Source: Neisseria leonii (GTDB lineage: Bacteria; Pseudomonadota; Gammaproteobacteria; Burkholderiales; Neisseriaceae). Taken from it: a DNA stretch of 64,000 nucleotides. Position numbers and translations under genes: made by a program. Positions 1 to 64,000 of the stretch are shown one piece after another. Within the stretch, counting starts at the first letter, position 1; each line of letters starts with the position of its first letter. The notes under the pieces were generated by a model, which was not told where the DNA came from, ran no database searches, and worked only from the letters and a program-made list of their open reading frames with translations. The stretch spans positions 1,426,001 through 1,490,000 of the forward strand of contig NZ_CP145606.1 of the NCBI RefSeq assembly GCF_028776105.2, in the 5' to 3' direction.

Positions 1-98
1 CCGTTTTACCGGTGCCGCAACCGCCTCAGCCGGATTTTCCGATCGATACCGGCAGCCGCTTTTACCGGATACCGGTATCCGTCCTGCCCCAAACCTGA
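1..98 (+). CDS. possible C-terminal end of a truncated gene
   Basis: The third forward frame is open from the window edge to a TGA at 96-98. It gives a short proline-rich tail ending in VSVLPQT. The stretch also holds a GGATACCGGTATCC palindrome that could be a REP remnant, so the open frame may be chance. The product is not recognisable. Only the sequence left of the window can decide. Confidence 0.2.
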   Translation, partial: VLPVPQPPQPDFPIDTGSRFYRIPVSVLPQT

Positions 99-107
99 TT
101 CAGAAAT

Positions 108-1898
108 TCAGACAGCCTCTGTACGCGCCAGCAGCCAATCGCGTGCCGCGCCGTCGGTCAGCGGCAGCAGGGCTTCGCGCACTTTGGCATGATAGGCGTT
201 CAGCCAGGCGGTTTCGCTTTCCGTCAGCAGCGCGCGCTCAATCAGGCGTGTGTCGATCGGGCAGAGTGTCAAATCTTCAAAATACAGGTAGCTGCCGAAT
301 GCGGTTTCCTGCGGTGCTTCGACTTTGCGGGCGGCCACCAGATTTTCGATGCGTATGCCCCATTGGCCGGGACGGTACAGCCCCGGTTCGTTGGACGTAA
401 TCATACCCTCGCGCATGGCGTGGTTGGGATTGGGTTGGGCGGTATAGGCAATGACCTGCGGGCCTTCGTGGACGTTCAGGAAATAGCCCACGCCGTGTCC
501 CGTGCCGTGGCCGTAATTGCATTGTGCCTGCCATAAGGGTTTGCGGCAGACGGCATCGAGCATCGGTGCCAAAATGCCTTCGGGGAAAACGGTTTCGGCC
601 AGCGCGATATGGGCTTTGAGCACCAGTGTGAAATCGCGGATTTGGGCGGCCGACGGTTGGCCCACAGGCACAACGCGCGTGATGTCGGTGGTGCCGCCCA
701 AATATTGGCCGCCCGAATCAATCAGCAGCAGGCCGTCGCCTTTAATCACGCTGTGCGCTTCGGGCGTGGCGCGGTAGTGCGGCAGCGCGCCGTTGGCGTT
801 GAAACCGGCAATGGTATCGAAGCTGGGCGAAATAAAACCCGGCTGCTTGGCACGTTCGTTCAACAGCATTTCATCGATATCGATTTCGGTCAGACGCACG
901 CCGTCGGCCAGTTTCTGCTCGAAATCGGCAAAAAACGCACACAAGGCCGCACCGTCATACGCCATCGCCTGCCGGATATGTGCCAGATCGGCAGCGGATT
1001 TCTGTGCCTTGAACAAGGTGCTCGGATTGATGTTTTCCACCAGGCGGACAGTGTCGGGCAGACGGTTCAAAGTAGACACAGCGGTTTTGTTCGGCTCAAT
1101 CAGCAAACTGCCCGAAACGCCGGCCAAATCCGCCGCAGCGGCGGCATAAGGGCGGGTTCGCACCGCTGCCGCTGCCAGAGCCTGCCGTGCGGCCGGATTG
1201 AGTTTGCCCTCATCGACATACAGAACGGCATCACCGGCACTCAGCAGCAGAAACGATAAAAAGACGGGGTTGAACGATACATCACTGCCGCGCAGATTGG
1301 TCAGCCACGCAATATCGTCCAGAGACGAAATGAAATGATAATCCGCCTCCTGCGCCAGCATGGCGGCACGCACGCGGCGGATTTTGTCGGCCGCGCTTTC
1401 GGATACATAGGCCGCATCGTGAGGATACACCGTTTCCTGCGGCAGCGGCGGCCGCTGCGGCCACACCGCACTGTTTAAATCCCCGTCCAGGTGCAGTGTC
1501 ATCTTCTTGGCGGCAAAAGCCGCTTCCAACTGGCGTTTGCCGCTTAAAGACAGCATATCGGCCGCCGCACCGGCGCGCGCGCCTTCGGGCAGATGTTGCG
1601 CCAGCCATTCGTGATACGGCGGCACTTCGCCCGCCTTTTGCAGCGTAATGCCGGAACCGGCCAACTGCGCGGCCGCCTGCTCCCAATAACGGCTGTCCAC
1701 CCACAAGCCCGCAGTATCGCGGCAAACCACCAAAGTCCCGACCGAGCCGGTAAAGCCGGAAAGATAACGGCGCGCCTGCCAGTGTTCGGGCAGGTATTCC
1801 GACAAATGCGGATCGGCCGACGGCACAATCCACGCGTCCAAACCGTGTTGCGCCATGTGTCCGCGCAAAGCGGCCAAAGTCTGTTGAACCTGATTCAT
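108..1898 (-). CDS. Xaa-Pro aminopeptidase (M24B, aminopeptidase P family)
   Basis: A 596-residue cytosolic metallopeptidase expected to remove the N-terminal residue from peptides with proline in second position. It has the long APP1-type layout: two creatinase-like N-terminal domains (about residues 1-300), the catalytic pita-bread M24 fold (about 305-530) and a C-terminal M24_C extension. The dinuclear metal ligands are visible: D394 (LLLIDSGG), D405 (TTDITR), H468 (GHGTGHGVG), E504 (SNEPGLY) and E518 (IRIENL). The ATG at 1898 follows an AGGGAAAA ribosome site. It lies 47 bases downstream of hemL in the same direction and may be co-transcribed. No signal peptide is seen. Confidence 0.93.
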   Translation of the reverse strand: MNQVQQTLAALRGHMAQHGLDAWIVPSADPHLSEYLPEHWQARRYLSGFTGSVGTLVVCRDTAGLWVDSRYWEQAAAQLAGSGITLQKAGEVPPYHEWLAQHLPEGARAGAAADMLSLSGKRQLEAAFAAKKMTLHLDGDLNSAVWPQRPPLPQETVYPHDAAYVSESAADKIRRVRAAMLAQEADYHFISSLDDIAWLTNLRGSDVSFNPVFLSFLLLSAGDAVLYVDEGKLNPAARQALAAAAVRTRPYAAAAADLAGVSGSLLIEPNKTAVSTLNRLPDTVRLVENINPSTLFKAQKSAADLAHIRQAMAYDGAALCAFFADFEQKLADGVRLTEIDIDEMLLNERAKQPGFISPSFDTIAGFNANGALPHYRATPEAHSVIKGDGLLLIDSGGQYLGGTTDITRVVPVGQPSAAQIRDFTLVLKAHIALAETVFPEGILAPMLDAVCRKPLWQAQCNYGHGTGHGVGYFLNVHEGPQVIAYTAQPNPNHAMREGMITSNEPGLYRPGQWGIRIENLVAARKVEAPQETAFGSYLYFEDLTLCPIDTRLIERALLTESETAWLNAYHAKVREALLPLTDGAARDWLLARTEAV

Positions 1899-1945
1899 GA
1901 TTTTCCCTAGGATTAGTATGTTGCAGAATACTGTCGATACGCTTT

Positions 1946-3229
1946 TCAGACGGCCATACGGTTAAAGACCGTTCGGGCGTGTGCCACGGTTTCATCAATC
2001 AATTCCGGCGTATGCGCGGCCGACATAAAGCAGGCTTCAAATGCCGAAGGGCCGAATGCCACGCCCTCGTCCAACATACCGTGGAAAAACCGCTTGAACG
2101 CTTCGGTATCGGACGCGGCCATATCGGCATAACTTTGCGGAATTTCTGCCGCAAAATACAGGCCGAACATACCGCCGACACAATCGGCGTTAAAGACCAC
2201 ACCCGCCTGTCCGGCCGCCTCCTTGAAGCCTTTGACCAGTTGTTCCGTGCGCGCACTCAGGTTTTCATAAAAACCCGCGCGGCGGATAATTTCCAGCGTT
2301 TTCAGACCGGCCGCCACCGCCACGGGGTTACCCGACAGCGTACCGGCCTGATACACGCCGCCCAAGGGCGAAATACATTCCATAATCTCGCGCCTGCCGC
2401 CGAAAGCCGCCAACGGCATACCGCCGCCGATGACCTTGCCCATCGTCGTCAAATCGGGCCGGATGCCGTGCAGCGACTGCACCCCGCCCAAGGCGGCACG
2501 AAAACCCGTCATCACTTCGTCGTAAATCAAAACGGCACCGTTCTGCTCGGTGATGCCGCGCAACAGTCGGACAAATTCGGCCGAGGGTTTCACCAGATTC
2601 ATATTGCCCGCCACCGGCTCCCAAATCACGCAGGCAATCTGCGCGCCGTATTCGGCAAAACAGGCTTCCAGCGCAGCCGTATCGTTATACGGCAGCACCA
2701 GCGTATGTTGCGTGAAATCAGACGGCACCCCTGCCGAACTCGGGTTGCCGAACGTGAGCAGACCGCTGCCCGCTTTGACCAACAGGCTGTCCGAATGACC
2801 GTGATAACAGCCTTCAAACTTCACAATTTTGTCGCGTCCGGTGTAACCGCGTGCCAGACGGATCGCGCTCATGGTCGCCTCTGTACCCGAGCTGACCAGA
2901 CGCAGCCGCTCCACCGAAGGCAGGGTTTCGGCAATCACTTCGGCCATCACGATTTCGGCCTCTGTGGGTGCACCGAACGACAAGCCGCCCAACGCCGCTT
3001 CGCGCACAGCCTCCACCACTTCGGGGTGCGCGTGGCCGACAACCGCAGGCCCCCACGAGCCGACATAATCGATATAACGCTGCCCGTTTTCGTCCCATAC
3101 AAACGCGCCTTCTGCCTTTTTAATAAAGCGCGGCACACCGCCCACACTGCCGAAAGCGCGTACGGGCGAATTGACCCCGCCGGGGATAATCTGTTGCGCG
3201 CGGCGGAAAAGCTGTTCGTTACGGTTCAT
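1946..3229 (-). CDS. hemL: glutamate-1-semialdehyde 2,1-aminomutase
   Basis: This PLP enzyme converts glutamate-1-semialdehyde to 5-aminolevulinate, the last step of the C5 route into haem. The 427-residue length is standard. The PLP lysine is K265 in [12 protein letters not shown], and [15 protein letters not shown] is the cofactor-phosphate-binding segment of class III aminotransferases. The stop codon lies inside a DNA uptake sequence: the last codons ATG GCC GTC TGA spell -MAV-stop. A HemJ-type protein is encoded about 3.7 kb away, but there is no haem operon. The gene is preceded by a REP-rich gap. Confidence 0.97.
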
Positions 3230-3384
3230 CGTGATTCCTTAAAATTGAAAAAAGACAGCGCACTCAGGCCGTCTGAAAGCGGACGAATCGGGTTTTTGCG
3301 AAACTGAAACTGATGCGCAGACCGGACTCCAAAATCTGCAAAAAACAGTACTGCCATGTAAAACGGAACAATCCGGCCTGCACA

Positions 3385-3718
3385 GTAGGTCGGATACTGG
3401 TATCCGACAAAAGCATACCCGCCACGTCGGATTTGAAAATCCGACCTACAGCCATACTGCGCAGCACAGTAGGTCGGATACTGGTATCCGACAAAAAGCA
3501 TACCCGCCATGTCGGATTTGAAAATCCGACCTACTCAGCCAAAACGGCATTCCTGTCTCACAGTAAGATTCCCGAATCCGACAAAAGCAGTATTGCTGTC
3601 AGATGGAATAATCCGACCTACTCAGCTGCGCTCATTTTAGCTACGCAGCACCGTAGGTCGGATACTTGTATCCGACAAAAAACATACCCGCCGTGTCGGA
3701 TACAAGTATCCGACCTAC
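3385..3718. repeat. cluster of three REPIN-like paired palindromes
   Basis: Three copies (3385-3449, 3469-3534, 3653-3718) share one design: GTAGGTCGGAT-loop-ATCCGACA, a short A-rich spacer with CATACCCGCC, then the inverse element ending in CCGACCTAC. The loops differ within and between copies (ACTGGT, TTGAAA, ACTTGT, ACAAGT). The 696-base gap between hemL and the MetS-like gene holds these pairs, single half-elements (around 3610) and a DUS hairpin. No credible gene is seen in it. Confidence 0.75.
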
Positions 3719-3778
3719 TGTCAGGCAAAACGGCATTCCAGCCTCGCAAACAGGCACGACACACCATTTAGCTGCGCA

Positions 3779-3812
3779 GAAACGGTGCTTTGCACCGTTT
3801 TCAGACGGCCTG
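3779..3812. repeat. DUS-linked GC hairpin
   Basis: The sequence is AGAAACGGTGC-TTT-GCACCGTTTTCAGACGGCCTG: a small hairpin with AACGGTGC/GCACCGTT arms fused to an inverted DNA uptake sequence. The same composite recurs at about 8650, 9306, 11055 and 55200. Confidence 0.65.
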
Positions 3813-3877
3813 TCCGCCGTTATCCTGTCAAAACTGTTATTTTAACAGCTGCCGTGCCGCACCCCAAGCCGCCAAAT

Positions 3878-3911
3878 GCAAAACCTGCCGCATCAGAACG
3901 GCAGGTTTTGC
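3878..3911 (-). terminator. rho-independent terminator of the symporter operon
   Basis: A perfect 13-bp inverted repeat (GCAAAACCTGCCG / CGGCAGGTTTTGC) with an 8-base loop starts 15 bases beyond the stop of the small subunit. It would end the transcript of the symporter and its MetS-like partner. Confidence 0.75.
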
Positions 3912-3925
3912 ATGGTTGCGGCCGG

Positions 3926-4018
3926 TTATTCTTTCGGCAGGCGCAGGACGGATACAATCAGACCGCCCCAGATCACCACCAAAGCCACCAGCATCATCAC
4001 AATGGCAATTGCACTCAT
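3926..4018 (-). CDS. MetS-family small subunit of NSS transporter (30 aa)
   Basis: A 30-residue protein starting [18 protein letters not shown] and ending VLRLPKE. It is one transmembrane helix with a short charged tail, typical of MetS, the small subunit of NSS methionine/alanine importers (MetP-MetS in Corynebacterium). The start overlaps the stop of the symporter gene as ATGA (4015-4018), and GGAGACG precedes it inside that gene, which points to translational coupling. It probably stabilises or activates the large subunit in the inner membrane. The substrate (methionine, alanine or another neutral amino acid) cannot be read from sequence. Confidence 0.82.
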
Positions 4019-5532
4019 GAATCGTCTCCTTCACGGTAATTGTCGGCACCGTCGTGCCAAGCCAGTTTCGACAGGATAAAGGCCAGGACAATCAGGCCGA
4101 CGGCCATCGCCCAGCCGAACGTGCCCACAAACCAAGACGGATAGCCTTCATAGCCGTTTTGGGCCACTTTGAGTATTTCGGATACCAGCATATAGGTCAG
4201 CACGACGGGCGTGATGATGCCCGCAAACAGTTTCCAGCCCGCACCCAGCTTGAACGACGAAACCGAATTGATGTGCGCGGCCAGAATATCGAAACGCTTG
4301 GTCAGCATAATCGCGCAGATAGATGCAAAGCCCACGGCAACGATACCGAAACTATTGACGAATTTGTCCATCACATCCAGTACCGGCAGGCCGGTCGTCG
4401 TGCCGAACAGCAGCGTCGATACCGCCATCAGCGGCAGGCCGACGGCAAACGTTGCCGTGATGCGGTTCCAGCGCAATTTGTCCTGAACGGCGGCAATCAC
4501 CACTTCGAGAATCGAAATCAGCGAAGTGATACCGGCAAATACCAGCGAACCGAAAAACAGCACGCCGATAACCGAACCGAACGGGGCTTTGTCGATAATG
4601 GTCGGGAACGCGATAAAGGCCAGGCCGATGCCCGATGTCGCCACTTCGCTCACTTCTTTACCCGCCGACACCGCCATAAAGCCCAACGCGGCAAAGACGC
4701 CGATACCGGCCAGCAGCTCGAAACTGCTGTTGGCAAAACCCACCACCATACCGGTGCCGGTCAGGTCGGTCTGCTTTTTCAGGTAGGAAGCATAGGTAAT
4801 CATGATGCCGAAACAGATCGACAGCGAAAAGAAAATTTGACCGTAAGCGGCAATCCAGACGGTCGGCTCGGCCAACTTGCTCCAATCGGGGGTAAACAGG
4901 GCGTTCAAGCCTTTGGCCGCACCGTCAAGCGTCAGCGAGCTGAGCACCAGAACAATAAACATCACAGTCAAAAGCGGCATAAAGAACACCGAAGATTTGC
5001 CTACACCGTTCTGCACACCCAAAGCCATAATCAGCAACACGGCGATCCACACACCGATCAGCGGGCCGACGATGGTATCGACAAAATCGAAACCCACGCC
5101 CACTTCTTTGGACATTTTCAGAAAGTCGCCGAAGAAGAATGCCGCCGGATCCGCACCCCAGCCGCTGTTGAAGGCGTAGTAGGTGTAACTGGCCGCCCAG
5201 CCGATAATCACGGCATAGTAAACGGCGATAATCACATTAATCAGCACCTGCCACCAGCCGAAAGTTTCAAAGCTTTTGCTCAGGCGGCGGAATGCCAAAG
5301 GCGCCGAACCGCGGTATTTGTGGCCGATGGCATAGTCGAGGAACAGCAGCGGGATACCGGCGGTCAGCAGAGCCACCAGATAAGGCAGGATAAACGCACC
5401 GCCACCGTTGTCGTAAGCGATATAGGGGAAACGCCAGATATTGCCCAAGCCGACTGCCGAGCCGATGGCGGCAAACATAAACATCCGCCGGCTGGAGAAG
5501 GTTGCGCGTTCTGATTGCTGTGTGTTGGACAC
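4015..5532 (-). CDS. NSS-family Na+-dependent amino-acid symporter
   Basis: A polytopic inner-membrane protein of 505 residues with about 11-12 helices, of the LeuT fold. The N-terminal signature [33 protein letters not shown] is split here as [13 protein letters not shown] followed by NGGGAF, the unwound TM1 Na+/substrate site of the family. I place the start at the GTG at 5532, which follows GGAGG by seven bases. The frame is open further upstream to an ATG at 5574, but those residues (MFHVKKNK) are not family-like and lack a ribosome site. It is coupled to a MetS-like subunit by an ATGA overlap, which places it in the MetP-like branch. Confidence 0.93.
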
Positions 5533-5592
5533 AATACACCTCCGAAAGGTTTTGTTTTTCTTCACATGAAACATTTAACAGGATAAAGAAAA

Positions 5593-5627
5593 GGAACGGT
5601 AGCGGCACACCTGCCGATTCCGTTACC
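5593..5627 (-). terminator. hairpin with T-run between CYTH gene and symporter
   Basis: On the minus strand GGTAACGG-AAT-CGGCA-GGTG-TGCCG-CTA-CCGTTCC folds into a two-part stem and is followed by TTTTCTTT. It lies after the CYTH gene and about 60 bases before the symporter start. It could be the CYTH terminator or an attenuator in the symporter leader. An AT-DUS (ATGCCGTCTGAA) lies at about 5687-5698. Confidence 0.5.
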
Positions 5628-5712
5628 TATCTTTTCAAAAGTTTGCAGCAAAAAACGTCTTGATGCAACAAAAAGATGCCGTCTGAACAGCGGCGGTGTG
5701 CTTTTGCGGCTT

Positions 5713-6228
5713 TTACGCCCCCTGGCCGTCGGCGGGAACGGCACGTTCCTCAGCCGTCCATGCCGAATAAGGGCGGGTACTTAAATACGCATTGGTGTAA
5801 CGGCCGTGCGCGGTAATCTCCGCACCCAGCCAATCGGGGCGCGGATAACCGGCATTTTCATCGGCCAATTCCAGTTCAACCACCACCAAAGGCGCGTTGT
5901 CGCCGAAATACTCGTCGATTTCAAATACATGACCCTGCTCATGCACTTCATAGCGGTGTTTTTCCAGACGGAACGGGCACAGCGTGCGCATCATGGTTTC
6001 CGCATCTGCCGGCGGGATTTCGTATTCAAACTCGCTGCGCGACACGTCGGAAAGGTAGCCTTTCAAAGTCAGCCAAGCCCGATTGCCGATAATGCGCACC
6101 CGAATGGTGCACGCCTGATCCACGCTCAAATAGCCCTGCCGTATCAGGCGCGGCGTCCCCGCCACCGCCCGCCAACCGTCATGCGCCGGCAGAAAGCGGC
6201 GTTCGATTTCGATATTTGCGTTACTCAT
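5713..6228 (-). CDS. CYTH-domain protein (triphosphate tunnel enzyme family)
   Basis: A 171-residue cytosolic protein with the N-terminal CYTH signature NIEIERRFL, an ExE(R/K)-type metal/triphosphate motif, then the alternating charged strands of the tunnel fold: TIRVRI, WLTLKG, EFEYEI, EKHRYEV, FEIDEYFG and VVVELELADE. Family members hydrolyse inorganic triphosphate or thiamine triphosphate, or make cAMP; short single-domain bacterial forms are usually triphosphatases. I start at the ATG at 6228; an in-frame TTG sits directly before it. The exact substrate cannot be told. Confidence 0.85.
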   Translation of the reverse strand: MSNANIEIERRFLPAHDGWRAVAGTPRLIRQGYLSVDQACTIRVRIIGNRAWLTLKGYLSDVSRSEFEYEIPPADAETMMRTLCPFRLEKHRYEVHEQGHVFEIDEYFGDNAPLVVVELELADENAGYPRPDWLGAEITAHGRYTNAYLSTRPYSAWTAEERAVPADGQGA

Positions 6229-6253
6229 CAAAATATTCCGTTTATTCCATCAA

Positions 6254-6401
6254 AATGCCGTCTGAAAAGTAGGTCGGATTTTTAAATCCGACATGATTTG
6301 GCGGCGGGCTGCTTTTTGCCGGAAACAGGCAAAAATCACGACAAAAAATGAATGTCGGACAATGTCGGATTTGAAAATCCGACCTACTTTTCAGACGGCC
6401 T
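6254..6401. repeat. REPIN-like pair flanked by inverted DUS
   Basis: An AT-DUS (ATGCCGTCTGAAAA) runs straight into GTAGGTCGGATTTTTAAATCCGACA. After about 65 bases the inverse REP (TGTCGGATTTGAAAATCCG, then ACCTAC) runs into TTTTCAGACGGCC. The unit is therefore DUS-REP-spacer-REP-DUS with mirror symmetry. It overlaps the 3' end of the acetyltransferase gene. Confidence 0.7.
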
Positions 6402-6923
6402 ACCTGCTCTATGGCAGCCGTTAGGGCGCACTGGGGCACGGGTAAAAATCCGCACTTCGCTAGTGACCGCACCCAATTGAAAAGGCTTGCGCGCGCCGCT
6501 GTCTTCATAACCGAGCGAACGCCAGAACGGCTCGGCCAAACGGGCATTGCTGCCCACGATGCCCAAACGCAGAGTCCGAATACCGGCGCGCTCATCCAGC
6601 CGCGCCAAATAAGCCTCATGCAAAGCCCGCCCCACACCGCGCGCCCGACTGTCGGGGTGCACCAGCAGCAGGCCGATATGCGCGGTTTGCGCAGTCGGAA
6701 AGCCGACCACGGCAATCAGTATGCCGACCAAACGGCTACCCTCGAATGCGCCCAACAGAATCGGCGCACCGCTGATACCGGGCGGAAACTGCGTCAGATT
6801 TTCCCGGGCGGAACCGGGTTCGGCCGGTCGGCCGGAGATATTGAGAAAATAATCCGGTGTCTGCCCGTACAGGGTTTGCACCAGACCGGCATCATGAGCC
6901 GTCAGGCTGCGGATTGCCGTCAT
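6384..6923 (-). CDS. GNAT-family N-acetyltransferase
   Basis: A 179-residue protein with a GNAT core: the acetyl-CoA loop is V-HPDSRARGVGRALHEAY (about residues 108-125, an RGxGxA-type motif A), followed by TLRLGIVGSNARLAEPFWRSLGYE (split as LRLGIVGSN and FWRSLGYED), the usual motif B for small-molecule acetylation. The substrate is unknown. The C-terminus is odd: the last residues RPSEK are read from a DNA uptake sequence (AGG CCG TCT GAA AAG) and the stop TAG is the head of a REP element. The original stop may have been lost or replaced when the repeat arrived. Confidence 0.88.
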   Translation of the reverse strand: MTAIRSLTAHDAGLVQTLYGQTPDYFLNISGRPAEPGSARENLTQFPPGISGAPILLGAFEGSRLVGILIAVVGFPTAQTAHIGLLLVHPDSRARGVGRALHEAYLARLDERAGIRTLRLGIVGSNARLAEPFWRSLGYEDSGARKPFQLGAVTSEVRIFTRAPVRPNGCHRAGRPSEK

Positions 6924-6948
6924 ACCGGCTCCTCAATCTTAAAAAATC

Positions 6949-7371
6949 TTAAAAAGGTTTGAACACGGCCAGATACAGTGCCGCCATCAGAAACAATACG
7001 GGAATTTCGTTAAACACGCGGAACCATGTATGCGAATGGCGGTTGCGCTCTTCCTGAAAATCCAGCAGCAGACGGTAGCAGTAGAAATGGTAGGCCAGCA
7101 GAATCACACCGATGGTGATTTTGGTATGCACCCAGCCCTGCCGCCACCAGCCGGTCAGAAAGGGAATCGCCAAACCGCACACCAGCGCACCGATGCCCAG
7201 CGGCGTCATAAATTTCCACAGCCGCCGCGCCATACCCAGCAGCCGCCGGTATTCCCCCTTGTCGGCCGGATCGGTTTGGGCCAGATTGACAAAAATGCGC
7301 GGCAGGTAAAACAGACCGGCGAACCAGCCGACGATAAAAAAAAGATGCAGCAGTTTGAACCACAAATACAT
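6949..7371 (-). CDS. hemJ: HemJ-type protoporphyrinogen oxidase / CopD-family membrane protein
   Basis: A 140-residue inner-membrane protein with four predicted helices. It matches the HemJ (UPF0093) pattern: an N-terminal LWFKLLHLFFIVGWFAGL region with conserved H9 and the FYLPRIFV motif, W-HTK (H82, K84) in the third helix, then HSHTWFRVFNEIPVL and a KPF end. HemJ oxidises protoporphyrinogen IX to protoporphyrin IX. Databases often call it CopD-family. It lies between the acetyltransferase and YdcF-like genes, all on the minus strand with short gaps. Confidence 0.83.
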   Translation of the reverse strand: MYLWFKLLHLFFIVGWFAGLFYLPRIFVNLAQTDPADKGEYRRLLGMARRLWKFMTPLGIGALVCGLAIPFLTGWWRQGWVHTKITIGVILLAYHFYCYRLLLDFQEERNRHSHTWFRVFNEIPVLFLMAALYLAVFKPF

Positions 7372-7391
7372 AAAACACTTTCAGCAGGAAA

Positions 7392-8075
7392 TTATTCGGA
7401 ATCCGGCAGACGGCGCGCCGACGGTACAACCCAATCCAGCAGGCGGCCGCCCCAATCCGCCACATAATATGCAAACAGCAGCGAAGTTTCCTGCCACCAA
7501 AACCGCCACTTTTCCCACCCTTTGCTGTAACGCGTGGTGGGCGTGGGCGATAAGTCCGCCGCCAAACCCAAACGGCGCGCCATCGCCGCCGCACGCGCCA
7601 AATGAAACGGGTCGCTGACCAACACCACCCGCCCCAAACCCTGACCGGCCAATACCGGACGGATATTGCGCAGATTTCCGTAAGTATCGCGCGAGGTGTT
7701 TTCCAGCACCATATCGCGCAGCGGTACACCCTGGCGCGAAGCATAACGCCGTCCCACTTCGGCCTCGGTCATAAACCCGGGCTTGGGCGTCCCGCCGGTA
7801 AACGCCAGTTTGCCGACCTTGCCGCTCTGATACAGTACAATCGCATGATTAATCCGTTCGCGGAACACCGGCGAGGGACGCACATCCCACGCCGCCGCCC
7901 CCAGCACCACCGCCGCATCACCGCGGTAATCTTCCGGCAGCGTTTGCTGCGCATAGTAATACACCTCGCCCCCGCACCAGAGAAACAGCAGCACCGCCGC
8001 CAACACACTCAGCTTGATTCCGCGCCAGACGTAACGCCACAGGGTGCGGCCGGGCCGTTTGAACGGGAAACGCAT
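7392..8075 (-). CDS. YdcF/SanA-like DUF218 membrane-anchored protein
   Basis: A 227-residue protein with a short cytosolic basic N-terminus (about residues 1-15), one membrane anchor (about 17-37) and a periplasmic DUF218 domain. Domain marks are VVLGAAAWDVRPSPVFRERI (split: VVLGAAAWD, PSPVFRERI), FTGG, E/A-R repeats, LENTSRDTYGN and VVLVSDPFHLARA. Members such as SanA and ElyC affect envelope integrity or peptidoglycan-precursor turnover, but their chemistry is unsettled. The start at 8075 lies three bases after the stop of the ArsC-like gene, so the two are likely one transcript. Confidence 0.86.
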   Translation of the reverse strand: MRFPFKRPGRTLWRYVWRGIKLSVLAAVLLFLWCGGEVYYYAQQTLPEDYRGDAAVVLGAAAWDVRPSPVFRERINHAIVLYQSGKVGKLAFTGGTPKPGFMTEAEVGRRYASRQGVPLRDMVLENTSRDTYGNLRNIRPVLAGQGLGRVVLVSDPFHLARAAAMARRLGLAADLSPTPTTRYSKGWEKWRFWWQETSLLFAYYVADWGGRLLDWVVPSARRLPDSE

Positions 8076-8078
8076 GAT

Positions 8079-8444
8079 TCAGACGGCCTCTGCCACCAGC
8101 GCGGCAATCTTTTCCAACGGCCGCCCGATGGCCGCCCGTCCGCCGTACACCGCCAGCGGCCGCTCCAACAACACCGGCTCGGCCGCCAGCGCGGCCAGCA
8201 ATGCCGCCTGCGTCAAATCGGGATGATCCAAATCCGCCGCCCGATACGCCGCCTCCTTGCGCCGCATCATCATGCGCACATCTTCCGCGCCCAGCATGGC
8301 GGCCAGACGCGCCAGCGTATCCGCATCGGGCGGCGTTTTCAGATATTCCACCACCTGCACGGCATAACCGTTCTGCCGCAGCCAGTCCAAAGCCTCGCGC
8401 GACTTGGAACAGCGCGGATTGTGATACAGCACCACTTCGCCCAT
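8079..8444 (-). CDS. ArsC-family arsenate reductase-like protein
   Basis: A 121-residue thioredoxin-fold protein beginning MGEVVLYHNPRCSKSREALD. The catalytic CSKSR motif has C12, and RP-AV (residues about 95-100) matches the second arginine region of glutaredoxin-dependent ArsC. The true ATG is 8444 with GGGGGAG upstream. The family reduces arsenate to arsenite with glutathione/glutaredoxin. In Neisseriaceae such genes usually stand apart from ars operons, as here, so the role in arsenic handling is inferred only. The end -EAV-stop is read from GAG GCC GTC TGA, a DNA uptake sequence. Confidence 0.88.
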   Translation of the reverse strand: MGEVVLYHNPRCSKSREALDWLRQNGYAVQVVEYLKTPPDADTLARLAAMLGAEDVRMMMRRKEAAYRAADLDHPDLTQAALLAALAAEPVLLERPLAVYGGRAAIGRPLEKIAALVAEAV

Positions 8445-8569
8445 GATTTTCTCCCCCTTTATCACCGCAATCAGAAACCAAAAGTCAAACTGCCCGGGAA
8501 AGGCCGTCTGAAATCCCTTCAACCGTACAAACCAGCCTTACCCGTTTGAACCTGGCTACGCTCCTCATT

Positions 8570-8683
8570 GTAGTCGGATACTTGTATCCGACAAAAGAAA
8601 CCAAGTCGGATTTGAAAATCCGACCTACAATCTTCTAAGTTTCAGCTACGCAGAAACGGTGCTGCGCACCGTTTTCAGACGGC
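8570..8683. repeat. REPIN-like pair plus DUS-linked hairpin
   Basis: GTAGTCGGATACTTGTATCCGACA (8570-8593; note a lost G in the head) faces GTCGGATTTGAAAATCCGAC-CTAC, ending at 8628. It is followed by AGCTACGCAGAAACGGTGCTG, split from CGCACCGTTTTCAGACGGCC. The gap from 8445 to 8819 holds only these repeats and a DUS at about 8502. Confidence 0.7.
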
Positions 8684-8819
8684 CAATATATCTTTACGCC
8701 ATTTTACACGCTTGCCGCTGCCTTGTCTGCCGCACAGCCGTACGCCTTTTGTCCCCGCGCAAAAAAACACCCGCCAAACAGGTTACAATACCGCCTTACC
8801 CGCCTTATCAGGAGCTCCC

Positions 8820-9299
8820 GTGAAAACCCTGCTTGCCGCCTTGCTGGCCGCCGCCCTGCCCGCCGCCGCGTCCGAACTGGTGTCCTTTCCCGACAACCGC
8901 CCGCAACAGCGCAGCCAAACCGGCGCACCGGTTACCGTCATCAACTTATGGGCGGCATGGTGCGCCCCCTGCCGCAAAGAAATGCCGCTGATGTCGGCAT
9001 GGTATGCCAAACAGCCCAAAGGTTCGGTGGCCTTAATCGGTATCGCGCTCGACAGCGAAGCCAATATCGCCCGCTTTCTGCGCACCACGCCGGTGAACTA
9101 TCCTGTCTGGCGTTATACCGGCAACGACAGCCGCGCCTGGATGAACGCATTGGGCAACACCGTCGGCGGCATTCCCTACACCTTGATTGAAGCGCGAAAC
9201 TGCTCATTCAAGCACAGCATCACGGGCGAAGTAGACGGCAAAAAACTGGACGAAGCGGTCAAATTGGTACGCAGCCGCTGCAAAACCGCCCGCCGCTAA
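8820..9299 (+). CDS. exported thioredoxin-like (TlpA-type) protein
   Basis: A 159-residue protein with a cleavable signal peptide (MKTLLAALLAAALPAAASE, cleavage near residue 18) and a thioredoxin fold with the active site W47-C48-A-P-C51 in LWAAWCAPCRKEMP. A cis-proline loop is present (GGIPYTLI). It is expected to act as a periplasmic thiol-disulfide reductase or oxidase. The start is the GTG at 8820, preceded by AGGAG. The frame is open back to 8712, but that part has no ribosome site and is not family-like. It is a single-gene unit flanked by repeats. Confidence 0.87.
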   Translation: MKTLLAALLAAALPAAASELVSFPDNRPQQRSQTGAPVTVINLWAAWCAPCRKEMPLMSAWYAKQPKGSVALIGIALDSEANIARFLRTTPVNYPVWRYTGNDSRAWMNALGNTVGGIPYTLIEARNCSFKHSITGEVDGKKLDEAVKLVRSRCKTARR

Positions 9300-9305
9300 C
9301 ACCCA

Positions 9306-9793
9306 CAGGCCGTCTGAAAACGGTGCGCAGCACCGTTTCTGCGTAGCTAAAACAAGCGTAGTGCAGTTTCTGCGGAGCTAAAACGAGCGAAGCGGGTTTC
9401 GGTTCAGCCCATGTAGGTTGGATACCGGTATCCGACAAAAAATACACGGCCAGATTTGAAAATAGTCGGATTTGAAAATCCGACCTACTATATATGGCAG
9501 GTGCGGACGGAAACAGAAGATTATGCCGTGAACACATCATGTCGGATTGAAACCATCCGACCTACGACTGTACGGGATCTGCGGGCTGAAAAGAAAACGG
9601 TAAGTTTCTGCCGGTTAAAACCTTTACTGAAAAGTAGGCCGGATTTTTAAATCCGACACCACCCGATACGGTCGGAACCGTTATCCTGTCTACGAAAACA
9701 GATTCCCGCCCATCAAAACGCCCAACCGCTGCCCCGCCCGCCAAACCGAAACGCCGATACCTTAGCCGCACCGTTTCAGACGGCCTGCTTGTC
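9306..9793. repeat. mixed DUS-hairpin and REP repeat cluster
   Basis: The 560-base gap before pgk starts with a DUS-linked hairpin (GGCCGTCTGAAAACGGTGC / GCACCGTTTCTGCG) and two AGCTAAAAC-GAGCG units. Then follow a REPIN-like pair (9413-9488, head GTAGGTTGGATACC, inverse ATCCGACCTAC), an isolated TCGGATTGAAACCATCCGACCTAC (split as TCGGATTGAAA and CCATCCGACCTAC), a REP at about 9633-9658 and a DUS at about 9774-9786. No gene is seen. Confidence 0.65.
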
Positions 9794-9859
9794 CCGCCGC
9801 CCAAAACATTCGATAATTCCGCTTCGTCCATCACAATCCATCAGAGAAGAAGAGAAATC

Positions 9860-11038
9860 ATGCACTTTTTGAAACTGACCGATCAAAACGTCCGCGGCCA
9901 AACCGTGTTAATCCGTGCCGACTTCAACGTCCCGCTGAAAGACGGCACCATCAGCGACGACACCCGTATCCGCGCCTCGCTGCCCTCTATCCGCTATTGT
10001 CTGGACAACGGCGCGGCGGTCATTGTGATGACCCATCTTGGCCGCCCCACCGAAGGCGAATACCGTCCCGAAGACGATGTCGCGCCCGTGGCCGCCCATC
10101 TGGGCAAACTGCTGGGACAGGACGTGCGCGTGCTGGACGACTGGCGCGAAAACCGTCCGCAATTGGCGGCGGGCGAAGTGGCGCTGCTGCAAAACGTACG
10201 CATCAACCCGGGCGAAAAGAAAAACGATGCCGCGCTCGGCCAAGCCTATGCCGCCCTGTGCGACCTGTTCGTCAACGATGCATTCGGCACCGCCCACCGC
10301 GCACAAGCCTCCACCGAAGCCGTGGCCGCCGCCGCACCGCGTGCTGCCGCCGGTATTCTGATGGCCGAAGAGTTGGACGCTTTGGGCAAAGCACTTCAAC
10401 AACCCGCCCGCCCGATGGTGGCCATTGTGGCCGGCAGCAAAGTGTCCACCAAACTCACCATTCTGGACAGTCTGGCCGACAAAGTGGACCAGCTGATTGT
10501 CGGCGGCGGCATCGCCAACACCTTCCTGCTGGCTGCGGGCAAACCGATCGGCAAATCACTGGCCGAACCGGATTTGGTGGACGAGGCGAAAAAAATCATC
10601 GACAAAATGGCGGCCAAAGGCGGCATCGTTCCGCTGCCCGAAGATGTGGTAACCGCCAAAGAATTTGCCGAAAACGCCGCAGCCGAAACCAAATCCGTTA
10701 CCGATGTGGCCGATGACGATATGATTTTGGACATCGGCCCCCAATCGGCCGCCGTACTGGCCGACATCGTCCGCAAAGCAGGTACGATTGTCTGGAACGG
10801 CCCGGTCGGCGTTTTTGAATTTGCCCCATTTGCCGGCGGCACGCAGACACTGGCCAAAGCCGTGGCCGAGAGCAGCGGTTTCTCGATTGCGGGCGGCGGC
10901 GACACCCTGGCCGCCATCGCCAAATTCGGCATTGCCGACCAAATCGGCTATATCTCCACCGGCGGCGGCGCGTTTTTGGAATTTCTGGAAGGCAAAACCC
11001 TGCCTGCCGTAGCCGCTTTGGCACCATTCGCCCGCTAA
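9860..11038 (+). CDS. pgk: phosphoglycerate kinase
   Basis: This glycolytic/gluconeogenic enzyme transfers phosphate between 1,3-bisphosphoglycerate and ADP. The 392-residue length is standard. The N-terminal signature [11 protein letters not shown] (about residues 17-27), the substrate-binding HLGRP, and the nucleotide-side NGPVGVFE and GGGDTLAA motifs are intact. The ATG at 9860 follows AGAAGAGAAA. The aldolase gene lies 3.2 kb downstream in the same direction. In this window three AT-rich paralogues separate the two. Confidence 0.98.
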
Positions 11039-11054
11039 ACCACCCGTCCCGCAC

Positions 11055-11265
11055 AGGCCGTCTGAAAACGGTGCAAAACACCGTTTCTGCGCAGCTAAAA
11101 TAGCGCGCCGCACCATTTCTGAGAAGCTGAAACGGTGCGACGTCAAGTACCGTTTCAGCAAAGCCAAAACGGAGCATATCCGACCTACTGGACTTTGAGT
11201 CCGCAATATATCAGGCCGTCTGAAAATGGCATGATGGGTTGGTCGGATTGTAAAATCCGATTTTT
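11055..11265. repeat. degenerate DUS-hairpin and REP remnants after pgk
   Basis: GGCCGTCTGAAAACGGTG-CAAAA-CACCGTTTCTGCGCAGC is a DUS-linked hairpin just after pgk and may serve as its terminator. It is followed by two degraded copies of the AGC-TGAAACGG unit, a half REP (ATCCGACCTACTGG), another DUS at about 11214-11225 and GGTTGGTCGGATTGTAAAATCCG, a single REP. These mark the left edge of the AT-rich paralogue cluster. Confidence 0.55.
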
Positions 11266-11306
11266 GTTTGATGTCTCATGCCGGTTACCCGACTCATAGT
11301 CCTAAA

Positions 11307-11341
11307 CCTGTCACAATCATGCCATTTACTTCCGATAGACT
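11307..11341 (+). promoter_or_regulatory. upstream repeat of paralogue 1
   Basis: CCTGTCACAATCATGCCATTTACT followed by TAGACT (written here as CCTGTCACAATCATGCC and ATTTACTTCCGATAGACT) resembles the blocks before paralogues 2, 3 and the decayed fourth copy. It is non-coding there, so it is probably also leader or promoter sequence here rather than part of a longer ORF. Confidence 0.4.
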
Positions 11342-11379
11342 GGCTCTCCAAACTGAGCCAAGTTTTAAGGAGTAATATT

Positions 11380-12120
11380 TTGCTAAAAATAAAACTTTTT
11401 CTATTAAGAACGCAAGGATTTTTATTTTTTCTTTTCATATCTTCAATAACAATATCGTTTGCACTTTTGGGTTCATCGGTTATAAAAAAACTTGGATTTA
11501 GTGAAGCATTTTACGTTGTAGCTGCATTTGTGCTGATTATGCTATCAGCATTCCTTACCTTTGGTCTTTATAATTTTCGGGTTCGCCGAAGTAATCAGTT
11601 GATTTATCAACACGGTGTGCTTGGTAAAGGGAAAATGACCAAAATCATCACAAGTCGTAGTAGCGAGGGTACTCCGTATTATCGATACCACTATGTGATT
11701 TTGCAGGCAGACGGCAAACCGTATCATTCCTTTTTTTGGGTTTATGATAAAGATAGGCTTGATACCCCAAGAGGTAATTTGACATATCCGACCAGACAGT
11801 TTGTCCGCTATCCGAAGGTTGATGAAGAATTTGAGGTGAAATATATTCCGGGTAATCCTAAGTATTTTGTGATTTTAAATACGGGAGACAGTGAATTTGC
11901 CCGCAGTATCGGAGTGCAATATAAAAAAGAGTTTATTTGGAAACTGGAATATCGCGTCAGTCATGCCAAATACCTTTTAGATGCCGACCCACATAATCCC
12001 GAGCGACAAAAGATTTATCAACAAGCACAACAGGATTTACACAATTATCAGCAATTTGGCACAGAGCCTATGTTGATAGAAAGAGTGAGAGGAGAACTTG
12101 CGTTTAAATCAAATCCATAG
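11380..12120 (+). CDS. membrane protein of unknown function, tandem paralogue 1
   Basis: I start at a TTG at 11380 with AAGGAG eight bases upstream, because the longer frame from an ATG at 11278 would translate the upstream repeat shared by all copies. The 246-residue product has two membrane helices (about residues 10-30 and 38-58) and a soluble C-terminal part. The middle (GKMTKIITSRS, YYRYHYV, FVRYPKVDEEFEVKYIPGNPKYFVILN, here split) recalls DUF3592-type proteins; that is a weak inference. The last 50 residues, including HNPERQKIYQQAQQD and YQQFGTEPMLIE, are nearly identical in all three paralogues. Codon use is AT-rich compared with pgk. Confidence 0.75.
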   Translation: MLKIKLFLLRTQGFLFFLFISSITISFALLGSSVIKKLGFSEAFYVVAAFVLIMLSAFLTFGLYNFRVRRSNQLIYQHGVLGKGKMTKIITSRSSEGTPYYRYHYVILQADGKPYHSFFWVYDKDRLDTPRGNLTYPTRQFVRYPKVDEEFEVKYIPGNPKYFVILNTGDSEFARSIGVQYKKEFIWKLEYRVSHAKYLLDADPHNPERQKIYQQAQQDLHNYQQFGTEPMLIERVRGELAFKSNP

Positions 12121-12126
12121 CCAAAA

Positions 12127-12204
12127 ACCTGTCACAGTCATGTCATTTACTCGCGCTAGACTGCATAAATATGAATTGTCATATTAGGTAGATGGAAGAC
12201 TAGA
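12127..12204 (+). promoter_or_regulatory. conserved leader repeat before paralogue 2
   Basis: CCTGTCACAGTCATGTCATT, then TAGACTGCATAAATATGAA and GTCATATTAGG, repeats with few changes before paralogue 3 and the pseudogene. Each duplication unit therefore carried its own leader. It likely includes the promoter, but I cannot fix the -35 and -10. Confidence 0.45.
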
Positions 12205-12936
12205 ATGAAAATACTATCAATTCTTTTTGCTCATTTGATTGTAAGAGTATGGCCATTAGCTATTTTAACTAGCCTATTGATTGCTTGGTGTATTTGGCGA
12301 TATAGTCCAGATGGTCAATCTAATATTTGGGGTACTGCATTCCCATTGTGGTTGGTGAGTAGCGGTCTTTATTTTTATGCCCGGTGGTGGTTTCTCCGAT
12401 TGATAATCGGATCTTATGGGGAACGTGCGGATGCGATGATGGAGTCCTCTTCTGAAATTGTGAATGCTAATCGGGCAGAGAATAGGGAACTTATCCGCTA
12501 TATGTTTTCATTCGTCGATGCTTCTGGACAAAAGCATAAAAAGAGCTTTCTAGAAATCCGATATAGTCCGCGGCCTGCTCAAAGTAGCGCAATGCCTACT
12601 TACCCTAAAGAAAAGTTTGTCCGCTATCCAAAACTGGGGGAAAAATTTGAAGTCTTGTACCTAAAGGGATTAGAAAAATATCCAATGATTCTAAATACAG
12701 GGGAAAGTGAATTTGTGCGCTCTATTCAAGAGGATGGTAAACAAAACTTTATTCAGCAATTAAGTGATCGTGTAAGCAAAGCGAAAATCCTTGCGGATGC
12801 CGACCCCCACAATCCGGAACGGCAAAGGCTTTATCAACAAGCACAACAGGACTTACACAATTATCAGCAATTTGGTACAGAGCCGATGTTGATAGAAAAA
12901 GTAAGCGGAGAACTCGCGTTTAAATCAAATCCATAG
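12205..12936 (+). CDS. membrane protein of unknown function, tandem paralogue 2
   Basis: A 243-residue protein with an ATG at 12205 after GGAAGAC. Two membrane helices lie at about residues 8-27 and 43-62, with little between them. The soluble part shares with paralogue 3 the SYGERADAMME / YGERADALME start, the MFSFVDASGQKHKKSF-like block and KFVRYPKLGEKFEVLYLKG. The tail RLYQQAQQDLHNYQQFG is shared by all copies. No catalytic motif is evident. Function unknown; a DUF3592-like or immunity-type membrane protein is possible but unproven. It is AT-rich against the flanking glycolytic genes. Confidence 0.8.
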   Translation: MKILSILFAHLIVRVWPLAILTSLLIAWCIWRYSPDGQSNIWGTAFPLWLVSSGLYFYARWWFLRLIIGSYGERADAMMESSSEIVNANRAENRELIRYMFSFVDASGQKHKKSFLEIRYSPRPAQSSAMPTYPKEKFVRYPKLGEKFEVLYLKGLEKYPMILNTGESEFVRSIQEDGKQNFIQQLSDRVSKAKILADADPHNPERQRLYQQAQQDLHNYQQFGTEPMLIEKVSGELAFKSNP

Positions 12937-12942
12937 CCACAA

Positions 12943-13017
12943 AGCTGTCGCAGTCATGTCATTTAGCATCACTAGACTGCATAAATATGAACTATCATAT
13001 TAGGCAGAGGGGATATA
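12943..13017 (+). promoter_or_regulatory. conserved leader repeat before paralogue 3
   Basis: GCTGTCGCAGTCATGTCATT, TAGACTGCATAAATATGAAC and TCATATTAGGCAGAGGGG repeat the block before paralogue 2. The end gives a GAGGGG ribosome site for the ATG at 13018. Confidence 0.45.
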
Positions 13018-13854
13018 ATGAGTATGAAAACCTTATCGATTCTTTTTGTACGCATAATCATAAAGAAAAGGTTTTTAATCGCGTTTTTTATTAGTTGTGG
13101 CTATTTATTGCTGTCTCTGTATTTTAAATGGGATTTATTCCTGGGGATTGGAGAGGATGTTTTTGGAAAGACTGGGGGAGAATTTTTTAGGGCGAGTGGA
13201 GGAGATTGGAGTGCTTATTTGACGGCAGGGTTAACGTTGTTGAAATTGTTACTTATTGTTCTAGCCCTTTCTTTTCTGGTGGCAATAGTCATTGATTTTC
13301 TTAGTTGGCCACGATGTTGTAAAATCATTGCACGTTATGGAGAACGTGCGGATGCATTGATGGAAATGACTTCTGAGATTGGTAATCCCAACCGTGAGGA
13401 GCATAACAAAATCTTTCGTTGTATGTTTTCGTTTGTTGATGTGCATGGAAAAATGCATAAAAACTATTTTTTGAAGTCTAGCGATATTCCTTTGCCTACG
13501 CAAAGTCGCGTAGTGCCCACTCATCCTAAAGACAAGTTTGTGCGCTATCCAAAGCTCGGGGAAAAATTTGAGGTATTGTATTTAAAGGGCTTAGAAGACT
13601 GGCCGATAATTTTAAATACAGGCGATAGTGAATTCGCTCGTCATATCCAAGAGGAACACCGGCAAAAATTTATCCGGCAATTAAGTGAGCGTGTGAGTAA
13701 GCTGAAAATCCTTGTAGATGCGGATCCCCTCAATCCCGAGCGACAAAAAATTTATCAGCAAGCAGAGCAAGACTTACACAATTATCAGCAATTTGGTACA
13801 GAGCCGATGTTGATAGAAAAAGTAGGAGAACTCAAGTTTAAATCAAATCCATAG
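13018..13854 (+). CDS. membrane protein of unknown function, tandem paralogue 3
   Basis: A 278-residue protein, the longest of the set because the stretch between the two helices (about residues 18-37 and 70-98) is expanded with a glycine-rich loop (GIGEDVFGKTGGEFFRASGG). The downstream part (YGERADALMEM, MFSFVDVHGK, FVRYPKLGEKFEVLYLKG, YQQAEQDLHNYQQFG) follows paralogue 2 closely. The start codon ATG at 13018 has GAGGGG upstream. A decayed copy of its first 50 codons follows directly. No known function. The strong conservation of the C-terminal 50 residues suggests either a shared partner or gene conversion. Confidence 0.8.
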   Translation: MSMKTLSILFVRIIIKKRFLIAFFISCGYLLLSLYFKWDLFLGIGEDVFGKTGGEFFRASGGDWSAYLTAGLTLLKLLLIVLALSFLVAIVIDFLSWPRCCKIIARYGERADALMEMTSEIGNPNREEHNKIFRCMFSFVDVHGKMHKNYFLKSSDIPLPTQSRVVPTHPKDKFVRYPKLGEKFEVLYLKGLEDWPIILNTGDSEFARHIQEEHRQKFIRQLSERVSKLKILVDADPLNPERQKIYQQAEQDLHNYQQFGTEPMLIEKVGELKFKSNP

Positions 13855-13861
13855 CCGCAAA

Positions 13862-13928
13862 CCTGTCTCAAATATGTCTCTCTCGCTAGACTTCCTGAAT
13901 ATGAATGGTCATATTGGGCGGATGGAAT
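13862..13928 (+). promoter_or_regulatory. decayed leader repeat before the pseudogene copy
   Basis: ACCTGTCTCAAATATGTCTC, CGCTAGACTTCC, and TGAATATGAATGGTCATATT match the leader blocks of paralogues 2 and 3 with more changes. This shows that the fourth unit was once complete at its 5' end. Confidence 0.4.
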
Positions 13929-14078
13929 ATTAACCTTATCGATTCTTTTTGCCCGCATCATCATAAAGAAAAAGTTATTGATCGCATTTTTTATCAGTTG
14001 TTGTTGCTTATCGATTTCTCTATATTTTAAATGAGATTGATTTCTGGGGATTGGAAAGGATATTTTTGGAAAGAATTT
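13929..14078 (+). pseudogene. truncated fourth copy of the paralogue family
   Basis: The stretch reads LTLSILFARIIIKKK, LIAFFISCC and SISLYFK in one frame, matching the N-terminus of paralogue 3 (LSILFVRIIIKKR, LIAFFISCG, LSLYFK). The ATG has become ATT, the tryptophan codon after LYFK is TGA, and the similarity stops after TTTTTGGAAAG where a REP element begins. Only about 50 codons remain. Confidence 0.7.
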
Positions 14079-14140
14079 TGTCGGATACAAGTATCCGGCC
14101 TACATAAGCTATTTCAGCTACGCCATTTCAGACGGCCTTT
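14079..14140. repeat. REP element and DUS at the right edge of the paralogue cluster
   Basis: TGTCGGATACAAGTATCCGG followed by CCTAC is an inverted REP that abuts the pseudogene. AGCTACGCC and an inverted DUS (TTTCAGACGGCC) follow. The remaining 117 bases to the aldolase start hold its presumed promoter and nothing else I can name. Confidence 0.6.
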
Positions 14141-14257
14141 TCTCTCGTACAACCACCTGCCCCTCCCCGCTTTCCGCACGCCCAAGTGCTGTATTTTCCG
14201 CACCGCTGCCTGTTATAATAGCCGCTACATTCCACTACACAGATACAGGAGTTTCAA

Positions 14258-15322
<1,065 letters not shown>

Positions 15323-15334
15323 CCCCCAAAACGC

Positions 15335-15380
15335 CAAAGGCCGTCTGAAAACACAGATTCCCGTTTTCAGACGGCCTTTG
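15335..15380 (+). terminator. inverted-DUS terminator of the aldolase gene
   Basis: CAAAGGCCGTCTGAAAAC and its perfect inverse GTTTTCAGACGGCCTTTG are 10 bases apart, starting 13 bases after the stop. This is the usual Neisseria arrangement in which two uptake sequences form a terminator stem. Confidence 0.75.
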
Positions 15381-15533
15381 GCTGCCCGACAAAAATCGGA
15401 TCACAATACCGTTTCCGATATTCGGGGCATGTGGGCAACGGCAGCAATCGGTTTCGGTTTCCCGCACAATCCATGCACACTGCCCGATAACAGGTTGCCA
15501 ACGCCACAGTGTGCCCGGAAATGCCATAACAAT

Positions 15534-15559
15534 AAACCCCAAGCCTAGGCTTGGGGTTT
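15534..15559 (-). terminator. terminator of tRNA-Lys
   Basis: The perfect 26-base palindrome AAACCCCAAGCCT/AGGCTTGGGGTTT lies nine bases past the 3' end of the tRNA. On the minus strand it is followed by ATTGTTATGG. The sequence between the aldolase terminator and this palindrome (15381-15533) shows no gene. Confidence 0.65.
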
Positions 15560-15567
15560 CAAAATGC

Positions 15568-15643
15568 TGGTGGGTCGTGAAGGATTCGAACCTTCGACCA
15601 ACGGATTAAAAGTCCGCTGCTCTACCGGCTGAGCTAACGACCC
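15568..15643 (-). tRNA. tRNA-Lys (TTT anticodon)
   Basis: The minus strand reads GGGTCGTTAGCTCAGCCGG... with anticodon loop CTTTTAA, T-loop GGTTCGAATCC and an encoded CCA end. All four stems pair, and the length is 76 bases. Confidence 0.97.
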
Positions 15644-15848
15644 GAAAGAGTGTATTATATGCAGACATTTATTTATCGTCAAGCCAAAGCATCAGCAATT
15701 GATACCGTTCAAGTTAAAAAACTGTTTTATCTGACAATATTTTCCATCGGCTTCGAGCATGTACAGCTGCCTGATATGCCTTCTTCCGCCGTTACTGCCT
15801 ACGTAAACCCACAGTTCTTTCTGCTGCGCAAAAACTGCACCCTACTCC

Positions 15849-15892
15849 GTTTTCAGACGGCCTCGGCACCGCCCTATGCCGTCTGAAACGGA
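15849..15892. repeat. inverted DUS pair, outward arrangement
   Basis: CCGTTTTCAGACGGC and GCCGTCTGAAACGG form a stem with a 15-base loop. It sits in the 310-base gap between tRNA-Lys and rpoC. Apart from this pair and the rpoC terminator I see nothing in that gap; a tRNA promoter must lie at its left end. Confidence 0.6.
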
Positions 15893-15907
15893 CTGCCCAC
15901 AACAAAA

Positions 15908-15937
15908 AACCGCCTGCCGGTATTTCGGCAGGCGGTT
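15908..15937 (-). terminator. rho-independent terminator of rpoC
   Basis: AACCGCCTGCCG-GTATTT-CGGCAGGCGGTT is a perfect 12-bp stem just after the rpoC stop. On the minus strand it is followed by TTTTTTGTTG. It closes the rplJL-rpoBC transcript. Confidence 0.85.
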
Positions 15938-15953
15938 TGCCTGAAAACGGTGC

Positions 15954-20135
<4,182 letters not shown>

Positions 20136-20248
20136 TTTTGCTCCTTGGGGAACGGGTTTTCAGACGGCCTTGACGGCCTTCTCCCATAACTTGCTTTTCA
20201 GACGGCCTGCGGTCGGACTGTGAGGCCGTCTGAAAACCGTTCCGGTAT

Positions 20249-23200
20249 TCAATAACGTTCCAAATCGATATCCAGGCCCAACGAACGGATTTCTTTCACC
20301 AATACGTTGAACGATTCCGGCATACCGGCATCGATTTTGTGCTCGCCTTTGACAATGTTTTCGTACATTTTGGTACGGCCGGTAACGTCGTCCGACTTCA
20401 CGGTCAGCATTTCCTGCAATGTGTAAGCCGCACCGTAGGCTTCCAGTGCCCACACCTCCATCTCGCCGAAACGCTGGCCGCCGAACTGGGCTTTACCGCC
20501 CAAGGGCTGCTGGGTAACCAGCGAGTACGGGCCGGTCGAACGGGCGTGCATTTTCTCGTCTACCAAGTGGTGCAGTTTCAGATAGTGCATCACACCGACG
20601 GTTACTTTGCGGTCGAAGGCTTCGCCCGAACGGCCGTCGTACAGGGTAATCTGGGTTTTACTGTCGTTGAAGCCCAGCTTCCGCACCTGCTCGTCATCAC
20701 TCGGATAAGCCAGTTCCAGCATGGCTTTGATTTCGTCTTCATGCGCACCGTCGAACACCGGCGAAGCAAAGGTCGCGCCGCGTTTGAGGTTTTCGGCCAA
20801 GGCGATAATTTCTTCGTCGCTCAACTCGTCCAACTGCTCTTTCTTACCGCTGCCGTTGTACAGCCGGTTCAGGAATGCGCGCACTTCGCCTGCCTGGCGC
20901 TGTTCGGCCAGCATACGTTCGATGCGCTCGCCGATGCCTTTGGCTGCCCAGCCCAAATGGACTTCGAGAATCTGACCGATGTTCATACGGCTCGGTACGC
21001 CCAAGGGGTTCAGCACGATGTCCACCGGACGACCGTCGGCCATATACGGCATGTCTTCTACCGGCAGAATGCGCGACACCACGCCTTTGTTACCGTGGCG
21101 GCCGGCCATTTTGTCGCCTGCTTGCAGACGGCGTTTGATGGCGATGAAGACTTTCACCATTTTTTGTACGCCCGGCTGCAATTCGTCGCCTTGGGTCATT
21201 TTTTTCTTTTTGATCTCATACAGCTCGTCGGCTTCCTGACGCTTGTCGGCCAGACTGCCTTTAATCAGCTCGATCTGTTTGGCAATACCCTCATCGGCCA
21301 TACGGATATCGAACCAGTCGTGGCGGCTCGGCAGGGATGTCAGATAGTCTTTGGTGATTTCGCTGCCTTTGGCCAGTTTCATCGGCCCGCCGTTGGCTTT
21401 TTGGCCGACAATCATGCGCTCGATACGGTCGAAAGCATCATTGTCGAAAATACGCAGCTGGTCGCTCAAATCCTGGCGGTAGCGTTTCAGCTCGGCATCA
21501 ATAATCGCTTGGGCGCGTTTATCGCGCTCGATGCCCTCGCGGGTAAACACCTGCACGTCAATCACCGTACCGCTCATGCCTGTGGGCATACGCAGCGAAG
21601 TGTCTTTCACATCGGAGGCTTTTTCGCCGAAAATGGCGCGCAGCAGTTTTTCTTCCGGTGTCAGCTGGGTTTCGCCTTTGGGGGTTACTTTGCCCACCAG
21701 CACATCGCCCGCTTCCACTTCGGCACCGATATACACGATGCCCGATTCGTCCAAACGGTTCTGCATGCGCTCGGAGAGGTTCGGAATATCGCGGGTAATA
21801 TCTTCCGCACCCAGTTTGGTATCGCGGGCCACGACATTCAATTCTTCAATGTGGATAGACGTGTAGCGGTCGTCTGCGGCCACTTTTTCCGAAATCAGAA
21901 TCGAATCTTCGTAGTTGTAGCCGTTCCACGGCATAAAGGCGATGGTCATGTTCTGCCCCAAAGCCAGTTCGCCCAAATCGGTTGATGCACCGTCGGCCAC
22001 CAAATCGCCGCGTTGCAGCACGTCGCCCGCTTTCACGGCCGGACGCTGGTTGATATTGGTAGATTGGTTGGAGCGGGTAAATTTCACCAAATTGTAAATA
22101 TCCACACCCACTTCGCCGGCCACTGCCTCATCATCGTGTACGCGGATCACCACGCGGTTGGCATCGACATACTCAACGACACCGCCTCGGCGGGCAACGA
22201 TGGCCGTAGCCGAATCGACCGCAACATCGCGCTCGATGCCTGTGCCGACCATCGGTTTTTCCGCGCGCAGGCAAGGTACGGCCTGACGCTGCATGTTCGC
22301 ACCCATCAAGGCGCGGTTGGCATCATCGTGCTCCAAAAACGGAATCAGCGATGCGGCTACCGATACCACTTGTCCGGTGGCCACGTCCATATATTGAACG
22401 CGGTCGGCAGTGGCCATAATGGTTTCGCCTTTTTCGCGGCAGGTAATCAAATCTCCGGTCAGGTTGCCCGCTTCGTCCAAATCGGCATTAGCCTGCGCAA
22501 TCACGTAGCGGCCTTCTTCGATGGCGGAAAGATAATCGATTTGGTCGGTTACTTTGCCGTCCACCACGCGGCGGTACGGCGTTTCCAAAAAGCCGTATTC
22601 GTTAGTGCGCGCATAAACCGACAGCGAGTTGATCAAACCGATGTTCGGACCTTCCGGCGTTTCAATCGGGCAGACGCGGCCGTAATGGGTGGGGTGAACG
22701 TCGCGCACCTCGAAGCCCGCGCGCTCGCGGGTCAGACCGCCCGGGCCCAAAGCCGATACGCGGCGTTTGTGGGTAATTTCGGACAGCGGGTTGGTCTGAT
22801 CCATAAATTGGCTCAACTGGCTGGAACCGAAAAATTCTTTAATCGCGGCGGAAACCGGCTTGGCGTTAATCAGATCAGTCGGCATCAGGTTATCGGCTTC
22901 GGCCTGGTTCAAACGTTCCTTAACGGCACGCTCGACACGCGACAGGCCGCTGCGGAACTGGTTTTCCGCCAGTTCGCCGACCGAACGCACTCGGCGGTTG
23001 CCCAAGTGGTCGATGTCATCGACTTCGCCGTGACCGTTGCGCAGCTCCACCAATGTGGCAATGGATGCCACAATGTCTTCCACGCTCAGAACATAGCCGC
23101 CCTTCTCTGCCGCACCGGCAAAGGTTTCGTTCAGCAGGCGGCCGTACCACGAGGCCGTCTGATCGGCACTGAGTTTCTGATCATAGGTGCGGGTATTGAA

Positions 23201-24433
23201 TTTCATACGGCCTACACGTGAAAGGTCATAGCTTTCTTCGTTGAAGAACAGGCGGTTGAACAGCAATTCCACCGCTTCTTCCGTAGGCGGTTCGCCCGGG
23301 CGCATCATGCGGTAAATCGCCACACGGGCAGCCTGCTGGTCGGCAGTCTCGTCGGTACGCAGGGTGGCGGAAATATAGCCGCCCTGATCCAGATCATTGA
23401 TATACAGCGTTTGGATTTCGCCGATACCGTGAATATCGAATTGTGCCAGCAGCTCTTCGGTAACCTCATCGTTGGCCGTTGCCAGCACTTCGCCGGTATC
23501 CGGCACAATGACATCGCGGGCCAAGCTCTTACCGATGAGCGAATCGGCATCGACCGTCAGGCGTTTCAAACCGGCCTTTTCAATATCGCGGATATTTTTC
23601 GCCGTGATGCGTTTACCCGCCTGCACCAATACATTGCCTTCACCGTCTACAATATCCAGCTTGGCCGTTTCGCCTTTCAGACGGCCTGCAACGAGATCGG
23701 TCTGCACACCGTCTTTCGACAGATAATAGGTTTCTTTGTCGTAAAACGTTTCAAGAATCTGCTCGTCGTTATAACCCAATGCTTTCAGCAGAATGGTCAC
23801 CGGCATTTTGCGGCGGCGGTCGATACGGAAATAGAGCAGATCTTTCGGATCAAACTCGAAATCCAGCCAAGAACCGCGGTAAGGGATAATGCGGGCAGAG
23901 AACAGCAGCTTGCCCGAAGAGTGGGTTTTACCCCGGTCATGTTCGAAAAACACGCCCGGCGAACGGTGCAGCTGGGAAACAATTACCCGTTCGGTACCGT
24001 TGATCACAAACGATCCGCTCGGTGTCATCAGCGGAATTTCGCCCATGTATACTTCGTTTTCCCGCATTTCCTTCAAAGTCTTAGATGCTGCGGAAGCTTC
24101 TTTGTCGTAAATTTTCAGGCGGATACGCGCACGCAGCGGAGCCGCATAAGTAATGCCGCGCAACTGGCATTCGGGAATATCGAATAAAGGCTCGCCCAAA
24201 GTGTAATGGACAAAATCCAACTCGGCATAACCGTTGTGGCTCACAATCGGGAAAATGGAGTTGAATGCGGCCTGCAAACCTTCGTCATCACGCCGGTCGA
24301 AGGGTTTGTCCTGTTGCAGGAACTTGGCATAAGAATCCAACTGGGTAGCCAGCAGAAACGGCACTTCCAAGACATTTTCGCGCTTCGCAAAACTTTTGCG
24401 GATGCGCTTTTTCTCGGTAAACGAATAACTCAT
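20249..24433 (-). CDS. rpoB: DNA-directed RNA polymerase beta subunit
   Basis: The 1,394-residue beta subunit of RNA polymerase. I use the ATG at 24433 ([20 protein letters not shown]), which has GGAG nine bases upstream and matches the family N-terminus. An in-frame ATG at 24463 would add ten unsupported residues. The rifampicin region reads [20 protein letters not shown] then [11 protein letters not shown], with the susceptible residues (D, H, S) at the classic positions. The C-terminal [18 protein letters not shown] motif is intact. Confidence 0.99.
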
Positions 24434-24487
24434 TGCGGAATACTCCATTTGATGAGAAGACACAAATAACAGGACACTAATCGGATC

Positions 24488-24560
24488 CGCCGTCTGCTTT
24501 CAGACGGCCTTAATATGAAATTTACAATTATTTACCTGATAAAATTACCAAACAGGTAAA
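24488..24560 (-). promoter_or_regulatory. hairpins in the rplL-rpoB gap
   Basis: GCCGTCTG-CTT-TCAGACGGC (a DUS-derived stem) and TTTACCTG/CAGGTAAA (24531-24560) lie between the rplL terminator-like stem and rpoB. In enterobacteria this gap carries an attenuator and an RNase III site; a comparable processing role here is inference. Confidence 0.35.
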
Positions 24561-24601
24561 TTACGGTAAAAAACACAGATTTCAACCAATGGAAACGCAA
24601 T

Positions 24602-24628
24602 AAGGCTGGCAGTCCGACTGCCAGCCTT
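24602..24628 (-). terminator. attenuator-like hairpin between rplL and rpoB
   Basis: AAGGCTGGCAGTC/GACTGCCAGCCTT is a perfect 13-bp stem 16 bases after rplL. The T-run after it is poor (ATTGCG), which fits partial termination that lowers rpoBC relative to the ribosomal proteins. Confidence 0.6.
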
Positions 24629-24644
24629 CCATCCGGAAAACGGA

Positions 24645-25016
24645 TTATTTGATTTCGACTTTGGCGCCGGCCTCTTCCAATTGTTTTTGGATGTCTTCGG
24701 CTTCGGCTTTGGATACACCTTCTTTGAGGGTTTTCGGTGCACCGTCAACAATTTCTTTCGCTTCTTTCAGACCCAGACCGGTCAGAGCGCGTACCACTTT
24801 GATCACGCCGACTTTTTGCTCACTGGCCGCAACCAGGATAACGTCAAACTCGGTTTTCTCTTCGGCAGCAGCGGCACCGCCGGCAGCAGGGCCGGCAACG
24901 GCAACAGCGGCGGCAGAAACACCGAATTTTTCTTCAAACGCTTTAACCAGCTCGTTCAGCTCCATAACAGTCAGCTGTTCAACGGCGCTCAAAATGTCTT
25001 CTTTAGTAATAGCCAT
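24645..25016 (-). CDS. rplL: 50S ribosomal protein bL12 (L7/L12)
   Basis: A 123-residue stalk protein that binds translation factors, acting as dimers on L10. It has an N-terminal dimerisation helix pair ([20 protein letters not shown]), an Ala/Gly hinge (about residues 36-50) and the conserved C-terminal domain with [20 protein letters not shown]. The ATG at 25016 is used rather than an in-frame ATG at 25031; the extra five codons are not family-like. It follows rplJ by 61 bases. Confidence 0.98.
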
Positions 25017-25077
25017 GCTATTTAACTCCAAATATTGTCAAAAAATAAATCAGTTGAAACAAAATGTCTGCCGAAGA

Positions 25078-25578
25078 TTAAGCGGCTTCTTCGCCGGCTT
25101 TCTTCTCGGCCAAAGCAGCCAAACCGCGTGCAAAGCCGGAAACAGGCGCCTGCATAACGAACAGCAGTTTGGACAGCAGCTCTTCGCGGCTCGGGATAGA
25201 TGCCAACTCCGCCACTTGGGCAGCATCCAACACATCACCGTTATAAGAACCGGCTTTTAGAACGATTTTGTCGTCTTTTTTCGCGAATTGATGCAGCACT
25301 TTTGCCGCAGCGACGGCATCTTCTGATGCAGCGTAAACCAGCGGACCGACCATCTGATCCGCCAAACCTGCAAAAGAAGTACCCTCTACTGCGCGGCGAG
25401 CCAATGTATTTTTCAGAACGCGCAGATACACGCCTTCTTTACGGGCATTGGCACGCAGCTCAGTCATGCTGGCAACACTGATACCGCGATATTCGGCAAC
25501 CACCAGAGTTTGCGCATTCGCAATTGCGGCGCTGATCTCTTCAACGGCTACCTTCTTGGTTTCAATATTGAGACTCAA
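25078..25578 (-). CDS. rplJ: 50S ribosomal protein uL10
   Basis: A 166-residue stalk base protein that anchors L7/L12 dimers to 23S rRNA. The N-terminal part holds the conserved [17 protein letters not shown] and [12 protein letters not shown] motifs. The C-terminal helix for L12 binding ends in [15 protein letters not shown] precedes the ATG. In many bacteria L10-L12 represses its own operon through the leader. Confidence 0.98.
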
Positions 25579-25599
25579 GGTCTACCTCCCACTGTTTAA

Positions 25600-25803
25600 A
25601 TTCAGAATATTCCCCAAAAGAATATTCCACCAGCGCGGCAACCCCTAGAAGACATTTGAACAAGCAGTGCTTGATAAATATTTCAGGACTACCGTCTGCG
25701 TAGGGCAGTTACGATTAAATCTTGCGATCCCTACGGTCTTGGACATCTACTTATATGATAAGTAGCCCAATACAAACGCCCGACTGCCGACAAAGCAGTC
25801 AGG
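25600..25803 (-). promoter_or_regulatory. probable L10 (rplJL) leader with attenuator stem
   Basis: The 238-base gap between rplA and rplJ is structured. It contains a stem GCCTGACTGC/GCAGTCGGGC (25779-25803), an 8-bp stem CTACTTAT/ATAAGTAG (25750-25768) and a longer imperfectly paired stretch up to the rplJ start. The position is where the L10 leader RNA bound by L10-L12 sits in most bacteria. I cannot confirm the consensus fold by eye. Confidence 0.45.
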
Positions 25804-25816
25804 CCGTCTGAATTTC

Positions 25817-26512
25817 TCAGCTGTTTACGCTGGACGTATCGACACGTACACCCAGCCCCATCGTGCTGCTCACAGCCACTTTTTTGAGGTACTGGCCTTT
25901 AGCGGCAGCCGGTTTGGCCTTGACAATCGCATCCAGCAGAGCATCAAAGTTTTCTTTCAGCGCAGCCTCTTCGAAAGAAGCGCGACCGATAGTGGCATGT
26001 ACGATACCGGCTTTATCGGTACGGTATTGAATCTGACCGGCCTTGGCATTTTTTACCGCCTCGGCAACATTCGGCGTAACCGTACCCACCTTCGGATTCG
26101 GCATCAGGCCGCGCGGACCCAAGATGGTACCCAACTGGCCGACAATACGCATGGCATCGGGAGAAGCAATTACGACATCAAAGTCCATATTGCCTTTTTT
26201 CACCTCTTCGGCCAAATCTTCAAAACCGACAATATCCGCACCGACTTCCTTGGCGGCCTCTGCGTTGGCACCCTGGGCAAATACCGCTACGCGGGTGGTT
26301 TTACCGGTACCTTTGGGCAAAACGACAGAACCACGGATAACCTGATCCGATTTGCGCGGATCCACACCCAGATTGAACGACACATCAACAGATTCGTCGA
26401 ACTTGGCCGTCGCCGCTTTTTTAACCAGCGCAATCGCTTCGTCAATTGCGTACAGCTTATTGGCTTCAACAGACGCACGCAACGCTTGCAGACGTTTAGA
26501 TACCTTAGCCAT
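25817..26512 (-). CDS. rplA: 50S ribosomal protein uL1
   Basis: A 231-residue protein of the L1 stalk, which moves the E-site tRNA and represses its own operon. It begins [16 protein letters not shown] and carries the L1 signature ([18 protein letters not shown], near residue 175). The ATG at 26512 overlaps the rplK stop as TGATG, so it is likely translationally coupled. A GTG directly before the ATG is an alternative start that adds one residue. Confidence 0.98.
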
Positions 26513-26943
26513 CACACACCCTCCACATTCAGACCCATAGAGCGGGCAGAACCGGCGATGGTACGCACGGCCGCATCCAGATCAGCGGCAGTCAGATCCG
26601 GCTCTTTCGTTTTTGCAATCTCTTCCAACTGGGCACGGGTTACTGTACCGACTTTTTGCGTCAGAGGATTGGCACTACCCTTTTGCAGACCCGCAGCTTT
26701 TTTCAGCAGAATGGTTGCCGGCGGGGTTTTCATCACAAAAGTGAATGATTTGTCCGCAAACGCGGTAATCACCACAGGAATCGGCAAGCCCGGCTCCATT
26801 GACTGGGTAGCCGCATTAAATGCCTTACAAAATTCCATAATATTCAAACCGCGCTGACCCAAAGCCGGGCCGACAGGCGGAGACGGATTGGCTTTACCCG
26901 CAGGAATCTGCAGTTTGATATAGCCGATAATTTTCTTTGCCAC
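26512..26943 (-). CDS. rplK: 50S ribosomal protein uL11
   Basis: A 143-residue protein of the GTPase-associated centre. It begins [20 protein letters not shown] and has [20 protein letters not shown], the N-terminal proline-rich face, and the C-terminal RNA-binding [18 protein letters not shown] precedes the ATG. It is the first gene of the L11 operon, 139 bases after nusG; that gap has a DUS. Confidence 0.98.
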
Positions 26944-27082
26944 AATTTAGCTCCTAAAAAACGGGTAATCACGCGGAATCTTCCGCTCCCCAAAAAATCA
27001 GACCGCGCATTATATCGGTTTTTCGATTCAAAATCAAATCAATCATTCCAAGGCCGTCTGAAACGTATCATTCTCACCGCAA

Positions 27083-27616
27083 TCAGATTTTCTCAACCTG
27101 GCCGAACTCCAACTCCACCGGCGTTTCACGGCCGAAAATCTGTACCGATACACGCAACTTGTTGCGCTCGTAATTTACCTCTTCCACCAGTCCGTTAAAA
27201 TCGGCGAACGGCCCTTCGGTCACGCGTACCTGCTGCCCGACTTCAAACTCCACACGCGGCTTGGGCTTCTCCCCGCCCACTTGGACCTGCGCCATAATCG
27301 CATCAACCTCCCGCTGCGAAATCGGCAGCGGACGGTTGGCCGTACCGCCGATAAAGCCGGAAACCCGGGGGGTACTCTTGACCAAATGCCAAGAGTCATC
27401 GCTCATTTCCATTTCCACCAGCACATAGCCCGGGAAAAATTTGCGCTCACTGACCGTACGGCGGCCGTTTTTAATATCGACCACTTCTTCAACCGGTACC
27501 AGTATCTGGCCGAAATATGCCTCCATTCCCTCACGGGCGATGCGTTCTTTCAACGTTTTTTGGACATTCTTCTCAAAGCCGGAGTACGCCTGTACCACAT
27601 ACCAACGCTTAGACAT
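27083..27616 (-). CDS. nusG: transcription termination/antitermination factor NusG
   Basis: A 177-residue elongation factor that links RNA polymerase with Rho or the leading ribosome. It begins [20 protein letters not shown], has the NGN domain with [14 protein letters not shown], and ends with a KOW domain ([17 protein letters not shown], about residues 125-141). Its start lies two bases after the secE stop, the classic secE-nusG pair. Confidence 0.98.
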
Positions 27617-27618
27617 CT

Positions 27619-28062
27619 CTATCCCCTCTTCATTAATACGTCAAAAAACAACCAAGAAATCAGCGTATCCACACCATAAATAAATACAGCCAGAACCGTA
27701 ACAAAAGCCACCACAAACATGGTCATACGAAGCGTATAACTGCGCTCCGGCCAAACAACTTTCTTCACTTCTTTGACAGATTCGCGCACATAACGGCCGA
27801 ACCTGCCGAAATTGCCCGCCATCAGAACAATCAGTGCCGCAACGCAAGCCAAATACGGCATCAGGCTTTTGAGCGGATTATCCAGCCACAACAGGTTCTG
27901 ATGGGAAACCCACACACCGGCACCGACAATAACCGCAGCCAGCAACAAACGGAAAAAACCGATGACACCGGATTTCGGCTTCGGCTCTTCCAAAACAGCC
28001 TGCGACCGAAACGGTACTTTTTGGTTTTCCTCGGGCGACTTCAAAGGTGTCTGCTCAGACAT
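27619..28062 (-). CDS. secE: preprotein translocase subunit SecE
   Basis: A 147-residue inner-membrane subunit of SecYEG of the long, three-helix type. The first two helices lie at about residues 38-60 and 67-88, followed by the conserved amphipathic [20 protein letters not shown] region and the essential last helix. I use the ATG at 28062 ([13 protein letters not shown]), not the in-frame ATG at 28077. A terminator separates it from tRNA-Trp, so secE-nusG should have their own promoter nearby. Confidence 0.95.
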
Positions 28063-28082
28063 AACAATACCTAACACGGAAA

Positions 28083-28117
28083 TAAAAAACTAACCGGCAA
28101 GGCCGGTTAGTTTTTTG
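28083..28117 (-). terminator. terminator after tuf-tRNA-Trp
   Basis: CTAACCGGC-AAG-GCCGGTTAG, flanked by six A and six T residues, lies directly after the tRNA-Trp 3' end. It is symmetrical, and on the minus strand gives a 9-bp stem with TTTTTTATT. Confidence 0.9.
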
Positions 28118-28119
28118 TT

Positions 28120-28195
28120 TGGCAGGCCAGGAGGGTCTCGAACCCCCAACCCTCGGTTTTGGAGACCGATACTCTACCAATTGAGCTACTGGCCT
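28120..28195 (-). tRNA. tRNA-Trp (CCA anticodon)
   Basis: The minus strand reads AGGCCAGTAGCTCAATTGG... with anticodon loop TCTCCAAAA region, T-loop GGTTCGAGACC and an encoded CCA, 76 bases. It lies between tuf and secE, as in many proteobacteria. Confidence 0.97.
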
Positions 28196-28201
28196 CTAAA
28201 A

Positions 28202-29386
28202 TTAAGCGATGACAGAAGAAACGACACCGGCACCTACGGTACGGCCGCCTTCGCGAATCGCAAAGCGCAAACCGTTTTCCATGGCGATCGGGGCAATCAG
28301 CTCAACCGTGATCTTCACGTTCTCGCCCGGCATAACCATTTCCACGCCTTCCTGCAGCGATACCGCACCGGTTACGTCGGTGGTACGGAAGTAGAATTGC
28401 GGACGGTAGTTCGCGAAGAACGGTGTATGGCGGCCGCCCTCTTCTTTGCTCAGTACGTATACTTCGGCTTCGAATTTGGTGTGCGGGGTAATCGTACCCG
28501 GTTTGGCCAATACTTGACCGCGCTCGACTTCTTCGCGTTTGGTACCGCGCAGCAGTACGCCTACGTTGTCGCCCGCCTGGCCTTCGTCCAGCAGTTTGCG
28601 GAACATTTCCACGCCGGTACAGGTGGTTTTTTGGGTGTCTTTCAGACCGACGATTTCAATCTCGTCGCCGACGTGGATGATGCCGCGCTCGACACGGCCG
28701 GTAACCACGGTACCGCGGCCGGAAATCGAGAATACGTCTTCAATCGGCAGCAGGAAGGGTTTGTCTACGGCACGCTCGGGGGTCGGGATGTAGCTGTCCA
28801 AAGCGGCAGCCAGTTCGAAGATTTTTTCTTTGAATGCGGCATCGCCTTCCAAAGCTTTCAGGGCAGAGCCTTGGACGATCGGGCAGTCGTCGCCCGGGAA
28901 GTCGTAGCTGGACAGCAGGTCGCGGATTTCCATTTCAACCAGCTCCAGCAGTTCTTCGTCGTCCACCATGTCACATTTGTTCATGAAGACGAGAATGTAG
29001 GGTACGCCTACCTGACGCGCCAGCAGGATGTGCTCGCGGGTTTGCGGCATGGGGCCGTCTGCGGCGGATACGACGAGAATCGCACCGTCCATTTGGGCGG
29101 CACCGGTAATCATGTTTTTCACGTAGTCGGCGTGACCCGGGCAATCTACGTGGGCGTAGTGGCGGGTTTCGGTTTCGTATTCTACGTGTGAGGTGTTGAT
29201 GGTGATGCCGCGGGCTTTTTCTTCCGGGGCATTGTCAATCTGGTCGTAGCCTTTGGCCTGGCCGCCGAATTTTTCGGCCAAGATGGTGGTCAGGGCAGCT
29301 GTCAGGGTGGTTTTACCATGGTCAACGTGACCGATGGTGCCAACGTTTACGTGCGGTTTGCTACGTTCAAACTTTTCCTTTGCCAT
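28202..29386 (-). CDS. tuf: elongation factor Tu
   Basis: A 394-residue GTPase that brings aminoacyl-tRNA to the ribosome. The P-loop [10 protein letters not shown] (about residues 18-27), DCPGHADY (switch II) and NKCD (base recognition) are intact, followed by the two beta-barrel domains. It lies in the tRNA-Tyr/Gly/Thr-tuf-tRNA-Trp unit, the tufB context of enterobacteria. Proteobacteria often have a second tuf gene in the str operon, which is not in this window. Confidence 0.99.
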
Positions 29387-29429
29387 GGCAAATTCCTATC
29401 TTAAAACTAAAATAAACAGGGTAAGCTTT

Positions 29430-29504
29430 TGGTGCCCATGGGCAGATTTGAACTGCCGGCCTCTCCCTTACCAAGGGAGTGCTCTACCCCTGAGCTACAT
29501 GGGC
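29430..29504 (-). tRNA. tRNA-Thr (GGT anticodon)
   Basis: GCCCATGTAGCTCAGGGG... with anticodon loop TTGGTAA, T-loop region TTCAAAT and an encoded CCA. The acceptor GCCCATG/CATGGGC pairs fully; 75 bases. Confidence 0.97.
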
Positions 29505-29515
29505 CAATCTGATTT

Positions 29516-29589
29516 TGGAGCGGGTGAAGGGAATCGAACCCTCACCGTAAGCTTGGAAGGCTTCTGCTCTACCATTGAGCTACACCCGC
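29516..29589 (-). tRNA. tRNA-Gly (TCC anticodon)
   Basis: GCGGGTGTAGCTCAATGG... with anticodon loop CTTCCAA, T-loop TTCGATT and an encoded CCA. The acceptor GCGGGTG/CACCCGC pairs fully; 74 bases. Confidence 0.97.
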
Positions 29590-29624
29590 ATACTTACTGT
29601 TCTCTGCTCCAACGAGTTGGAATT

Positions 29625-29708
29625 TGGTGGTGGGAGAAGGATTCGAACCTTCGAAGCTCTCGCAACAGATTTACAGTCTGCCCCCTTTGACCGCTCGGGA
29701 ATCCCACC
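29625..29708 (-). tRNA. tRNA-Tyr (GTA anticodon)
   Basis: GGTGGGATTCCCGAGCGG... with anticodon loop CTGTAAA and a long variable arm (GCGAGAGC region), the class II layout of bacterial tRNA-Tyr. CCA is encoded; 84 bases. It is the first gene of the tRNA-tuf unit. Confidence 0.96.
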
Positions 29709-29806
29709 AAAAGAGAAACGTAATATTAAAGTTCTTGCCGGAAACCGTCAATGCCTATTTGGTACATTTCAACAAATAATCACCAAACGGCTAATTCTAA
29801 ATAAAA

Positions 29807-30070
<264 letters not shown>

Positions 30071-30140
30071 TCATTCATACTTTTCAAACCAAGGGCGGAT
30101 TATAGCACAATCCGCCTTATGCCTGTTTGACCGAAGGCCG

Positions 30141-30719
30141 TCACATTGATGCAGCCTGCCTGTCTGTCCGGTGCAGCAGTGCGAAGCGGCTTATGCCCGC
30201 TTTGCCCTCGCGGTAAACCGTCAGCCAGTCGGGCAGCGGCGGCATGTCGCCCGCCTCCATATAAACCCAGGCATGATTTTTCAGACGGCCTTCCAGCACA
30301 GCGAACAGCTGCGGCCAGTTTTTCCACGCAAACGGCGGGTCGAGAAAGACACCGTCAAACCGGTCATGACTGTCGCGCAGATAGGCCAAACCGTCCGCCT
30401 GCCGCACTTCCGCCCGCTCCAAGCCCATCAATGCGGCGTTTTTTTTCAGGTTATGTACGGTCGGGCGGTGGTTGTCGAGCAAAAGCACGCGGCGGGCACG
30501 GCGGGAAGCCGCCTCGAAACCGAGTGCGCCGCTGCCGGCAAATACGTCCAATACCGACTGGCCGGTCAAATCCTGCCCCAGCCAGTTGAATACTTTTTCG
30601 CGTACCATATCCGGTGTCGGCCGCAATCCTTCGGCGGCAGGGAAAGTCAGTTTGCGGCCGCGGCACTCGCCGCCGATGATGCGTACCTGATTACTGTGTC
30701 TGCTGTTTGTTTTTGCCAC
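30141..30719 (-). CDS. rsmD: 16S rRNA (guanine(966)-N2)-methyltransferase
   Basis: A 192-residue S-adenosylmethionine enzyme that methylates G966 of 16S rRNA in the assembling 30S subunit. The N-terminal RIIGGECRGRKL, the SAM loop DVFAGSGALGFEAASR (A61-G64) and the catalytic DPPF (residues 127-130) are all present. A DUS lies inside the gene at about 30280 (read as GRLKN). Confidence 0.95.
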   Translation of the reverse strand: MAKTNSRHSNQVRIIGGECRGRKLTFPAAEGLRPTPDMVREKVFNWLGQDLTGQSVLDVFAGSGALGFEAASRRARRVLLLDNHRPTVHNLKKNAALMGLERAEVRQADGLAYLRDSHDRFDGVFLDPPFAWKNWPQLFAVLEGRLKNHAWVYMEAGDMPPLPDWLTVYREGKAGISRFALLHRTDRQAASM

Positions 30720-30791
30720 GGAAAATCCTTTCGGTCGGCCAAGAATCCGCCATCATGATAGCAGGCAAACATGACGTTTTCCCATACTGTC

Positions 30792-30879
30792 CGGCCGTCT
30801 GAAAACGAGCGAAGCAAGTTTCTGCGCAGCTAAAACGGCTGCACCGCCCCAAACCGCTAGGTGCGTTTTCAGACGGCCT
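30792..30879. repeat. DUS-flanked AGCTAAAAC repeat unit
   Basis: GGCCGTCTGAAAACGAGCG, AAGTTTCTGCGCAGCTAAAAC and a closing inverted DUS (TTTTCAGACGGCC) abut the parC stop. It is a member of the DUS-hairpin family with a changed stem. Confidence 0.55.
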
Positions 30880-33187
30880 ACTCCGCCGCCTTGACGGCAT
30901 CAATGACACCGGCAATATCGAGCAGGCGGCCTTTGCGGCCGCGTTTGGCGGCAATGTCCTGTATACGCAGGCGCTCCTGATGCGCACCGCCGCGTCTGCC
31001 CGTACTCTCGACGATAAATTCGGGCGCGGCCACAACGGCCAGATGCGCCAACCTGTCGCCGTCGCCCAAACTCATCAATTGCAGGCCGCGCCCTTTGGCC
31101 ATCACTTCCAATTCGCCGAGCGGGAAAGCCAGCAGCCGCTTGGCTTCGCTGACCGCCACCACCTGACAGTCGGGATTAATCAGCGAAACGGCCAATACGG
31201 GCACGGGCGGCAGGACGGTTTCGCCCGCCTTCACGGTCATCAGCACTTTGCCCGCTTTCACCCGGGCAACCATATCGCCGAGTTTGGCGATAAAGCCGTA
31301 GCCGCCGCTGTTGCCCAGCAGATAATGGCGGTCGGGCAGGCCGGTCATGACGGCAACGACATGGGCGCCGTTCTGCAAGTCAATCAGCGAAGCCAGCGGT
31401 ACGCCGTCGCCGCGCCCGCCGGGAATATCGGCGGCATCGAGCGTGTAGGTGCGGCCGTGCGAATCGAGTACGACAACCGGCCACACCGTGCGCCCTTCGA
31501 TCACCTGTTTGAGGCCGTCGCCTTCTTTGAATGCGGTTTGCCCCAAATCGAGATGGTGTCCGGCGCGGCTGCGTATCCAGCCCTGACGGGACAGAATCAG
31601 CGTAACCGGCTCATCGGCGGTGGTCTGAGTCAGCGTGGCGCGTTCGGCGGCTTCTACCAAAGTCCGCCGCTCATCGCCGTACTGCTTCATATCGGCCTGC
31701 ATCTCTTTGATAATCAGCTTTTTCTTTTCGTTTTCATCGCTCAGCAGGATATTCAGACGGCCTGCTTCGTCGCGCAGTTCATTCAATTCTTTTTCCAGCT
31801 TGAAGCCTTCCAGACGGGCCAGCTGGCGCAGGCGGATTTCGAGAATGTCTTCGGCCTGGATTTCGGTCAGGCCGAAAGCGGCCATCAGGTCGGGCTTGGG
31901 TTCGTCCGATTCGCGAATCACCCGAATCACTTCGTCGATGTGCAGAAAGACCGTCATGCGCCCTTCGAGAATGTGGATGCGTTTTTCCACCTGCTCCAAA
32001 CGGAAATTCAGACGGCGTGTAACCGTGGCGGTACGGAATTCCAGCCACTCGCTCAAAATGGTTTTGAGGTTTTTCTGGGCGGGGCGGTTGTCCGTTCCCA
32101 TCATCACAAGGTTCACCGGCACATTGCCTTCCAGAGAAGTCTGCACCATCAGCGTGTTGATGAAGTTTTCCGGGTCGATGCGGCCGGATTTCGGCTCGAA
32201 CACCAGCCGTACGGGCGATTCGCTGTCGCTCTCGTCGCGCACGCGGTCCAACAGGGAAAGCATCAGGGCTTTGGTGTTCTGCTGCTCTTGGGTCAGGGCT
32301 TTTTTGCCCGATTTGGGTTTGGGATTGGTCTGCTCTTCGATTTCGGCCAGAATTTTCTGCGCCGAAGTATGGGGCGGCAGCTCGGTTACGATGATGCGCC
32401 ACTGGCCTCGCGCCAGTTTTTCGATTTCGTAACGCGCACGCACGCGCACGCTGCCTTTTCCGCTTTCGTAAATCTGCTGCAAATCGGCAGCGGAAGTGAT
32501 GATGTGGCCGCCGCCGGCAAAATCGGGCGCGGGGAGATACTGCATCAGCTCGGCCGTGGTCAGCGACGGTTTTTTCAGCAGGGCAACCGCGGCTTGGGTA
32601 ACCTCCGTGAGATTGTGCGGCGGGATTTCGGTGGCCATACCGACGGCAATCCCCGATGCGCCGTTGAGCAGCACCATCGGCAGCCGCGCGGGCAAATGTA
32701 CCGGTTCTTCAAACGCGCCGTCGTAGTTGGGCACAAAATCCACCGTGCCCATATTGATTTCGGACAGCAGCAGCTCGGCAATCGGCGTGAGCCGCGCCTC
32801 GGTGTAACGCATGGCCGCCGCGCCGTCGCCGTCGCGCGAACCGAAATTGCCGATGCCGTCGATTAAAGGATAGCGCAGCGTGAAATCCTGTGCCATGCGC
32901 ACCATCGCTTCGTAGGCCGAACTGTCGCCGTGCGGGTGGTATTTACCCAAAATCTCGCCGACCACGCGGGCGGATTTCACCGGCTTTGCACCTGCGGTCA
33001 AGCCCATATCGCGCATGGCATACAGAATGCGCCGCTGCACGGGCTTTTGGCCGTCTGAAACCTCGGGCAGGGCGCGGCCTTTGACAACGCTCATCGCATA
33101 TTCGAGATAGGCACGCTCGGCATAGCGGCCCAGCAGCAGGTAATCTTCTCCGGCAACGGCCGAAGACGGTTTCATCACGGTTTCCAT
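30878..33187 (-). CDS. parC: DNA topoisomerase IV subunit A
   Basis: The DNA-cleaving subunit of topoisomerase IV, which decatenates chromosomes. With the ATG at 33187 it has 769 residues; an ATG at 33175 is equally possible, and the far upstream start at 33307 is not family-like. The catalytic tyrosine lies in [10 protein letters not shown] (Y128). The quinolone region is [12 protein letters not shown] with the susceptible serine and glutamate. The C-terminal beta-pinwheel starts near residue 500. parE is not in the window. Confidence 0.97.
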
Positions 33188-33333
33188 ACAATTTCCATCT
33201 GACGGGTGGACAATCTGACGCAGGCGGCATTGTAAAGCAATTTGCCGGTACGGGCATGACGGCAAACACAGCAAGGACGTGCATGGGCCTGTCCGGTTTC
33301 GGGACAAGATACTTTTCCATCAACGGCAAATTG

Positions 33334-33660
33334 TCGGATTCCAGAATCCGACCTACTGTTAAAACAGGTTTCTGCAAAAGCAAACTACCGTTACACCGTT
33401 TCAGGCGGCCTATGCCGCCCGCACATTGCTCGTTCGATTCGAGACAAACAACTATTTACAATCGTAGGTCGGACTCTTGAATCCGACACTCCAATTACAG
33501 AAATTCAATGTGCCGGTCGGGTTTCGCAATCCGATATTCCTGCCCCCTCTAACCCTATCCCATCGCACCTATCCACCCGAAAAAGTCGGATTCAAGAATC
33601 CGACCTACGGAATTTTCCGATAAAACAGGCCGTCTGAAAACACACGGTTCAGACGGCCTG
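33334..33660. repeat. REP elements and inverted-DUS terminator
   Basis: The gap between parC and thiB holds three single REPs: TCGGATTCCAGAATCCGACC at about 33334, GTAGGTCGGACTCTTGAATC at 33464 and GTCGGATTCAAGAATCCGAC at 33583. It ends with an inverted DUS pair CAGGCCGTCTGAA/TTCAGACGGCCTG (33626-33660) that can end thiB transcription. No gene is seen. Confidence 0.65.
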
Positions 33661-33716
33661 ATGGCGGAACGGACGACGGCAGAAACCGATACACCGTTTC
33701 CCGCCGTACCGATCAT

Positions 33717-34739
33717 TTATTTCAACACAACACGGATCCAGCGGTTCACCCAGCGGCGCTGCTTCATGCCGATATCCGTTTCATTCGGATTGTCTGCTTT
33801 GGGCGGCAGGCCGGCGTGTTGGAACACGGCGGGCAGTTCGGTATTTTTTACCGCCGGATACACCCACATTTCGGCCGGTATCGCTTTCTGTACCGCACCG
33901 CTTTGCAGGTACTGCACCAGTTTGGCCGCCAGCACAGGCTCTTTCGCGCCTTTGAGCACGGCCGCGCCCTCTACCTGGCGGAACACGCCGCCTTTCAGAA
34001 ACAGATTGCCTGTCGGCGGCACGCTGTATTTGCCCTTGCTGTAAAACACTTCGGCTGCAGGGCTGGTCGCATAGCTCACCACCAGCGGGCGCGAACCGCC
34101 GTTTTGCGTGAATTCGGTGTAGTACGCCTCACTCCAATCGCGCGCCACTTTCACGCCGTTGGCACGCATTTTCTGCCACCAGTCGAACGCCCTCTGCTCG
34201 CCCATACCCTGAATATTGGCCAGCAGGAAGCCCAAGCCCGTACTCGACATACCCGGATTGGGCATCACCAGCAGATTTTTATATTGCGGCTTGACCAAAT
34301 CGTCCAGCGTGGCGGGCAGCGGCAGTTTCTGCTTTTCAAACCAGGCTTTATCGTAATTGAGTGCGATATAGCCGTGATCCACCGCCAGCGCACCCGGCAG
34401 CGACACCGACACCGGAGCCGACGCAGGCTGCTTCTCCGCCAGAATGCCCGACTGGCGGGCTTTATGTACCGTCGTATTGTCCAAACCGTAAACCGCATCG
34501 GCCACCGGCCGGGCACGGCTCAAAATCAGCTTGTTCACCATCTCATTGCCGCTGCCCACTTTAATCACGCTGACTTTGGCATCATTGGCCTGCTCGAAAG
34601 CGGCAAACGCATCTTTGGGCAGACTGAACGACTTATGCACCGCCAGACGCACTTCGGTTGCCGCCTGCACGCCCGCACTCAGCAAACAGGCGGCCACTGC
34701 CGCCCACAACATTTTTCCCTTCATGCTTTTTCCCTTCAT
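33717..34739 (-). CDS. thiB: thiamine-type ABC transporter substrate-binding protein
   Basis: A 340-residue periplasmic binding protein with a signal peptide (start MKGKSMKGKMLWAAVAACLL, cleavage after VQA). It follows E. coli ThiB in order: ADAVYGLDNT, ALNYDKAWF, MPNPGMSSTGLGFLL, KVARDWSEAYYTEF, VVSYATSPAAEVFY and AIPAEMWVYPAV. It should bind thiamine or its phosphates. No thiP or thiQ gene is adjacent, so the membrane partners must be elsewhere, or the ligand differs. The first two ATG codons (34739, 34724) each have a ribosome site. Confidence 0.85.
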   Translation of the reverse strand: MKGKSMKGKMLWAAVAACLLSAGVQAATEVRLAVHKSFSLPKDAFAAFEQANDAKVSVIKVGSGNEMVNKLILSRARPVADAVYGLDNTTVHKARQSGILAEKQPASAPVSVSLPGALAVDHGYIALNYDKAWFEKQKLPLPATLDDLVKPQYKNLLVMPNPGMSSTGLGFLLANIQGMGEQRAFDWWQKMRANGVKVARDWSEAYYTEFTQNGGSRPLVVSYATSPAAEVFYSKGKYSVPPTGNLFLKGGVFRQVEGAAVLKGAKEPVLAAKLVQYLQSGAVQKAIPAEMWVYPAVKNTELPAVFQHAGLPPKADNPNETDIGMKQRRWVNRWIRVVLK

Positions 34740-34824
34740 TCCGCTATCCTTTTTCTGTTTGACCGTTTCACGCCCTATCCGGCTGCGCTATGATAATGCC
34801 AAACCCCGACCCGATTCAAACTTT

Positions 34825-35478
34825 ATGCACCCGCAACCCGTTTGGCTGATTGATTTGGACAACACGCTGCACGATGCCGACAGCGGCATTTTCCCGCTGA
34901 TCAACCGCACCATGACCGAATCCGTCGCCCGCCGCCTCAACCTGCCCCTTCACGAAGCCGACCGTCTGCGCCGCGACTACTGGCAGCAGTACGGCGCCAC
35001 CCTTTCCGGCCTGATGCAGCACCACCCCGGAACCGACCCGGCCGCTTTTCTGCGCGAAAGCCACCCCATGACGCAGATTCTGCCGCTGCTCAGCCCTGCT
35101 CCCGGCCTCGACACCGCGCTGGCCGCCCTTGGCGGACGGCGTGCCGTTTTTTCCAACGGCCCGCAGTTTTATGTGGACGGCCTGCTCGAAGCCATGAATA
35201 TCACGTCTTATTTCCATGCCGCCTACGGCATCGACAGCTTGGGGTTTCAGCCGAAACCGCAGCCCGAAGCCTACCGCCGCATCTGCCGCCTGCTGGCGGT
35301 CGAAGCACACCGTTGCATCATGGTGGACGACAGCGCGGCCAACCTGATCACCGCCAAAACACTGGGCATGACCACCGTTTGGTACGGCAGCCATGCCCGC
35401 GCCGCCGCCTTTGCCGACTACACCGCCGCCGATATGCAGCAGTTGGCCGCCATAGCAAATCGCGCCGCAACGCGCTAA
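34825..35478 (+). CDS. HAD-family hydrolase, pyrimidine 5'-nucleotidase type
   Basis: A 217-residue cytosolic phosphatase of the HAD superfamily. The nucleophile motif is LIDLDNTL (D10, D12), followed by an alpha-helical cap (about residues 20-90), the motif II serine in VFSNGP, a lysine in GFQPKPQPEAY and motif IV in CIMVDDSAANL. The pattern resembles SDT1/YjjG-like pyrimidine 5'-nucleotidases. The ATG at 34825 lacks a good ribosome site; upstream in-frame codons overlap the divergent thiB gene and are unlikely to be used. Confidence 0.87.
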   Translation: MHPQPVWLIDLDNTLHDADSGIFPLINRTMTESVARRLNLPLHEADRLRRDYWQQYGATLSGLMQHHPGTDPAAFLRESHPMTQILPLLSPAPGLDTALAALGGRRAVFSNGPQFYVDGLLEAMNITSYFHAAYGIDSLGFQPKPQPEAYRRICRLLAVEAHRCIMVDDSAANLITAKTLGMTTVWYGSHARAAAFADYTAADMQQLAAIANRAATR

Positions 35479-35512
35479 AATACGCCGTTTTACCGATCCG
35501 AAGGAATCCGTC

Positions 35513-35764
35513 ATGCGAACCGCCGCCCTGCTTATGCTCAGTCTGGCATTAAGTGCCTGCTCGTGGGAGACTTACCGAAACAGCGAAGGCCGCACCGGCC
35601 TGCGTCCCAAATACGAAGCGGGTACCCGCGTTTACTATCAGGACGGCACCTACTCGCGCAACGGCCTCAACCACCAATACCGCCCCGAGCAGCACGCGGT
35701 CAAACCCGACGGTACCGGCCTCCCCGCCGATAACCGTACCCACTGGCAAACGCCCGCCCGCTAA
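35513..35764 (+). CDS. small lipoprotein of unknown function
   Basis: An 83-residue protein with a lipoprotein signal peptide: MRTAALLMLSLALSACSWET, lipobox LSAC with the acylated cysteine at residue 16. The mature part is short, polar and rich in Y, N, R and G, without a recognised domain. AAGGAA lies before the ATG. It is 34 bases after the HAD gene and followed by a terminator, so both may share a transcript. I do not recognise a function. Confidence 0.8.
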   Translation: MRTAALLMLSLALSACSWETYRNSEGRTGLRPKYEAGTRVYYQDGTYSRNGLNHQYRPEQHAVKPDGTGLPADNRTHWQTPAR

Positions 35765-35770
35765 GCCCGA

Positions 35771-35799
35771 GGCCGTCTGAAACCCGTTTTCAGACGGCC
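35771..35799 (+). terminator. inverted-DUS terminator
   Basis: GGCCGTCTGAAA-CCCG-TTTTCAGACGGCC followed by GTTTTCCCTTTT lies seven bases after the lipoprotein stop. Confidence 0.8.
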
Positions 35800-35821
35800 G
35801 TTTTCCCTTTTCGGAGTATCC

Positions 35822-37189
35822 ATGAACACGCTGCATATCGTTATTCTCGCTGCGGGCAAAGGCACCCGTATGTATTCCCGACTGCCCAAAGTGCTGCACG
35901 AAATCGGCGGCGAACCGATGCTGGCGCGCGTCATCGACACCGCGCGCAGCCTGAACCCCGCAGGCATTCATGTCGTGATCGGCCACGGCAGGGAGCAGGT
36001 GCGCGAAACCGTCGTGCGCGATGTGAACTGGGTGGAGCAGACCGAACAGCTCGGTACCGGCCACGCACTCAAAACCGCCCTGCCCCACCTGCCCGCCGAC
36101 GGCCGCACCTTAGTCCTGTACGGCGACGTACCGCTCACCGACACCGCCACGCTGCACACCCTGCTCGACGCGGCGGGCAGCCAAGTCGGCCTGCTGACCG
36201 ATGTGTTGGAGAATCCCACAGGCTACGGACGCATTATCCGCAACGTGCAGGACAAAGTAGTCGCCATCGTGGAAGAAAAAGATGCCGATGCCGCGCAAAA
36301 AGCCGTCCGCGAAATCAATACCGGCATTCTGGTGCTGCCCAACGCCCGCCTGGCCGACTGGCTCGGCCGCCTGTCCGCCGACAATGCGCAGGGCGAATAT
36401 TATCTGACCGACCTGATCGGCCTGGCCCATACAGACGGCATCACGGTTACGCCCGTGCCGGTGCGCGCCTCCCATCTGGCCGCCGGTGTCAACAACAAAG
36501 CGCAGCTGGCCGAATTGGAACGCATTTTCCAGGCCGGTCAGGCACAGGCCTTATTGCAGGCGGGCGTTACCCTGCGCGACCCTGCACGTTTCGACCTCAG
36601 AGGCCGTCTGAAACACGGCCAAGATGTAGTCATTGATGTCAATGTCATCATCGAAGGCGATGTGGAACTGGGCGACGGCGTACAAATCGGCGCGCACTGC
36701 GTCATCAAAAACGCCAAAATCGGCGCGGGCAGCCGCATCGCCCCGTTCAGCAGTCTGGAAAACTGCGAAATCGGCGCAGACAACCACATCGGCCCCTACG
36801 CCCGCCTGCGCCCCGGCACCCGACTGGCCGACGGTGTCCATATCGGCAATTTCGTCGAAGTGAAAAACAGCCATATCGGCCAAGGCAGCAAAGCCAACCA
36901 CCTGACCTATCTGGGCGATGCCGACATCGGCTGCCGCACCAATATCGGCGCGGGCACCATCACCGCCAATTACGACGGCGTACACAAATACCGCACCAGC
37001 ATCGGCGACGAAGTGCGCATCGGCTCGAACAACGTCCTGATTGCCCCCGTAGAGATCGGCAACCGCGCCACCACCGGCGCGGGCAGCGCCATCAGCAAAA
37101 ACTGCCCCGAAGGCAAACTGAGCATCGCGCGCGCGCGCCAAAGCGTTATCGAAGGCTGGATCCGCCCCGAAAAACCGGCCGAAAAATAA
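35822..37189 (+). CDS. glmU: bifunctional GlcNAc-1-P uridyltransferase / GlcN-1-P acetyltransferase
   Basis: A 455-residue enzyme making UDP-GlcNAc for peptidoglycan and lipooligosaccharide. The N-terminal uridyltransferase has the signature ILAAGKGTRMYSRLPKVLH (about residues 8-26) and YGDVPL. The C-terminal half is a left-handed beta-helix with hexapeptide repeats (IGAHCVIKNAKIGAGSRI) and the acetyltransferase residues around NFVEVKNSHIGQGSKANHL. glmS, which makes its precursor, lies about 2 kb away on the other strand. Confidence 0.98.
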   Translation: MNTLHIVILAAGKGTRMYSRLPKVLHEIGGEPMLARVIDTARSLNPAGIHVVIGHGREQVRETVVRDVNWVEQTEQLGTGHALKTALPHLPADGRTLVLYGDVPLTDTATLHTLLDAAGSQVGLLTDVLENPTGYGRIIRNVQDKVVAIVEEKDADAAQKAVREINTGILVLPNARLADWLGRLSADNAQGEYYLTDLIGLAHTDGITVTPVPVRASHLAAGVNNKAQLAELERIFQAGQAQALLQAGVTLRDPARFDLRGRLKHGQDVVIDVNVIIEGDVELGDGVQIGAHCVIKNAKIGAGSRIAPFSSLENCEIGADNHIGPYARLRPGTRLADGVHIGNFVEVKNSHIGQGSKANHLTYLGDADIGCRTNIGAGTITANYDGVHKYRTSIGDEVRIGSNNVLIAPVEIGNRATTGAGSAISKNCPEGKLSIARARQSVIEGWIRPEKPAEK

Positions 37190-37203
37190 GCCTTCGCCAC
37201 AAT

Positions 37204-37498
37204 CAGGCCGTCTGAAACCGCATATTTCGGGTTTTCGCTTCGCAGAAACCCGTTTCACTCGTTTTAGCTTCGCAGAAACCCGCTTCGCGGGTTTTCAGAC
37301 AGCCTTCAATCTTCTGCCCCACTCCGGTCAGGCTCCCGAATCCGCCAGACCGCCCCCCGCTTTTGCGTCGCGCAACCCGATACCTTGGTTCCAGCTGCGC
37401 AGAAATAGTGCTGCACACCGTTTCAGCTTCGGCGCAATTCTGCTTCGCCCGTTTTAGCTGCGCAGAAACCCGCTTCGCGGGTTTTCAGACGGCCTGAC
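37204..37498. repeat. run of DUS and GCTTCGC-hairpin repeats
   Basis: The 385-base gap after glmU starts with a DUS (AGGCCGTCTGAAACC) and carries several copies of CGTTTTAGC-TTCGCAGAAACC-CGCTTCGCGGGTTTTCAGAC. Here the hairpin CCCGC-TTCG-CGGG replaces the AACGGTGC stem seen elsewhere, and each copy ends in a perfect or damaged DUS (at about 37295, 37485). No gene is seen. Confidence 0.6.
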
Positions 37499-37574
37499 AC
37501 ACAATTGCCATCAACACCCGTTACAGTAGGCACAACGGCTTGGCCGTCTTTTCCATCTGTTTCGGAGTCCGCAT

Positions 37575-38618
37575 ATGAAAACCGTTCTGACCGCGCTGCT
37601 GCTGTTGAGCCTTTCCGCCTCTCTGTGGGCACAAAAACTGATTATCGCCCACCGTGGTGCCAGCGGCTATCTGCCCGAGCACACTCTGGAAAGCAAAGCC
37701 CTGGCGTTCGGCCAGCGCGCCGACTATCTGGAACAGGATTTGGCGATGACCAAAGACAACCAACTGGTTGTCATTCACGATCATTTCCTCGACGGCCTGA
37801 CCGATGTCGCACAAAAATTTCCCGGCCGCGCCCGTGCCGACGGCCGGTTTTATGTGGTGGATTTCACACTGGACGAAATCCGTTCGCTGCGCATGACGGA
37901 AAACTTCAAAACCGAAAACGGCCGCCAAGTGGCCGTCTATCCCCAACGCTTCCCGCTGTGGCAGGGCAATTTCCGCATCCACACTTTTGAAGAAGAGCTG
38001 CAATTTATCCGCGGACTGGAAAAATCCACCGGCAAAACCATCGGCATCTATCCCGAAATCAAAGCCCCGTGGCTGCACCATCAGGAAGGCAAAGACATCG
38101 CCCGCGCCACTTTGGAAATGCTGAAAAAATACGGCTACACCGGCAGGCAAGATGCCGTTTTCCTGCAAACCTTCGACTTTAACGAACTCAAACGCATCAA
38201 GCAGGAGCTGATGCCGCAGATGGGCATGGATGTGAAACTGGTGCAGCTGGTGGCCTATACCGACTGGAAAGAAACGCAGGAGCGGCGCAACGGCAAATGG
38301 GTCAATTACAGCTACGACTGGATGTTCAAGCCCGGTGCAATGAAAGAAATCGCCCGCTATGCCGACGGGGTGGGGCCGGCCTGGTATATGCTGCTGGACG
38401 GGAAAAAATCGCAACGCGGGCGCATCGCCGTTACCCCGATGGTGGCCGACATTCAGAACGCGCGCCTGAAACTGCACCCCTACACCGTGCGCCGCGACGC
38501 GCTGCCGCCCTATGTTGCCGACATCGACGAAATGTATGCCGCCCTGTTCAATCAGGCACACGCCGACGGCATCTTTACCGACTTCCCCGACACTTTGGCC
38601 GCCTATCTGAAAAAATAG
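37575..38618 (+). CDS. glpQ: periplasmic glycerophosphodiester phosphodiesterase
   Basis: A 347-residue enzyme that cleaves glycerophosphodiesters to glycerol-3-phosphate and an alcohol. The signal peptide ends at LWAQ (about residue 19) and has no lipobox, unlike Haemophilus protein D. The GDPD core is clear: IIAHRGASGYLPEHTLES (H26, R27, E35), EQDLAMTKDNQLVVIHDH and IYPEIKAP. HADGIFTDFPD closes the barrel. It is a single gene followed by an inverted-DUS terminator; the ATG has GGAGTCCGC upstream. Confidence 0.95.
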   Translation: MKTVLTALLLLSLSASLWAQKLIIAHRGASGYLPEHTLESKALAFGQRADYLEQDLAMTKDNQLVVIHDHFLDGLTDVAQKFPGRARADGRFYVVDFTLDEIRSLRMTENFKTENGRQVAVYPQRFPLWQGNFRIHTFEEELQFIRGLEKSTGKTIGIYPEIKAPWLHHQEGKDIARATLEMLKKYGYTGRQDAVFLQTFDFNELKRIKQELMPQMGMDVKLVQLVAYTDWKETQERRNGKWVNYSYDWMFKPGAMKEIARYADGVGPAWYMLLDGKKSQRGRIAVTPMVADIQNARLKLHPYTVRRDALPPYVADIDEMYAALFNQAHADGIFTDFPDTLAAYLKK

Positions 38619-38650
38619 GCAGCGGTTTGGCAGTCTGAAAAATCAGCCGA

Positions 38651-38688
38651 AAGGCCGTCTGAATACACAGCCGTTTTCAGACGGCCTT
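38651..38688 (+). terminator. inverted-DUS terminator of glpQ
   Basis: AAGGCCGTCTGAA and TTCAGACGGCCTT are 12 bases apart, 33 bases after the glpQ stop. Confidence 0.7.
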
Positions 38689-38715
38689 AAATTTTCTGCC
38701 CGCGCAGATTCTCCT

Positions 38716-39112
38716 GCCGGATACCGGTATCCGACCTGCTTCCTGCTCCCGATCTACCAGCCCGTAGGTCGGATTCCCGAATCCGGCACACCCAACCGCC
38801 AACATTGAGGATTCCGATACGGATTGATTGTTGATTGGATTTTGATTTGTCGGATTCGGGAATCCGGCCCACCCATTTACAGCCCGATCCGTCCAAAGTC
38901 AAACAGCCCGCACAACGGTTACCGTTGTCCAAAAAAGGCCGTCTGAATCCCCAAATCAAGGTTTCAGACGGCCTCAGTATGCAGGTCGGATTCTGGAATC
39001 CGACACACCAAACCGCAACATTGCCCTGCCCGATCCGATGTCATTGAACACCGCCGATACGGATGGGCTGTCGGTTGGATTGTCTTCCGTCGGATTCAAG
39101 AATCCGACCTAC
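38716..39112. repeat. REP cluster with inverted DUS between glpQ and glmS
   Basis: Palindromes occur at about 38716 (GGATACCGGTATCCGACC), 38764 (GTAGGTCGGATTCCCGAATC), 38847 (TGTCGGATTCGGGAATCCGG), 38982 (CAGGTCGGATTCTGGAATCC) and 39089 (GTCGGATTCAAGAATCCGAC). They surround an inverted DUS pair (38937-38975). Single and paired elements are mixed. No gene lies in the gap. Confidence 0.65.
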
Positions 39113-39125
39113 CCAAGATACAGCT

Positions 39126-40964
39126 TTATTCCACGGTTACCGACTTGGCCAGATTGCGCGGTTTATCGACATCGGTACCGCGTGCCAAGGCGGTATGGTA
39201 CGACAGCAGCTGCACGGGGACGGTATGCACGACAGGCGACAAAATGCCGACGTGGCGCGGGGTACGGATGACATAAACGCCCGCATCTTCGCTGAAATGG
39301 CTGTCCGAATCGGCAAATACGAACAGTTCGCCCCCGCGCGCGCCCACTTCCTGCATATTGGCTTTCACTTTATCGAGCAGGCTGTCGTTGGGCGCAATCA
39401 CCACCACGGGCATATTTTCGTCCACCAAGGCCAAGGGGCCGTGTTTCAGCTCGCCTGCCGGATAGGCTTCGGCATGGATATAGGTGATTTCTTTCAGTTT
39501 CAGCGCGCCTTCCAGCGCAATCGGGTAATGAATGCCCCGGCCGAGAAACAGCGCGCTGGTTTTCTTGGCAAACTTTTGTGCCCATGCGGCAATCTGCGGT
39601 TCGAGGTTCATCACGTGCTGGATACTGCCCGGCAGCTGGCGCAGTTCTTCCGTATAAGCCTGCACCTGCGCTTCGCCGATCAGGCCGCGCTGTTTGGCCA
39701 GCGTCACCGCCAAGCCGAACAGCGCCACCAGCTGCGTGGTAAACGCCTTAGTCGATGCCACACCGATTTCGGCACCCGCACGGGTGTAGAACACCAAACT
39801 GCTTTCGCGCGGCAAGGCCGACTCCATCACATTGCAGATGGACAGACTGTAACGGTGGCCGAGCGATTGGGCGTATTTCAGGGCTTCCATCGTGTCCAGC
39901 GTTTCACCCGACTGCGAAATAGTGATGACCAACTGGTCGGGGTCGGCAATCACTTGGCGGTAGCGGTATTCACTGGCGATTTCGACATCGGTGGCGATTT
40001 TCGCCACTGCTTCGAGCCAGTATTTGGCCGTCAGCGCAGCATAATAGGACGTACCGCAGGCCAAAATCTTGATGCTGCGCACGACATCGAACACTTCCCG
40101 CGCACCGGTGCCGAAGTTTTCCGCCTCAAAACCGCCGTTGAGAAACACTTCGGCCGTATCGGCCACCGCCTTGGGCTGCTCGTGGATTTCTTTCTGCATA
40201 AAATGGCTGTACGGCCCCAGTTCCAGCGATGCGAGCGACAACTCGGACACGCGTGCTTTGCGCTCTGCCGCCGCGCCGTTTTTATCCGTCAGCCGCACAA
40301 ACCCCTGCGCATTCAGTTCGGCAATATCGCCGTCTTCCAAAAACGCCACATGGCGGGTAAACGCAATCACGGCCGACACGTCGGACGCGATAAAGGTTTC
40401 GTCTTCGCCCAAAGCCACCAAGAGCGGGCAGCCCATACGCGCCACCACCATGCTGCCCGGTTTGTCCTGCGCCATCACCGCAATCGCATACGCGCCGTGA
40501 AAACGCGCCGCCGCCGCGCGCACCGCTTCAAACAGGCAGCCGCCGTTGCGGCCGTATTCGTGCTGCACGCTGTGGGCGATGACTTCTGTATCGGTTTGCG
40601 ACTCGAACGCATAGCCCAAAGCCTGCAAACGCTCGCGCTCGGCTTCAAAGTTTTCGATGATGCCGTTGTGCACCACCGCAATCAGGCCGCCCGAAATATG
40701 CGGGTGGGCGTTCGGCTCGGTTACCCCGCCGTGCGTCGCCCAGCGGGTATGGCCGATGCCCGTATGGCCGCTCAGCCCTTTGCCTTTGGCCGCCGCCTCC
40801 ATCATGGCCACACGGCCGACACGGCGCACGCGGCGGATACGATCCCCGTCGTGCACCGCGATACCCGATGAATCATAACCGCGATATTCCAGCCTTTTGA
40901 GGCCGTCGGTTAAAAAATCCACAACATTGTGATGGGCGCGAACCGCGCCGACGATACCGCACAT
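39126..40964 (-). CDS. glmS: glutamine-fructose-6-phosphate aminotransferase (isomerising)
   Basis: A 612-residue enzyme that makes glucosamine-6-phosphate from fructose-6-phosphate and glutamine, the first step of amino-sugar synthesis. The N-terminal nucleophile is Cys2 ([11 protein letters not shown]), with GYDSSGIAV and GHTRWATHG for glutamine binding. Two SIS domains follow ([20 protein letters not shown]; then [20 protein letters not shown]), and the end is [11 protein letters not shown]. The ATG at 40964 follows AAGGAACAG. No glmS ribozyme is evident in the short leader, as expected for a Gram-negative. Confidence 0.98.
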
Positions 40965-41241
40965 AATCTGTTCCTTAGTATCCGATTGATCAAAAAAACG
41001 CCGTTTCAGACGGCCTCTGCGCCCGCCCCCGAATCGTTGGAACGGACGTTTTCCGCTTGCGGCCGCAGCGGCGCACCGCCCCCTGCCGCATCGGAACCAG
41101 CCGCCGATTATAACCCGAAACCGCCGTCTGAACGGCAGCACGGCAGCGCGCAAATGTGCCCGCAGCGTTTCAACCTATGCCCCCATACCGTTTATCAAGC
41201 ACGAAAGTAAGACGGATACGCCTTGCCAGCCGCACCTTGCG

Positions 41242-41835
41242 GTAGGTCGGATTCTTGAATCCGACACCCTTTTTCTGCCTGACCGAACCGTGTCGGATAC
41301 AAGTATCCGACCTACGTTCAGACAGCAAAACAATCGGCCGCCCCAATCAAGCGCAATGCCGAAAGCACACAACAAAAGGCCGTCTGAAATTCAGCTTTGG
41401 CCGGATACACGTAGGTCGGATACGCTGTATCCGACACCGGCTCGGCCGCCACCGGATCGGTTTTCACAAACACAATCGGTACGCTATCGCCGGAGACCCG
41501 ATTATCCGAAATACCTCATCTGACTGAATCATGCCGGATATGAAATCTCCGTCCTACCAAGACTGCCCTAAAATACCTGAAACTGGTTTCAGCCCTTACC
41601 CAAGGCTGTCTGAATGCCGATTGAGCCGAATATGCGTAGGTCGGATACTCGTATCCGACACCAGCTTGGCTGCTGGCAAGATGTGTTTTTGGCCGGATAC
41701 GGGCAGCATTGTATCGGATACTCGATATGCGGAAATCCCACTCCCGACCTCCTTATATCGGCACAGATATCCGGCCTATGCTCTTCGCTAACCGGTCGGA
41801 TTCACGCCCTTGCCGGATACAAGTATCCGGCCTAC
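41242..41835. repeat. REP cluster in the glmS-tpgA gap
   Basis: In the 1-kb gap from 40965 to 41970 I see a REPIN-like pair (41242-41315), single REPs at 41411-41436 (loop ACGCTGT) and 41636-41662 (loop ACTCGT), and an inverse one at about 41811-41835 (GCCGGATACAAGTATCCGGC). DUS copies lie at about 41007 and 41377, with a damaged one (GGCTGTCTGAATGCC) at about 41604. Open frames here are translated repeats, not genes. Confidence 0.65.
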
Positions 41836-41911
41836 GTTCTCAATCCTACGCTTTTTCAGACGGCCATACAGACGGATTTCCGGCAGCGATACCCTGCCTG
41901 CGGACACAAAA

Positions 41912-41939
41912 AACCCGCAAAACACAGGTTTTGCGGGTT
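41912..41939 (-). terminator. terminator of the adhesin-TpgA operon
   Basis: AACCCGCAAAAC-ACAG-GTTTTGCGGGTT is a perfect 12-bp stem followed on the minus strand by TTTTTTGTG, 31 bases after the OmpA-like gene. There is none between that gene and the adhesin, so both probably share this terminator. Confidence 0.85.
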
Positions 41940-41970
41940 GGGATACAAAACGGAAAATCCGCTGTCAATA

Positions 41971-42837
41971 TCAGTCTTGACGCAGCTGGCCGATACCGTC
42001 CACTTCGATTTCCACGCGGCGGTTCGGTTGCAGACAGGCGATTTCCTGCTCGCGCGGCAGCGTGGCGGCACACTCTTTGACCGGATAGCGTTTGCCCAAG
42101 CCCTGCGCGCTCATGATGCCGACCGGTACACCGCGCGACACCAGATAGCGGCGTACGGTTTCGGCACGGCGCATCGACAGCGCGTCATTGTAGGCATCGC
42201 TGCCTTTGCGGTCGGTATGGCCGATGATACGGATGGCGTTGATGCGCTCGAAACGCTTAACGTCTTCGGCAAAACGGTCGAGTTTGGCATAGCCCTCGGG
42301 CAACATATCGCTGCTGCCGCTCTTATCGAAGGCAAACAGCGCATCGGCGCCCAAAGTCAGCCGCTGGGTAGATGATTTTTCCGATACCGGGCCTTTGGGC
42401 GGGCAGACGGCATCTTTCGGATATACCGGCTTCCAATAGAAGCTGCGGGCGAATTTATCTTTGTCGTAAATAACTTTGAACTGGCAGGTGGTCACATCGG
42501 CCACGTTCGCCGTATTGTCGGGATCCTTCGGCACACCCGGGGTATGGAAGTGGAACAGATAATCCCACTCGCGTACATTGAACATGCCTTCATCGTAATG
42601 CGGACGGCCGATCAGCTTGTACAGCTCGTCTTTCGTCATACCCGCTTTGATGTTAACCAATTCATCGGTGGTCGGGAACGTACCGCGCTTATTGTTGAAC
42701 GTCAGCGAATATGGTTCGGGGAAAACAGGTTCGTCTGTCGTACCGTCGGCACGGACATCACTCTTGGTGGCACAAGCAGCCAGCAGACTGACCGCCAGCA
42801 GGGTCGCGCCTGTTTTCCAGAATTTAATGGATTTCAT
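41971..42837 (-). CDS. tpgA: TpgA-like lipoprotein: SmpA/OmlA-type domain plus OmpA C-terminal domain
   Basis: A 288-residue envelope protein. The lipobox is LLAAC with the acylated cysteine at residue 22. Residues about 60-105 (VNIKAGMTKDELYKLIGRPH) look like the SmpA/OmlA (BamE-like) fold. The C-terminal third is a peptidoglycan-binding OmpA domain: RIIGHTDRKGSDAYNDALS, RRAETVRRYLVSRGV and QPNRRVEIEVDG. This two-domain build directly downstream of a trimeric autotransporter is that of TpgA, which in Acinetobacter Tol 5 binds AtaA and peptidoglycan. It starts 94 bases after the adhesin stop. That it tethers this adhesin is inference. Confidence 0.85.
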   Translation of the reverse strand: MKSIKFWKTGATLLAVSLLAACATKSDVRADGTTDEPVFPEPYSLTFNNKRGTFPTTDELVNIKAGMTKDELYKLIGRPHYDEGMFNVREWDYLFHFHTPGVPKDPDNTANVADVTTCQFKVIYDKDKFARSFYWKPVYPKDAVCPPKGPVSEKSSTQRLTLGADALFAFDKSGSSDMLPEGYAKLDRFAEDVKRFERINAIRIIGHTDRKGSDAYNDALSMRRAETVRRYLVSRGVPVGIMSAQGLGKRYPVKECAATLPREQEIACLQPNRRVEIEVDGIGQLRQD

Positions 42838-42931
42838 CTTTCATTCCTTAACAAATAGTGAACACAGTAACGGTTGCTGCTAAAACAAGCAGGGATTCTA
42901 GCAGCAACCGCCGGTTCTGGCTACCTGCCGT

Positions 42932-45900
42932 TTACCATTGGTAACCCACAGCCGCAGTGGCACCGAAGTGGCCGCGCGAATTGCCGGAAGCCGTACCTTT
43001 GATAATCCAGTTACCGCCGTCTGAAATGCTCGAATAGCCGACTGCATAACCGGTCGCACCACGGTACACACCGCCGCCGACAGCCATCATGCTCTTGCCC
43101 GGCAGATAGGCCTGCGGCAGACCGGCTGTGGCCAAAGCTTGCGCCACACCGGCTTTGGCATCGGCATTGACTTCGTCAATACGGTTGCTGATACCTTGTG
43201 CCAGGCCTTTCAACTGACCGACATTCACCGCATCGGTATCCGCCACACCCGGCGCCACATTGGTGATGCGGTTGCCGCCGTTGTTCAGACCGCTGCCCGT
43301 CAGGCTCACAGGGGCTGCACCGTTGCTGCCGCCGATGGTGATGCCGTCTGTATTGACGGTCGTGTTGCCTGCAGTAACGGTATCCGCCGTTACGCTGCCC
43401 ACTTTCACATCTTTGGCAAGCTGAACTTCCAAAGTACCGTTACCATCAGCTTTGACATTGATGTTGCCAGCAGCCGATTGGAAGGCAGCCGATTGGTCTT
43501 TATCCACGCCCTCGCCTTTGACAGTAACTACGCTGTTGAGCTTATGACGGTTTAGGGTATCACTGTTGTTACCTGTGAAGATTAAGCCATCGTTTAGGTT
43601 GGCTACTTCTTGGGTAACAGACTTGGTTGGGTCTTGTGGGTCTTTGGTCTCATAGACAAGACGAGTTGTACCGTCTTTACCTGGTAGACCATTGACACCA
43701 TTTGTACCATCAACACCTTGCGCACCATCAGCACCTTTTAGGGTGAGACCGTTTGCACCGTCTTTACCGTTCAAGCCGATAGAGCCGTCTTTGCCGTTAA
43801 TCACAACCGCTGAGCCGTCTTTACCGTTTACGCCGATAGTACCATCAACGCCGTCTTTGCCTGGTTCGCCTTTTTCGCCAACTTGGATATTATCGGCGGT
43901 TAGGTCGCCTTTGGTGGCAAAGGTGATTTTGCCGTCAGCTTCTTGCTTCACAGTCAAGTTCTTGCCAGCAACCAATTCAACGGTTTCGCCAGATTTAATC
44001 AGCTCATCGTTACCTGAGACTTTTTCACCGCCATCGGTGGCTGATGATTTTAAGGTAAAGCCAGAGTTGTTGATGGCATCAGCCACAGTCTTAGCATTTA
44101 CCAGCTTGTTCTCATCAGCAGCATCAGGCGTGGTTACCTTGCCGTCTGTATTGGTCAGCGGTGTAGTGTTGGCTTTGATTTCGCCGTTGTCGCCTTTGGT
44201 GATGGTTGTGCCATCGGTATTGACGCTCAAATCAAAGATTTTCGCACCGCCTGCTGTACGACCTGAGTCGTCCACTTTCACCGAGCCGTCTTTTGAGGTT
44301 ACTTCTTCGCGAGAAGCTGCAACCGCTGTGTTCAGCTGGCTGACATTGACCGCATCATTCGGAGCTGTGCCATCAGCAACATTGGTAATCTTCACGGCAT
44401 TGCCGTTGGTATCACCTACTTTCAGGTTGCCGTTGCCGTCGTTCGTGATAGACGGATTATTGGCAGCGTCTTTTGGACCAAATGACACTTTGTCAAAGTT
44501 CACATCACGCTTGGTTTCCACTTTATAAGTGGTTGAACCGTCTGCGTTCACGGTTGGGATAACGGTGATGTTATCGCCCTCAACCACTTTGGTGGTGGCA
44601 GCCGCCGCAGCTTGTTTGAGCTGGTCTTCGGTCGCTGCTTGTCCGCTGACGATGTTGTCAGGATTCCAAGTGGTGTTGGTCAAGCCGCCCACTGTGCCTT
44701 TGTTGCCGTCGATGGTTACAGGATTGTCGCCGCCCACGGTCAAGCCGTCTTTGGTCAATTTGCTGCCACCAATCGTCAAGCTACCATCTTTGGTCAAATC
44801 AACATCTTTGTTGAGACCATAAGTGATGTTTGCACCATCACGGGTTACATTTAAGTTGTCTTTGGCTTTAAAGGTTACGGTATCAGCTGGGTTGATTAGC
44901 TCTTTACCGTCTGTGCCTTCGGCTGCCAAGTTCCAACCAGAGTTGTTGATGGCGTTAGCGATGTCGCCAGCAGTTGCCAAGGCATTGGCAGCGGCAGGTG
45001 TGTTTACTTTGCCGTCTGTATTGTTGGTCAATTCGCTGGTAACGGCTGCAATATTACCCTTGTCATCAACTTTTACAGTTGTGCCGTCAGTTTTGGCAGC
45101 AACGGTGTAAGTGGTTGAACCATCTGTATTGGTTTCAGGGGTAACGGTTACACCTTGGTCGCCTTGAACCTTAGTGGTCGCAGCAGCAGCGGCTTTTTGT
45201 AGGTCGCCCACATTCACTGCGTTTTTCAACACATCACCAGAAGCATTGGCAAGTTCAACTTTGTTGCCGCTTGCATCTTTTAATCCACTGTCCAAGTTTT
45301 GGATTTGGATTGGTGATACGGTTGTGCCGTTCACAGAACCAAGTTTTAAGTTGTTGCCGTTTGCCACAAGCATTGGACCGTTATTGATGATAAGTCCGTC
45401 TTTAGTCAGAGCGGTTTCACCAATCTTCAATGAGCCAGCATCAGTTAGGTCAATGTCTTTGTTGAGCTTCACGGTCAGTTTGTCTGTACCATCAGCTTCA
45501 ACGCTGATATTGCCAGCAGCTGACTGGAAGGTCTTCGCCGCATCTTTATCAACGCCTTCACCCTCAATGGTTACCACGCTGTTTAGCTTATGACGGTTTA
45601 GGGTATCGCTGTTGTTACCTGTGAAGATTAAGCCATCGTTTAGGTTGGCTACTTCTTGGGTAACAGACTTGGTTGGGTCTTGTGGGTCTTTGGTCTCATA
45701 GACAAGACGAGTTGTACCGTCTTTACCTGGTAGACCGTTTGTACCATTTGTACCATCAACACCTTGTGCACCGTCAGCACCTTTTAGGGTTAAGCCGTTT
45801 GCACCGTCTTTACCGTTCAAGCCAATAGAGCCGTCTTTGCCGTTAATCACAACCGCTGAGCCGTCTTTACCGTTTACGCCGATAGTACCATCAACGCCGT

Positions 45901-48900
45901 CTTTGCCTGGTTCGCCGTTTTGACCTGGTTCGCCTTTTTCGCCAACAGTGATGTTGTTGTTCAGAGCAAAGCGGATTTCGTTATCAGCCACGGTGGTAAC
46001 AATGTTTTTGTCGGTGCTGGTGAAATTCACCGTTTGACCAAGGTTCACATTGTCTTCTTTGGCATTGCCTGCCAAGGCAGAGTTATCCGCGGTGATGTTA
46101 AAGCCTTTTTCAACCAAGTTTTGTGAAGCGGTTTTCAAGTCGCCCACATTCACGGCGTTGTTTAAGGTTTCACCAGTGGCGTTAGCAAGTTCAACTGGGT
46201 TGCCAGCTGTATCTTTTAATCCACTATCCAAGTTTTGAATTTGGATTGGTGATACGGTTGTGCCATCAACAGAACCTAGTTTTAAGTTGTTGCCGTTACT
46301 CACCAACATCGGACCGTTATTGATGATAAGTCCGTCTTTGGTCAATGCAGTGTCGCCGATTTTGAGTGAACCGTCTTGGGTCAAATCAACATCTTTATTT
46401 AGACCATAAGTGATATTTGCACCATCACGGGTTACATTCAAGTTGTCTTTGGCTTTAAAGGTTACAGTATCGGCTGGGTTGATTAGCTCGCTGTCAGGTG
46501 TGCCTTCGGCAGCAAGTTTCCAGCCAGAAGCATTGATTGCTTCGGCAACATCGCCAGCAGTAACTAGGCTGGTCGGTGTCGTTGCAGTTGATTTACCATC
46601 GTTATCGGTTGTGATATCACTGGTAACCGCTTTCACCTCGCCTGTTGTTGGGTCTTTGGTGATGGTGGTGTTGTCGGTGTTTACGCTCAAATCGTACACA
46701 TTCGCACCAGCCGCATTTTTGGTGGTGGTTACGGTTACTGATTTGTCGTCAGATTTCACTTCCTCTTTTGAAGCAGCCACTTCGGTCTTCAACTGCGATA
46801 CATTGACTGCATCGTTGTCGTCTGTGCCAGCTTCTAGGTTGGTGATTTTCACAGGGGCAGCCGTGCCGTCATCGCCAACTTTGCCGACTTTAAAGTTGCC
46901 ATTGTTGTCGTGGGTTAAGATTGGACCGTTGTTAATCATCAAGCCGTCTTCGGTCAGCAGGGTATCACCCAGCTTCACGCTGCCGTCTTTGGTCAAATCA
47001 ACATCTTTGGTCAGCTGAACTTTCAATTTGCCATTGTCGTAGTTCACGCCAATGTTGTTGTCAGTTAAGCTGTCTTTGTCCGCACCGCCGATGATGTCTA
47101 GCTGTTCGTTCAGTTTTTTGCTGATGATTTGGTTGTCATCGCCTTTGAACTTCAAGCCGTCATTGAGTGTTGCCACTTCTTCTTTTTCACCGTTTGGTTT
47201 TTCGTAAACGATACGGGTTTGACCGTCTTCACCGTTTTGACCGTCTTTGCCGTCAAGGGCAGGTTGGGCTTTTTCAACTTGCAGTTTAACTTGACCGTCT
47301 TTGCCGTCTTTGCCGTCTACGCCGTTAAATACGATGGCATCAGGGGTCAAGGTCAAGCCGTCTTTGCCGTCTTTGCCGTTCACGCCAATTTGACCGTCTT
47401 TGCCGTCTTTACCGCCAACGCTGATTTGGTCATTCAAGCCAAATTGGATTTGGTTGTTTGACACGGTGGTAACAATGTTGCCGTCAGGGTCGGTGAATTT
47501 CACGGTTTCGCCGAGATTCACATTGTCATCAGTGCCGTTGTCGGCTGCGATGTTAAAGCCTTTTTCAACCAAGTTTTGTGAAGCGGTTTTCAAATCGCCC
47601 ACATTCACTGCGTTGTTTAAGGTTTCGCCAGTGGCGTTAGCAAGTTCAACTGGGTTGCCGTTCGCATCTTTTAATCCGCTGTCCACATTTTGGATTTGGA
47701 TTGGAGAAGCTTCACCGTTGTCATTTACTGAACCCAATTTCAAGTTGTTGCCGTTTGACACAAGCATCGGACCGTTGTTGATGATTAAGCCATCTTTGGT
47801 CAGAGCGGTTTCGCCAATGGTCAAGCTACCATCTTTGGTCAAATCGACATCTTTATTTAGACCATAAGTGATGTTTGCACCATCACGGGTTACATTCAGG
47901 TTGTCTTTGGCTTTAAAGGTTACGGTATCAGCTGGGTTGATTAGCTCTTTACCGTCTGTGCCTTCGGCTGCCAAGTTCCAACCAGAGTTGTTGATGGCGT
48001 TAGCGATGTCGCCAGCAGTTGCCAAGGCATTGGCAGCGGCAGGTGTGTTTACTTTGCCGTCTGTATTGTTGGTCAATTCGCTGGTAACGGCTGCAATATT
48101 ACCCTTGTCATCAACTTTTACAGTTGTGCCGTCAGTTTTGGCAGCAACGGTGTAAGTGGTTGAACCATCTGTATTGGTTTCAGGGGTAACGGTTACACCT
48201 TGGTCGCCTTGAACCTTAGTGGTGGCTGCTGCGGCGGCTTTTTGTAGGTCGCCGACATTAACAGCGTTGTTTAACACATCACCTGAAGCATTTGCCAAAT
48301 CAACGGTATTGCCAGCTGTATCTTTCAATCCGCTATCCAAGTTTTGGATTTGGATTGGTGATACGGTTGTGCCGTCAACAGAACCAAGTTTTAAGTTGTT
48401 GCCATTTGCCACAAGCATTGGACCGTTATTGATGATAAGTCCGTCTTTGGTCAGAGCAGTGTCGCCGATTTTGAGTGAACCATCTTGGGTCAAATCGACA
48501 TCTTTGTTCAAGCGGACATTGAAGTTTTTGCCGTTGGTGTCGTTCAATCTGTCTTGCACCACGGTGATATTGCTATCGCCGTCTACGCTCTCTTCTTTGG
48601 CGATTTGAGCTTTGGTTTCGTCAGACAAATCAACGGTGTATTCACGGGTTTTGGCATCTTCGTTGTCGTTTGGTGTAACGGTCAAGGCAGAGCCTGCCGC
48701 CACTTTGGTATCCCAAGCGTCCACTTTGTAGATGGTTTGACCGTCTGTGCCAGCCTCGCTACGCACGGTGGTGTTTTTGCCGTCTGCAACTTCTGTCTTC
48801 GCTGCTTTGAGCTGTTTCACATTCACCGCATCGTTGTCGTCCGTACCCTCGGCAAGGTTGGTGATTTTCACAGGTTGGGCTTGACCGTCATCGCCAACTT

Positions 48901-51900
48901 TGCCAACTTTAAAGTTGCCATTGTTGTCGTGGGTCAAGATTGGACCATTGTTAATCATCAAGCCGTCTTCGGTCAGCAAGGTATCACCCAGCTTCACACT
49001 GCCGTCTTTGGTCAAATCGACATCTTTATTCAAGCCATAGATGATGTTGCCATTTTCACGGCTGACATTTAAGTTGTCTTTGGCTTTGAAAGTTACGGTA
49101 TCGGCTGGGTTAATCAGCTCAGTGCCGTCTGTACCCTCTGCCGCCAGTTTCCAACCGCTTTCGTTAATCGCATTGGCAACATCGCCAGCGGTGATAAGGC
49201 TAGATGACGTGGTCGCCGTGGCTTTGCCGTCATTATTGGTGATACCGCTGGTAACCGCTTTCACCGCACCTGTTGTTGGGTCTTTGGTGATGGTGGTGTT
49301 GTCGGTGTTCACGCTCAAATCAAAGACATTCGCACCGTCAGCATTTTGCGTGGTAACCACAGTTACTGATTTGTCGTCAGATTTCACCACTTCTTTAGAC
49401 GCAGCAACGGCTTTATTCAACTGCGATACATTGACTGCATCGTTGTCGTCTGTGCCAGCTTCCAAGTTGGTGATTTTCACAGGGGCAGCCGTGCCGTCAT
49501 CGCCAACTTTGCCAACTTTAAAGTTGCCTTGGTTGTCGTGGGTCAAGATTGGACCGTCATTGATGATTAAACCATCTTTGGTCAATGCAGTGTCGCCGAT
49601 TTTGACTGAGCCGTTATCACCCAAATCCACATCGTTGTTCAAAGTAACTTTGTACTCTTTACCGCCTGTGGCGTTCGTACCATTTTCGGCAACGGTGATA
49701 TTGCCCTCACCAATCACGCTTTCTTCTTTGGCGATTTGGTCTTTGGTCGCTTGGCTTAAATCGATGGTGTAGTTGCGGGTTTTGTCGGTGTCGTTATCGT
49801 TTGATGACACAGTTACCGCCGCACCGTCAGCCGCTGCCACTTTGGTATCCCAAGCGTCCACGGTGAAGGTTTTGGCAAAGGTATCTGGGTCTTCGGTTGA
49901 AGTTACCGCCGTATTTTTGCCGGCTTCCACCACGGTTCTTGCACCTTTGAGCTGTCTTACATTCACTGCATCTTCATCATTTTCACCATCGAAAACATTG
50001 GTGATTTTGACAGGTTCGCCCTTATTGCTGCCCACCATCAGGTTGCCGTCGCCATCATGCTGAAGTCTCACCATACCGCCGTCAAGCGTTACGTTATCAA
50101 AATCTACTTGACGCTTGATTGAGTAGGTGATGTTTGAACCTTCGCGTACCACAGATAAGTTTCGATCACCTGTGTTGAAACTTACGGTATCGCCCGGGTT
50201 AATTATCTCGCCAGCATCGAAATTCGGTGGATACAACATATCCTGAACTTTGACTTTCCAACCGGAGTTGTTAATCGCATTGGCGACATCGCCGGCGGTT
50301 GCCAACGCCCCAGTGGTGGCAGGGGGTGCTACTTTGCCGTCTGTTACGGTCAGCGGTGTAGTATTTGCAGAAATCTGACCGCTTGCAACCTTAATCGTGG
50401 TGTTGTCGGTATTGACATCAAAGGTAATGTTTTGACCGTCTGCACGAGCGGTGGTGGCGTTACCATTGACAAAGTTCACATCGTTATTGCCTTGGTTGAT
50501 GGTTTCAACCGTTTGACCATTTACCGAAGTGGTGAATGACTGCACCGCCGTGTCGGCTTTGGCTAGGCTTTCTTTGGCAGCTTGCGATAAATCCAGCTCA
50601 AAGTTGGTTACATCAGCCGCACCTTCTTTTGCCGTGCCTTTGTTGGCAACGGTCAATTTATCGGTGGCTGAGGTTACTTTTGCCGAGGTGTCTTTTGCCG
50701 AGACGGTATAGACAGGGTTGCCGTCTGTGCCTTGGCTTGGGGTTACGGTTACATTTTCGCCCGCTTGAACTTCGGTTTTGGCGGCTTTTAACTGTTTGAC
50801 ATTGACTGCGTCAGTCGGGTTTACGCCGTCTGCCACGCCAGTGATGGTTTTATCGCCTGCGTTAATGCCGTCTGAATTGATGGTTACAGGTCCGATTTTG
50901 GCTTCGTTGGCGGTTACTTTTGGCGTATTTAAGCCGTCTTTATTGAGCGAGCTTCCGCCAATGGTCAATGAGCCTGTGTCGCCCAAATTGACATCTTTAT
51001 TGAGTTTCACGGTCAAAGTGTCGTTGCCGTCTGCCACCACGCCGATATTGCCATCGGTCAGATTGGCTGCATTGGTCGCATTGCCTTTGACATTGACGGT
51101 TTCGCCCAATTTGCGGGTTACATTAGTGCCTGTGTCGCCGGCAAAGGTAATGCCTTGGTTGTCCACCTTATCTTTGGCATCGACACCTTTTTGAATGTCT
51201 TCTTTGGTTTTGGTAGACAAATCAACGGTGTAAGCACGGGTTTTGGCGTTGTCGTCATTGTTTGGCGTTACCGTGATTGCGTCAGAGCCTGTGGCGGTGG
51301 TATCCCACGCATCGACTTTGTAGATTTTCTGACCATTTGCCCCATCACGACTGCTGACGGTGGTATTTTTGCCGTTTTCCAGCTCGGTTTTGGCGGCGTT
51401 TAGCTGTTTGACATTGACTGCGTCAGTCGGCGCTGTGCCGTCTGCCACATTGCTGATTGGCTTATTGCCAGCGTTAATGCCGCCGTTATTGATGGTTACG
51501 CCACCGACTTGCAATGAGCCGTTGTCGGTCAAATTGACATTGTTATTTAGGCTGACTTTAAAGTCTTTACCGCCTGTGCCGTTTGTGCCGTTGTCGGTAA
51601 CGGTAATATTATCGCCTGCCGATACGCTTTCTTCTTTGGCAAGTTGGCGTTTGGCATCGGCGGACAAATCCACGGTGTAGTTGGTTACGGTTGCTCCGTC
51701 TACGGTGGTTTCGCTGCCTTTTTGGACATCAATTAAGTTTGAGCCAGAGACAGAGGCTGAGGTGTCTTTGCCGTTTGCCACTAATTGACCTTGGTCGTTA
51801 ATGGTTACGGTTGTGCCGTCTACATTGACTTTAAAATCAAGGGTGCTGGTTTTTTGGTCGTTGCTTAAACCTGTCTCGATGCTGACCGATTTATCGCTGG

Positions 51901-54871
51901 ATTTAAAGTTGACAATATCTCTTGGCTGGACATTATCCACTTTTGTGCCGTCTTTTTGCAGCTCCCAGCCTGCCCCCAACACTTCGGCAACCGCATACAG
52001 CTGCGAGCCGTTGATGGCATCGGTGGAAGTGGCGGAGATTTGACCTGCGGCGACATTTTGGATACGGCGTTCCATACCGTTTGCCCCCACGGTTACCACA
52101 CCTTGCGGGCTATGACCAGCAAATTTGCCGAAAGTCAAATCGCCGACTTGTTCGCCATTGACCGTGGCACTGACAACGCCTGTCTCCACTTTACTCATAC
52201 CGCCCGTGGTGTTTGTGCCTAAGGCTTGGACATCTTTGCGGTCGTTTCTGTAACCGCCTTTATCAACTTGATGATTTATCCAAGTGCCTGAGGCTGCGTC
52301 CCAAGTTGCCCCAGAGCCGTTGGCAGAGCTGTCATCACCCAAATAGACCGAGTTGGCAATCGTGCCACGCAAGTAGCGAATTTCATCACCCGTGCCTACG
52401 GTATCAATACCACTACCAAACACCAGAGTTTTCGGGGTTAAGATACGGTTGTGGCTACCGATGGAAATCGAGCCAGAAGAATCCCTATCACCACTAAAGC
52501 TGTTATCAGAGTCTAACTGACCGTTATAATAACTCACTTCAGTACCAATGATATTTTGGTTACCCATCACAAAGGCATTGGCAGAGGTTTCGCCGATGGC
52601 ATTATTATTACCGACGCTGTAACTGCCGTCGCCACGCACATCGTTAGGGTCGCCGAATGCCCCTGCGTTTTTACCGCTGACTCGGTTACCCACACCCACC
52701 GCAATGGACTGCGAGCCTGTGGCTCGGGCGTTCGGACCGATGGCGATAGCACGCTCGCCTGTGGCTTGGGCAGCTGTGCCGACTGCGATAGAGTCTGAGC
52801 CAATGTAGGTTTGACTCCTGTAATCCCGTATACCGGCGACCGCCCCTGTACCGATGGCAATCGAGTTCTTACCGTAACCGGCAGCTTCCGAGCCTGCTGC
52901 GAATGCGTTGGCACTCGCTGCTTTGGATTTGTTACCGATTGCCGTGGCATTGGCTGCGGAGGCTTGGGAAGCAACCCCCAAAGCAACAGCGGCTTGACCG
53001 GATGCAGCAGAAGCCACCCCTAAAGCAGTAGAAGCAAAACCTGAGGCATTAGCACGGGTACCAAAGGCAGCTGCAAAATCACCCGCTGATTTAGATTGTG
53101 TCCCCACAGCAGCCGAAGCTCCGCCACTTGAAGTAACTTTTTTGAAATCACCTTTTGTAATGGTGTCGCCTGTTAAATTTTTATAATTGTTTGCAGACTG
53201 AGTGTCGACCAATTTATCCATATCATCAGCACCGATAGCGATCGATGAATGACCAGACGCAATCGAATCTGCACCCAAGGCAGTAGATTGGAAACCTGAA
53301 GCTTTTGCAAAACGACCAATCGCAACAGCTTGTGCGTTATCTTCGCTCGTCATCGTTGATGTGCCAGCGGTCGCTCCTGTACCGATAGAAACAGAGTTTT
53401 GACCGTAAGCCTCAGATTGTACGCCAGCCGCCAATGAATTAATACCTGTCGCTTTGGCTGCTTTACCAACTACTACAGTTGATTCACCAGAGGCAACAGA
53501 ACCAGTACCGATGGCGATCGCATCTTGGGCGGAAGAGTTGGCAGATGAGCCAATGGCGGTCGCCCGTTGACCGCTGGCGGTGGTATTGCCACGAGTGGTT
53601 GTTCCCAAGGCAAGGGCATTTTCCCCTGATGCCAAGGCATTTTTACCCAGCACCGCCGCCGAATTGCCTGTGGCTTGTGCGTTTTGACCCACGGCAATGC
53701 TGTCCGCTCCCGTTGCTTTGGCAATATTACCCACCGCAACCGATTGTGCATTCGCTTGGGTTTCCGAACCTAACGCCACCCCGTTTTTACTCGCATTGGC
53801 TTTATAACCAATTGCACTTGCGTTAATCTCTGTGCCTGTTGCTTCACGCCCCATTGCAATCGCACTTTGACCTGAAGCGGTGGCTGATGTTCCCACGGCA
53901 ATGCTATGGCTGTCGGTGGCTTGTGCAGATACCCCTGCGGCAACCGCTTTATCGCCTTTTGCCCCACCGATACCATCAACCGCATCTAAGTTGGTGGCAT
54001 TACCCGCCTGAGCCGAGCCTGTACCATTGGTGTGGAAGTAGTTTTGTTTGTCAGTGCCTGCTGAGTTGTTAATGGCTTGTTGTAAAGCGTATAGCTGACT
54101 ACCATTGACCGCATCGGTGCTGGTGGCAGAGACTTGACCTGCGGCAACATTGATGATTTGGCGTTCGCCACCTGCTTTACCTACCGAGAGTACGCCTTTT
54201 GATGGGCTACCTTGACCTGCAAAGGTATAGTTTTTGCCGTTGACAGTCATACCTGTCTCGGCAGTAGCAGCACGGTCGGTACTTTCATTACCCAGCACCA
54301 CGCTGTTGGCTTGGCTGGTGGTGATATTGCGACCTAGGGCAAAAGTGTTGGTTTGTCCGACATTGACATTACGACCGATGGCATAGGCATCTTGAGCCGA
54401 TGCGGTGCTATCGTAACCGAATGCCACAGCATCTTTGCCTGTGGCTTGGTTATTGATACCCAAAGCGATGACACCACGGTTGATTTGGTTGTTAAAACCG
54501 TATGCCAACGCACCGTTAGAATCAGGGCTGTTGGTAATGATATTGTTATAACCCACCGCAGATGATGAGTCGGCACTGGCTTGGTTACGCTGACCGATAG
54601 CGACCGCTAAGCGGTTGGTGGTGTTGCGAAAACCCATAACCACCGAGTTATGTCCTGCCGTGTTGTTTGAACCAACGACATTGATGACATCGCCATTGGC
54701 GGTGTTTTCTGTACCGATGACATTGACCTTTGACGGGGTGTTTTCGTCATAAGCAGCATTGCCTGTGGCTTCAATGATAGTACCTTTAAAAGCGTTTTGA
54801 TCACGGACATCATTATATATATTGACCAAATACCACAAGCGGTGAGGTCGCATCGGCAGTTTGCACGACAT
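42932..54871 (-). CDS. giant trimeric autotransporter adhesin, body and membrane anchor (out of frame with its signal peptide)
   Basis: The open frame of 3,979 residues is nearly all of a YadA/Hia-type adhesin. Genuine coding starts near residue 19 (YNDVRDQNAF); the first residues MSCKLPMRPHRL are an out-of-frame reading of the signal-peptide region. Order: YadA head repeats of the AxAxGxxSxAxG type (about 30-900); neck and stalk modules with DAVNVKQLK-type necks repeated many times (950-3,880); collagen-like GKDG/GVDG/GTNG runs near 2,480-2,560, 2,980-3,060 and 3,660-3,730; and a YadA beta-barrel anchor ending TAAVGYQW. It should display trimeric fibres on the outer membrane. Base composition is AT-richer than its neighbours, and long DNA repeats are present. 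Confidence 0.9.
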   Translation of the reverse strand: MSCKLPMRPHRLWYLVNIYNDVRDQNAFKGTIIEATGNAAYDENTPSKVNVIGTENTANGDVINVVGSNNTAGHNSVVMGFRNTTNRLAVAIGQRNQASADSSSAVGYNNIITNSPDSNGALAYGFNNQINRGVIALGINNQATGKDAVAFGYDSTASAQDAYAIGRNVNVGQTNTFALGRNITTSQANSVVLGNESTDRAATAETGMTVNGKNYTFAGQGSPSKGVLSVGKAGGERQIINVAAGQVSATSTDAVNGSQLYALQQAINNSAGTDKQNYFHTNGTGSAQAGNATNLDAVDGIGGAKGDKAVAAGVSAQATDSHSIAVGTSATASGQSAIAMGREATGTEINASAIGYKANASKNGVALGSETQANAQSVAVGNIAKATGADSIAVGQNAQATGNSAAVLGKNALASGENALALGTTTRGNTTASGQRATAIGSSANSSAQDAIAIGTGSVASGESTVVVGKAAKATGINSLAAGVQSEAYGQNSVSIGTGATAGTSTMTSEDNAQAVAIGRFAKASGFQSTALGADSIASGHSSIAIGADDMDKLVDTQSANNYKNLTGDTITKGDFKKVTSSGGASAAVGTQSKSAGDFAAAFGTRANASGFASTALGVASAASGQAAVALGVASQASAANATAIGNKSKAASANAFAAGSEAAGYGKNSIAIGTGAVAGIRDYRSQTYIGSDSIAVGTAAQATGERAIAIGPNARATGSQSIAVGVGNRVSGKNAGAFGDPNDVRGDGSYSVGNNNAIGETSANAFVMGNQNIIGTEVSYYNGQLDSDNSFSGDRDSSGSISIGSHNRILTPKTLVFGSGIDTVGTGDEIRYLRGTIANSVYLGDDSSANGSGATWDAASGTWINHQVDKGGYRNDRKDVQALGTNTTGGMSKVETGVVSATVNGEQVGDLTFGKFAGHSPQGVVTVGANGMERRIQNVAAGQISATSTDAINGSQLYAVAEVLGAGWELQKDGTKVDNVQPRDIVNFKSSDKSVSIETGLSNDQKTSTLDFKVNVDGTTVTINDQGQLVANGKDTSASVSGSNLIDVQKGSETTVDGATVTNYTVDLSADAKRQLAKEESVSAGDNITVTDNGTNGTGGKDFKVSLNNNVNLTDNGSLQVGGVTINNGGINAGNKPISNVADGTAPTDAVNVKQLNAAKTELENGKNTTVSSRDGANGQKIYKVDAWDTTATGSDAITVTPNNDDNAKTRAYTVDLSTKTKEDIQKGVDAKDKVDNQGITFAGDTGTNVTRKLGETVNVKGNATNAANLTDGNIGVVADGNDTLTVKLNKDVNLGDTGSLTIGGSSLNKDGLNTPKVTANEAKIGPVTINSDGINAGDKTITGVADGVNPTDAVNVKQLKAAKTEVQAGENVTVTPSQGTDGNPVYTVSAKDTSAKVTSATDKLTVANKGTAKEGAADVTNFELDLSQAAKESLAKADTAVQSFTTSVNGQTVETINQGNNDVNFVNGNATTARADGQNITFDVNTDNTTIKVASGQISANTTPLTVTDGKVAPPATTGALATAGDVANAINNSGWKVKVQDMLYPPNFDAGEIINPGDTVSFNTGDRNLSVVREGSNITYSIKRQVDFDNVTLDGGMVRLQHDGDGNLMVGSNKGEPVKITNVFDGENDEDAVNVRQLKGARTVVEAGKNTAVTSTEDPDTFAKTFTVDAWDTKVAAADGAAVTVSSNDNDTDKTRNYTIDLSQATKDQIAKEESVIGEGNITVAENGTNATGGKEYKVTLNNDVDLGDNGSVKIGDTALTKDGLIINDGPILTHDNQGNFKVGKVGDDGTAAPVKITNLEAGTDDNDAVNVSQLNKAVAASKEVVKSDDKSVTVVTTQNADGANVFDLSVNTDNTTITKDPTTGAVKAVTSGITNNDGKATATTSSSLITAGDVANAINESGWKLAAEGTDGTELINPADTVTFKAKDNLNVSRENGNIIYGLNKDVDLTKDGSVKLGDTLLTEDGLMINNGPILTHDNNGNFKVGKVGDDGQAQPVKITNLAEGTDDNDAVNVKQLKAAKTEVADGKNTTVRSEAGTDGQTIYKVDAWDTKVAAGSALTVTPNDNEDAKTREYTVDLSDETKAQIAKEESVDGDSNITVVQDRLNDTNGKNFNVRLNKDVDLTQDGSLKIGDTALTKDGLIINNGPMLVANGNNLKLGSVDGTTVSPIQIQNLDSGLKDTAGNTVDLANASGDVLNNAVNVGDLQKAAAAATTKVQGDQGVTVTPETNTDGSTTYTVAAKTDGTTVKVDDKGNIAAVTSELTNNTDGKVNTPAAANALATAGDIANAINNSGWNLAAEGTDGKELINPADTVTFKAKDNLNVTRDGANITYGLNKDVDLTKDGSLTIGETALTKDGLIINNGPMLVSNGNNLKLGSVNDNGEASPIQIQNVDSGLKDANGNPVELANATGETLNNAVNVGDLKTASQNLVEKGFNIAADNGTDDNVNLGETVKFTDPDGNIVTTVSNNQIQFGLNDQISVGGKDGKDGQIGVNGKDGKDGLTLTPDAIVFNGVDGKDGKDGQVKLQVEKAQPALDGKDGQNGEDGQTRIVYEKPNGEKEEVATLNDGLKFKGDDNQIISKKLNEQLDIIGGADKDSLTDNNIGVNYDNGKLKVQLTKDVDLTKDGSVKLGDTLLTEDGLMINNGPILTHDNNGNFKVGKVGDDGTAAPVKITNLEAGTDDNDAVNVSQLKTEVAASKEEVKSDDKSVTVTTTKNAAGANVYDLSVNTDNTTITKDPTTGEVKAVTSDITTDNDGKSTATTPTSLVTAGDVAEAINASGWKLAAEGTPDSELINPADTVTFKAKDNLNVTRDGANITYGLNKDVDLTQDGSLKIGDTALTKDGLIINNGPMLVSNGNNLKLGSVDGTTVSPIQIQNLDSGLKDTAGNPVELANATGETLNNAVNVGDLKTASQNLVEKGFNITADNSALAGNAKEDNVNLGQTVNFTSTDKNIVTTVADNEIRFALNNNITVGEKGEPGQNGEPGKDGVDGTIGVNGKDGSAVVINGKDGSIGLNGKDGANGLTLKGADGAQGVDGTNGTNGLPGKDGTTRLVYETKDPQDPTKSVTQEVANLNDGLIFTGNNSDTLNRHKLNSVVTIEGEGVDKDAAKTFQSAAGNISVEADGTDKLTVKLNKDIDLTDAGSLKIGETALTKDGLIINNGPMLVANGNNLKLGSVNGTTVSPIQIQNLDSGLKDASGNKVELANASGDVLKNAVNVGDLQKAAAAATTKVQGDQGVTVTPETNTDGSTTYTVAAKTDGTTVKVDDKGNIAAVTSELTNNTDGKVNTPAAANALATAGDIANAINNSGWNLAAEGTDGKELINPADTVTFKAKDNLNVTRDGANITYGLNKDVDLTKDGSLTIGGSKLTKDGLTVGGDNPVTIDGNKGTVGGLTNTTWNPDNIVSGQAATEDQLKQAAAAATTKVVEGDNITVIPTVNADGSTTYKVETKRDVNFDKVSFGPKDAANNPSITNDGNGNLKVGDTNGNAVKITNVADGTAPNDAVNVSQLNTAVAASREEVTSKDGSVKVDDSGRTAGGAKIFDLSVNTDGTTITKGDNGEIKANTTPLTNTDGKVTTPDAADENKLVNAKTVADAINNSGFTLKSSATDGGEKVSGNDELIKSGETVELVAGKNLTVKQEADGKITFATKGDLTADNIQVGEKGEPGKDGVDGTIGVNGKDGSAVVINGKDGSIGLNGKDGANGLTLKGADGAQGVDGTNGVNGLPGKDGTTRLVYETKDPQDPTKSVTQEVANLNDGLIFTGNNSDTLNRHKLNSVVTVKGEGVDKDQSAAFQSAAGNINVKADGNGTLEVQLAKDVKVGSVTADTVTAGNTTVNTDGITIGGSNGAAPVSLTGSGLNNGGNRITNVAPGVADTDAVNVGQLKGLAQGISNRIDEVNADAKAGVAQALATAGLPQAYLPGKSMMAVGGGVYRGATGYAVGYSSISDGGNWIIKGTASGNSRGHFGATAAVGYQW
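43533..43880. repeat. internal adhesin repeat A, copy 1
   Basis: About 345 bases nearly identical to 45577-45918. They encode the collagen-like block (GKDGVDGTIGVNGKDGSAVV and onward to LNDGLIFTGNNSDTLNRHKL). Only scattered base changes separate the copies. Confidence 0.85.
44783..45180. repeat. internal adhesin repeat B, copy 1
   Basis: About 400 bases almost identical to 47828-48225, encoding the stalk block from LNKDVDLTKDGSLTI back to the TKVQGDQGVTVTPETNTDGS neck-proximal region. Such long direct repeats favour recombination that changes fibre length. Confidence 0.85.
45577..45918. repeat. internal adhesin repeat A, copy 2
   Basis: Second copy of the collagen-like block at 43533-43880. 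This copy extends into an extra GEPGQNGEPGKDG segment. Confidence 0.85.
47828..48225. repeat. internal adhesin repeat B, copy 2
   Basis: Second copy of the stalk block at 44783-45180. Further, more diverged copies of the shorter unit with NNGPMLVSNGNNLKLGS recur near 46290 and 48410. Confidence 0.85.
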
Positions 54872-55127
54872 TGTTACCGCCCAAAATCAGCTGGTCGGCA
54901 TTGGTGGCTGTGCGGTAAGTAACGGCGTTTGCCTGTGATGCAAAGCCCAATGCTGCAAACACCGCCACTGCAAGCGGTGTGATTTTGAGAAATTTCACGG
55001 CTTTAACCGCAGTTGATGCCGCACTATTATTCACAGTGTTATTTTTACCCTGTGATTTCGCAAACTCTGCCACGGCAGTAAATGTGCCGGTGGCTTTGTT
55101 GAATACGACTTTATAAATATGGTTCAT
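54813..55127 (-). CDS. ESPR and signal peptide of the giant adhesin, ending at a frameshift
   Basis: A 104-residue frame starting at an ATG at 55127 with GGAG eight bases upstream. Residues 1-28 (MNHIYKVVFNKATGTFTAVA, EFAKSQGK) are the extended signal peptide region of type V autotransporters. A hydrophobic core (ITPLAVAVFAALGFA) and an ASQANA cleavage site follow. The mature part (VTYRTATNADQLILGGNNVV) runs to QYI and stops at TAA in a TATATATA tract. The next frame continues at once with YNDVRDQ, so this is the missing start of the adhesin. As written, only a short exported peptide would be made. Confidence 0.85.
   Translation of the reverse strand: MNHIYKVVFNKATGTFTAVAEFAKSQGKNNTVNNSAASTAVKAVKFLKITPLAVAVFAALGFASQANAVTYRTATNADQLILGGNNVVQTADATSPLVVFGQYI
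54814..54822. repeat. TA-dinucleotide tract at the adhesin frameshift
   Basis: TATATATAT lies exactly where the signal-peptide frame stops and the body frame takes over. One more TA unit, or two fewer, would join GQ-YI-YNDVRD in one frame. It could be a slippage switch, a fixed mutation or a read error. Confidence 0.6.
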
Positions 55128-55199
55128 AACATTCTCCGAATTTTCTGCAACCGGTTTAATCAAAAAATAAAACAATAAAAAAACTCTATCCGCAGGCCA

Positions 55200-55375
55200 T
55201 CTGAAAACGGTGCTTTGCACCGTTTCTGCGCAGCTGAAATGCGCACCGCGAGCTTCTCAGCGAAAACCGTAGGTCGGATTCCCGAATCCGCCGCTGCTTG
55301 TCGGTCTTACCGATAAATATCCGCCCTGTGCTTCCATTTGGTTTTATCGGATTCCGGAATCCGACCCAATATTGC
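55200..55375. repeat. DUS-hairpin and REP elements upstream of the adhesin
   Basis: GGCCATCTGAAAACGGTGC-TTT-GCACCGTTTCTGCGCAGCTG is a DUS-hairpin element with one DUS base changed (CCATCTGAA). REPs follow at about 55269 (GTAGGTCGGATTCCCGAATC) and 55343 (TTTTATCGGATTCCGGAATC). They lie between the adhesin start and the upstream AT-rich island. Confidence 0.6.
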
Positions 55376-55546
55376 CACCACTCTTTTTAGAGCAAGCGAC
55401 CACAAGGCAGACGAAAAACTCTGCCATTGTACGGATTCATCTTGTGCTGACAAGTAGTTACCATATCCTATGGGGTCAGGCGGTAACGCCGCCTGCTCCG
55501 CAAGCCATAGCAGTATGCATATTAATCTTTTTTTGATTTCAATCAA
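55307..55546 (-). CDS. doubtful small ORF in the AT-rich island upstream of the adhesin
   Basis: From a TTG at 55546 the minus strand is open for 79 codons (IEIKKRLICILLWLAEQAAL, PPDPIGYGNYLSAQDESVQW). About 60 codons look protein-like; the rest (GRIPESDK) are a translated REP. No ribosome site is seen. It may be a remnant of a small gene whose end was replaced by the repeat, or a structured leader RNA: the stem CAGGCGG/CCGCCTG at 55477-55495 lies inside. Confidence 0.2.
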   Translation of the reverse strand: MIEIKKRLICILLWLAEQAALPPDPIGYGNYLSAQDESVQWQSFSSALWSLALKRVVAILGRIPESDKTKWKHRADIYR

Positions 55547-55588
55547 TTAAAATAACGATTGTTCTTGTCAATCAGGGCAATAGGTCTA

Positions 55589-55597
55589 CCCCCCCCC
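55589..55597. repeat. nine-base poly-C/G tract upstream of the adhesin
   Basis: Nine C on the plus strand (G9 on the coding strand of the adhesin) lie about 460 bases before the adhesin ATG. They are about 18 bases upstream of a TTGACA (55566-55571, minus) that could be a -35 box. Tracts of this length are mutable in Neisseria and may tune transcription. A matching -10 is not convincing. Confidence 0.5.
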
Positions 55598-55739
55598 GCA
55601 GGTTTACATTTTTTGACTTAATCATGCACTATTTTCCGCGCAATCTGTAACTTTTTTGAAACATTCGCACACAGAAATGCCCAACCGGCATATTTTCTAC
55701 CAAACACGCCTGCCGAAACAGAAAGCGTATGAGTCCGCC

Positions 55740-56190
55740 CGTGTCGGATTCTTGAATCCGATCGGCCGTTTGGGCTGGCGAAGCGGATAGGAGGCGGGGG
55801 GCATGTCGGATACAGAGTATCCGACCTACATGGGTTGTTTCGGCCGTTCAAATTGCCGAATCAGAACGTAGAGACGTAGGTCGGATTCTTGAATCCGACA
55901 TGGACGGTTACAGCCGTTCGGGCTGGCGAAGCGGATAGGAGGTGGGGGCATGTCGGATACGGAGTATCCGACCTACATGGGTTGTTTCGGCCGTTCAAAT
56001 TGCCGAATCAGAACGTAGAGACGTAGGTCGGATTCTTGAATCCGACACGGACGGTTACAGCCGTTTGGGCTGGCGAAGCGGATAGGAGGCGGGGGCATGT
56101 CGGATACGGAGTATCCGACCTACATGGGTTGTTTCGGCCGTTCAAATTGCCGAATCAGAACGCAGGGCGGATTCTTGAATCCTACTTTCC
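55740..56190. repeat. tandem array of about 140-base REP-bearing units
   Basis: Three near-identical units start at about 55744, 55881 and 56028, and a partial fourth at 56167 (spacings 137, 147 and 139). Each holds TCGGATTCTTGAATCCGA, a GGGCTGGCGAAGCGGATAGG block, GTCGGATACGGAGTATCCGA with CCTAC, and GGTTGTTTCGGCCGTTCAAA. The region between the island and exbD has no gene; 56191-56362 carries further single REPs. Confidence 0.8.
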
Positions 56191-56362
56191 CCGATACTGC
56201 GGCATACCGCCGTTTGTGGCGGATATCCGGCCTACTGCTGAAATTAAAGAATAGAAAGATTGTCGGAGACGGGGTTTGTCGGATTCAAGCATCCGGCCTA
56301 CGCAGGGAATATCCGGCCTGCACGCTGATGCCCGGGGCGTGCAGGCGGAAGCGGGAAGCGGT

Positions 56363-56788
56363 TCAGTCGGCGCGTTTTTCGGTTACGAAGCCGACTTTGG
56401 CCAAGCCCGCGTCTTTGGCCATGTTCAGGGCTTGGGCGACGGCATCGTAGGCGGTGTCTTTGTCGGCATCGATGGCGAGAACGGTATCGGGGTTGGCGGT
56501 TTTGGCCTGGACGAAGGTTTGCGCCAAGGCTTCCGGCGAGGTCTGTTTGTCGCCCAGATAATAGGCTCCGTCGCGGTCTATGGTGAGCCGCAGGGGGTCT
56601 TTCGGTTCTTCTGCGGGCTTGGCCTGATCGGAAGCGGTGGGCAGGGAAATGGGTATGGTGTGGGTGAGTACGGGCATGGTGATCATAAAGACAATCAGCA
56701 AGACCAGCATCACATCGACCAGCGGGGTTACGTTGATTTCGCTCATCGGCGCATCATCGCCGTGGCCGTTCAGGGATCCGAATGCCAT
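56363..56788 (-). CDS. exbD: TonB energy-transducing system subunit ExbD
   Basis: A 141-residue inner-membrane protein that, with ExbB, uses proton flow to drive TonB. It begins MAFGSLNGHGDDAPMSEINV, with the single helix LVDVMLVLLIVFMITMPVL (about residues 23-42) that holds the conserved proton-path aspartate D25, and a periplasmic domain after it. The frame is open further upstream, but that part overlaps exbB in another frame. It lies four bases after exbB. Confidence 0.95.
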   Translation of the reverse strand: MAFGSLNGHGDDAPMSEINVTPLVDVMLVLLIVFMITMPVLTHTIPISLPTASDQAKPAEEPKDPLRLTIDRDGAYYLGDKQTSPEALAQTFVQAKTANPDTVLAIDADKDTAYDAVAQALNMAKDAGLAKVGFVTEKRAD

Positions 56789-56792
56789 GCGT

Positions 56793-57437
56793 TTAGTCCT
56801 TTTGTCGGTTGACGGCCTGCATGTGCAGGGTATGGGCGTAGGCGTGCAGGTCTTGGCTGAGGGTTTTGTTGCCGCGCACCAAGAAGTTGTAGGCCAAGAC
56901 GGCGGGAATGGCGACGAACAGACCCAAAGCGGTGGCCACCAGGGCTTCGCCGATGGGGGTGGCGACGGCGGCAATGCTCATCTGGCCGCTGGTGCCGATG
57001 TTGATCAGGGCGTTGTAGATGCCCCAGACGGTACCGAACAGGCCGATGAAGGGGGCGGTGGCGCCGATGGTGGCCAGTGCGGTCATGCCGCCTTCAAAGC
57101 TGCGCATCTGTTGGCCGGCCTGATGGTGGATGCTGTGCAGCATGTATTCGGCATAGGGCATTCCGCCGCCGCTGCGGTAGGCGGCTTCGGCTTCGGCGGC
57201 ATGACGCACCAGACGGGCATACGGGGCTTCGCTGTTTTGGGCGGCGGCAAGGGTTTGCTGCCAGTTTTGCGCGTTTTCGAGCTGCGGGCGGATTTCGGCG
57301 TTGGCCGCTTTGGCGCGGCGCAGGCGCAGGTAGCGGACGATGGCGGCCGTCCATGTGATGACGCTCATGGCGACAAGCATCAGAAATACCGCAATCAATA
57401 CGGGATCGCCCTGTTGGAATACCAGTCCTAAGTTCAT
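56793..57437 (-). CDS. exbB: TonB energy-transducing system subunit ExbB
   Basis: A 214-residue inner-membrane channel protein with three helices: an N-terminal one (about residues 9-30), and two after a cytosolic loop (FIGLFGTVWGIYNALINI near 130 and ATALGLFVAIPAVLAYNFL near 165). The conserved GLFGTVWG and PIGEALVATALGL stretches are typical. It lies between tonB and exbD in one direction, with a 181-base REP-containing gap to tonB. Confidence 0.96.
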   Translation of the reverse strand: MNLGLVFQQGDPVLIAVFLMLVAMSVITWTAAIVRYLRLRRAKAANAEIRPQLENAQNWQQTLAAAQNSEAPYARLVRHAAEAEAAYRSGGGMPYAEYMLHSIHHQAGQQMRSFEGGMTALATIGATAPFIGLFGTVWGIYNALINIGTSGQMSIAAVATPIGEALVATALGLFVAIPAVLAYNFLVRGNKTLSQDLHAYAHTLHMQAVNRQKD

Positions 57438-57500
57438 GGGTTTCGCTCTTTCCTGTTTGGTTTGGTTGATGGGTTAAAGGGTTGGCCGTCTGTTCCGGGG

Positions 57501-57571
57501 CGTCGGATTCCGGAATCCGGCCTGCGGCTATACGGTTCAAGCGGGGTGTCGGATTCAAGAATCCGACCTAC
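57501..57571. repeat. two REPs inside the tonB-exbB gap
   Basis: GTCGGATTCCGGAATCCGG with CCTGC (57502-57525) and GTCGGATTCAAGAATCCGAC with CTAC (57548-57571) lie in the same orientation within the ton operon. Confidence 0.6.
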
Positions 57572-57618
57572 GGTTCAGGCGCACCGGCCGGGCGGGATTT
57601 CGGTATCCGGGCTTCGGC

Positions 57619-58407
57619 TTACTCGATACGGAAGGCAACCGGTACGCTGAATTCCATCCATGCCGACGCATTGAAGCGGCCGTTTTTGGCACTGTTGGCC
57701 GCCGCACGGTCGAGACGGGCAAAACCGCTGCTTTTGGCAACGCTGACCCTTTCCACCCGGCCGCCCGGGGCAACCAGCACTTTCAGCATCACCGTGCCTT
57801 CTTCGCCGTTTTCCAGCGACAGCGCGGGATAGGCGGGGCGCGGGATGCTGCCGGTAGCCCTAATCGGGTTGCCCGCACTGCTGCCCGCACCCGAGCCGCT
57901 GCCGCCGCCGTCGGGCGTGCCCCTGCTTTTGCTGCTGCCCACGGCGGCGGTTTCGCCGTTGCCGCTGCTGCCTGCGGCGCGGTGTACGGCCTCACCCCGG
58001 GGGTTGGCTTCGGCAGGTCTGGTTTCGGGTTTGGCCTCGGGCTCGGGACGGGGCTTGGGCTCGGGGCGCGGTTCGGGTTTGGGCTTCGGTTCCTCGCGGC
58101 GCATATCGGCCTTGGGATTGTCCGTTACCACAGCCTTGACGGGCGGTTTTTCGCGCTTCGGCTCGGGCTTGGGCTGCTCCCGTTTCGGTTCGGGCTTCGG
58201 TGCGGGTTTGGGCGGCGCGGGTTCGGGCAGCGGCGGCGCAGCCGAACCGCCTTCGGGGGTACCGAAGGCGGCCAGATCGACAAATTGAATATCGCCCGAC
58301 TTCAACAGTTGGGGCGGTCTGCTCTGCCAGCTCCATGCAAACAGGAGGGCGTGTATCAGCAGCACAACGGCCAAAGTCTGCGGTGTCAGCATAGGTTCGT
58401 TTTTCAT
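57619..58407 (-). CDS. tonB: energy transducer TonB
   Basis: A 262-residue protein that links the ExbBD motor to outer-membrane receptors for iron, haem and similar ligands. It has an N-terminal anchor (LAVVLLIHALLFAWSW, about residues 12-27), a long periplasmic Pro/Glu/Lys linker (PAPKPEPKREQPKPEPKREK and more, 60-135), a Gly/Ser stretch (145-180), and a C-terminal TonB domain (RPAYPALSLENGEEGTVMLK, KSSGFARLDRAA). The ATG at 58407 is the family start; the frame extends upstream through repeat DNA. The ribosome site is weak. Confidence 0.95.
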   Translation of the reverse strand: MKNEPMLTPQTLAVVLLIHALLFAWSWQSRPPQLLKSGDIQFVDLAAFGTPEGGSAAPPLPEPAPPKPAPKPEPKREQPKPEPKREKPPVKAVVTDNPKADMRREEPKPKPEPRPEPKPRPEPEAKPETRPAEANPRGEAVHRAAGSSGNGETAAVGSSKSRGTPDGGGSGSGAGSSAGNPIRATGSIPRPAYPALSLENGEEGTVMLKVLVAPGGRVERVSVAKSSGFARLDRAAANSAKNGRFNASAWMEFSVPVAFRIE

Positions 58408-58420
58408 AAGGCGGCATTTT

Positions 58421-58444
58421 AATTGAGAACTATTAATGTTTGCA
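58421..58444 (-). promoter_or_regulatory. possible Fur box before tonB
   Basis: On the minus strand GCAAACATTAATAGTTCTCA followed by ATT lies about 14-37 bases before the tonB start. The right half (AATAGTTCTCAATT) resembles the AATAATTCTCATT-type Fur site; the left half is weaker. Iron repression of tonB is expected from relatives. Confidence 0.4.
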
Positions 58445-58488
58445 AATTTTTTTACAGCGGTGCAAAGAAACGTCCGGCAGGCGGATTG

Positions 58489-58568
58489 GAGGCCGTCTGA
58501 AAACAGCGCGGTGCGCTGTTTCTGCGAAGCTAAAACCCGCGAAGCGGGTTTCTGCGGAACTAAAACGG
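58489..58568. repeat. DUS plus repeated hairpin units
   Basis: GGCCGTCTGAAAACAGCGC-GGT-GCGCTGTTTCTGCGAAGC (split here) is followed by TAAAACCCGCGAAGCGGGTTTC and TGCGGAACTAAAACGGGCG. The stem sequence differs from other copies while the frame TTTCTGCG-AGCTAAAAC stays. The rest of the 400-base gap between tonB and rarD (58408-58807) holds a DUS at about 58780 and no gene. Confidence 0.55.
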
Positions 58569-58807
58569 GCGTTGTGCTTTCCCGGCGGGATATACGGCAG
58601 ATGCCGGCACGGCTGTCCGCAAGTTGTCTGCCCGAGGGGCGGATTTGAACATCTGCCCTGCGGGCTGTGCTTTGTCCGCTCATCCGGCAAGGCGGTGTTC
58701 CCGCCTTTGCGGCACCGGCGGCATTTGTCTGTTTGGAAATCCGGCCTGCCGGGCGGGGATAACGGGATACGGGTATGTTCAGACGGCCTTGACGTGCCGA
58801 TTCCGTA

Positions 58808-59716
58808 TCAGGCGGTACGCTGCTGCCGCCAGGCCGCCGCCAGATACAGCACCACGCCCAGCCAGACCCAACCGTAGCCGATCAGGCGGGCGGTATCGAA
58901 GGTTTCGCCGAACAGCAGCAGCCCCGCCAGAAGCTGCAAAACGGGGGAAATATACTGCATCATGCCGAGCACGGACAGAGATATGCGCCGCGCGCCTGCG
59001 GCAAACATCAGCAGCGGCAGGGTGGTCATCACACCCGATCCGATTAAGACGGCCGACGGCACAACACCGTATTGGGCAAATTGCAGGCTGCCCGCAACCG
59101 CATGGTAAACAAGATAGGCCGCCGCAAACGGCAGCAGTACCAGCGTTTCCCACATCAGCCCCACCAGCGCGCCGACGGGCGCGGTTTTGCGGATAAAACC
59201 GTACAGGCCGAAAGTGAACGTGAGCAGCAGCGCCACCCAAGGCACCTGCCCCGCCGGAACCGCCAGCCACAGAATACCGGCAAACGCCAGACAAACGGCC
59301 GCAGCCTGCAATTTGTCCAAACGCTCTTTCAACACGGCACGGCCGAGAAACACGCTGAACAGCGGCGAAATAAAATAACCCAAACTGGCATCGAGCACAT
59401 GATTGCCGGTAATCGCCCACAGGTACACCAGCCAGTTCATGCCGATGCATAAACCGCTCAACATCAGCGCGGCAATGAGTTTCGGCTGCCGCGCCACAGC
59501 GGCAAAAGCGGCCGTGTTGCGGGTAAACAGCATCACCGCACCCGCAAACAGCGCAGACCAGACAATACGCTGCGCCAGTACCTGATCGGCCGCCATACCC
59601 GCCTGATTGACGGGATACCAGTAAATCGGAAACATGCCCCAAACGGCATAACAGCCGGCGGCATACCAAATGCCTTGGCGGAATTCTCGGGAAGCGGCGG
59701 TTCGGACGGCATTCAT
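58808..59716 (-). CDS. rarD: RarD-type EamA-family transporter
   Basis: A 302-residue inner-membrane protein with ten predicted helices in two EamA halves. The start (REFRQGIWYAAGCYAVWGMF, PIYWYPV), the middle (NWLVYLWAITGNHVLDASLGY, split; FISPLFSVFLGRAVLKERL) and the end (MMQYISPVLQLLAGLLLFGE) match RarD, once linked to chloramphenicol sensitivity. The substrate is not established. I use the ATG at 59716; a TTG two codons earlier is also possible. No strong ribosome site is seen. Confidence 0.9.
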   Translation of the reverse strand: MNAVRTAASREFRQGIWYAAGCYAVWGMFPIYWYPVNQAGMAADQVLAQRIVWSALFAGAVMLFTRNTAAFAAVARQPKLIAALMLSGLCIGMNWLVYLWAITGNHVLDASLGYFISPLFSVFLGRAVLKERLDKLQAAAVCLAFAGILWLAVPAGQVPWVALLLTFTFGLYGFIRKTAPVGALVGLMWETLVLLPFAAAYLVYHAVAGSLQFAQYGVVPSAVLIGSGVMTTLPLLMFAAGARRISLSVLGMMQYISPVLQLLAGLLLFGETFDTARLIGYGWVWLGVVLYLAAAWRQQRTA

Positions 59717-59822
59717 AATCAAACGGCAAAAAGCGGATTATCTGCCCGAAACCCCCGGCCGACAAGCGCAGCCATGTCTAGTCGTCCGCCGCTCCGCCCA
59801 ACCTCAAACACCCGCTGCTTTA

Positions 59823-60190
59823 ATGCAGGTCGGATTCTGGAATCCGACACCGTAACGGCAGGCACGGCATAACGGATTGGATACAGGCGGGATTGCGGTC
59901 AGCGGGTTTGTCGGATACGGGTATCCGGCCTACGTCAAGGCCGTCTGAAACGGGGCGGCAGGGGTCGGGAATTTGTCCGCAACCACCACGCCATTCAATC
60001 TCAAATATCCGCCGCTTTAATGTAGGTCGGATTCTGGAATCCGACACCGTAACGGCGGACGCGGCATAACGGATTTCATACGGCGGGATTGCGGTCAACG
60101 GGTTTGTCGGATACAAGTATCCGACCTGCGTCAAGGCCGTCTGAAACGGGGCGGCAGGGTTCGGGCATTTTCCTGCAACCGGCAAACGCA
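59823..60190. repeat. 197-base tandem duplication with REPIN and DUS
   Basis: Two copies start at about 59823 and 60020 with a period of 197. Each holds AGGTCGGATTCTGGAATCCG, a TAACGG block, GTTTGTCGGATAC-loop-GTATCC, GTCAAGGCCGTCTGAAACGG and GGCGGCAGGG. The second palindrome differs in the loop (ACGGGT against ACAAGT). It fills the gap between rarD and priA. Confidence 0.8.
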
Positions 60191-60212
60191 TCCTTTGTTT
60201 TATAATGGCGGC

Positions 60213-62381
60213 ATGATTCTGCACCATATCGCCCTGAATGTGCCGCTTTCAGACGGCCTTTTGACCTACCGCCACCCGTCCGCCCTGCCCGCAGGCTGCC
60301 GGGTGGCGGTACGCTTTCGCGGCCGGACGGTGGCGGGCGTGGTGTGGGCGGGCGGTGTGGAAAGCACGCTGGCGGCGGACAAAATCCTGCCGGTTGATGC
60401 GGTGTTCGACCAAGAGCCGCCGCTGCCCGAACACTGGCGCGCGCTGCTGGCGTTTACGGCGCGCTATTATCATTATCCGCTGGGGCAGGCGGTGTTTGCC
60501 GCGCTGCCGGCGGGATTGCGCGCCGCCAAGCCCGTTTCGCCGCCCGCCCCGCCGCTGCGCTACACGCTCAATGCGGCAGGACGGGCGCAAACGCCGCCGC
60601 CCGAACGTTTCCGCAAACAGCACGCGCTGTGGCAGGCTCTGTATTCAGACGGCCTCGATGCGGCGGCACTCAGGCAGTTCGGCGCGCAGGCGGGCGGTTT
60701 GGTGCAGAAATGGGCAGATGCGGGCTGGGTGGATTCGTTTGAGGCCGCCGCGCCGGTATTGAGGCCGTCTGAATACACACTCAACAGCGCGCAGCAGGCG
60801 GCCGCCGACACAGTAACCGCCGCCATCGGCACTTTCGCGCCCTTTCTGCTGTTCGGCATCACGGGCAGCGGCAAAACGGAAGTGTATTTCGAGGTGATGG
60901 CCGAAGTGCTGGCGGCGGGGAAACAGGTGCTGTTCCTGCTGCCGGAAATCAATCTGACTCCGCAGCTGCTCGCGCGCGTCCGCCGCCGTTTCGGCGGCGT
61001 ACCGACGGCGGTGCTGCACAGTCAGGCCGCAGCGGGCGAGCGCACACGGGATTATCTGCGCGCCATGCTGGGGCAGGCCAAACTGATTATCGGCACGCGG
61101 CTGGCGGTGTTTGCGCCGCTGGCCGATGCCGGGCTGATGGTGGTGGACGAAGAGCATGACGGTTCGTTCAAACAGGATAACGAGCTGCGCTACCATGCGC
61201 GCGATTTGGCGGTGTGGCGCGCCAAACAGAGCGGCTGCCCGATTATTCTGGGATCGGCCACGCCGAGTTTGGAGAGCTGGCACAAGGCACAGAGCGGCGC
61301 ATACCGCCTTTTAACCTTGGACAAACGCGCCCGCACCGCCGCCCGCCCGCCGCAAGTAGATATTCTGCACACCGGCCGTCTGAAACTGGACAACGGTTTC
61401 TCGTCGCAGGCACTCGCATTATTGGCAGACAATTACCGCCAAGGCGGCCTGTCGCTGGTTTATCTGAACCGGCGCGGCTTCTCCCCCGCCCTGTTCTGCG
61501 GCGACTGCGGCCATACGTTCGGCTGTACGCGCTGTTCGGCCAAAATGGTGCTGCACCGCCACACACGCCAATTGCGCTGCCACCATTGCGACCTGCGCCA
61601 ACCCGTTCCCCACCGCTGCCCCGACTGCGGCAATCAGGATTTAACCGCCGTCGGCCAAGGCACGCAGCGCGTGGAAGAAACCCTGCGCGCGCTGCTGCCG
61701 CAGGCGGCCGTTGTCCGCGTAGACCGCGACAGCACCGCGCGCAAAAGCGACTGGGACGGCCTGTACCGCCGCATTGCCGAAGGCGGCGTCGATGTCTTGG
61801 TCGGCACACAGATGCTGGCCAAAGGCCACGACTTTGCACGGCTGAATCTGGTGGTGGTGCTCAACGCCGACGGCAGCCTGTACAGCGCGGATTTCCGCGC
61901 ACCAGAACGGCTGTTTGCCGAACTGATGCAGGTTTCCGGCCGCGCCGGACGGGCGGACCGCGCAGGCCGCGTGCTGATTCAGACCCAAGTGCCCGAACAC
62001 CCCGTTTTTGCCGCCGTGCAGGCACAGGACTACCGCCGCTTTGCCGAGACTGAAACGGCCGAACGCCGCGTGATGAATATGCCGCCCTACGGTTTTCAGA
62101 CGGCCATACGCGCCGATGCCGCGCACTTGGCCGATGCCATGACGTTTCTCACCGATATTCATGCCGTTACCGCCCCGCTGACGGACGGGCAGGTTTCCGT
62201 TTTCGGCCCTGCACCGATGTTGATGGCACGGCTGGCAGAGCGCGAGCGCGCGCAAGTGTTTCTCGAATCCGCCGACCGCCGCAGCCTGCACCGCGCCGTC
62301 AGCCTGTGGGTGCAGGTGATGCAGCAGCACCGCGACGGGCGGATACGCTGGTCTGTCGATGTGGATCCGCAGGAAATGTAG
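60213..62381 (+). CDS. priA: primosomal replication restart helicase PriA
   Basis: A 722-residue superfamily-2 helicase that reloads the replisome at stalled forks. It has the N-terminal DNA-binding domains (about 1-185), Walker A GITGSGKT (215-222), DEEH (312-315), then a zinc-binding insert with eight cysteines (CGDCGHTFGCTRC, CHHCDLRQPVPHRCPDC) and the C-terminal helicase motifs (LVGTQMLAKGHDF, QVSGRAGRADR). The ATG at 60213 gives MILHHIALNVPLSDG. Several DUS lie inside the frame, for example at the SDGLLTY codons. Confidence 0.97.
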   Translation: MILHHIALNVPLSDGLLTYRHPSALPAGCRVAVRFRGRTVAGVVWAGGVESTLAADKILPVDAVFDQEPPLPEHWRALLAFTARYYHYPLGQAVFAALPAGLRAAKPVSPPAPPLRYTLNAAGRAQTPPPERFRKQHALWQALYSDGLDAAALRQFGAQAGGLVQKWADAGWVDSFEAAAPVLRPSEYTLNSAQQAAADTVTAAIGTFAPFLLFGITGSGKTEVYFEVMAEVLAAGKQVLFLLPEINLTPQLLARVRRRFGGVPTAVLHSQAAAGERTRDYLRAMLGQAKLIIGTRLAVFAPLADAGLMVVDEEHDGSFKQDNELRYHARDLAVWRAKQSGCPIILGSATPSLESWHKAQSGAYRLLTLDKRARTAARPPQVDILHTGRLKLDNGFSSQALALLADNYRQGGLSLVYLNRRGFSPALFCGDCGHTFGCTRCSAKMVLHRHTRQLRCHHCDLRQPVPHRCPDCGNQDLTAVGQGTQRVEETLRALLPQAAVVRVDRDSTARKSDWDGLYRRIAEGGVDVLVGTQMLAKGHDFARLNLVVVLNADGSLYSADFRAPERLFAELMQVSGRAGRADRAGRVLIQTQVPEHPVFAAVQAQDYRRFAETETAERRVMNMPPYGFQTAIRADAAHLADAMTFLTDIHAVTAPLTDGQVSVFGPAPMLMARLAERERAQVFLESADRRSLHRAVSLWVQVMQQHRDGRIRWSVDVDPQEM

Positions 62382-62400
62382 CCGCCCGGTTCGGCACGGC

Positions 62401-62755
62401 CGTGTCGGATTCGGGAATCCGGCCTACGCCTGAAATTCAAAAATCCGCCCCACGCCTCCTAACCGAACGCAAACAACCCGTGTAGGTCGGATACTCCGTA
62501 TCCGACACCGCCGCCCGCTTTTCCCCCTGATTCAACAGTCCGAACGGCTGTAACCGCTCGTGTCGGATTCGAGAATCCGACCTACGCCTGCTGAAATTCA
62601 AAAATCCGCCCCACGCCTCCTAACCGAACGCAAGCAATCCGTGTAGGTCGGATACTCCGTATCCGACACCGCCGCCCGCTTTTCCTCCTGCTTCGGCAGT
62701 CCGAACGGCTGTAACCGCTCGTGTCGGATTCGAGAATCCGACCTGCGCCCGATTT
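62401..62755. repeat. 161-base tandem duplication of REP units before tsf
   Basis: TGAAATTCAAAAATCCGCCC recurs at 62431 and 62592 with about 160 bases of near-identity: CACGCCTCCTAACCGAACGC, GTGTAGGTCGGATACTCCGT with ATCCGACACC, GAACGGCTGTAACCGCTCG and TGTCGGATTCGAGAATCCGA. It fills the gap between priA and the tsf terminator. No gene is seen. Confidence 0.8.
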
Positions 62756-62787
62756 TGTCGGACTCAAAAACCCGATGCGCATAAAAA

Positions 62788-62810
62788 ACACCTGCCGTTC
62801 GGGCAGGTGT
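62788..62810 (-). terminator. rho-independent terminator of tsf
   Basis: ACACCTGCC-CGAAC-GGCAGGTGT on the minus strand is followed by TTTTTTATG, 19 bases after the tsf stop. Confidence 0.85.
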
Positions 62811-62828
62811 CTGCGTGTGCTTGCCGGT

Positions 62829-63683
62829 TTATACTTTGGCGGCAGCGGCCACTTCGGCGGCATAATCGACAACGGCTTTTTCAATGCCGTCGCCCACTTT
62901 GTAGCGCACGAAAGACAGCACTTCGGTGCCGTTTTCTTTCAGGAACTGTGCCACGGTTTGATCGGGGTTCATGACAAACGCTTGGCCGTTCAGGGTGATT
63001 TCGGCCAGGAATTTCTTGATGCGGCCACCGACCATTTTGGCGGCGATGTCGGCCGGTTTGCCCGACTCGATGGCCTGCTGGGTATAGATACGGCGCTCTT
63101 TTTCCACCAGGTCGGCATCGACTTCGGCTTCGCTCACGCATTGCGGCTTGGCGGCAACAATGTGCATACCGACTTTGCGCGCCACGTCTTCGGAACCTTT
63201 GAACTCGACCAAAACGCCTTCTGTCGCCAGCGCGCCGTGAATGTAGGCGGTCAGGCTGTCGGCGGTTTCAATCAGCTGGAAGCGGCGTACGGACATATTT
63301 TCGCCCAGTTTGGCGATAATGGCTTTGCGCTCTTCTTCCACCAGTCCGCTCAACTCTTCGACGGTGGCCGGTTTTTTGGCAACGGCGGTCTTGGCTACCG
63401 AGTTGGCAAAGGCGACAAAGCCTTCGTCTTTGGCGACAAAGTCGGTTTCGCAGTTCACTTCGACCAGCGCACCCACGTTGCCTTCAACGGCATAAGCCAG
63501 AACGCCTTCGGCAGCCGTACGGCCGGCCAGTTTGCCGGCTTTCGCGCCGGATTTGATGCGCAGGATTTCTTCGGCTTTTTCCATATCGCCTTCGGCTTCA
63601 ACGAGGGCTTTTTTACATTCCATCATGCCCAAGCCGGTGGCGGCGCGCAGATCGGCCACCATTTTTGCAGTAATTTCTGCCAT
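62829..63683 (-). CDS. tsf: elongation factor Ts
   Basis: A 284-residue nucleotide-exchange factor for EF-Tu. The N-terminal module has the [18 protein letters not shown] signature (about residues 16-33), the core contains [16 protein letters not shown] (the TDF motif that contacts EF-Tu), and a C-terminal extension ends [10 protein letters not shown]. It lies about 130 bases after rpsB in the same direction, the standard rpsB-tsf pair. Confidence 0.98.
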
Positions 63684-63738
63684 ATTGTGTCTCCTAAACG
63701 GGAAAGGCAGGCCGCCGTGCGGCCTGTGTGAATGGGGC

Positions 63739-63788
63739 GGCCGTCTGAAAGTACGGTACGGAACACCGCTGCCCGTTTTCAGACGGCC
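63739..63788 (-). terminator. inverted DUS pair between rpsB and tsf
   Basis: GGCCGTCTGAAA and TTTTCAGACGGCC are 26 bases apart in the rpsB-tsf gap. The stem could act as a partial terminator or attenuator, since tsf must still be read. Confidence 0.4.
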
Positions 63789-63812
63789 TCTGTGCCTCAG
63801 GTGCAGCCGGAA

Positions 63813-64000
63813 TTATTCGGCGGCTTCCTGTGCGGCTTGGGCAGCGGCGGCCACTTCGGCCACAGCCTGATTTTTGCCTTCCAACACGGCATCGGCCATG
63901 CCGCGGCAGTACAGACGGATGGCTTTGGCCGAGTCGTCGTTGCCCGGAATCACGTGTTTCACGCCGTCGGGGCTGTTGTTGGTATCCACCACGGCAATCA
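63813..64000 (-). CDS. rpsB: 30S ribosomal protein uS2 (C-terminal part, cut by window edge)
   Basis: The last 61 residues of S2 are visible: [38 protein letters not shown] and an Ala/Glu-rich tail ending QEAAE. The DTN-D-PG-DD pattern is the S2 C-terminal signature. The start lies beyond the window. Confidence 0.96.

What the first reader, a model, noticed from the sequence alone, without database searches (positions are those of the whole stretch)
54790..55127. Giant adhesin split from its signal peptide exactly at a TA tract: candidate phase switch
The ESPR/signal-peptide frame ends in TAA inside TATATATAT, and the 3,960-residue body continues directly in the next frame with no lost residues. 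Frame arithmetic from 55127 and 54871 shows that +1 or -2 TA units restores one protein of about 4,060 residues. The rest of the 12-kb frame has no other break, which argues against long-term decay. Slippage in repeat tracts controls many Neisseria surface genes, but a tract this short (nine bases) would be unusual; a recent fixed mutation or sequencing error are the alternatives.
Basis: partly seen in the sequence, partly recalled or inferred. Interest (0 to 1): 0.75.

Follow-up and report, generated by a model that had tools for sequence, protein, structure and literature searches.

The report
Giant adhesin gene broken at TA repeat
A very large surface-adhesin gene in a Neisseria-like bacterium is cut in two by a reading-frame break at a short TA repeat, most likely an ordinary slippage mutation that turned the adhesin off rather than a purpose-built genetic switch.

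Summary
On the minus strand, a 104-residue ESPR/signal-peptide frame (ATG at 55127) ends in TAA at 54813-54815, inside nine alternating T/A bases (54814-54822). A 3,979-codon YadA-type body (54871-42932) runs unbroken in another frame, followed by an intact TpgA-like gene. Codon usage favours the signal-peptide frame up to the tract, the only perfect mono- or dinucleotide repeat of 8 bp or more in the 12,196-bp gene, so slippage is the likely origin. The "phase switch" reading is weak: the tract is below Neisseria phase-variation cut-offs, a 118-genome study saw no variable dinucleotide tract, no other readable ESPR locus of the genus has it, and I found no sister isolate. In 46 genomes, 15 of 62 readable trimeric-adhesin genes (in 8 genomes, this one included) are frame-broken at scattered places; only this one breaks at such a repeat. 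N. lactamica shows repeated, partly inactivating mutation of a giant ESPR adhesin during carriage. Best reading: recent silencing of a giant adhesin by one event, ordinary for the family. Better phase-variation candidates are G/C runs: all three ESPR genes of this genome carry one of only 19 runs of nine or more (here G9, 470 bp upstream). Raw reads would decide.

The parts
54813..55127 (-). ESPR plus signal peptide and the first residues of the passenger; 104 residues, stop TAA at 54813-54815
   Evidence: PF13018 58.1 bits
54814..54822 (-). nine alternating T/A bases at which the frame changes
   Evidence: codon-usage change point
42932..54871 (-). body of the trimeric autotransporter adhesin: YadA heads, stalks, collagen-like part, YadA anchor; 3,979 codons without a stop; the ESPR signal is not in this frame
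41971..42837 (-). TpgA-like partner gene (BamE domain plus OmpA domain), intact, 94 bp downstream of the adhesin
   Evidence: (NF047726 133.6 bits, below its cut-off of 350)
55589..55597 (-). G9 homopolymer on the coding strand, 470 bp upstream of the start codon; alternative candidate hypermutable tract

Best explanation
This is a giant ESPR-type trimeric autotransporter adhesin (type Vc secretion) next to a TpgA-like partner gene on the same strand. A slippage-type insertion or deletion in the gene's only mono- or dinucleotide repeat of 8 bp or more has put a stop behind the signal peptide, so the body is no longer joined to an export signal and the adhesin is off. The loss is recent, or kept only in part of the population, because the other 3,960 codons are unbroken. 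It belongs to the scattered inactivation that these long, exposed genes undergo in the genus. It is not a dedicated switch, although a slippage change can revert at a low rate. Shown: the two frames, the place of the break, the intact body and the frequency of breaks in relatives. Inferred: slippage as cause, absence of surface protein, and recency.
For: Frames and domains. Break at the tract. The predicted protein P0002 in the large protein set is 3,968 residues, shorter than the body ORF, and lists no ESPR domain (its sequence was not fetched). Survey: 111 ESPR hits in 46 genomes. Of 62 gap-free trimeric-adhesin genes that I could follow, 47 are in one frame to the anchor and 15, in 8 genomes, are frame-broken. 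Break stretches of all 15 were scanned; only the window's break is at a perfect mono- or dinucleotide tract of 8 bp or more. In the relative with the closest TpgA-like gene (76%, G041), the adjacent giant adhesin is also split once, at a place without such a repeat. N. lactamica: a ~10-kb ESPR/YadA-type gene without phase-variable tracts took 12 mutations in 8 volunteers during carriage, five of them persisting and cutting the predicted protein by 84-93% (PMC6232127, section 7 read). B. henselae: two of eight strains lack BadA because of frameshifts (PMC8859334, passages).
Against: The break coincides with the gene's longest mono- or dinucleotide run, unlike the other 14 broken genes, which is what a switch would also show. 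It sits just behind the signal peptide; [quoted passage not shown] The phasome paper itself notes siaD switching at G7, below its own cut-off, so short tracts are not excluded in principle. Recency is argued only from intactness; no close relative exists for a dN/dS test. The 15 broken genes come from only 8 genomes (four in G009), and some may be assembly errors.
Confidence: 0.62

Rival explanations
1. Translational phase switch: the TA tract changes length reversibly at high rate and turns the giant adhesin on and off.
For: Break exactly at the tract; body without another stop; position near the start of the ORF resembles the poly-G switch of Hag; adhesins and other outer-membrane proteins are among the phase-variable genes of Neisseria, and siaD can switch at a short G7 tract.
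Against: Tract of 4.5 units, below the cut-offs of 6 or 8; dinucleotide tracts found in Neisseria did not vary (PMC5953494; tracts this short were not examined there); tract absent from the other readable ESPR loci; in N. lactamica carriage all 11 switching loci had G/C tracts.
Confidence: 0.12
2. Sequencing or assembly error: the real gene is in one frame.
For: A single small difference in a repeat is enough, and reads are not available here. Another ESPR gene of the same genome (285031) shows two further frame breaks.
Against: Single-contig genome, completeness 100, contamination 0.11. Fourteen conserved window genes match family profiles essentially from end to end. The 12-kb body and the paralogue (open frame of 4,032 codons) are unbroken. 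Short TA runs are not a typical error source (recalled).
Confidence: 0.17
3. The working switch of this gene is transcriptional, through the upstream G9 run, and the TA break is a separate accident. This does not exclude the best explanation.
For: All three ESPR genes of the genome have one of only 19 G/C runs of 9 or more within -700 to +600 (0.034 expected, Poisson P about 6e-6, span chosen after seeing the data). G/C runs of 9 or more meet the cut-off used for Neisseria. G041 has C11 382 bp upstream.
Against: 470 bp from the start is outside the 200-bp promoter zone used in PMC5953494; nine is the shortest accepted length; promoter-like sites in 54700-56400 are no more than chance (2 found, 2.3 expected). 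It does not explain the frame break.
Confidence: 0.25
4. Recoding: ribosomes change frame at the tract, so the split gene is still translated as one protein.
For: No residues seem lost at the junction.
Against: By inspection only, no slippery heptamer or run of A that I recall as known; stop codons TAA TGA follow directly; 47 genes of the family in the genus, the own paralogue among them, are in one frame.
Confidence: 0.02

Closest known systems
L-hp (ARB05049.1) of Neisseria lactamica Y92-1009, PMC6232127 (section 7 read; passages elsewhere)
   Same: About 10-kb ESPR/YadA-type trimeric adhesin gene, no phase-variable tract, hit repeatedly by mutations of which five persisted and truncate it
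   Different: Other domains (tryptophan-ring, HiaBD2) and low GC; losses seen directly in human carriage; here one event, at a short repeat
Hag/MID of Moraxella catarrhalis, PMC1931440 (passages read)
   Same: Large adhesin with YadA-like repeats whose frame is disturbed near the start of the ORF
   Different: Poly-G tract with reported translational phase variation; here a TA run below the usual length and no evidence of variation
NadA of Neisseria meningitidis, PMC2791445 (search listing: title and start of abstract)
   Same: Adhesin of Neisseria with phase-variable expression (that it is a trimeric autotransporter is recalled)
   Different: The repeats act through spacing of distal promoter elements and the NadR repressor, not inside the ORF
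BadA of Bartonella henselae, PMC8859334 (passages read)
   Same: Giant trimeric adhesin lost by frameshift in two of eight strains
   Different: Other bacterium and gene; no short repeat at the break is mentioned in the passages I saw
AtaA-TpgA pair of Acinetobacter sp. Tol 5, PMC13082670 (search listing: title and start of abstract)
   Same: Trimeric adhesin with a TpgA partner (its adjacent gene and peptidoglycan binding are recalled)
   Different: The partner here is below the TpgA model's cut-off

Membership tests
Trimeric autotransporter adhesin (type Vc) | C-terminal YadA anchor with YadA stalk and head repeats | tested here: met
   PF03895, PF05662, PF05658 over their cut-offs in the body
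Trimeric autotransporter adhesin (type Vc) | N-terminal export signal in the same frame as the body | tested here: not met
   ESPR (PF13018) is present but in another frame. The gene is a broken member; 47 of 62 readable genes of the family in the genus have both in one frame
SSR-driven phase-variable (contingency) locus of Neisseria | Tract at or above the length known to be hypermutable | tested here: not met
   4.5 dinucleotide units against cut-offs of 6 or 8; the upstream G9 run just meets the G/C cut-off
SSR-driven phase-variable (contingency) locus of Neisseria | Tract kept at the same place in relatives | tested here: not met
   No TA or AT tract of 4 or more units within 600 bp downstream of the start in the other 106 ESPR loci read, two of them read for less than 600 bp
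SSR-driven phase-variable (contingency) locus of Neisseria | Tract length varies within or between isolates | not testable with these tools
   No sister isolate (own protein first; the other 119 of the 120 rows listed, out of 1,862 hits, are at most 57% identical); no reads
TpgA (peptidoglycan-associated partner of a trimeric adhesin) | Match to NF047726 over its cut-off | tested here: not met
   133.6 bits against 350; OmpA and BamE domains present, so it is called TpgA-like only
Programmed frameshift gene | Slippery heptamer or homopolymer before the stop | tested here: inconclusive
   None seen by inspection of the sequence; no dedicated program was run

The most novel reading that the evidence does not exclude
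A dinucleotide (TA) translational switch right behind the ESPR of a giant trimeric adhesin, kept at the threshold of instability, would be, against what PMC5953494 reports, a first dinucleotide contingency locus in Neisseria and might work as a slow, population-level on/off control of a ~4,000-residue fibre.
Probability: 0.1. Interest if true: 0.55.

Novelty: new member of a known kind. Interest (0 to 1): 0.25.

Why it matters
The single case is ordinary: a giant adhesin gene silenced by a small indel. The survey around it is more useful. About a quarter (15 of 62) of the readable trimeric-adhesin genes in this genus sample are frame-broken, and 14 of the 15 away from mono- or dinucleotide repeats of 8 bp or more. 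That fits the idea that neisseriae often lose giant adhesins by plain mutation, as seen in N. lactamica carriage, and it warns that a frame break near a repeat should not be called phase variation without variability data. If the TA tract did vary, it would widen the repeat classes used in Neisseria.

Tried and rejected
Sister isolates: the protein search listed the window's own protein and then only distant ones (120 of 1,862 hits listed, 2,450 candidates scored). RpoC shows that the nearest held genome is 96% identical (44 of 46 genomes had a match). A shared TA tract in relatives was sought and not found. Other broken adhesins as repeat-driven switches: rejected, because their break stretches hold no perfect mono- or dinucleotide tract of 8 bp or more. 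Results that lean the other way: the broken gene in G044 has a G9 run about 30 bases before the stretch in which its break can lie; G015:95550 and G041:1602748 have a (GC)4 tract elsewhere in the gene; the third ESPR gene of this genome holds a (TGC)4 tract, which cannot shift the frame, and a C12 run upstream of its breaks. Two loci whose break falls at an N gap (G011:C15, G055:C162) were left out of the 15. Forty-seven of the 111 ESPR hits were left out of the 62: 4 had no sequence fetched, and the rest look like other type V proteins by their start letters (recalled, not tested), are cut by contig ends or are remnants. That a gene ends in an anchor was judged by eye from its last residues; three genes counted as intact have unusual ends. 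Of the 15 broken genes, 6 (window, G041:355041, G057, G009:25500, G015:477239, G044) were seen to have one break only and a body that runs to the anchor; the others have more breaks or were not read to the end. Promoter scan: no more hits than chance. Orthology of the adhesin itself with G041 rests on the neighbouring TpgA-like gene and the well-kept anchor; the aligned pieces shown are 30-64% identical.
Full report
What is there. The feature lies on the minus strand. A frame that begins with ATG at 55127 encodes 104 residues with an ESPR and signal peptide (PF13018, 58.1 bits) and ends in TAA at 54813-54815, followed directly by TGA. In another frame an ORF of 3,979 codons from the ATG at 54871 runs to 42932. 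It carries YadA head (five matched stretches), stalk (ten), a collagen-like stretch and a YadA anchor. Ninety-four bases downstream is an intact 288-codon gene with BamE and OmpA domains whose best named match is TpgA, below that model's cut-off. Upstream, on the same strand, are an ExbB/TolQ-type gene and a TonB-type gene.

Where the frame changes. Stop codons alone allow the change anywhere in positions 241-312 of the gene. I scored the two frames by codon usage learned from the body and from the intact paralogue at 218414 (7,893 codons). The score of the signal-peptide frame reaches 27 nats at the codon at position 306 and turns only inside the tract. The tract is nine alternating bases, ATATATATA on the coding strand. 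It is the only perfect mono- or dinucleotide tract of 8 bp or more in the 12,196-bp gene; the next longest are A6 runs and three-unit dinucleotides. TATATATA occurs once in the window and at one other place in the 2.2-Mb genome, 404485, inside an open frame of 273 codons. So the break is at the most slippage-prone place of the gene by this measure, and slippage is the likely cause.

Is it a switch? A phase-variable tract should be long enough, kept in relatives and variable. Length: the Neisseria phasome study of 118 genomes used cut-offs of at least 9 for G/C and 6 or 8 units for dinucleotides, and reported that alignments of the dinucleotide tracts found showed no change in repeat number (PMC5953494, passages read). 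It did not examine tracts as short as this one, and it mentions siaD switching at G7, so the length argument is strong but not absolute. Conservation: I searched 46 genomes of the genus for ESPR (111 hits) and read 107 of them around the start. Besides the window gene, no locus has a TA or AT tract of four or more units in the first 600 bp (two were readable for only 179 and 523 bp); two have such a tract upstream. Variability: no second isolate was found, so it could not be tested.

How common are such breaks? Among the 111 hits, 62 trimeric-adhesin genes could be followed without a gap: 47 run in one frame to the C-terminal anchor and 15 are frame-broken. The 15 come from 8 genomes, four of them from G009. 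The first breaks lie from about 0.1 to 8 kb into the gene. The break stretches of all 15 were scanned; apart from the window's, none holds a perfect mono- or dinucleotide tract of 8 bp or more. Six of the 15, the window gene among them, show one break only and a body that runs to the anchor. A few may be assembly errors, in particular in G009 and G049, which have several breaks in repetitive parts. The relative with the closest TpgA-like neighbour (G041, 76%) has its giant adhesin split once, between codons 485 and 542, at a place without such a repeat. Giant adhesins in this genus are thus often silenced by plain indels. A parallel was seen directly in N. lactamica: a ~10-kb ESPR/YadA-type gene free of phase-variable tracts collected 12 mutations in 8 volunteers, five of them persisting and cutting the predicted protein by 84-93% (PMC6232127, section 7 read). 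In B. henselae, two of eight strains lack BadA because of frameshifts (PMC8859334, passages).

A better place to look for phase variation. The genome has 19 runs of nine or more G or C (hand count of the rows). All three ESPR genes have one within -700 to +600 of their start: G9 at -470 in the window gene, G11 at -265 in the intact paralogue, and C12 at +94 inside the signal peptide of the third. About 0.034 would be expected by chance (Poisson P about 6e-6, with the search span chosen after the fact). Across the 62 genes, 10 have such a run in this span (6 of 47 intact, 4 of 15 broken), with less than 700 bp of upstream sequence at 10 of the 107 loci read. The window's G9 run is short and 470 bp from the start, outside the 200-bp zone used in PMC5953494, so it is a lead and not a finding.

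Error. The genome is one contig with completeness 100 and contamination 0.11. Of 29 window ORFs that I chose for NCBIfam scans, fourteen conserved ones (HemL, fructose-bisphosphate aldolase, RpoB, RpoC, EF-Tu, NusG, a thiamine-type binding protein, GlmU, L1, PriA, EF-Ts, RarD, an ExbB/TolQ protein and a glycerophosphodiesterase) match a profile essentially end to end. The others had no match, or matches that do not settle the point, and this is not a full frameshift scan. The third ESPR gene has two breaks. I put an error at about one in six.

Working of the present allele. Ribosomes that start at 55127 stop behind the signal peptide. Starts within the body frame (ATG 54871, or the later start implied by the 3,968 residues of P0002, whose listed domains lack ESPR) give a body without the ESPR signal. 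I infer that no fibre reaches the surface from this allele, and that the long untranslated stretch could lower expression of the TpgA-like gene by polarity. Both are untested.

Verdict. The most probable reading is a recent slippage-type inactivation of a giant trimeric adhesin, a new example of a known kind. The switch remains possible at about one in ten and can be decided with raw reads.

Noticed in passing
L083 (G000:C1:217000-231500), gene at 1415-13330: Intact ESPR paralogue (3,971 codons from its ATG) with a G11 run 265 bp upstream and a nearly identical internal repeat of period 1,518 bp, a possible source of length variation.
   Followed up: partly
L084 (G000:C1:285031 onward): Third ESPR gene with a C12 run inside the signal-peptide codons, in frame across it, but with two further frame breaks some 0.5-0.6 kb into the gene.
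   Followed up: partly
L089 (G013), L132 (G049), L070 (G045), L131 (G003), L129 (G043): Long repeats upstream of ESPR genes in relatives: (TGCC)33 at -336, (TTAAC)9 at -124, (TACTACC)8 at -448, C21 at -200, C14 at -193. These look like real hypermutable tracts and deserve a study of their own.
   Followed up: no
L122 and L123 (G009:C1 near 25500 and 2207804): Two similar trimeric adhesin genes in one genome, both frame-broken in or near a collagen-like repeat region.
   Followed up: partly
window 55765-56162, 59799-60180, 62401-62750: Tandem arrays of about 147-196 bp units that contain GTCGGATTC/GAATCCGAC-type palindromes.
   Followed up: no
window 12001-14000: Stretch of low GC (39% against mostly 50-60% elsewhere) holding ORFs of 243 and 278 codons, perhaps acquired.
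   Followed up: no
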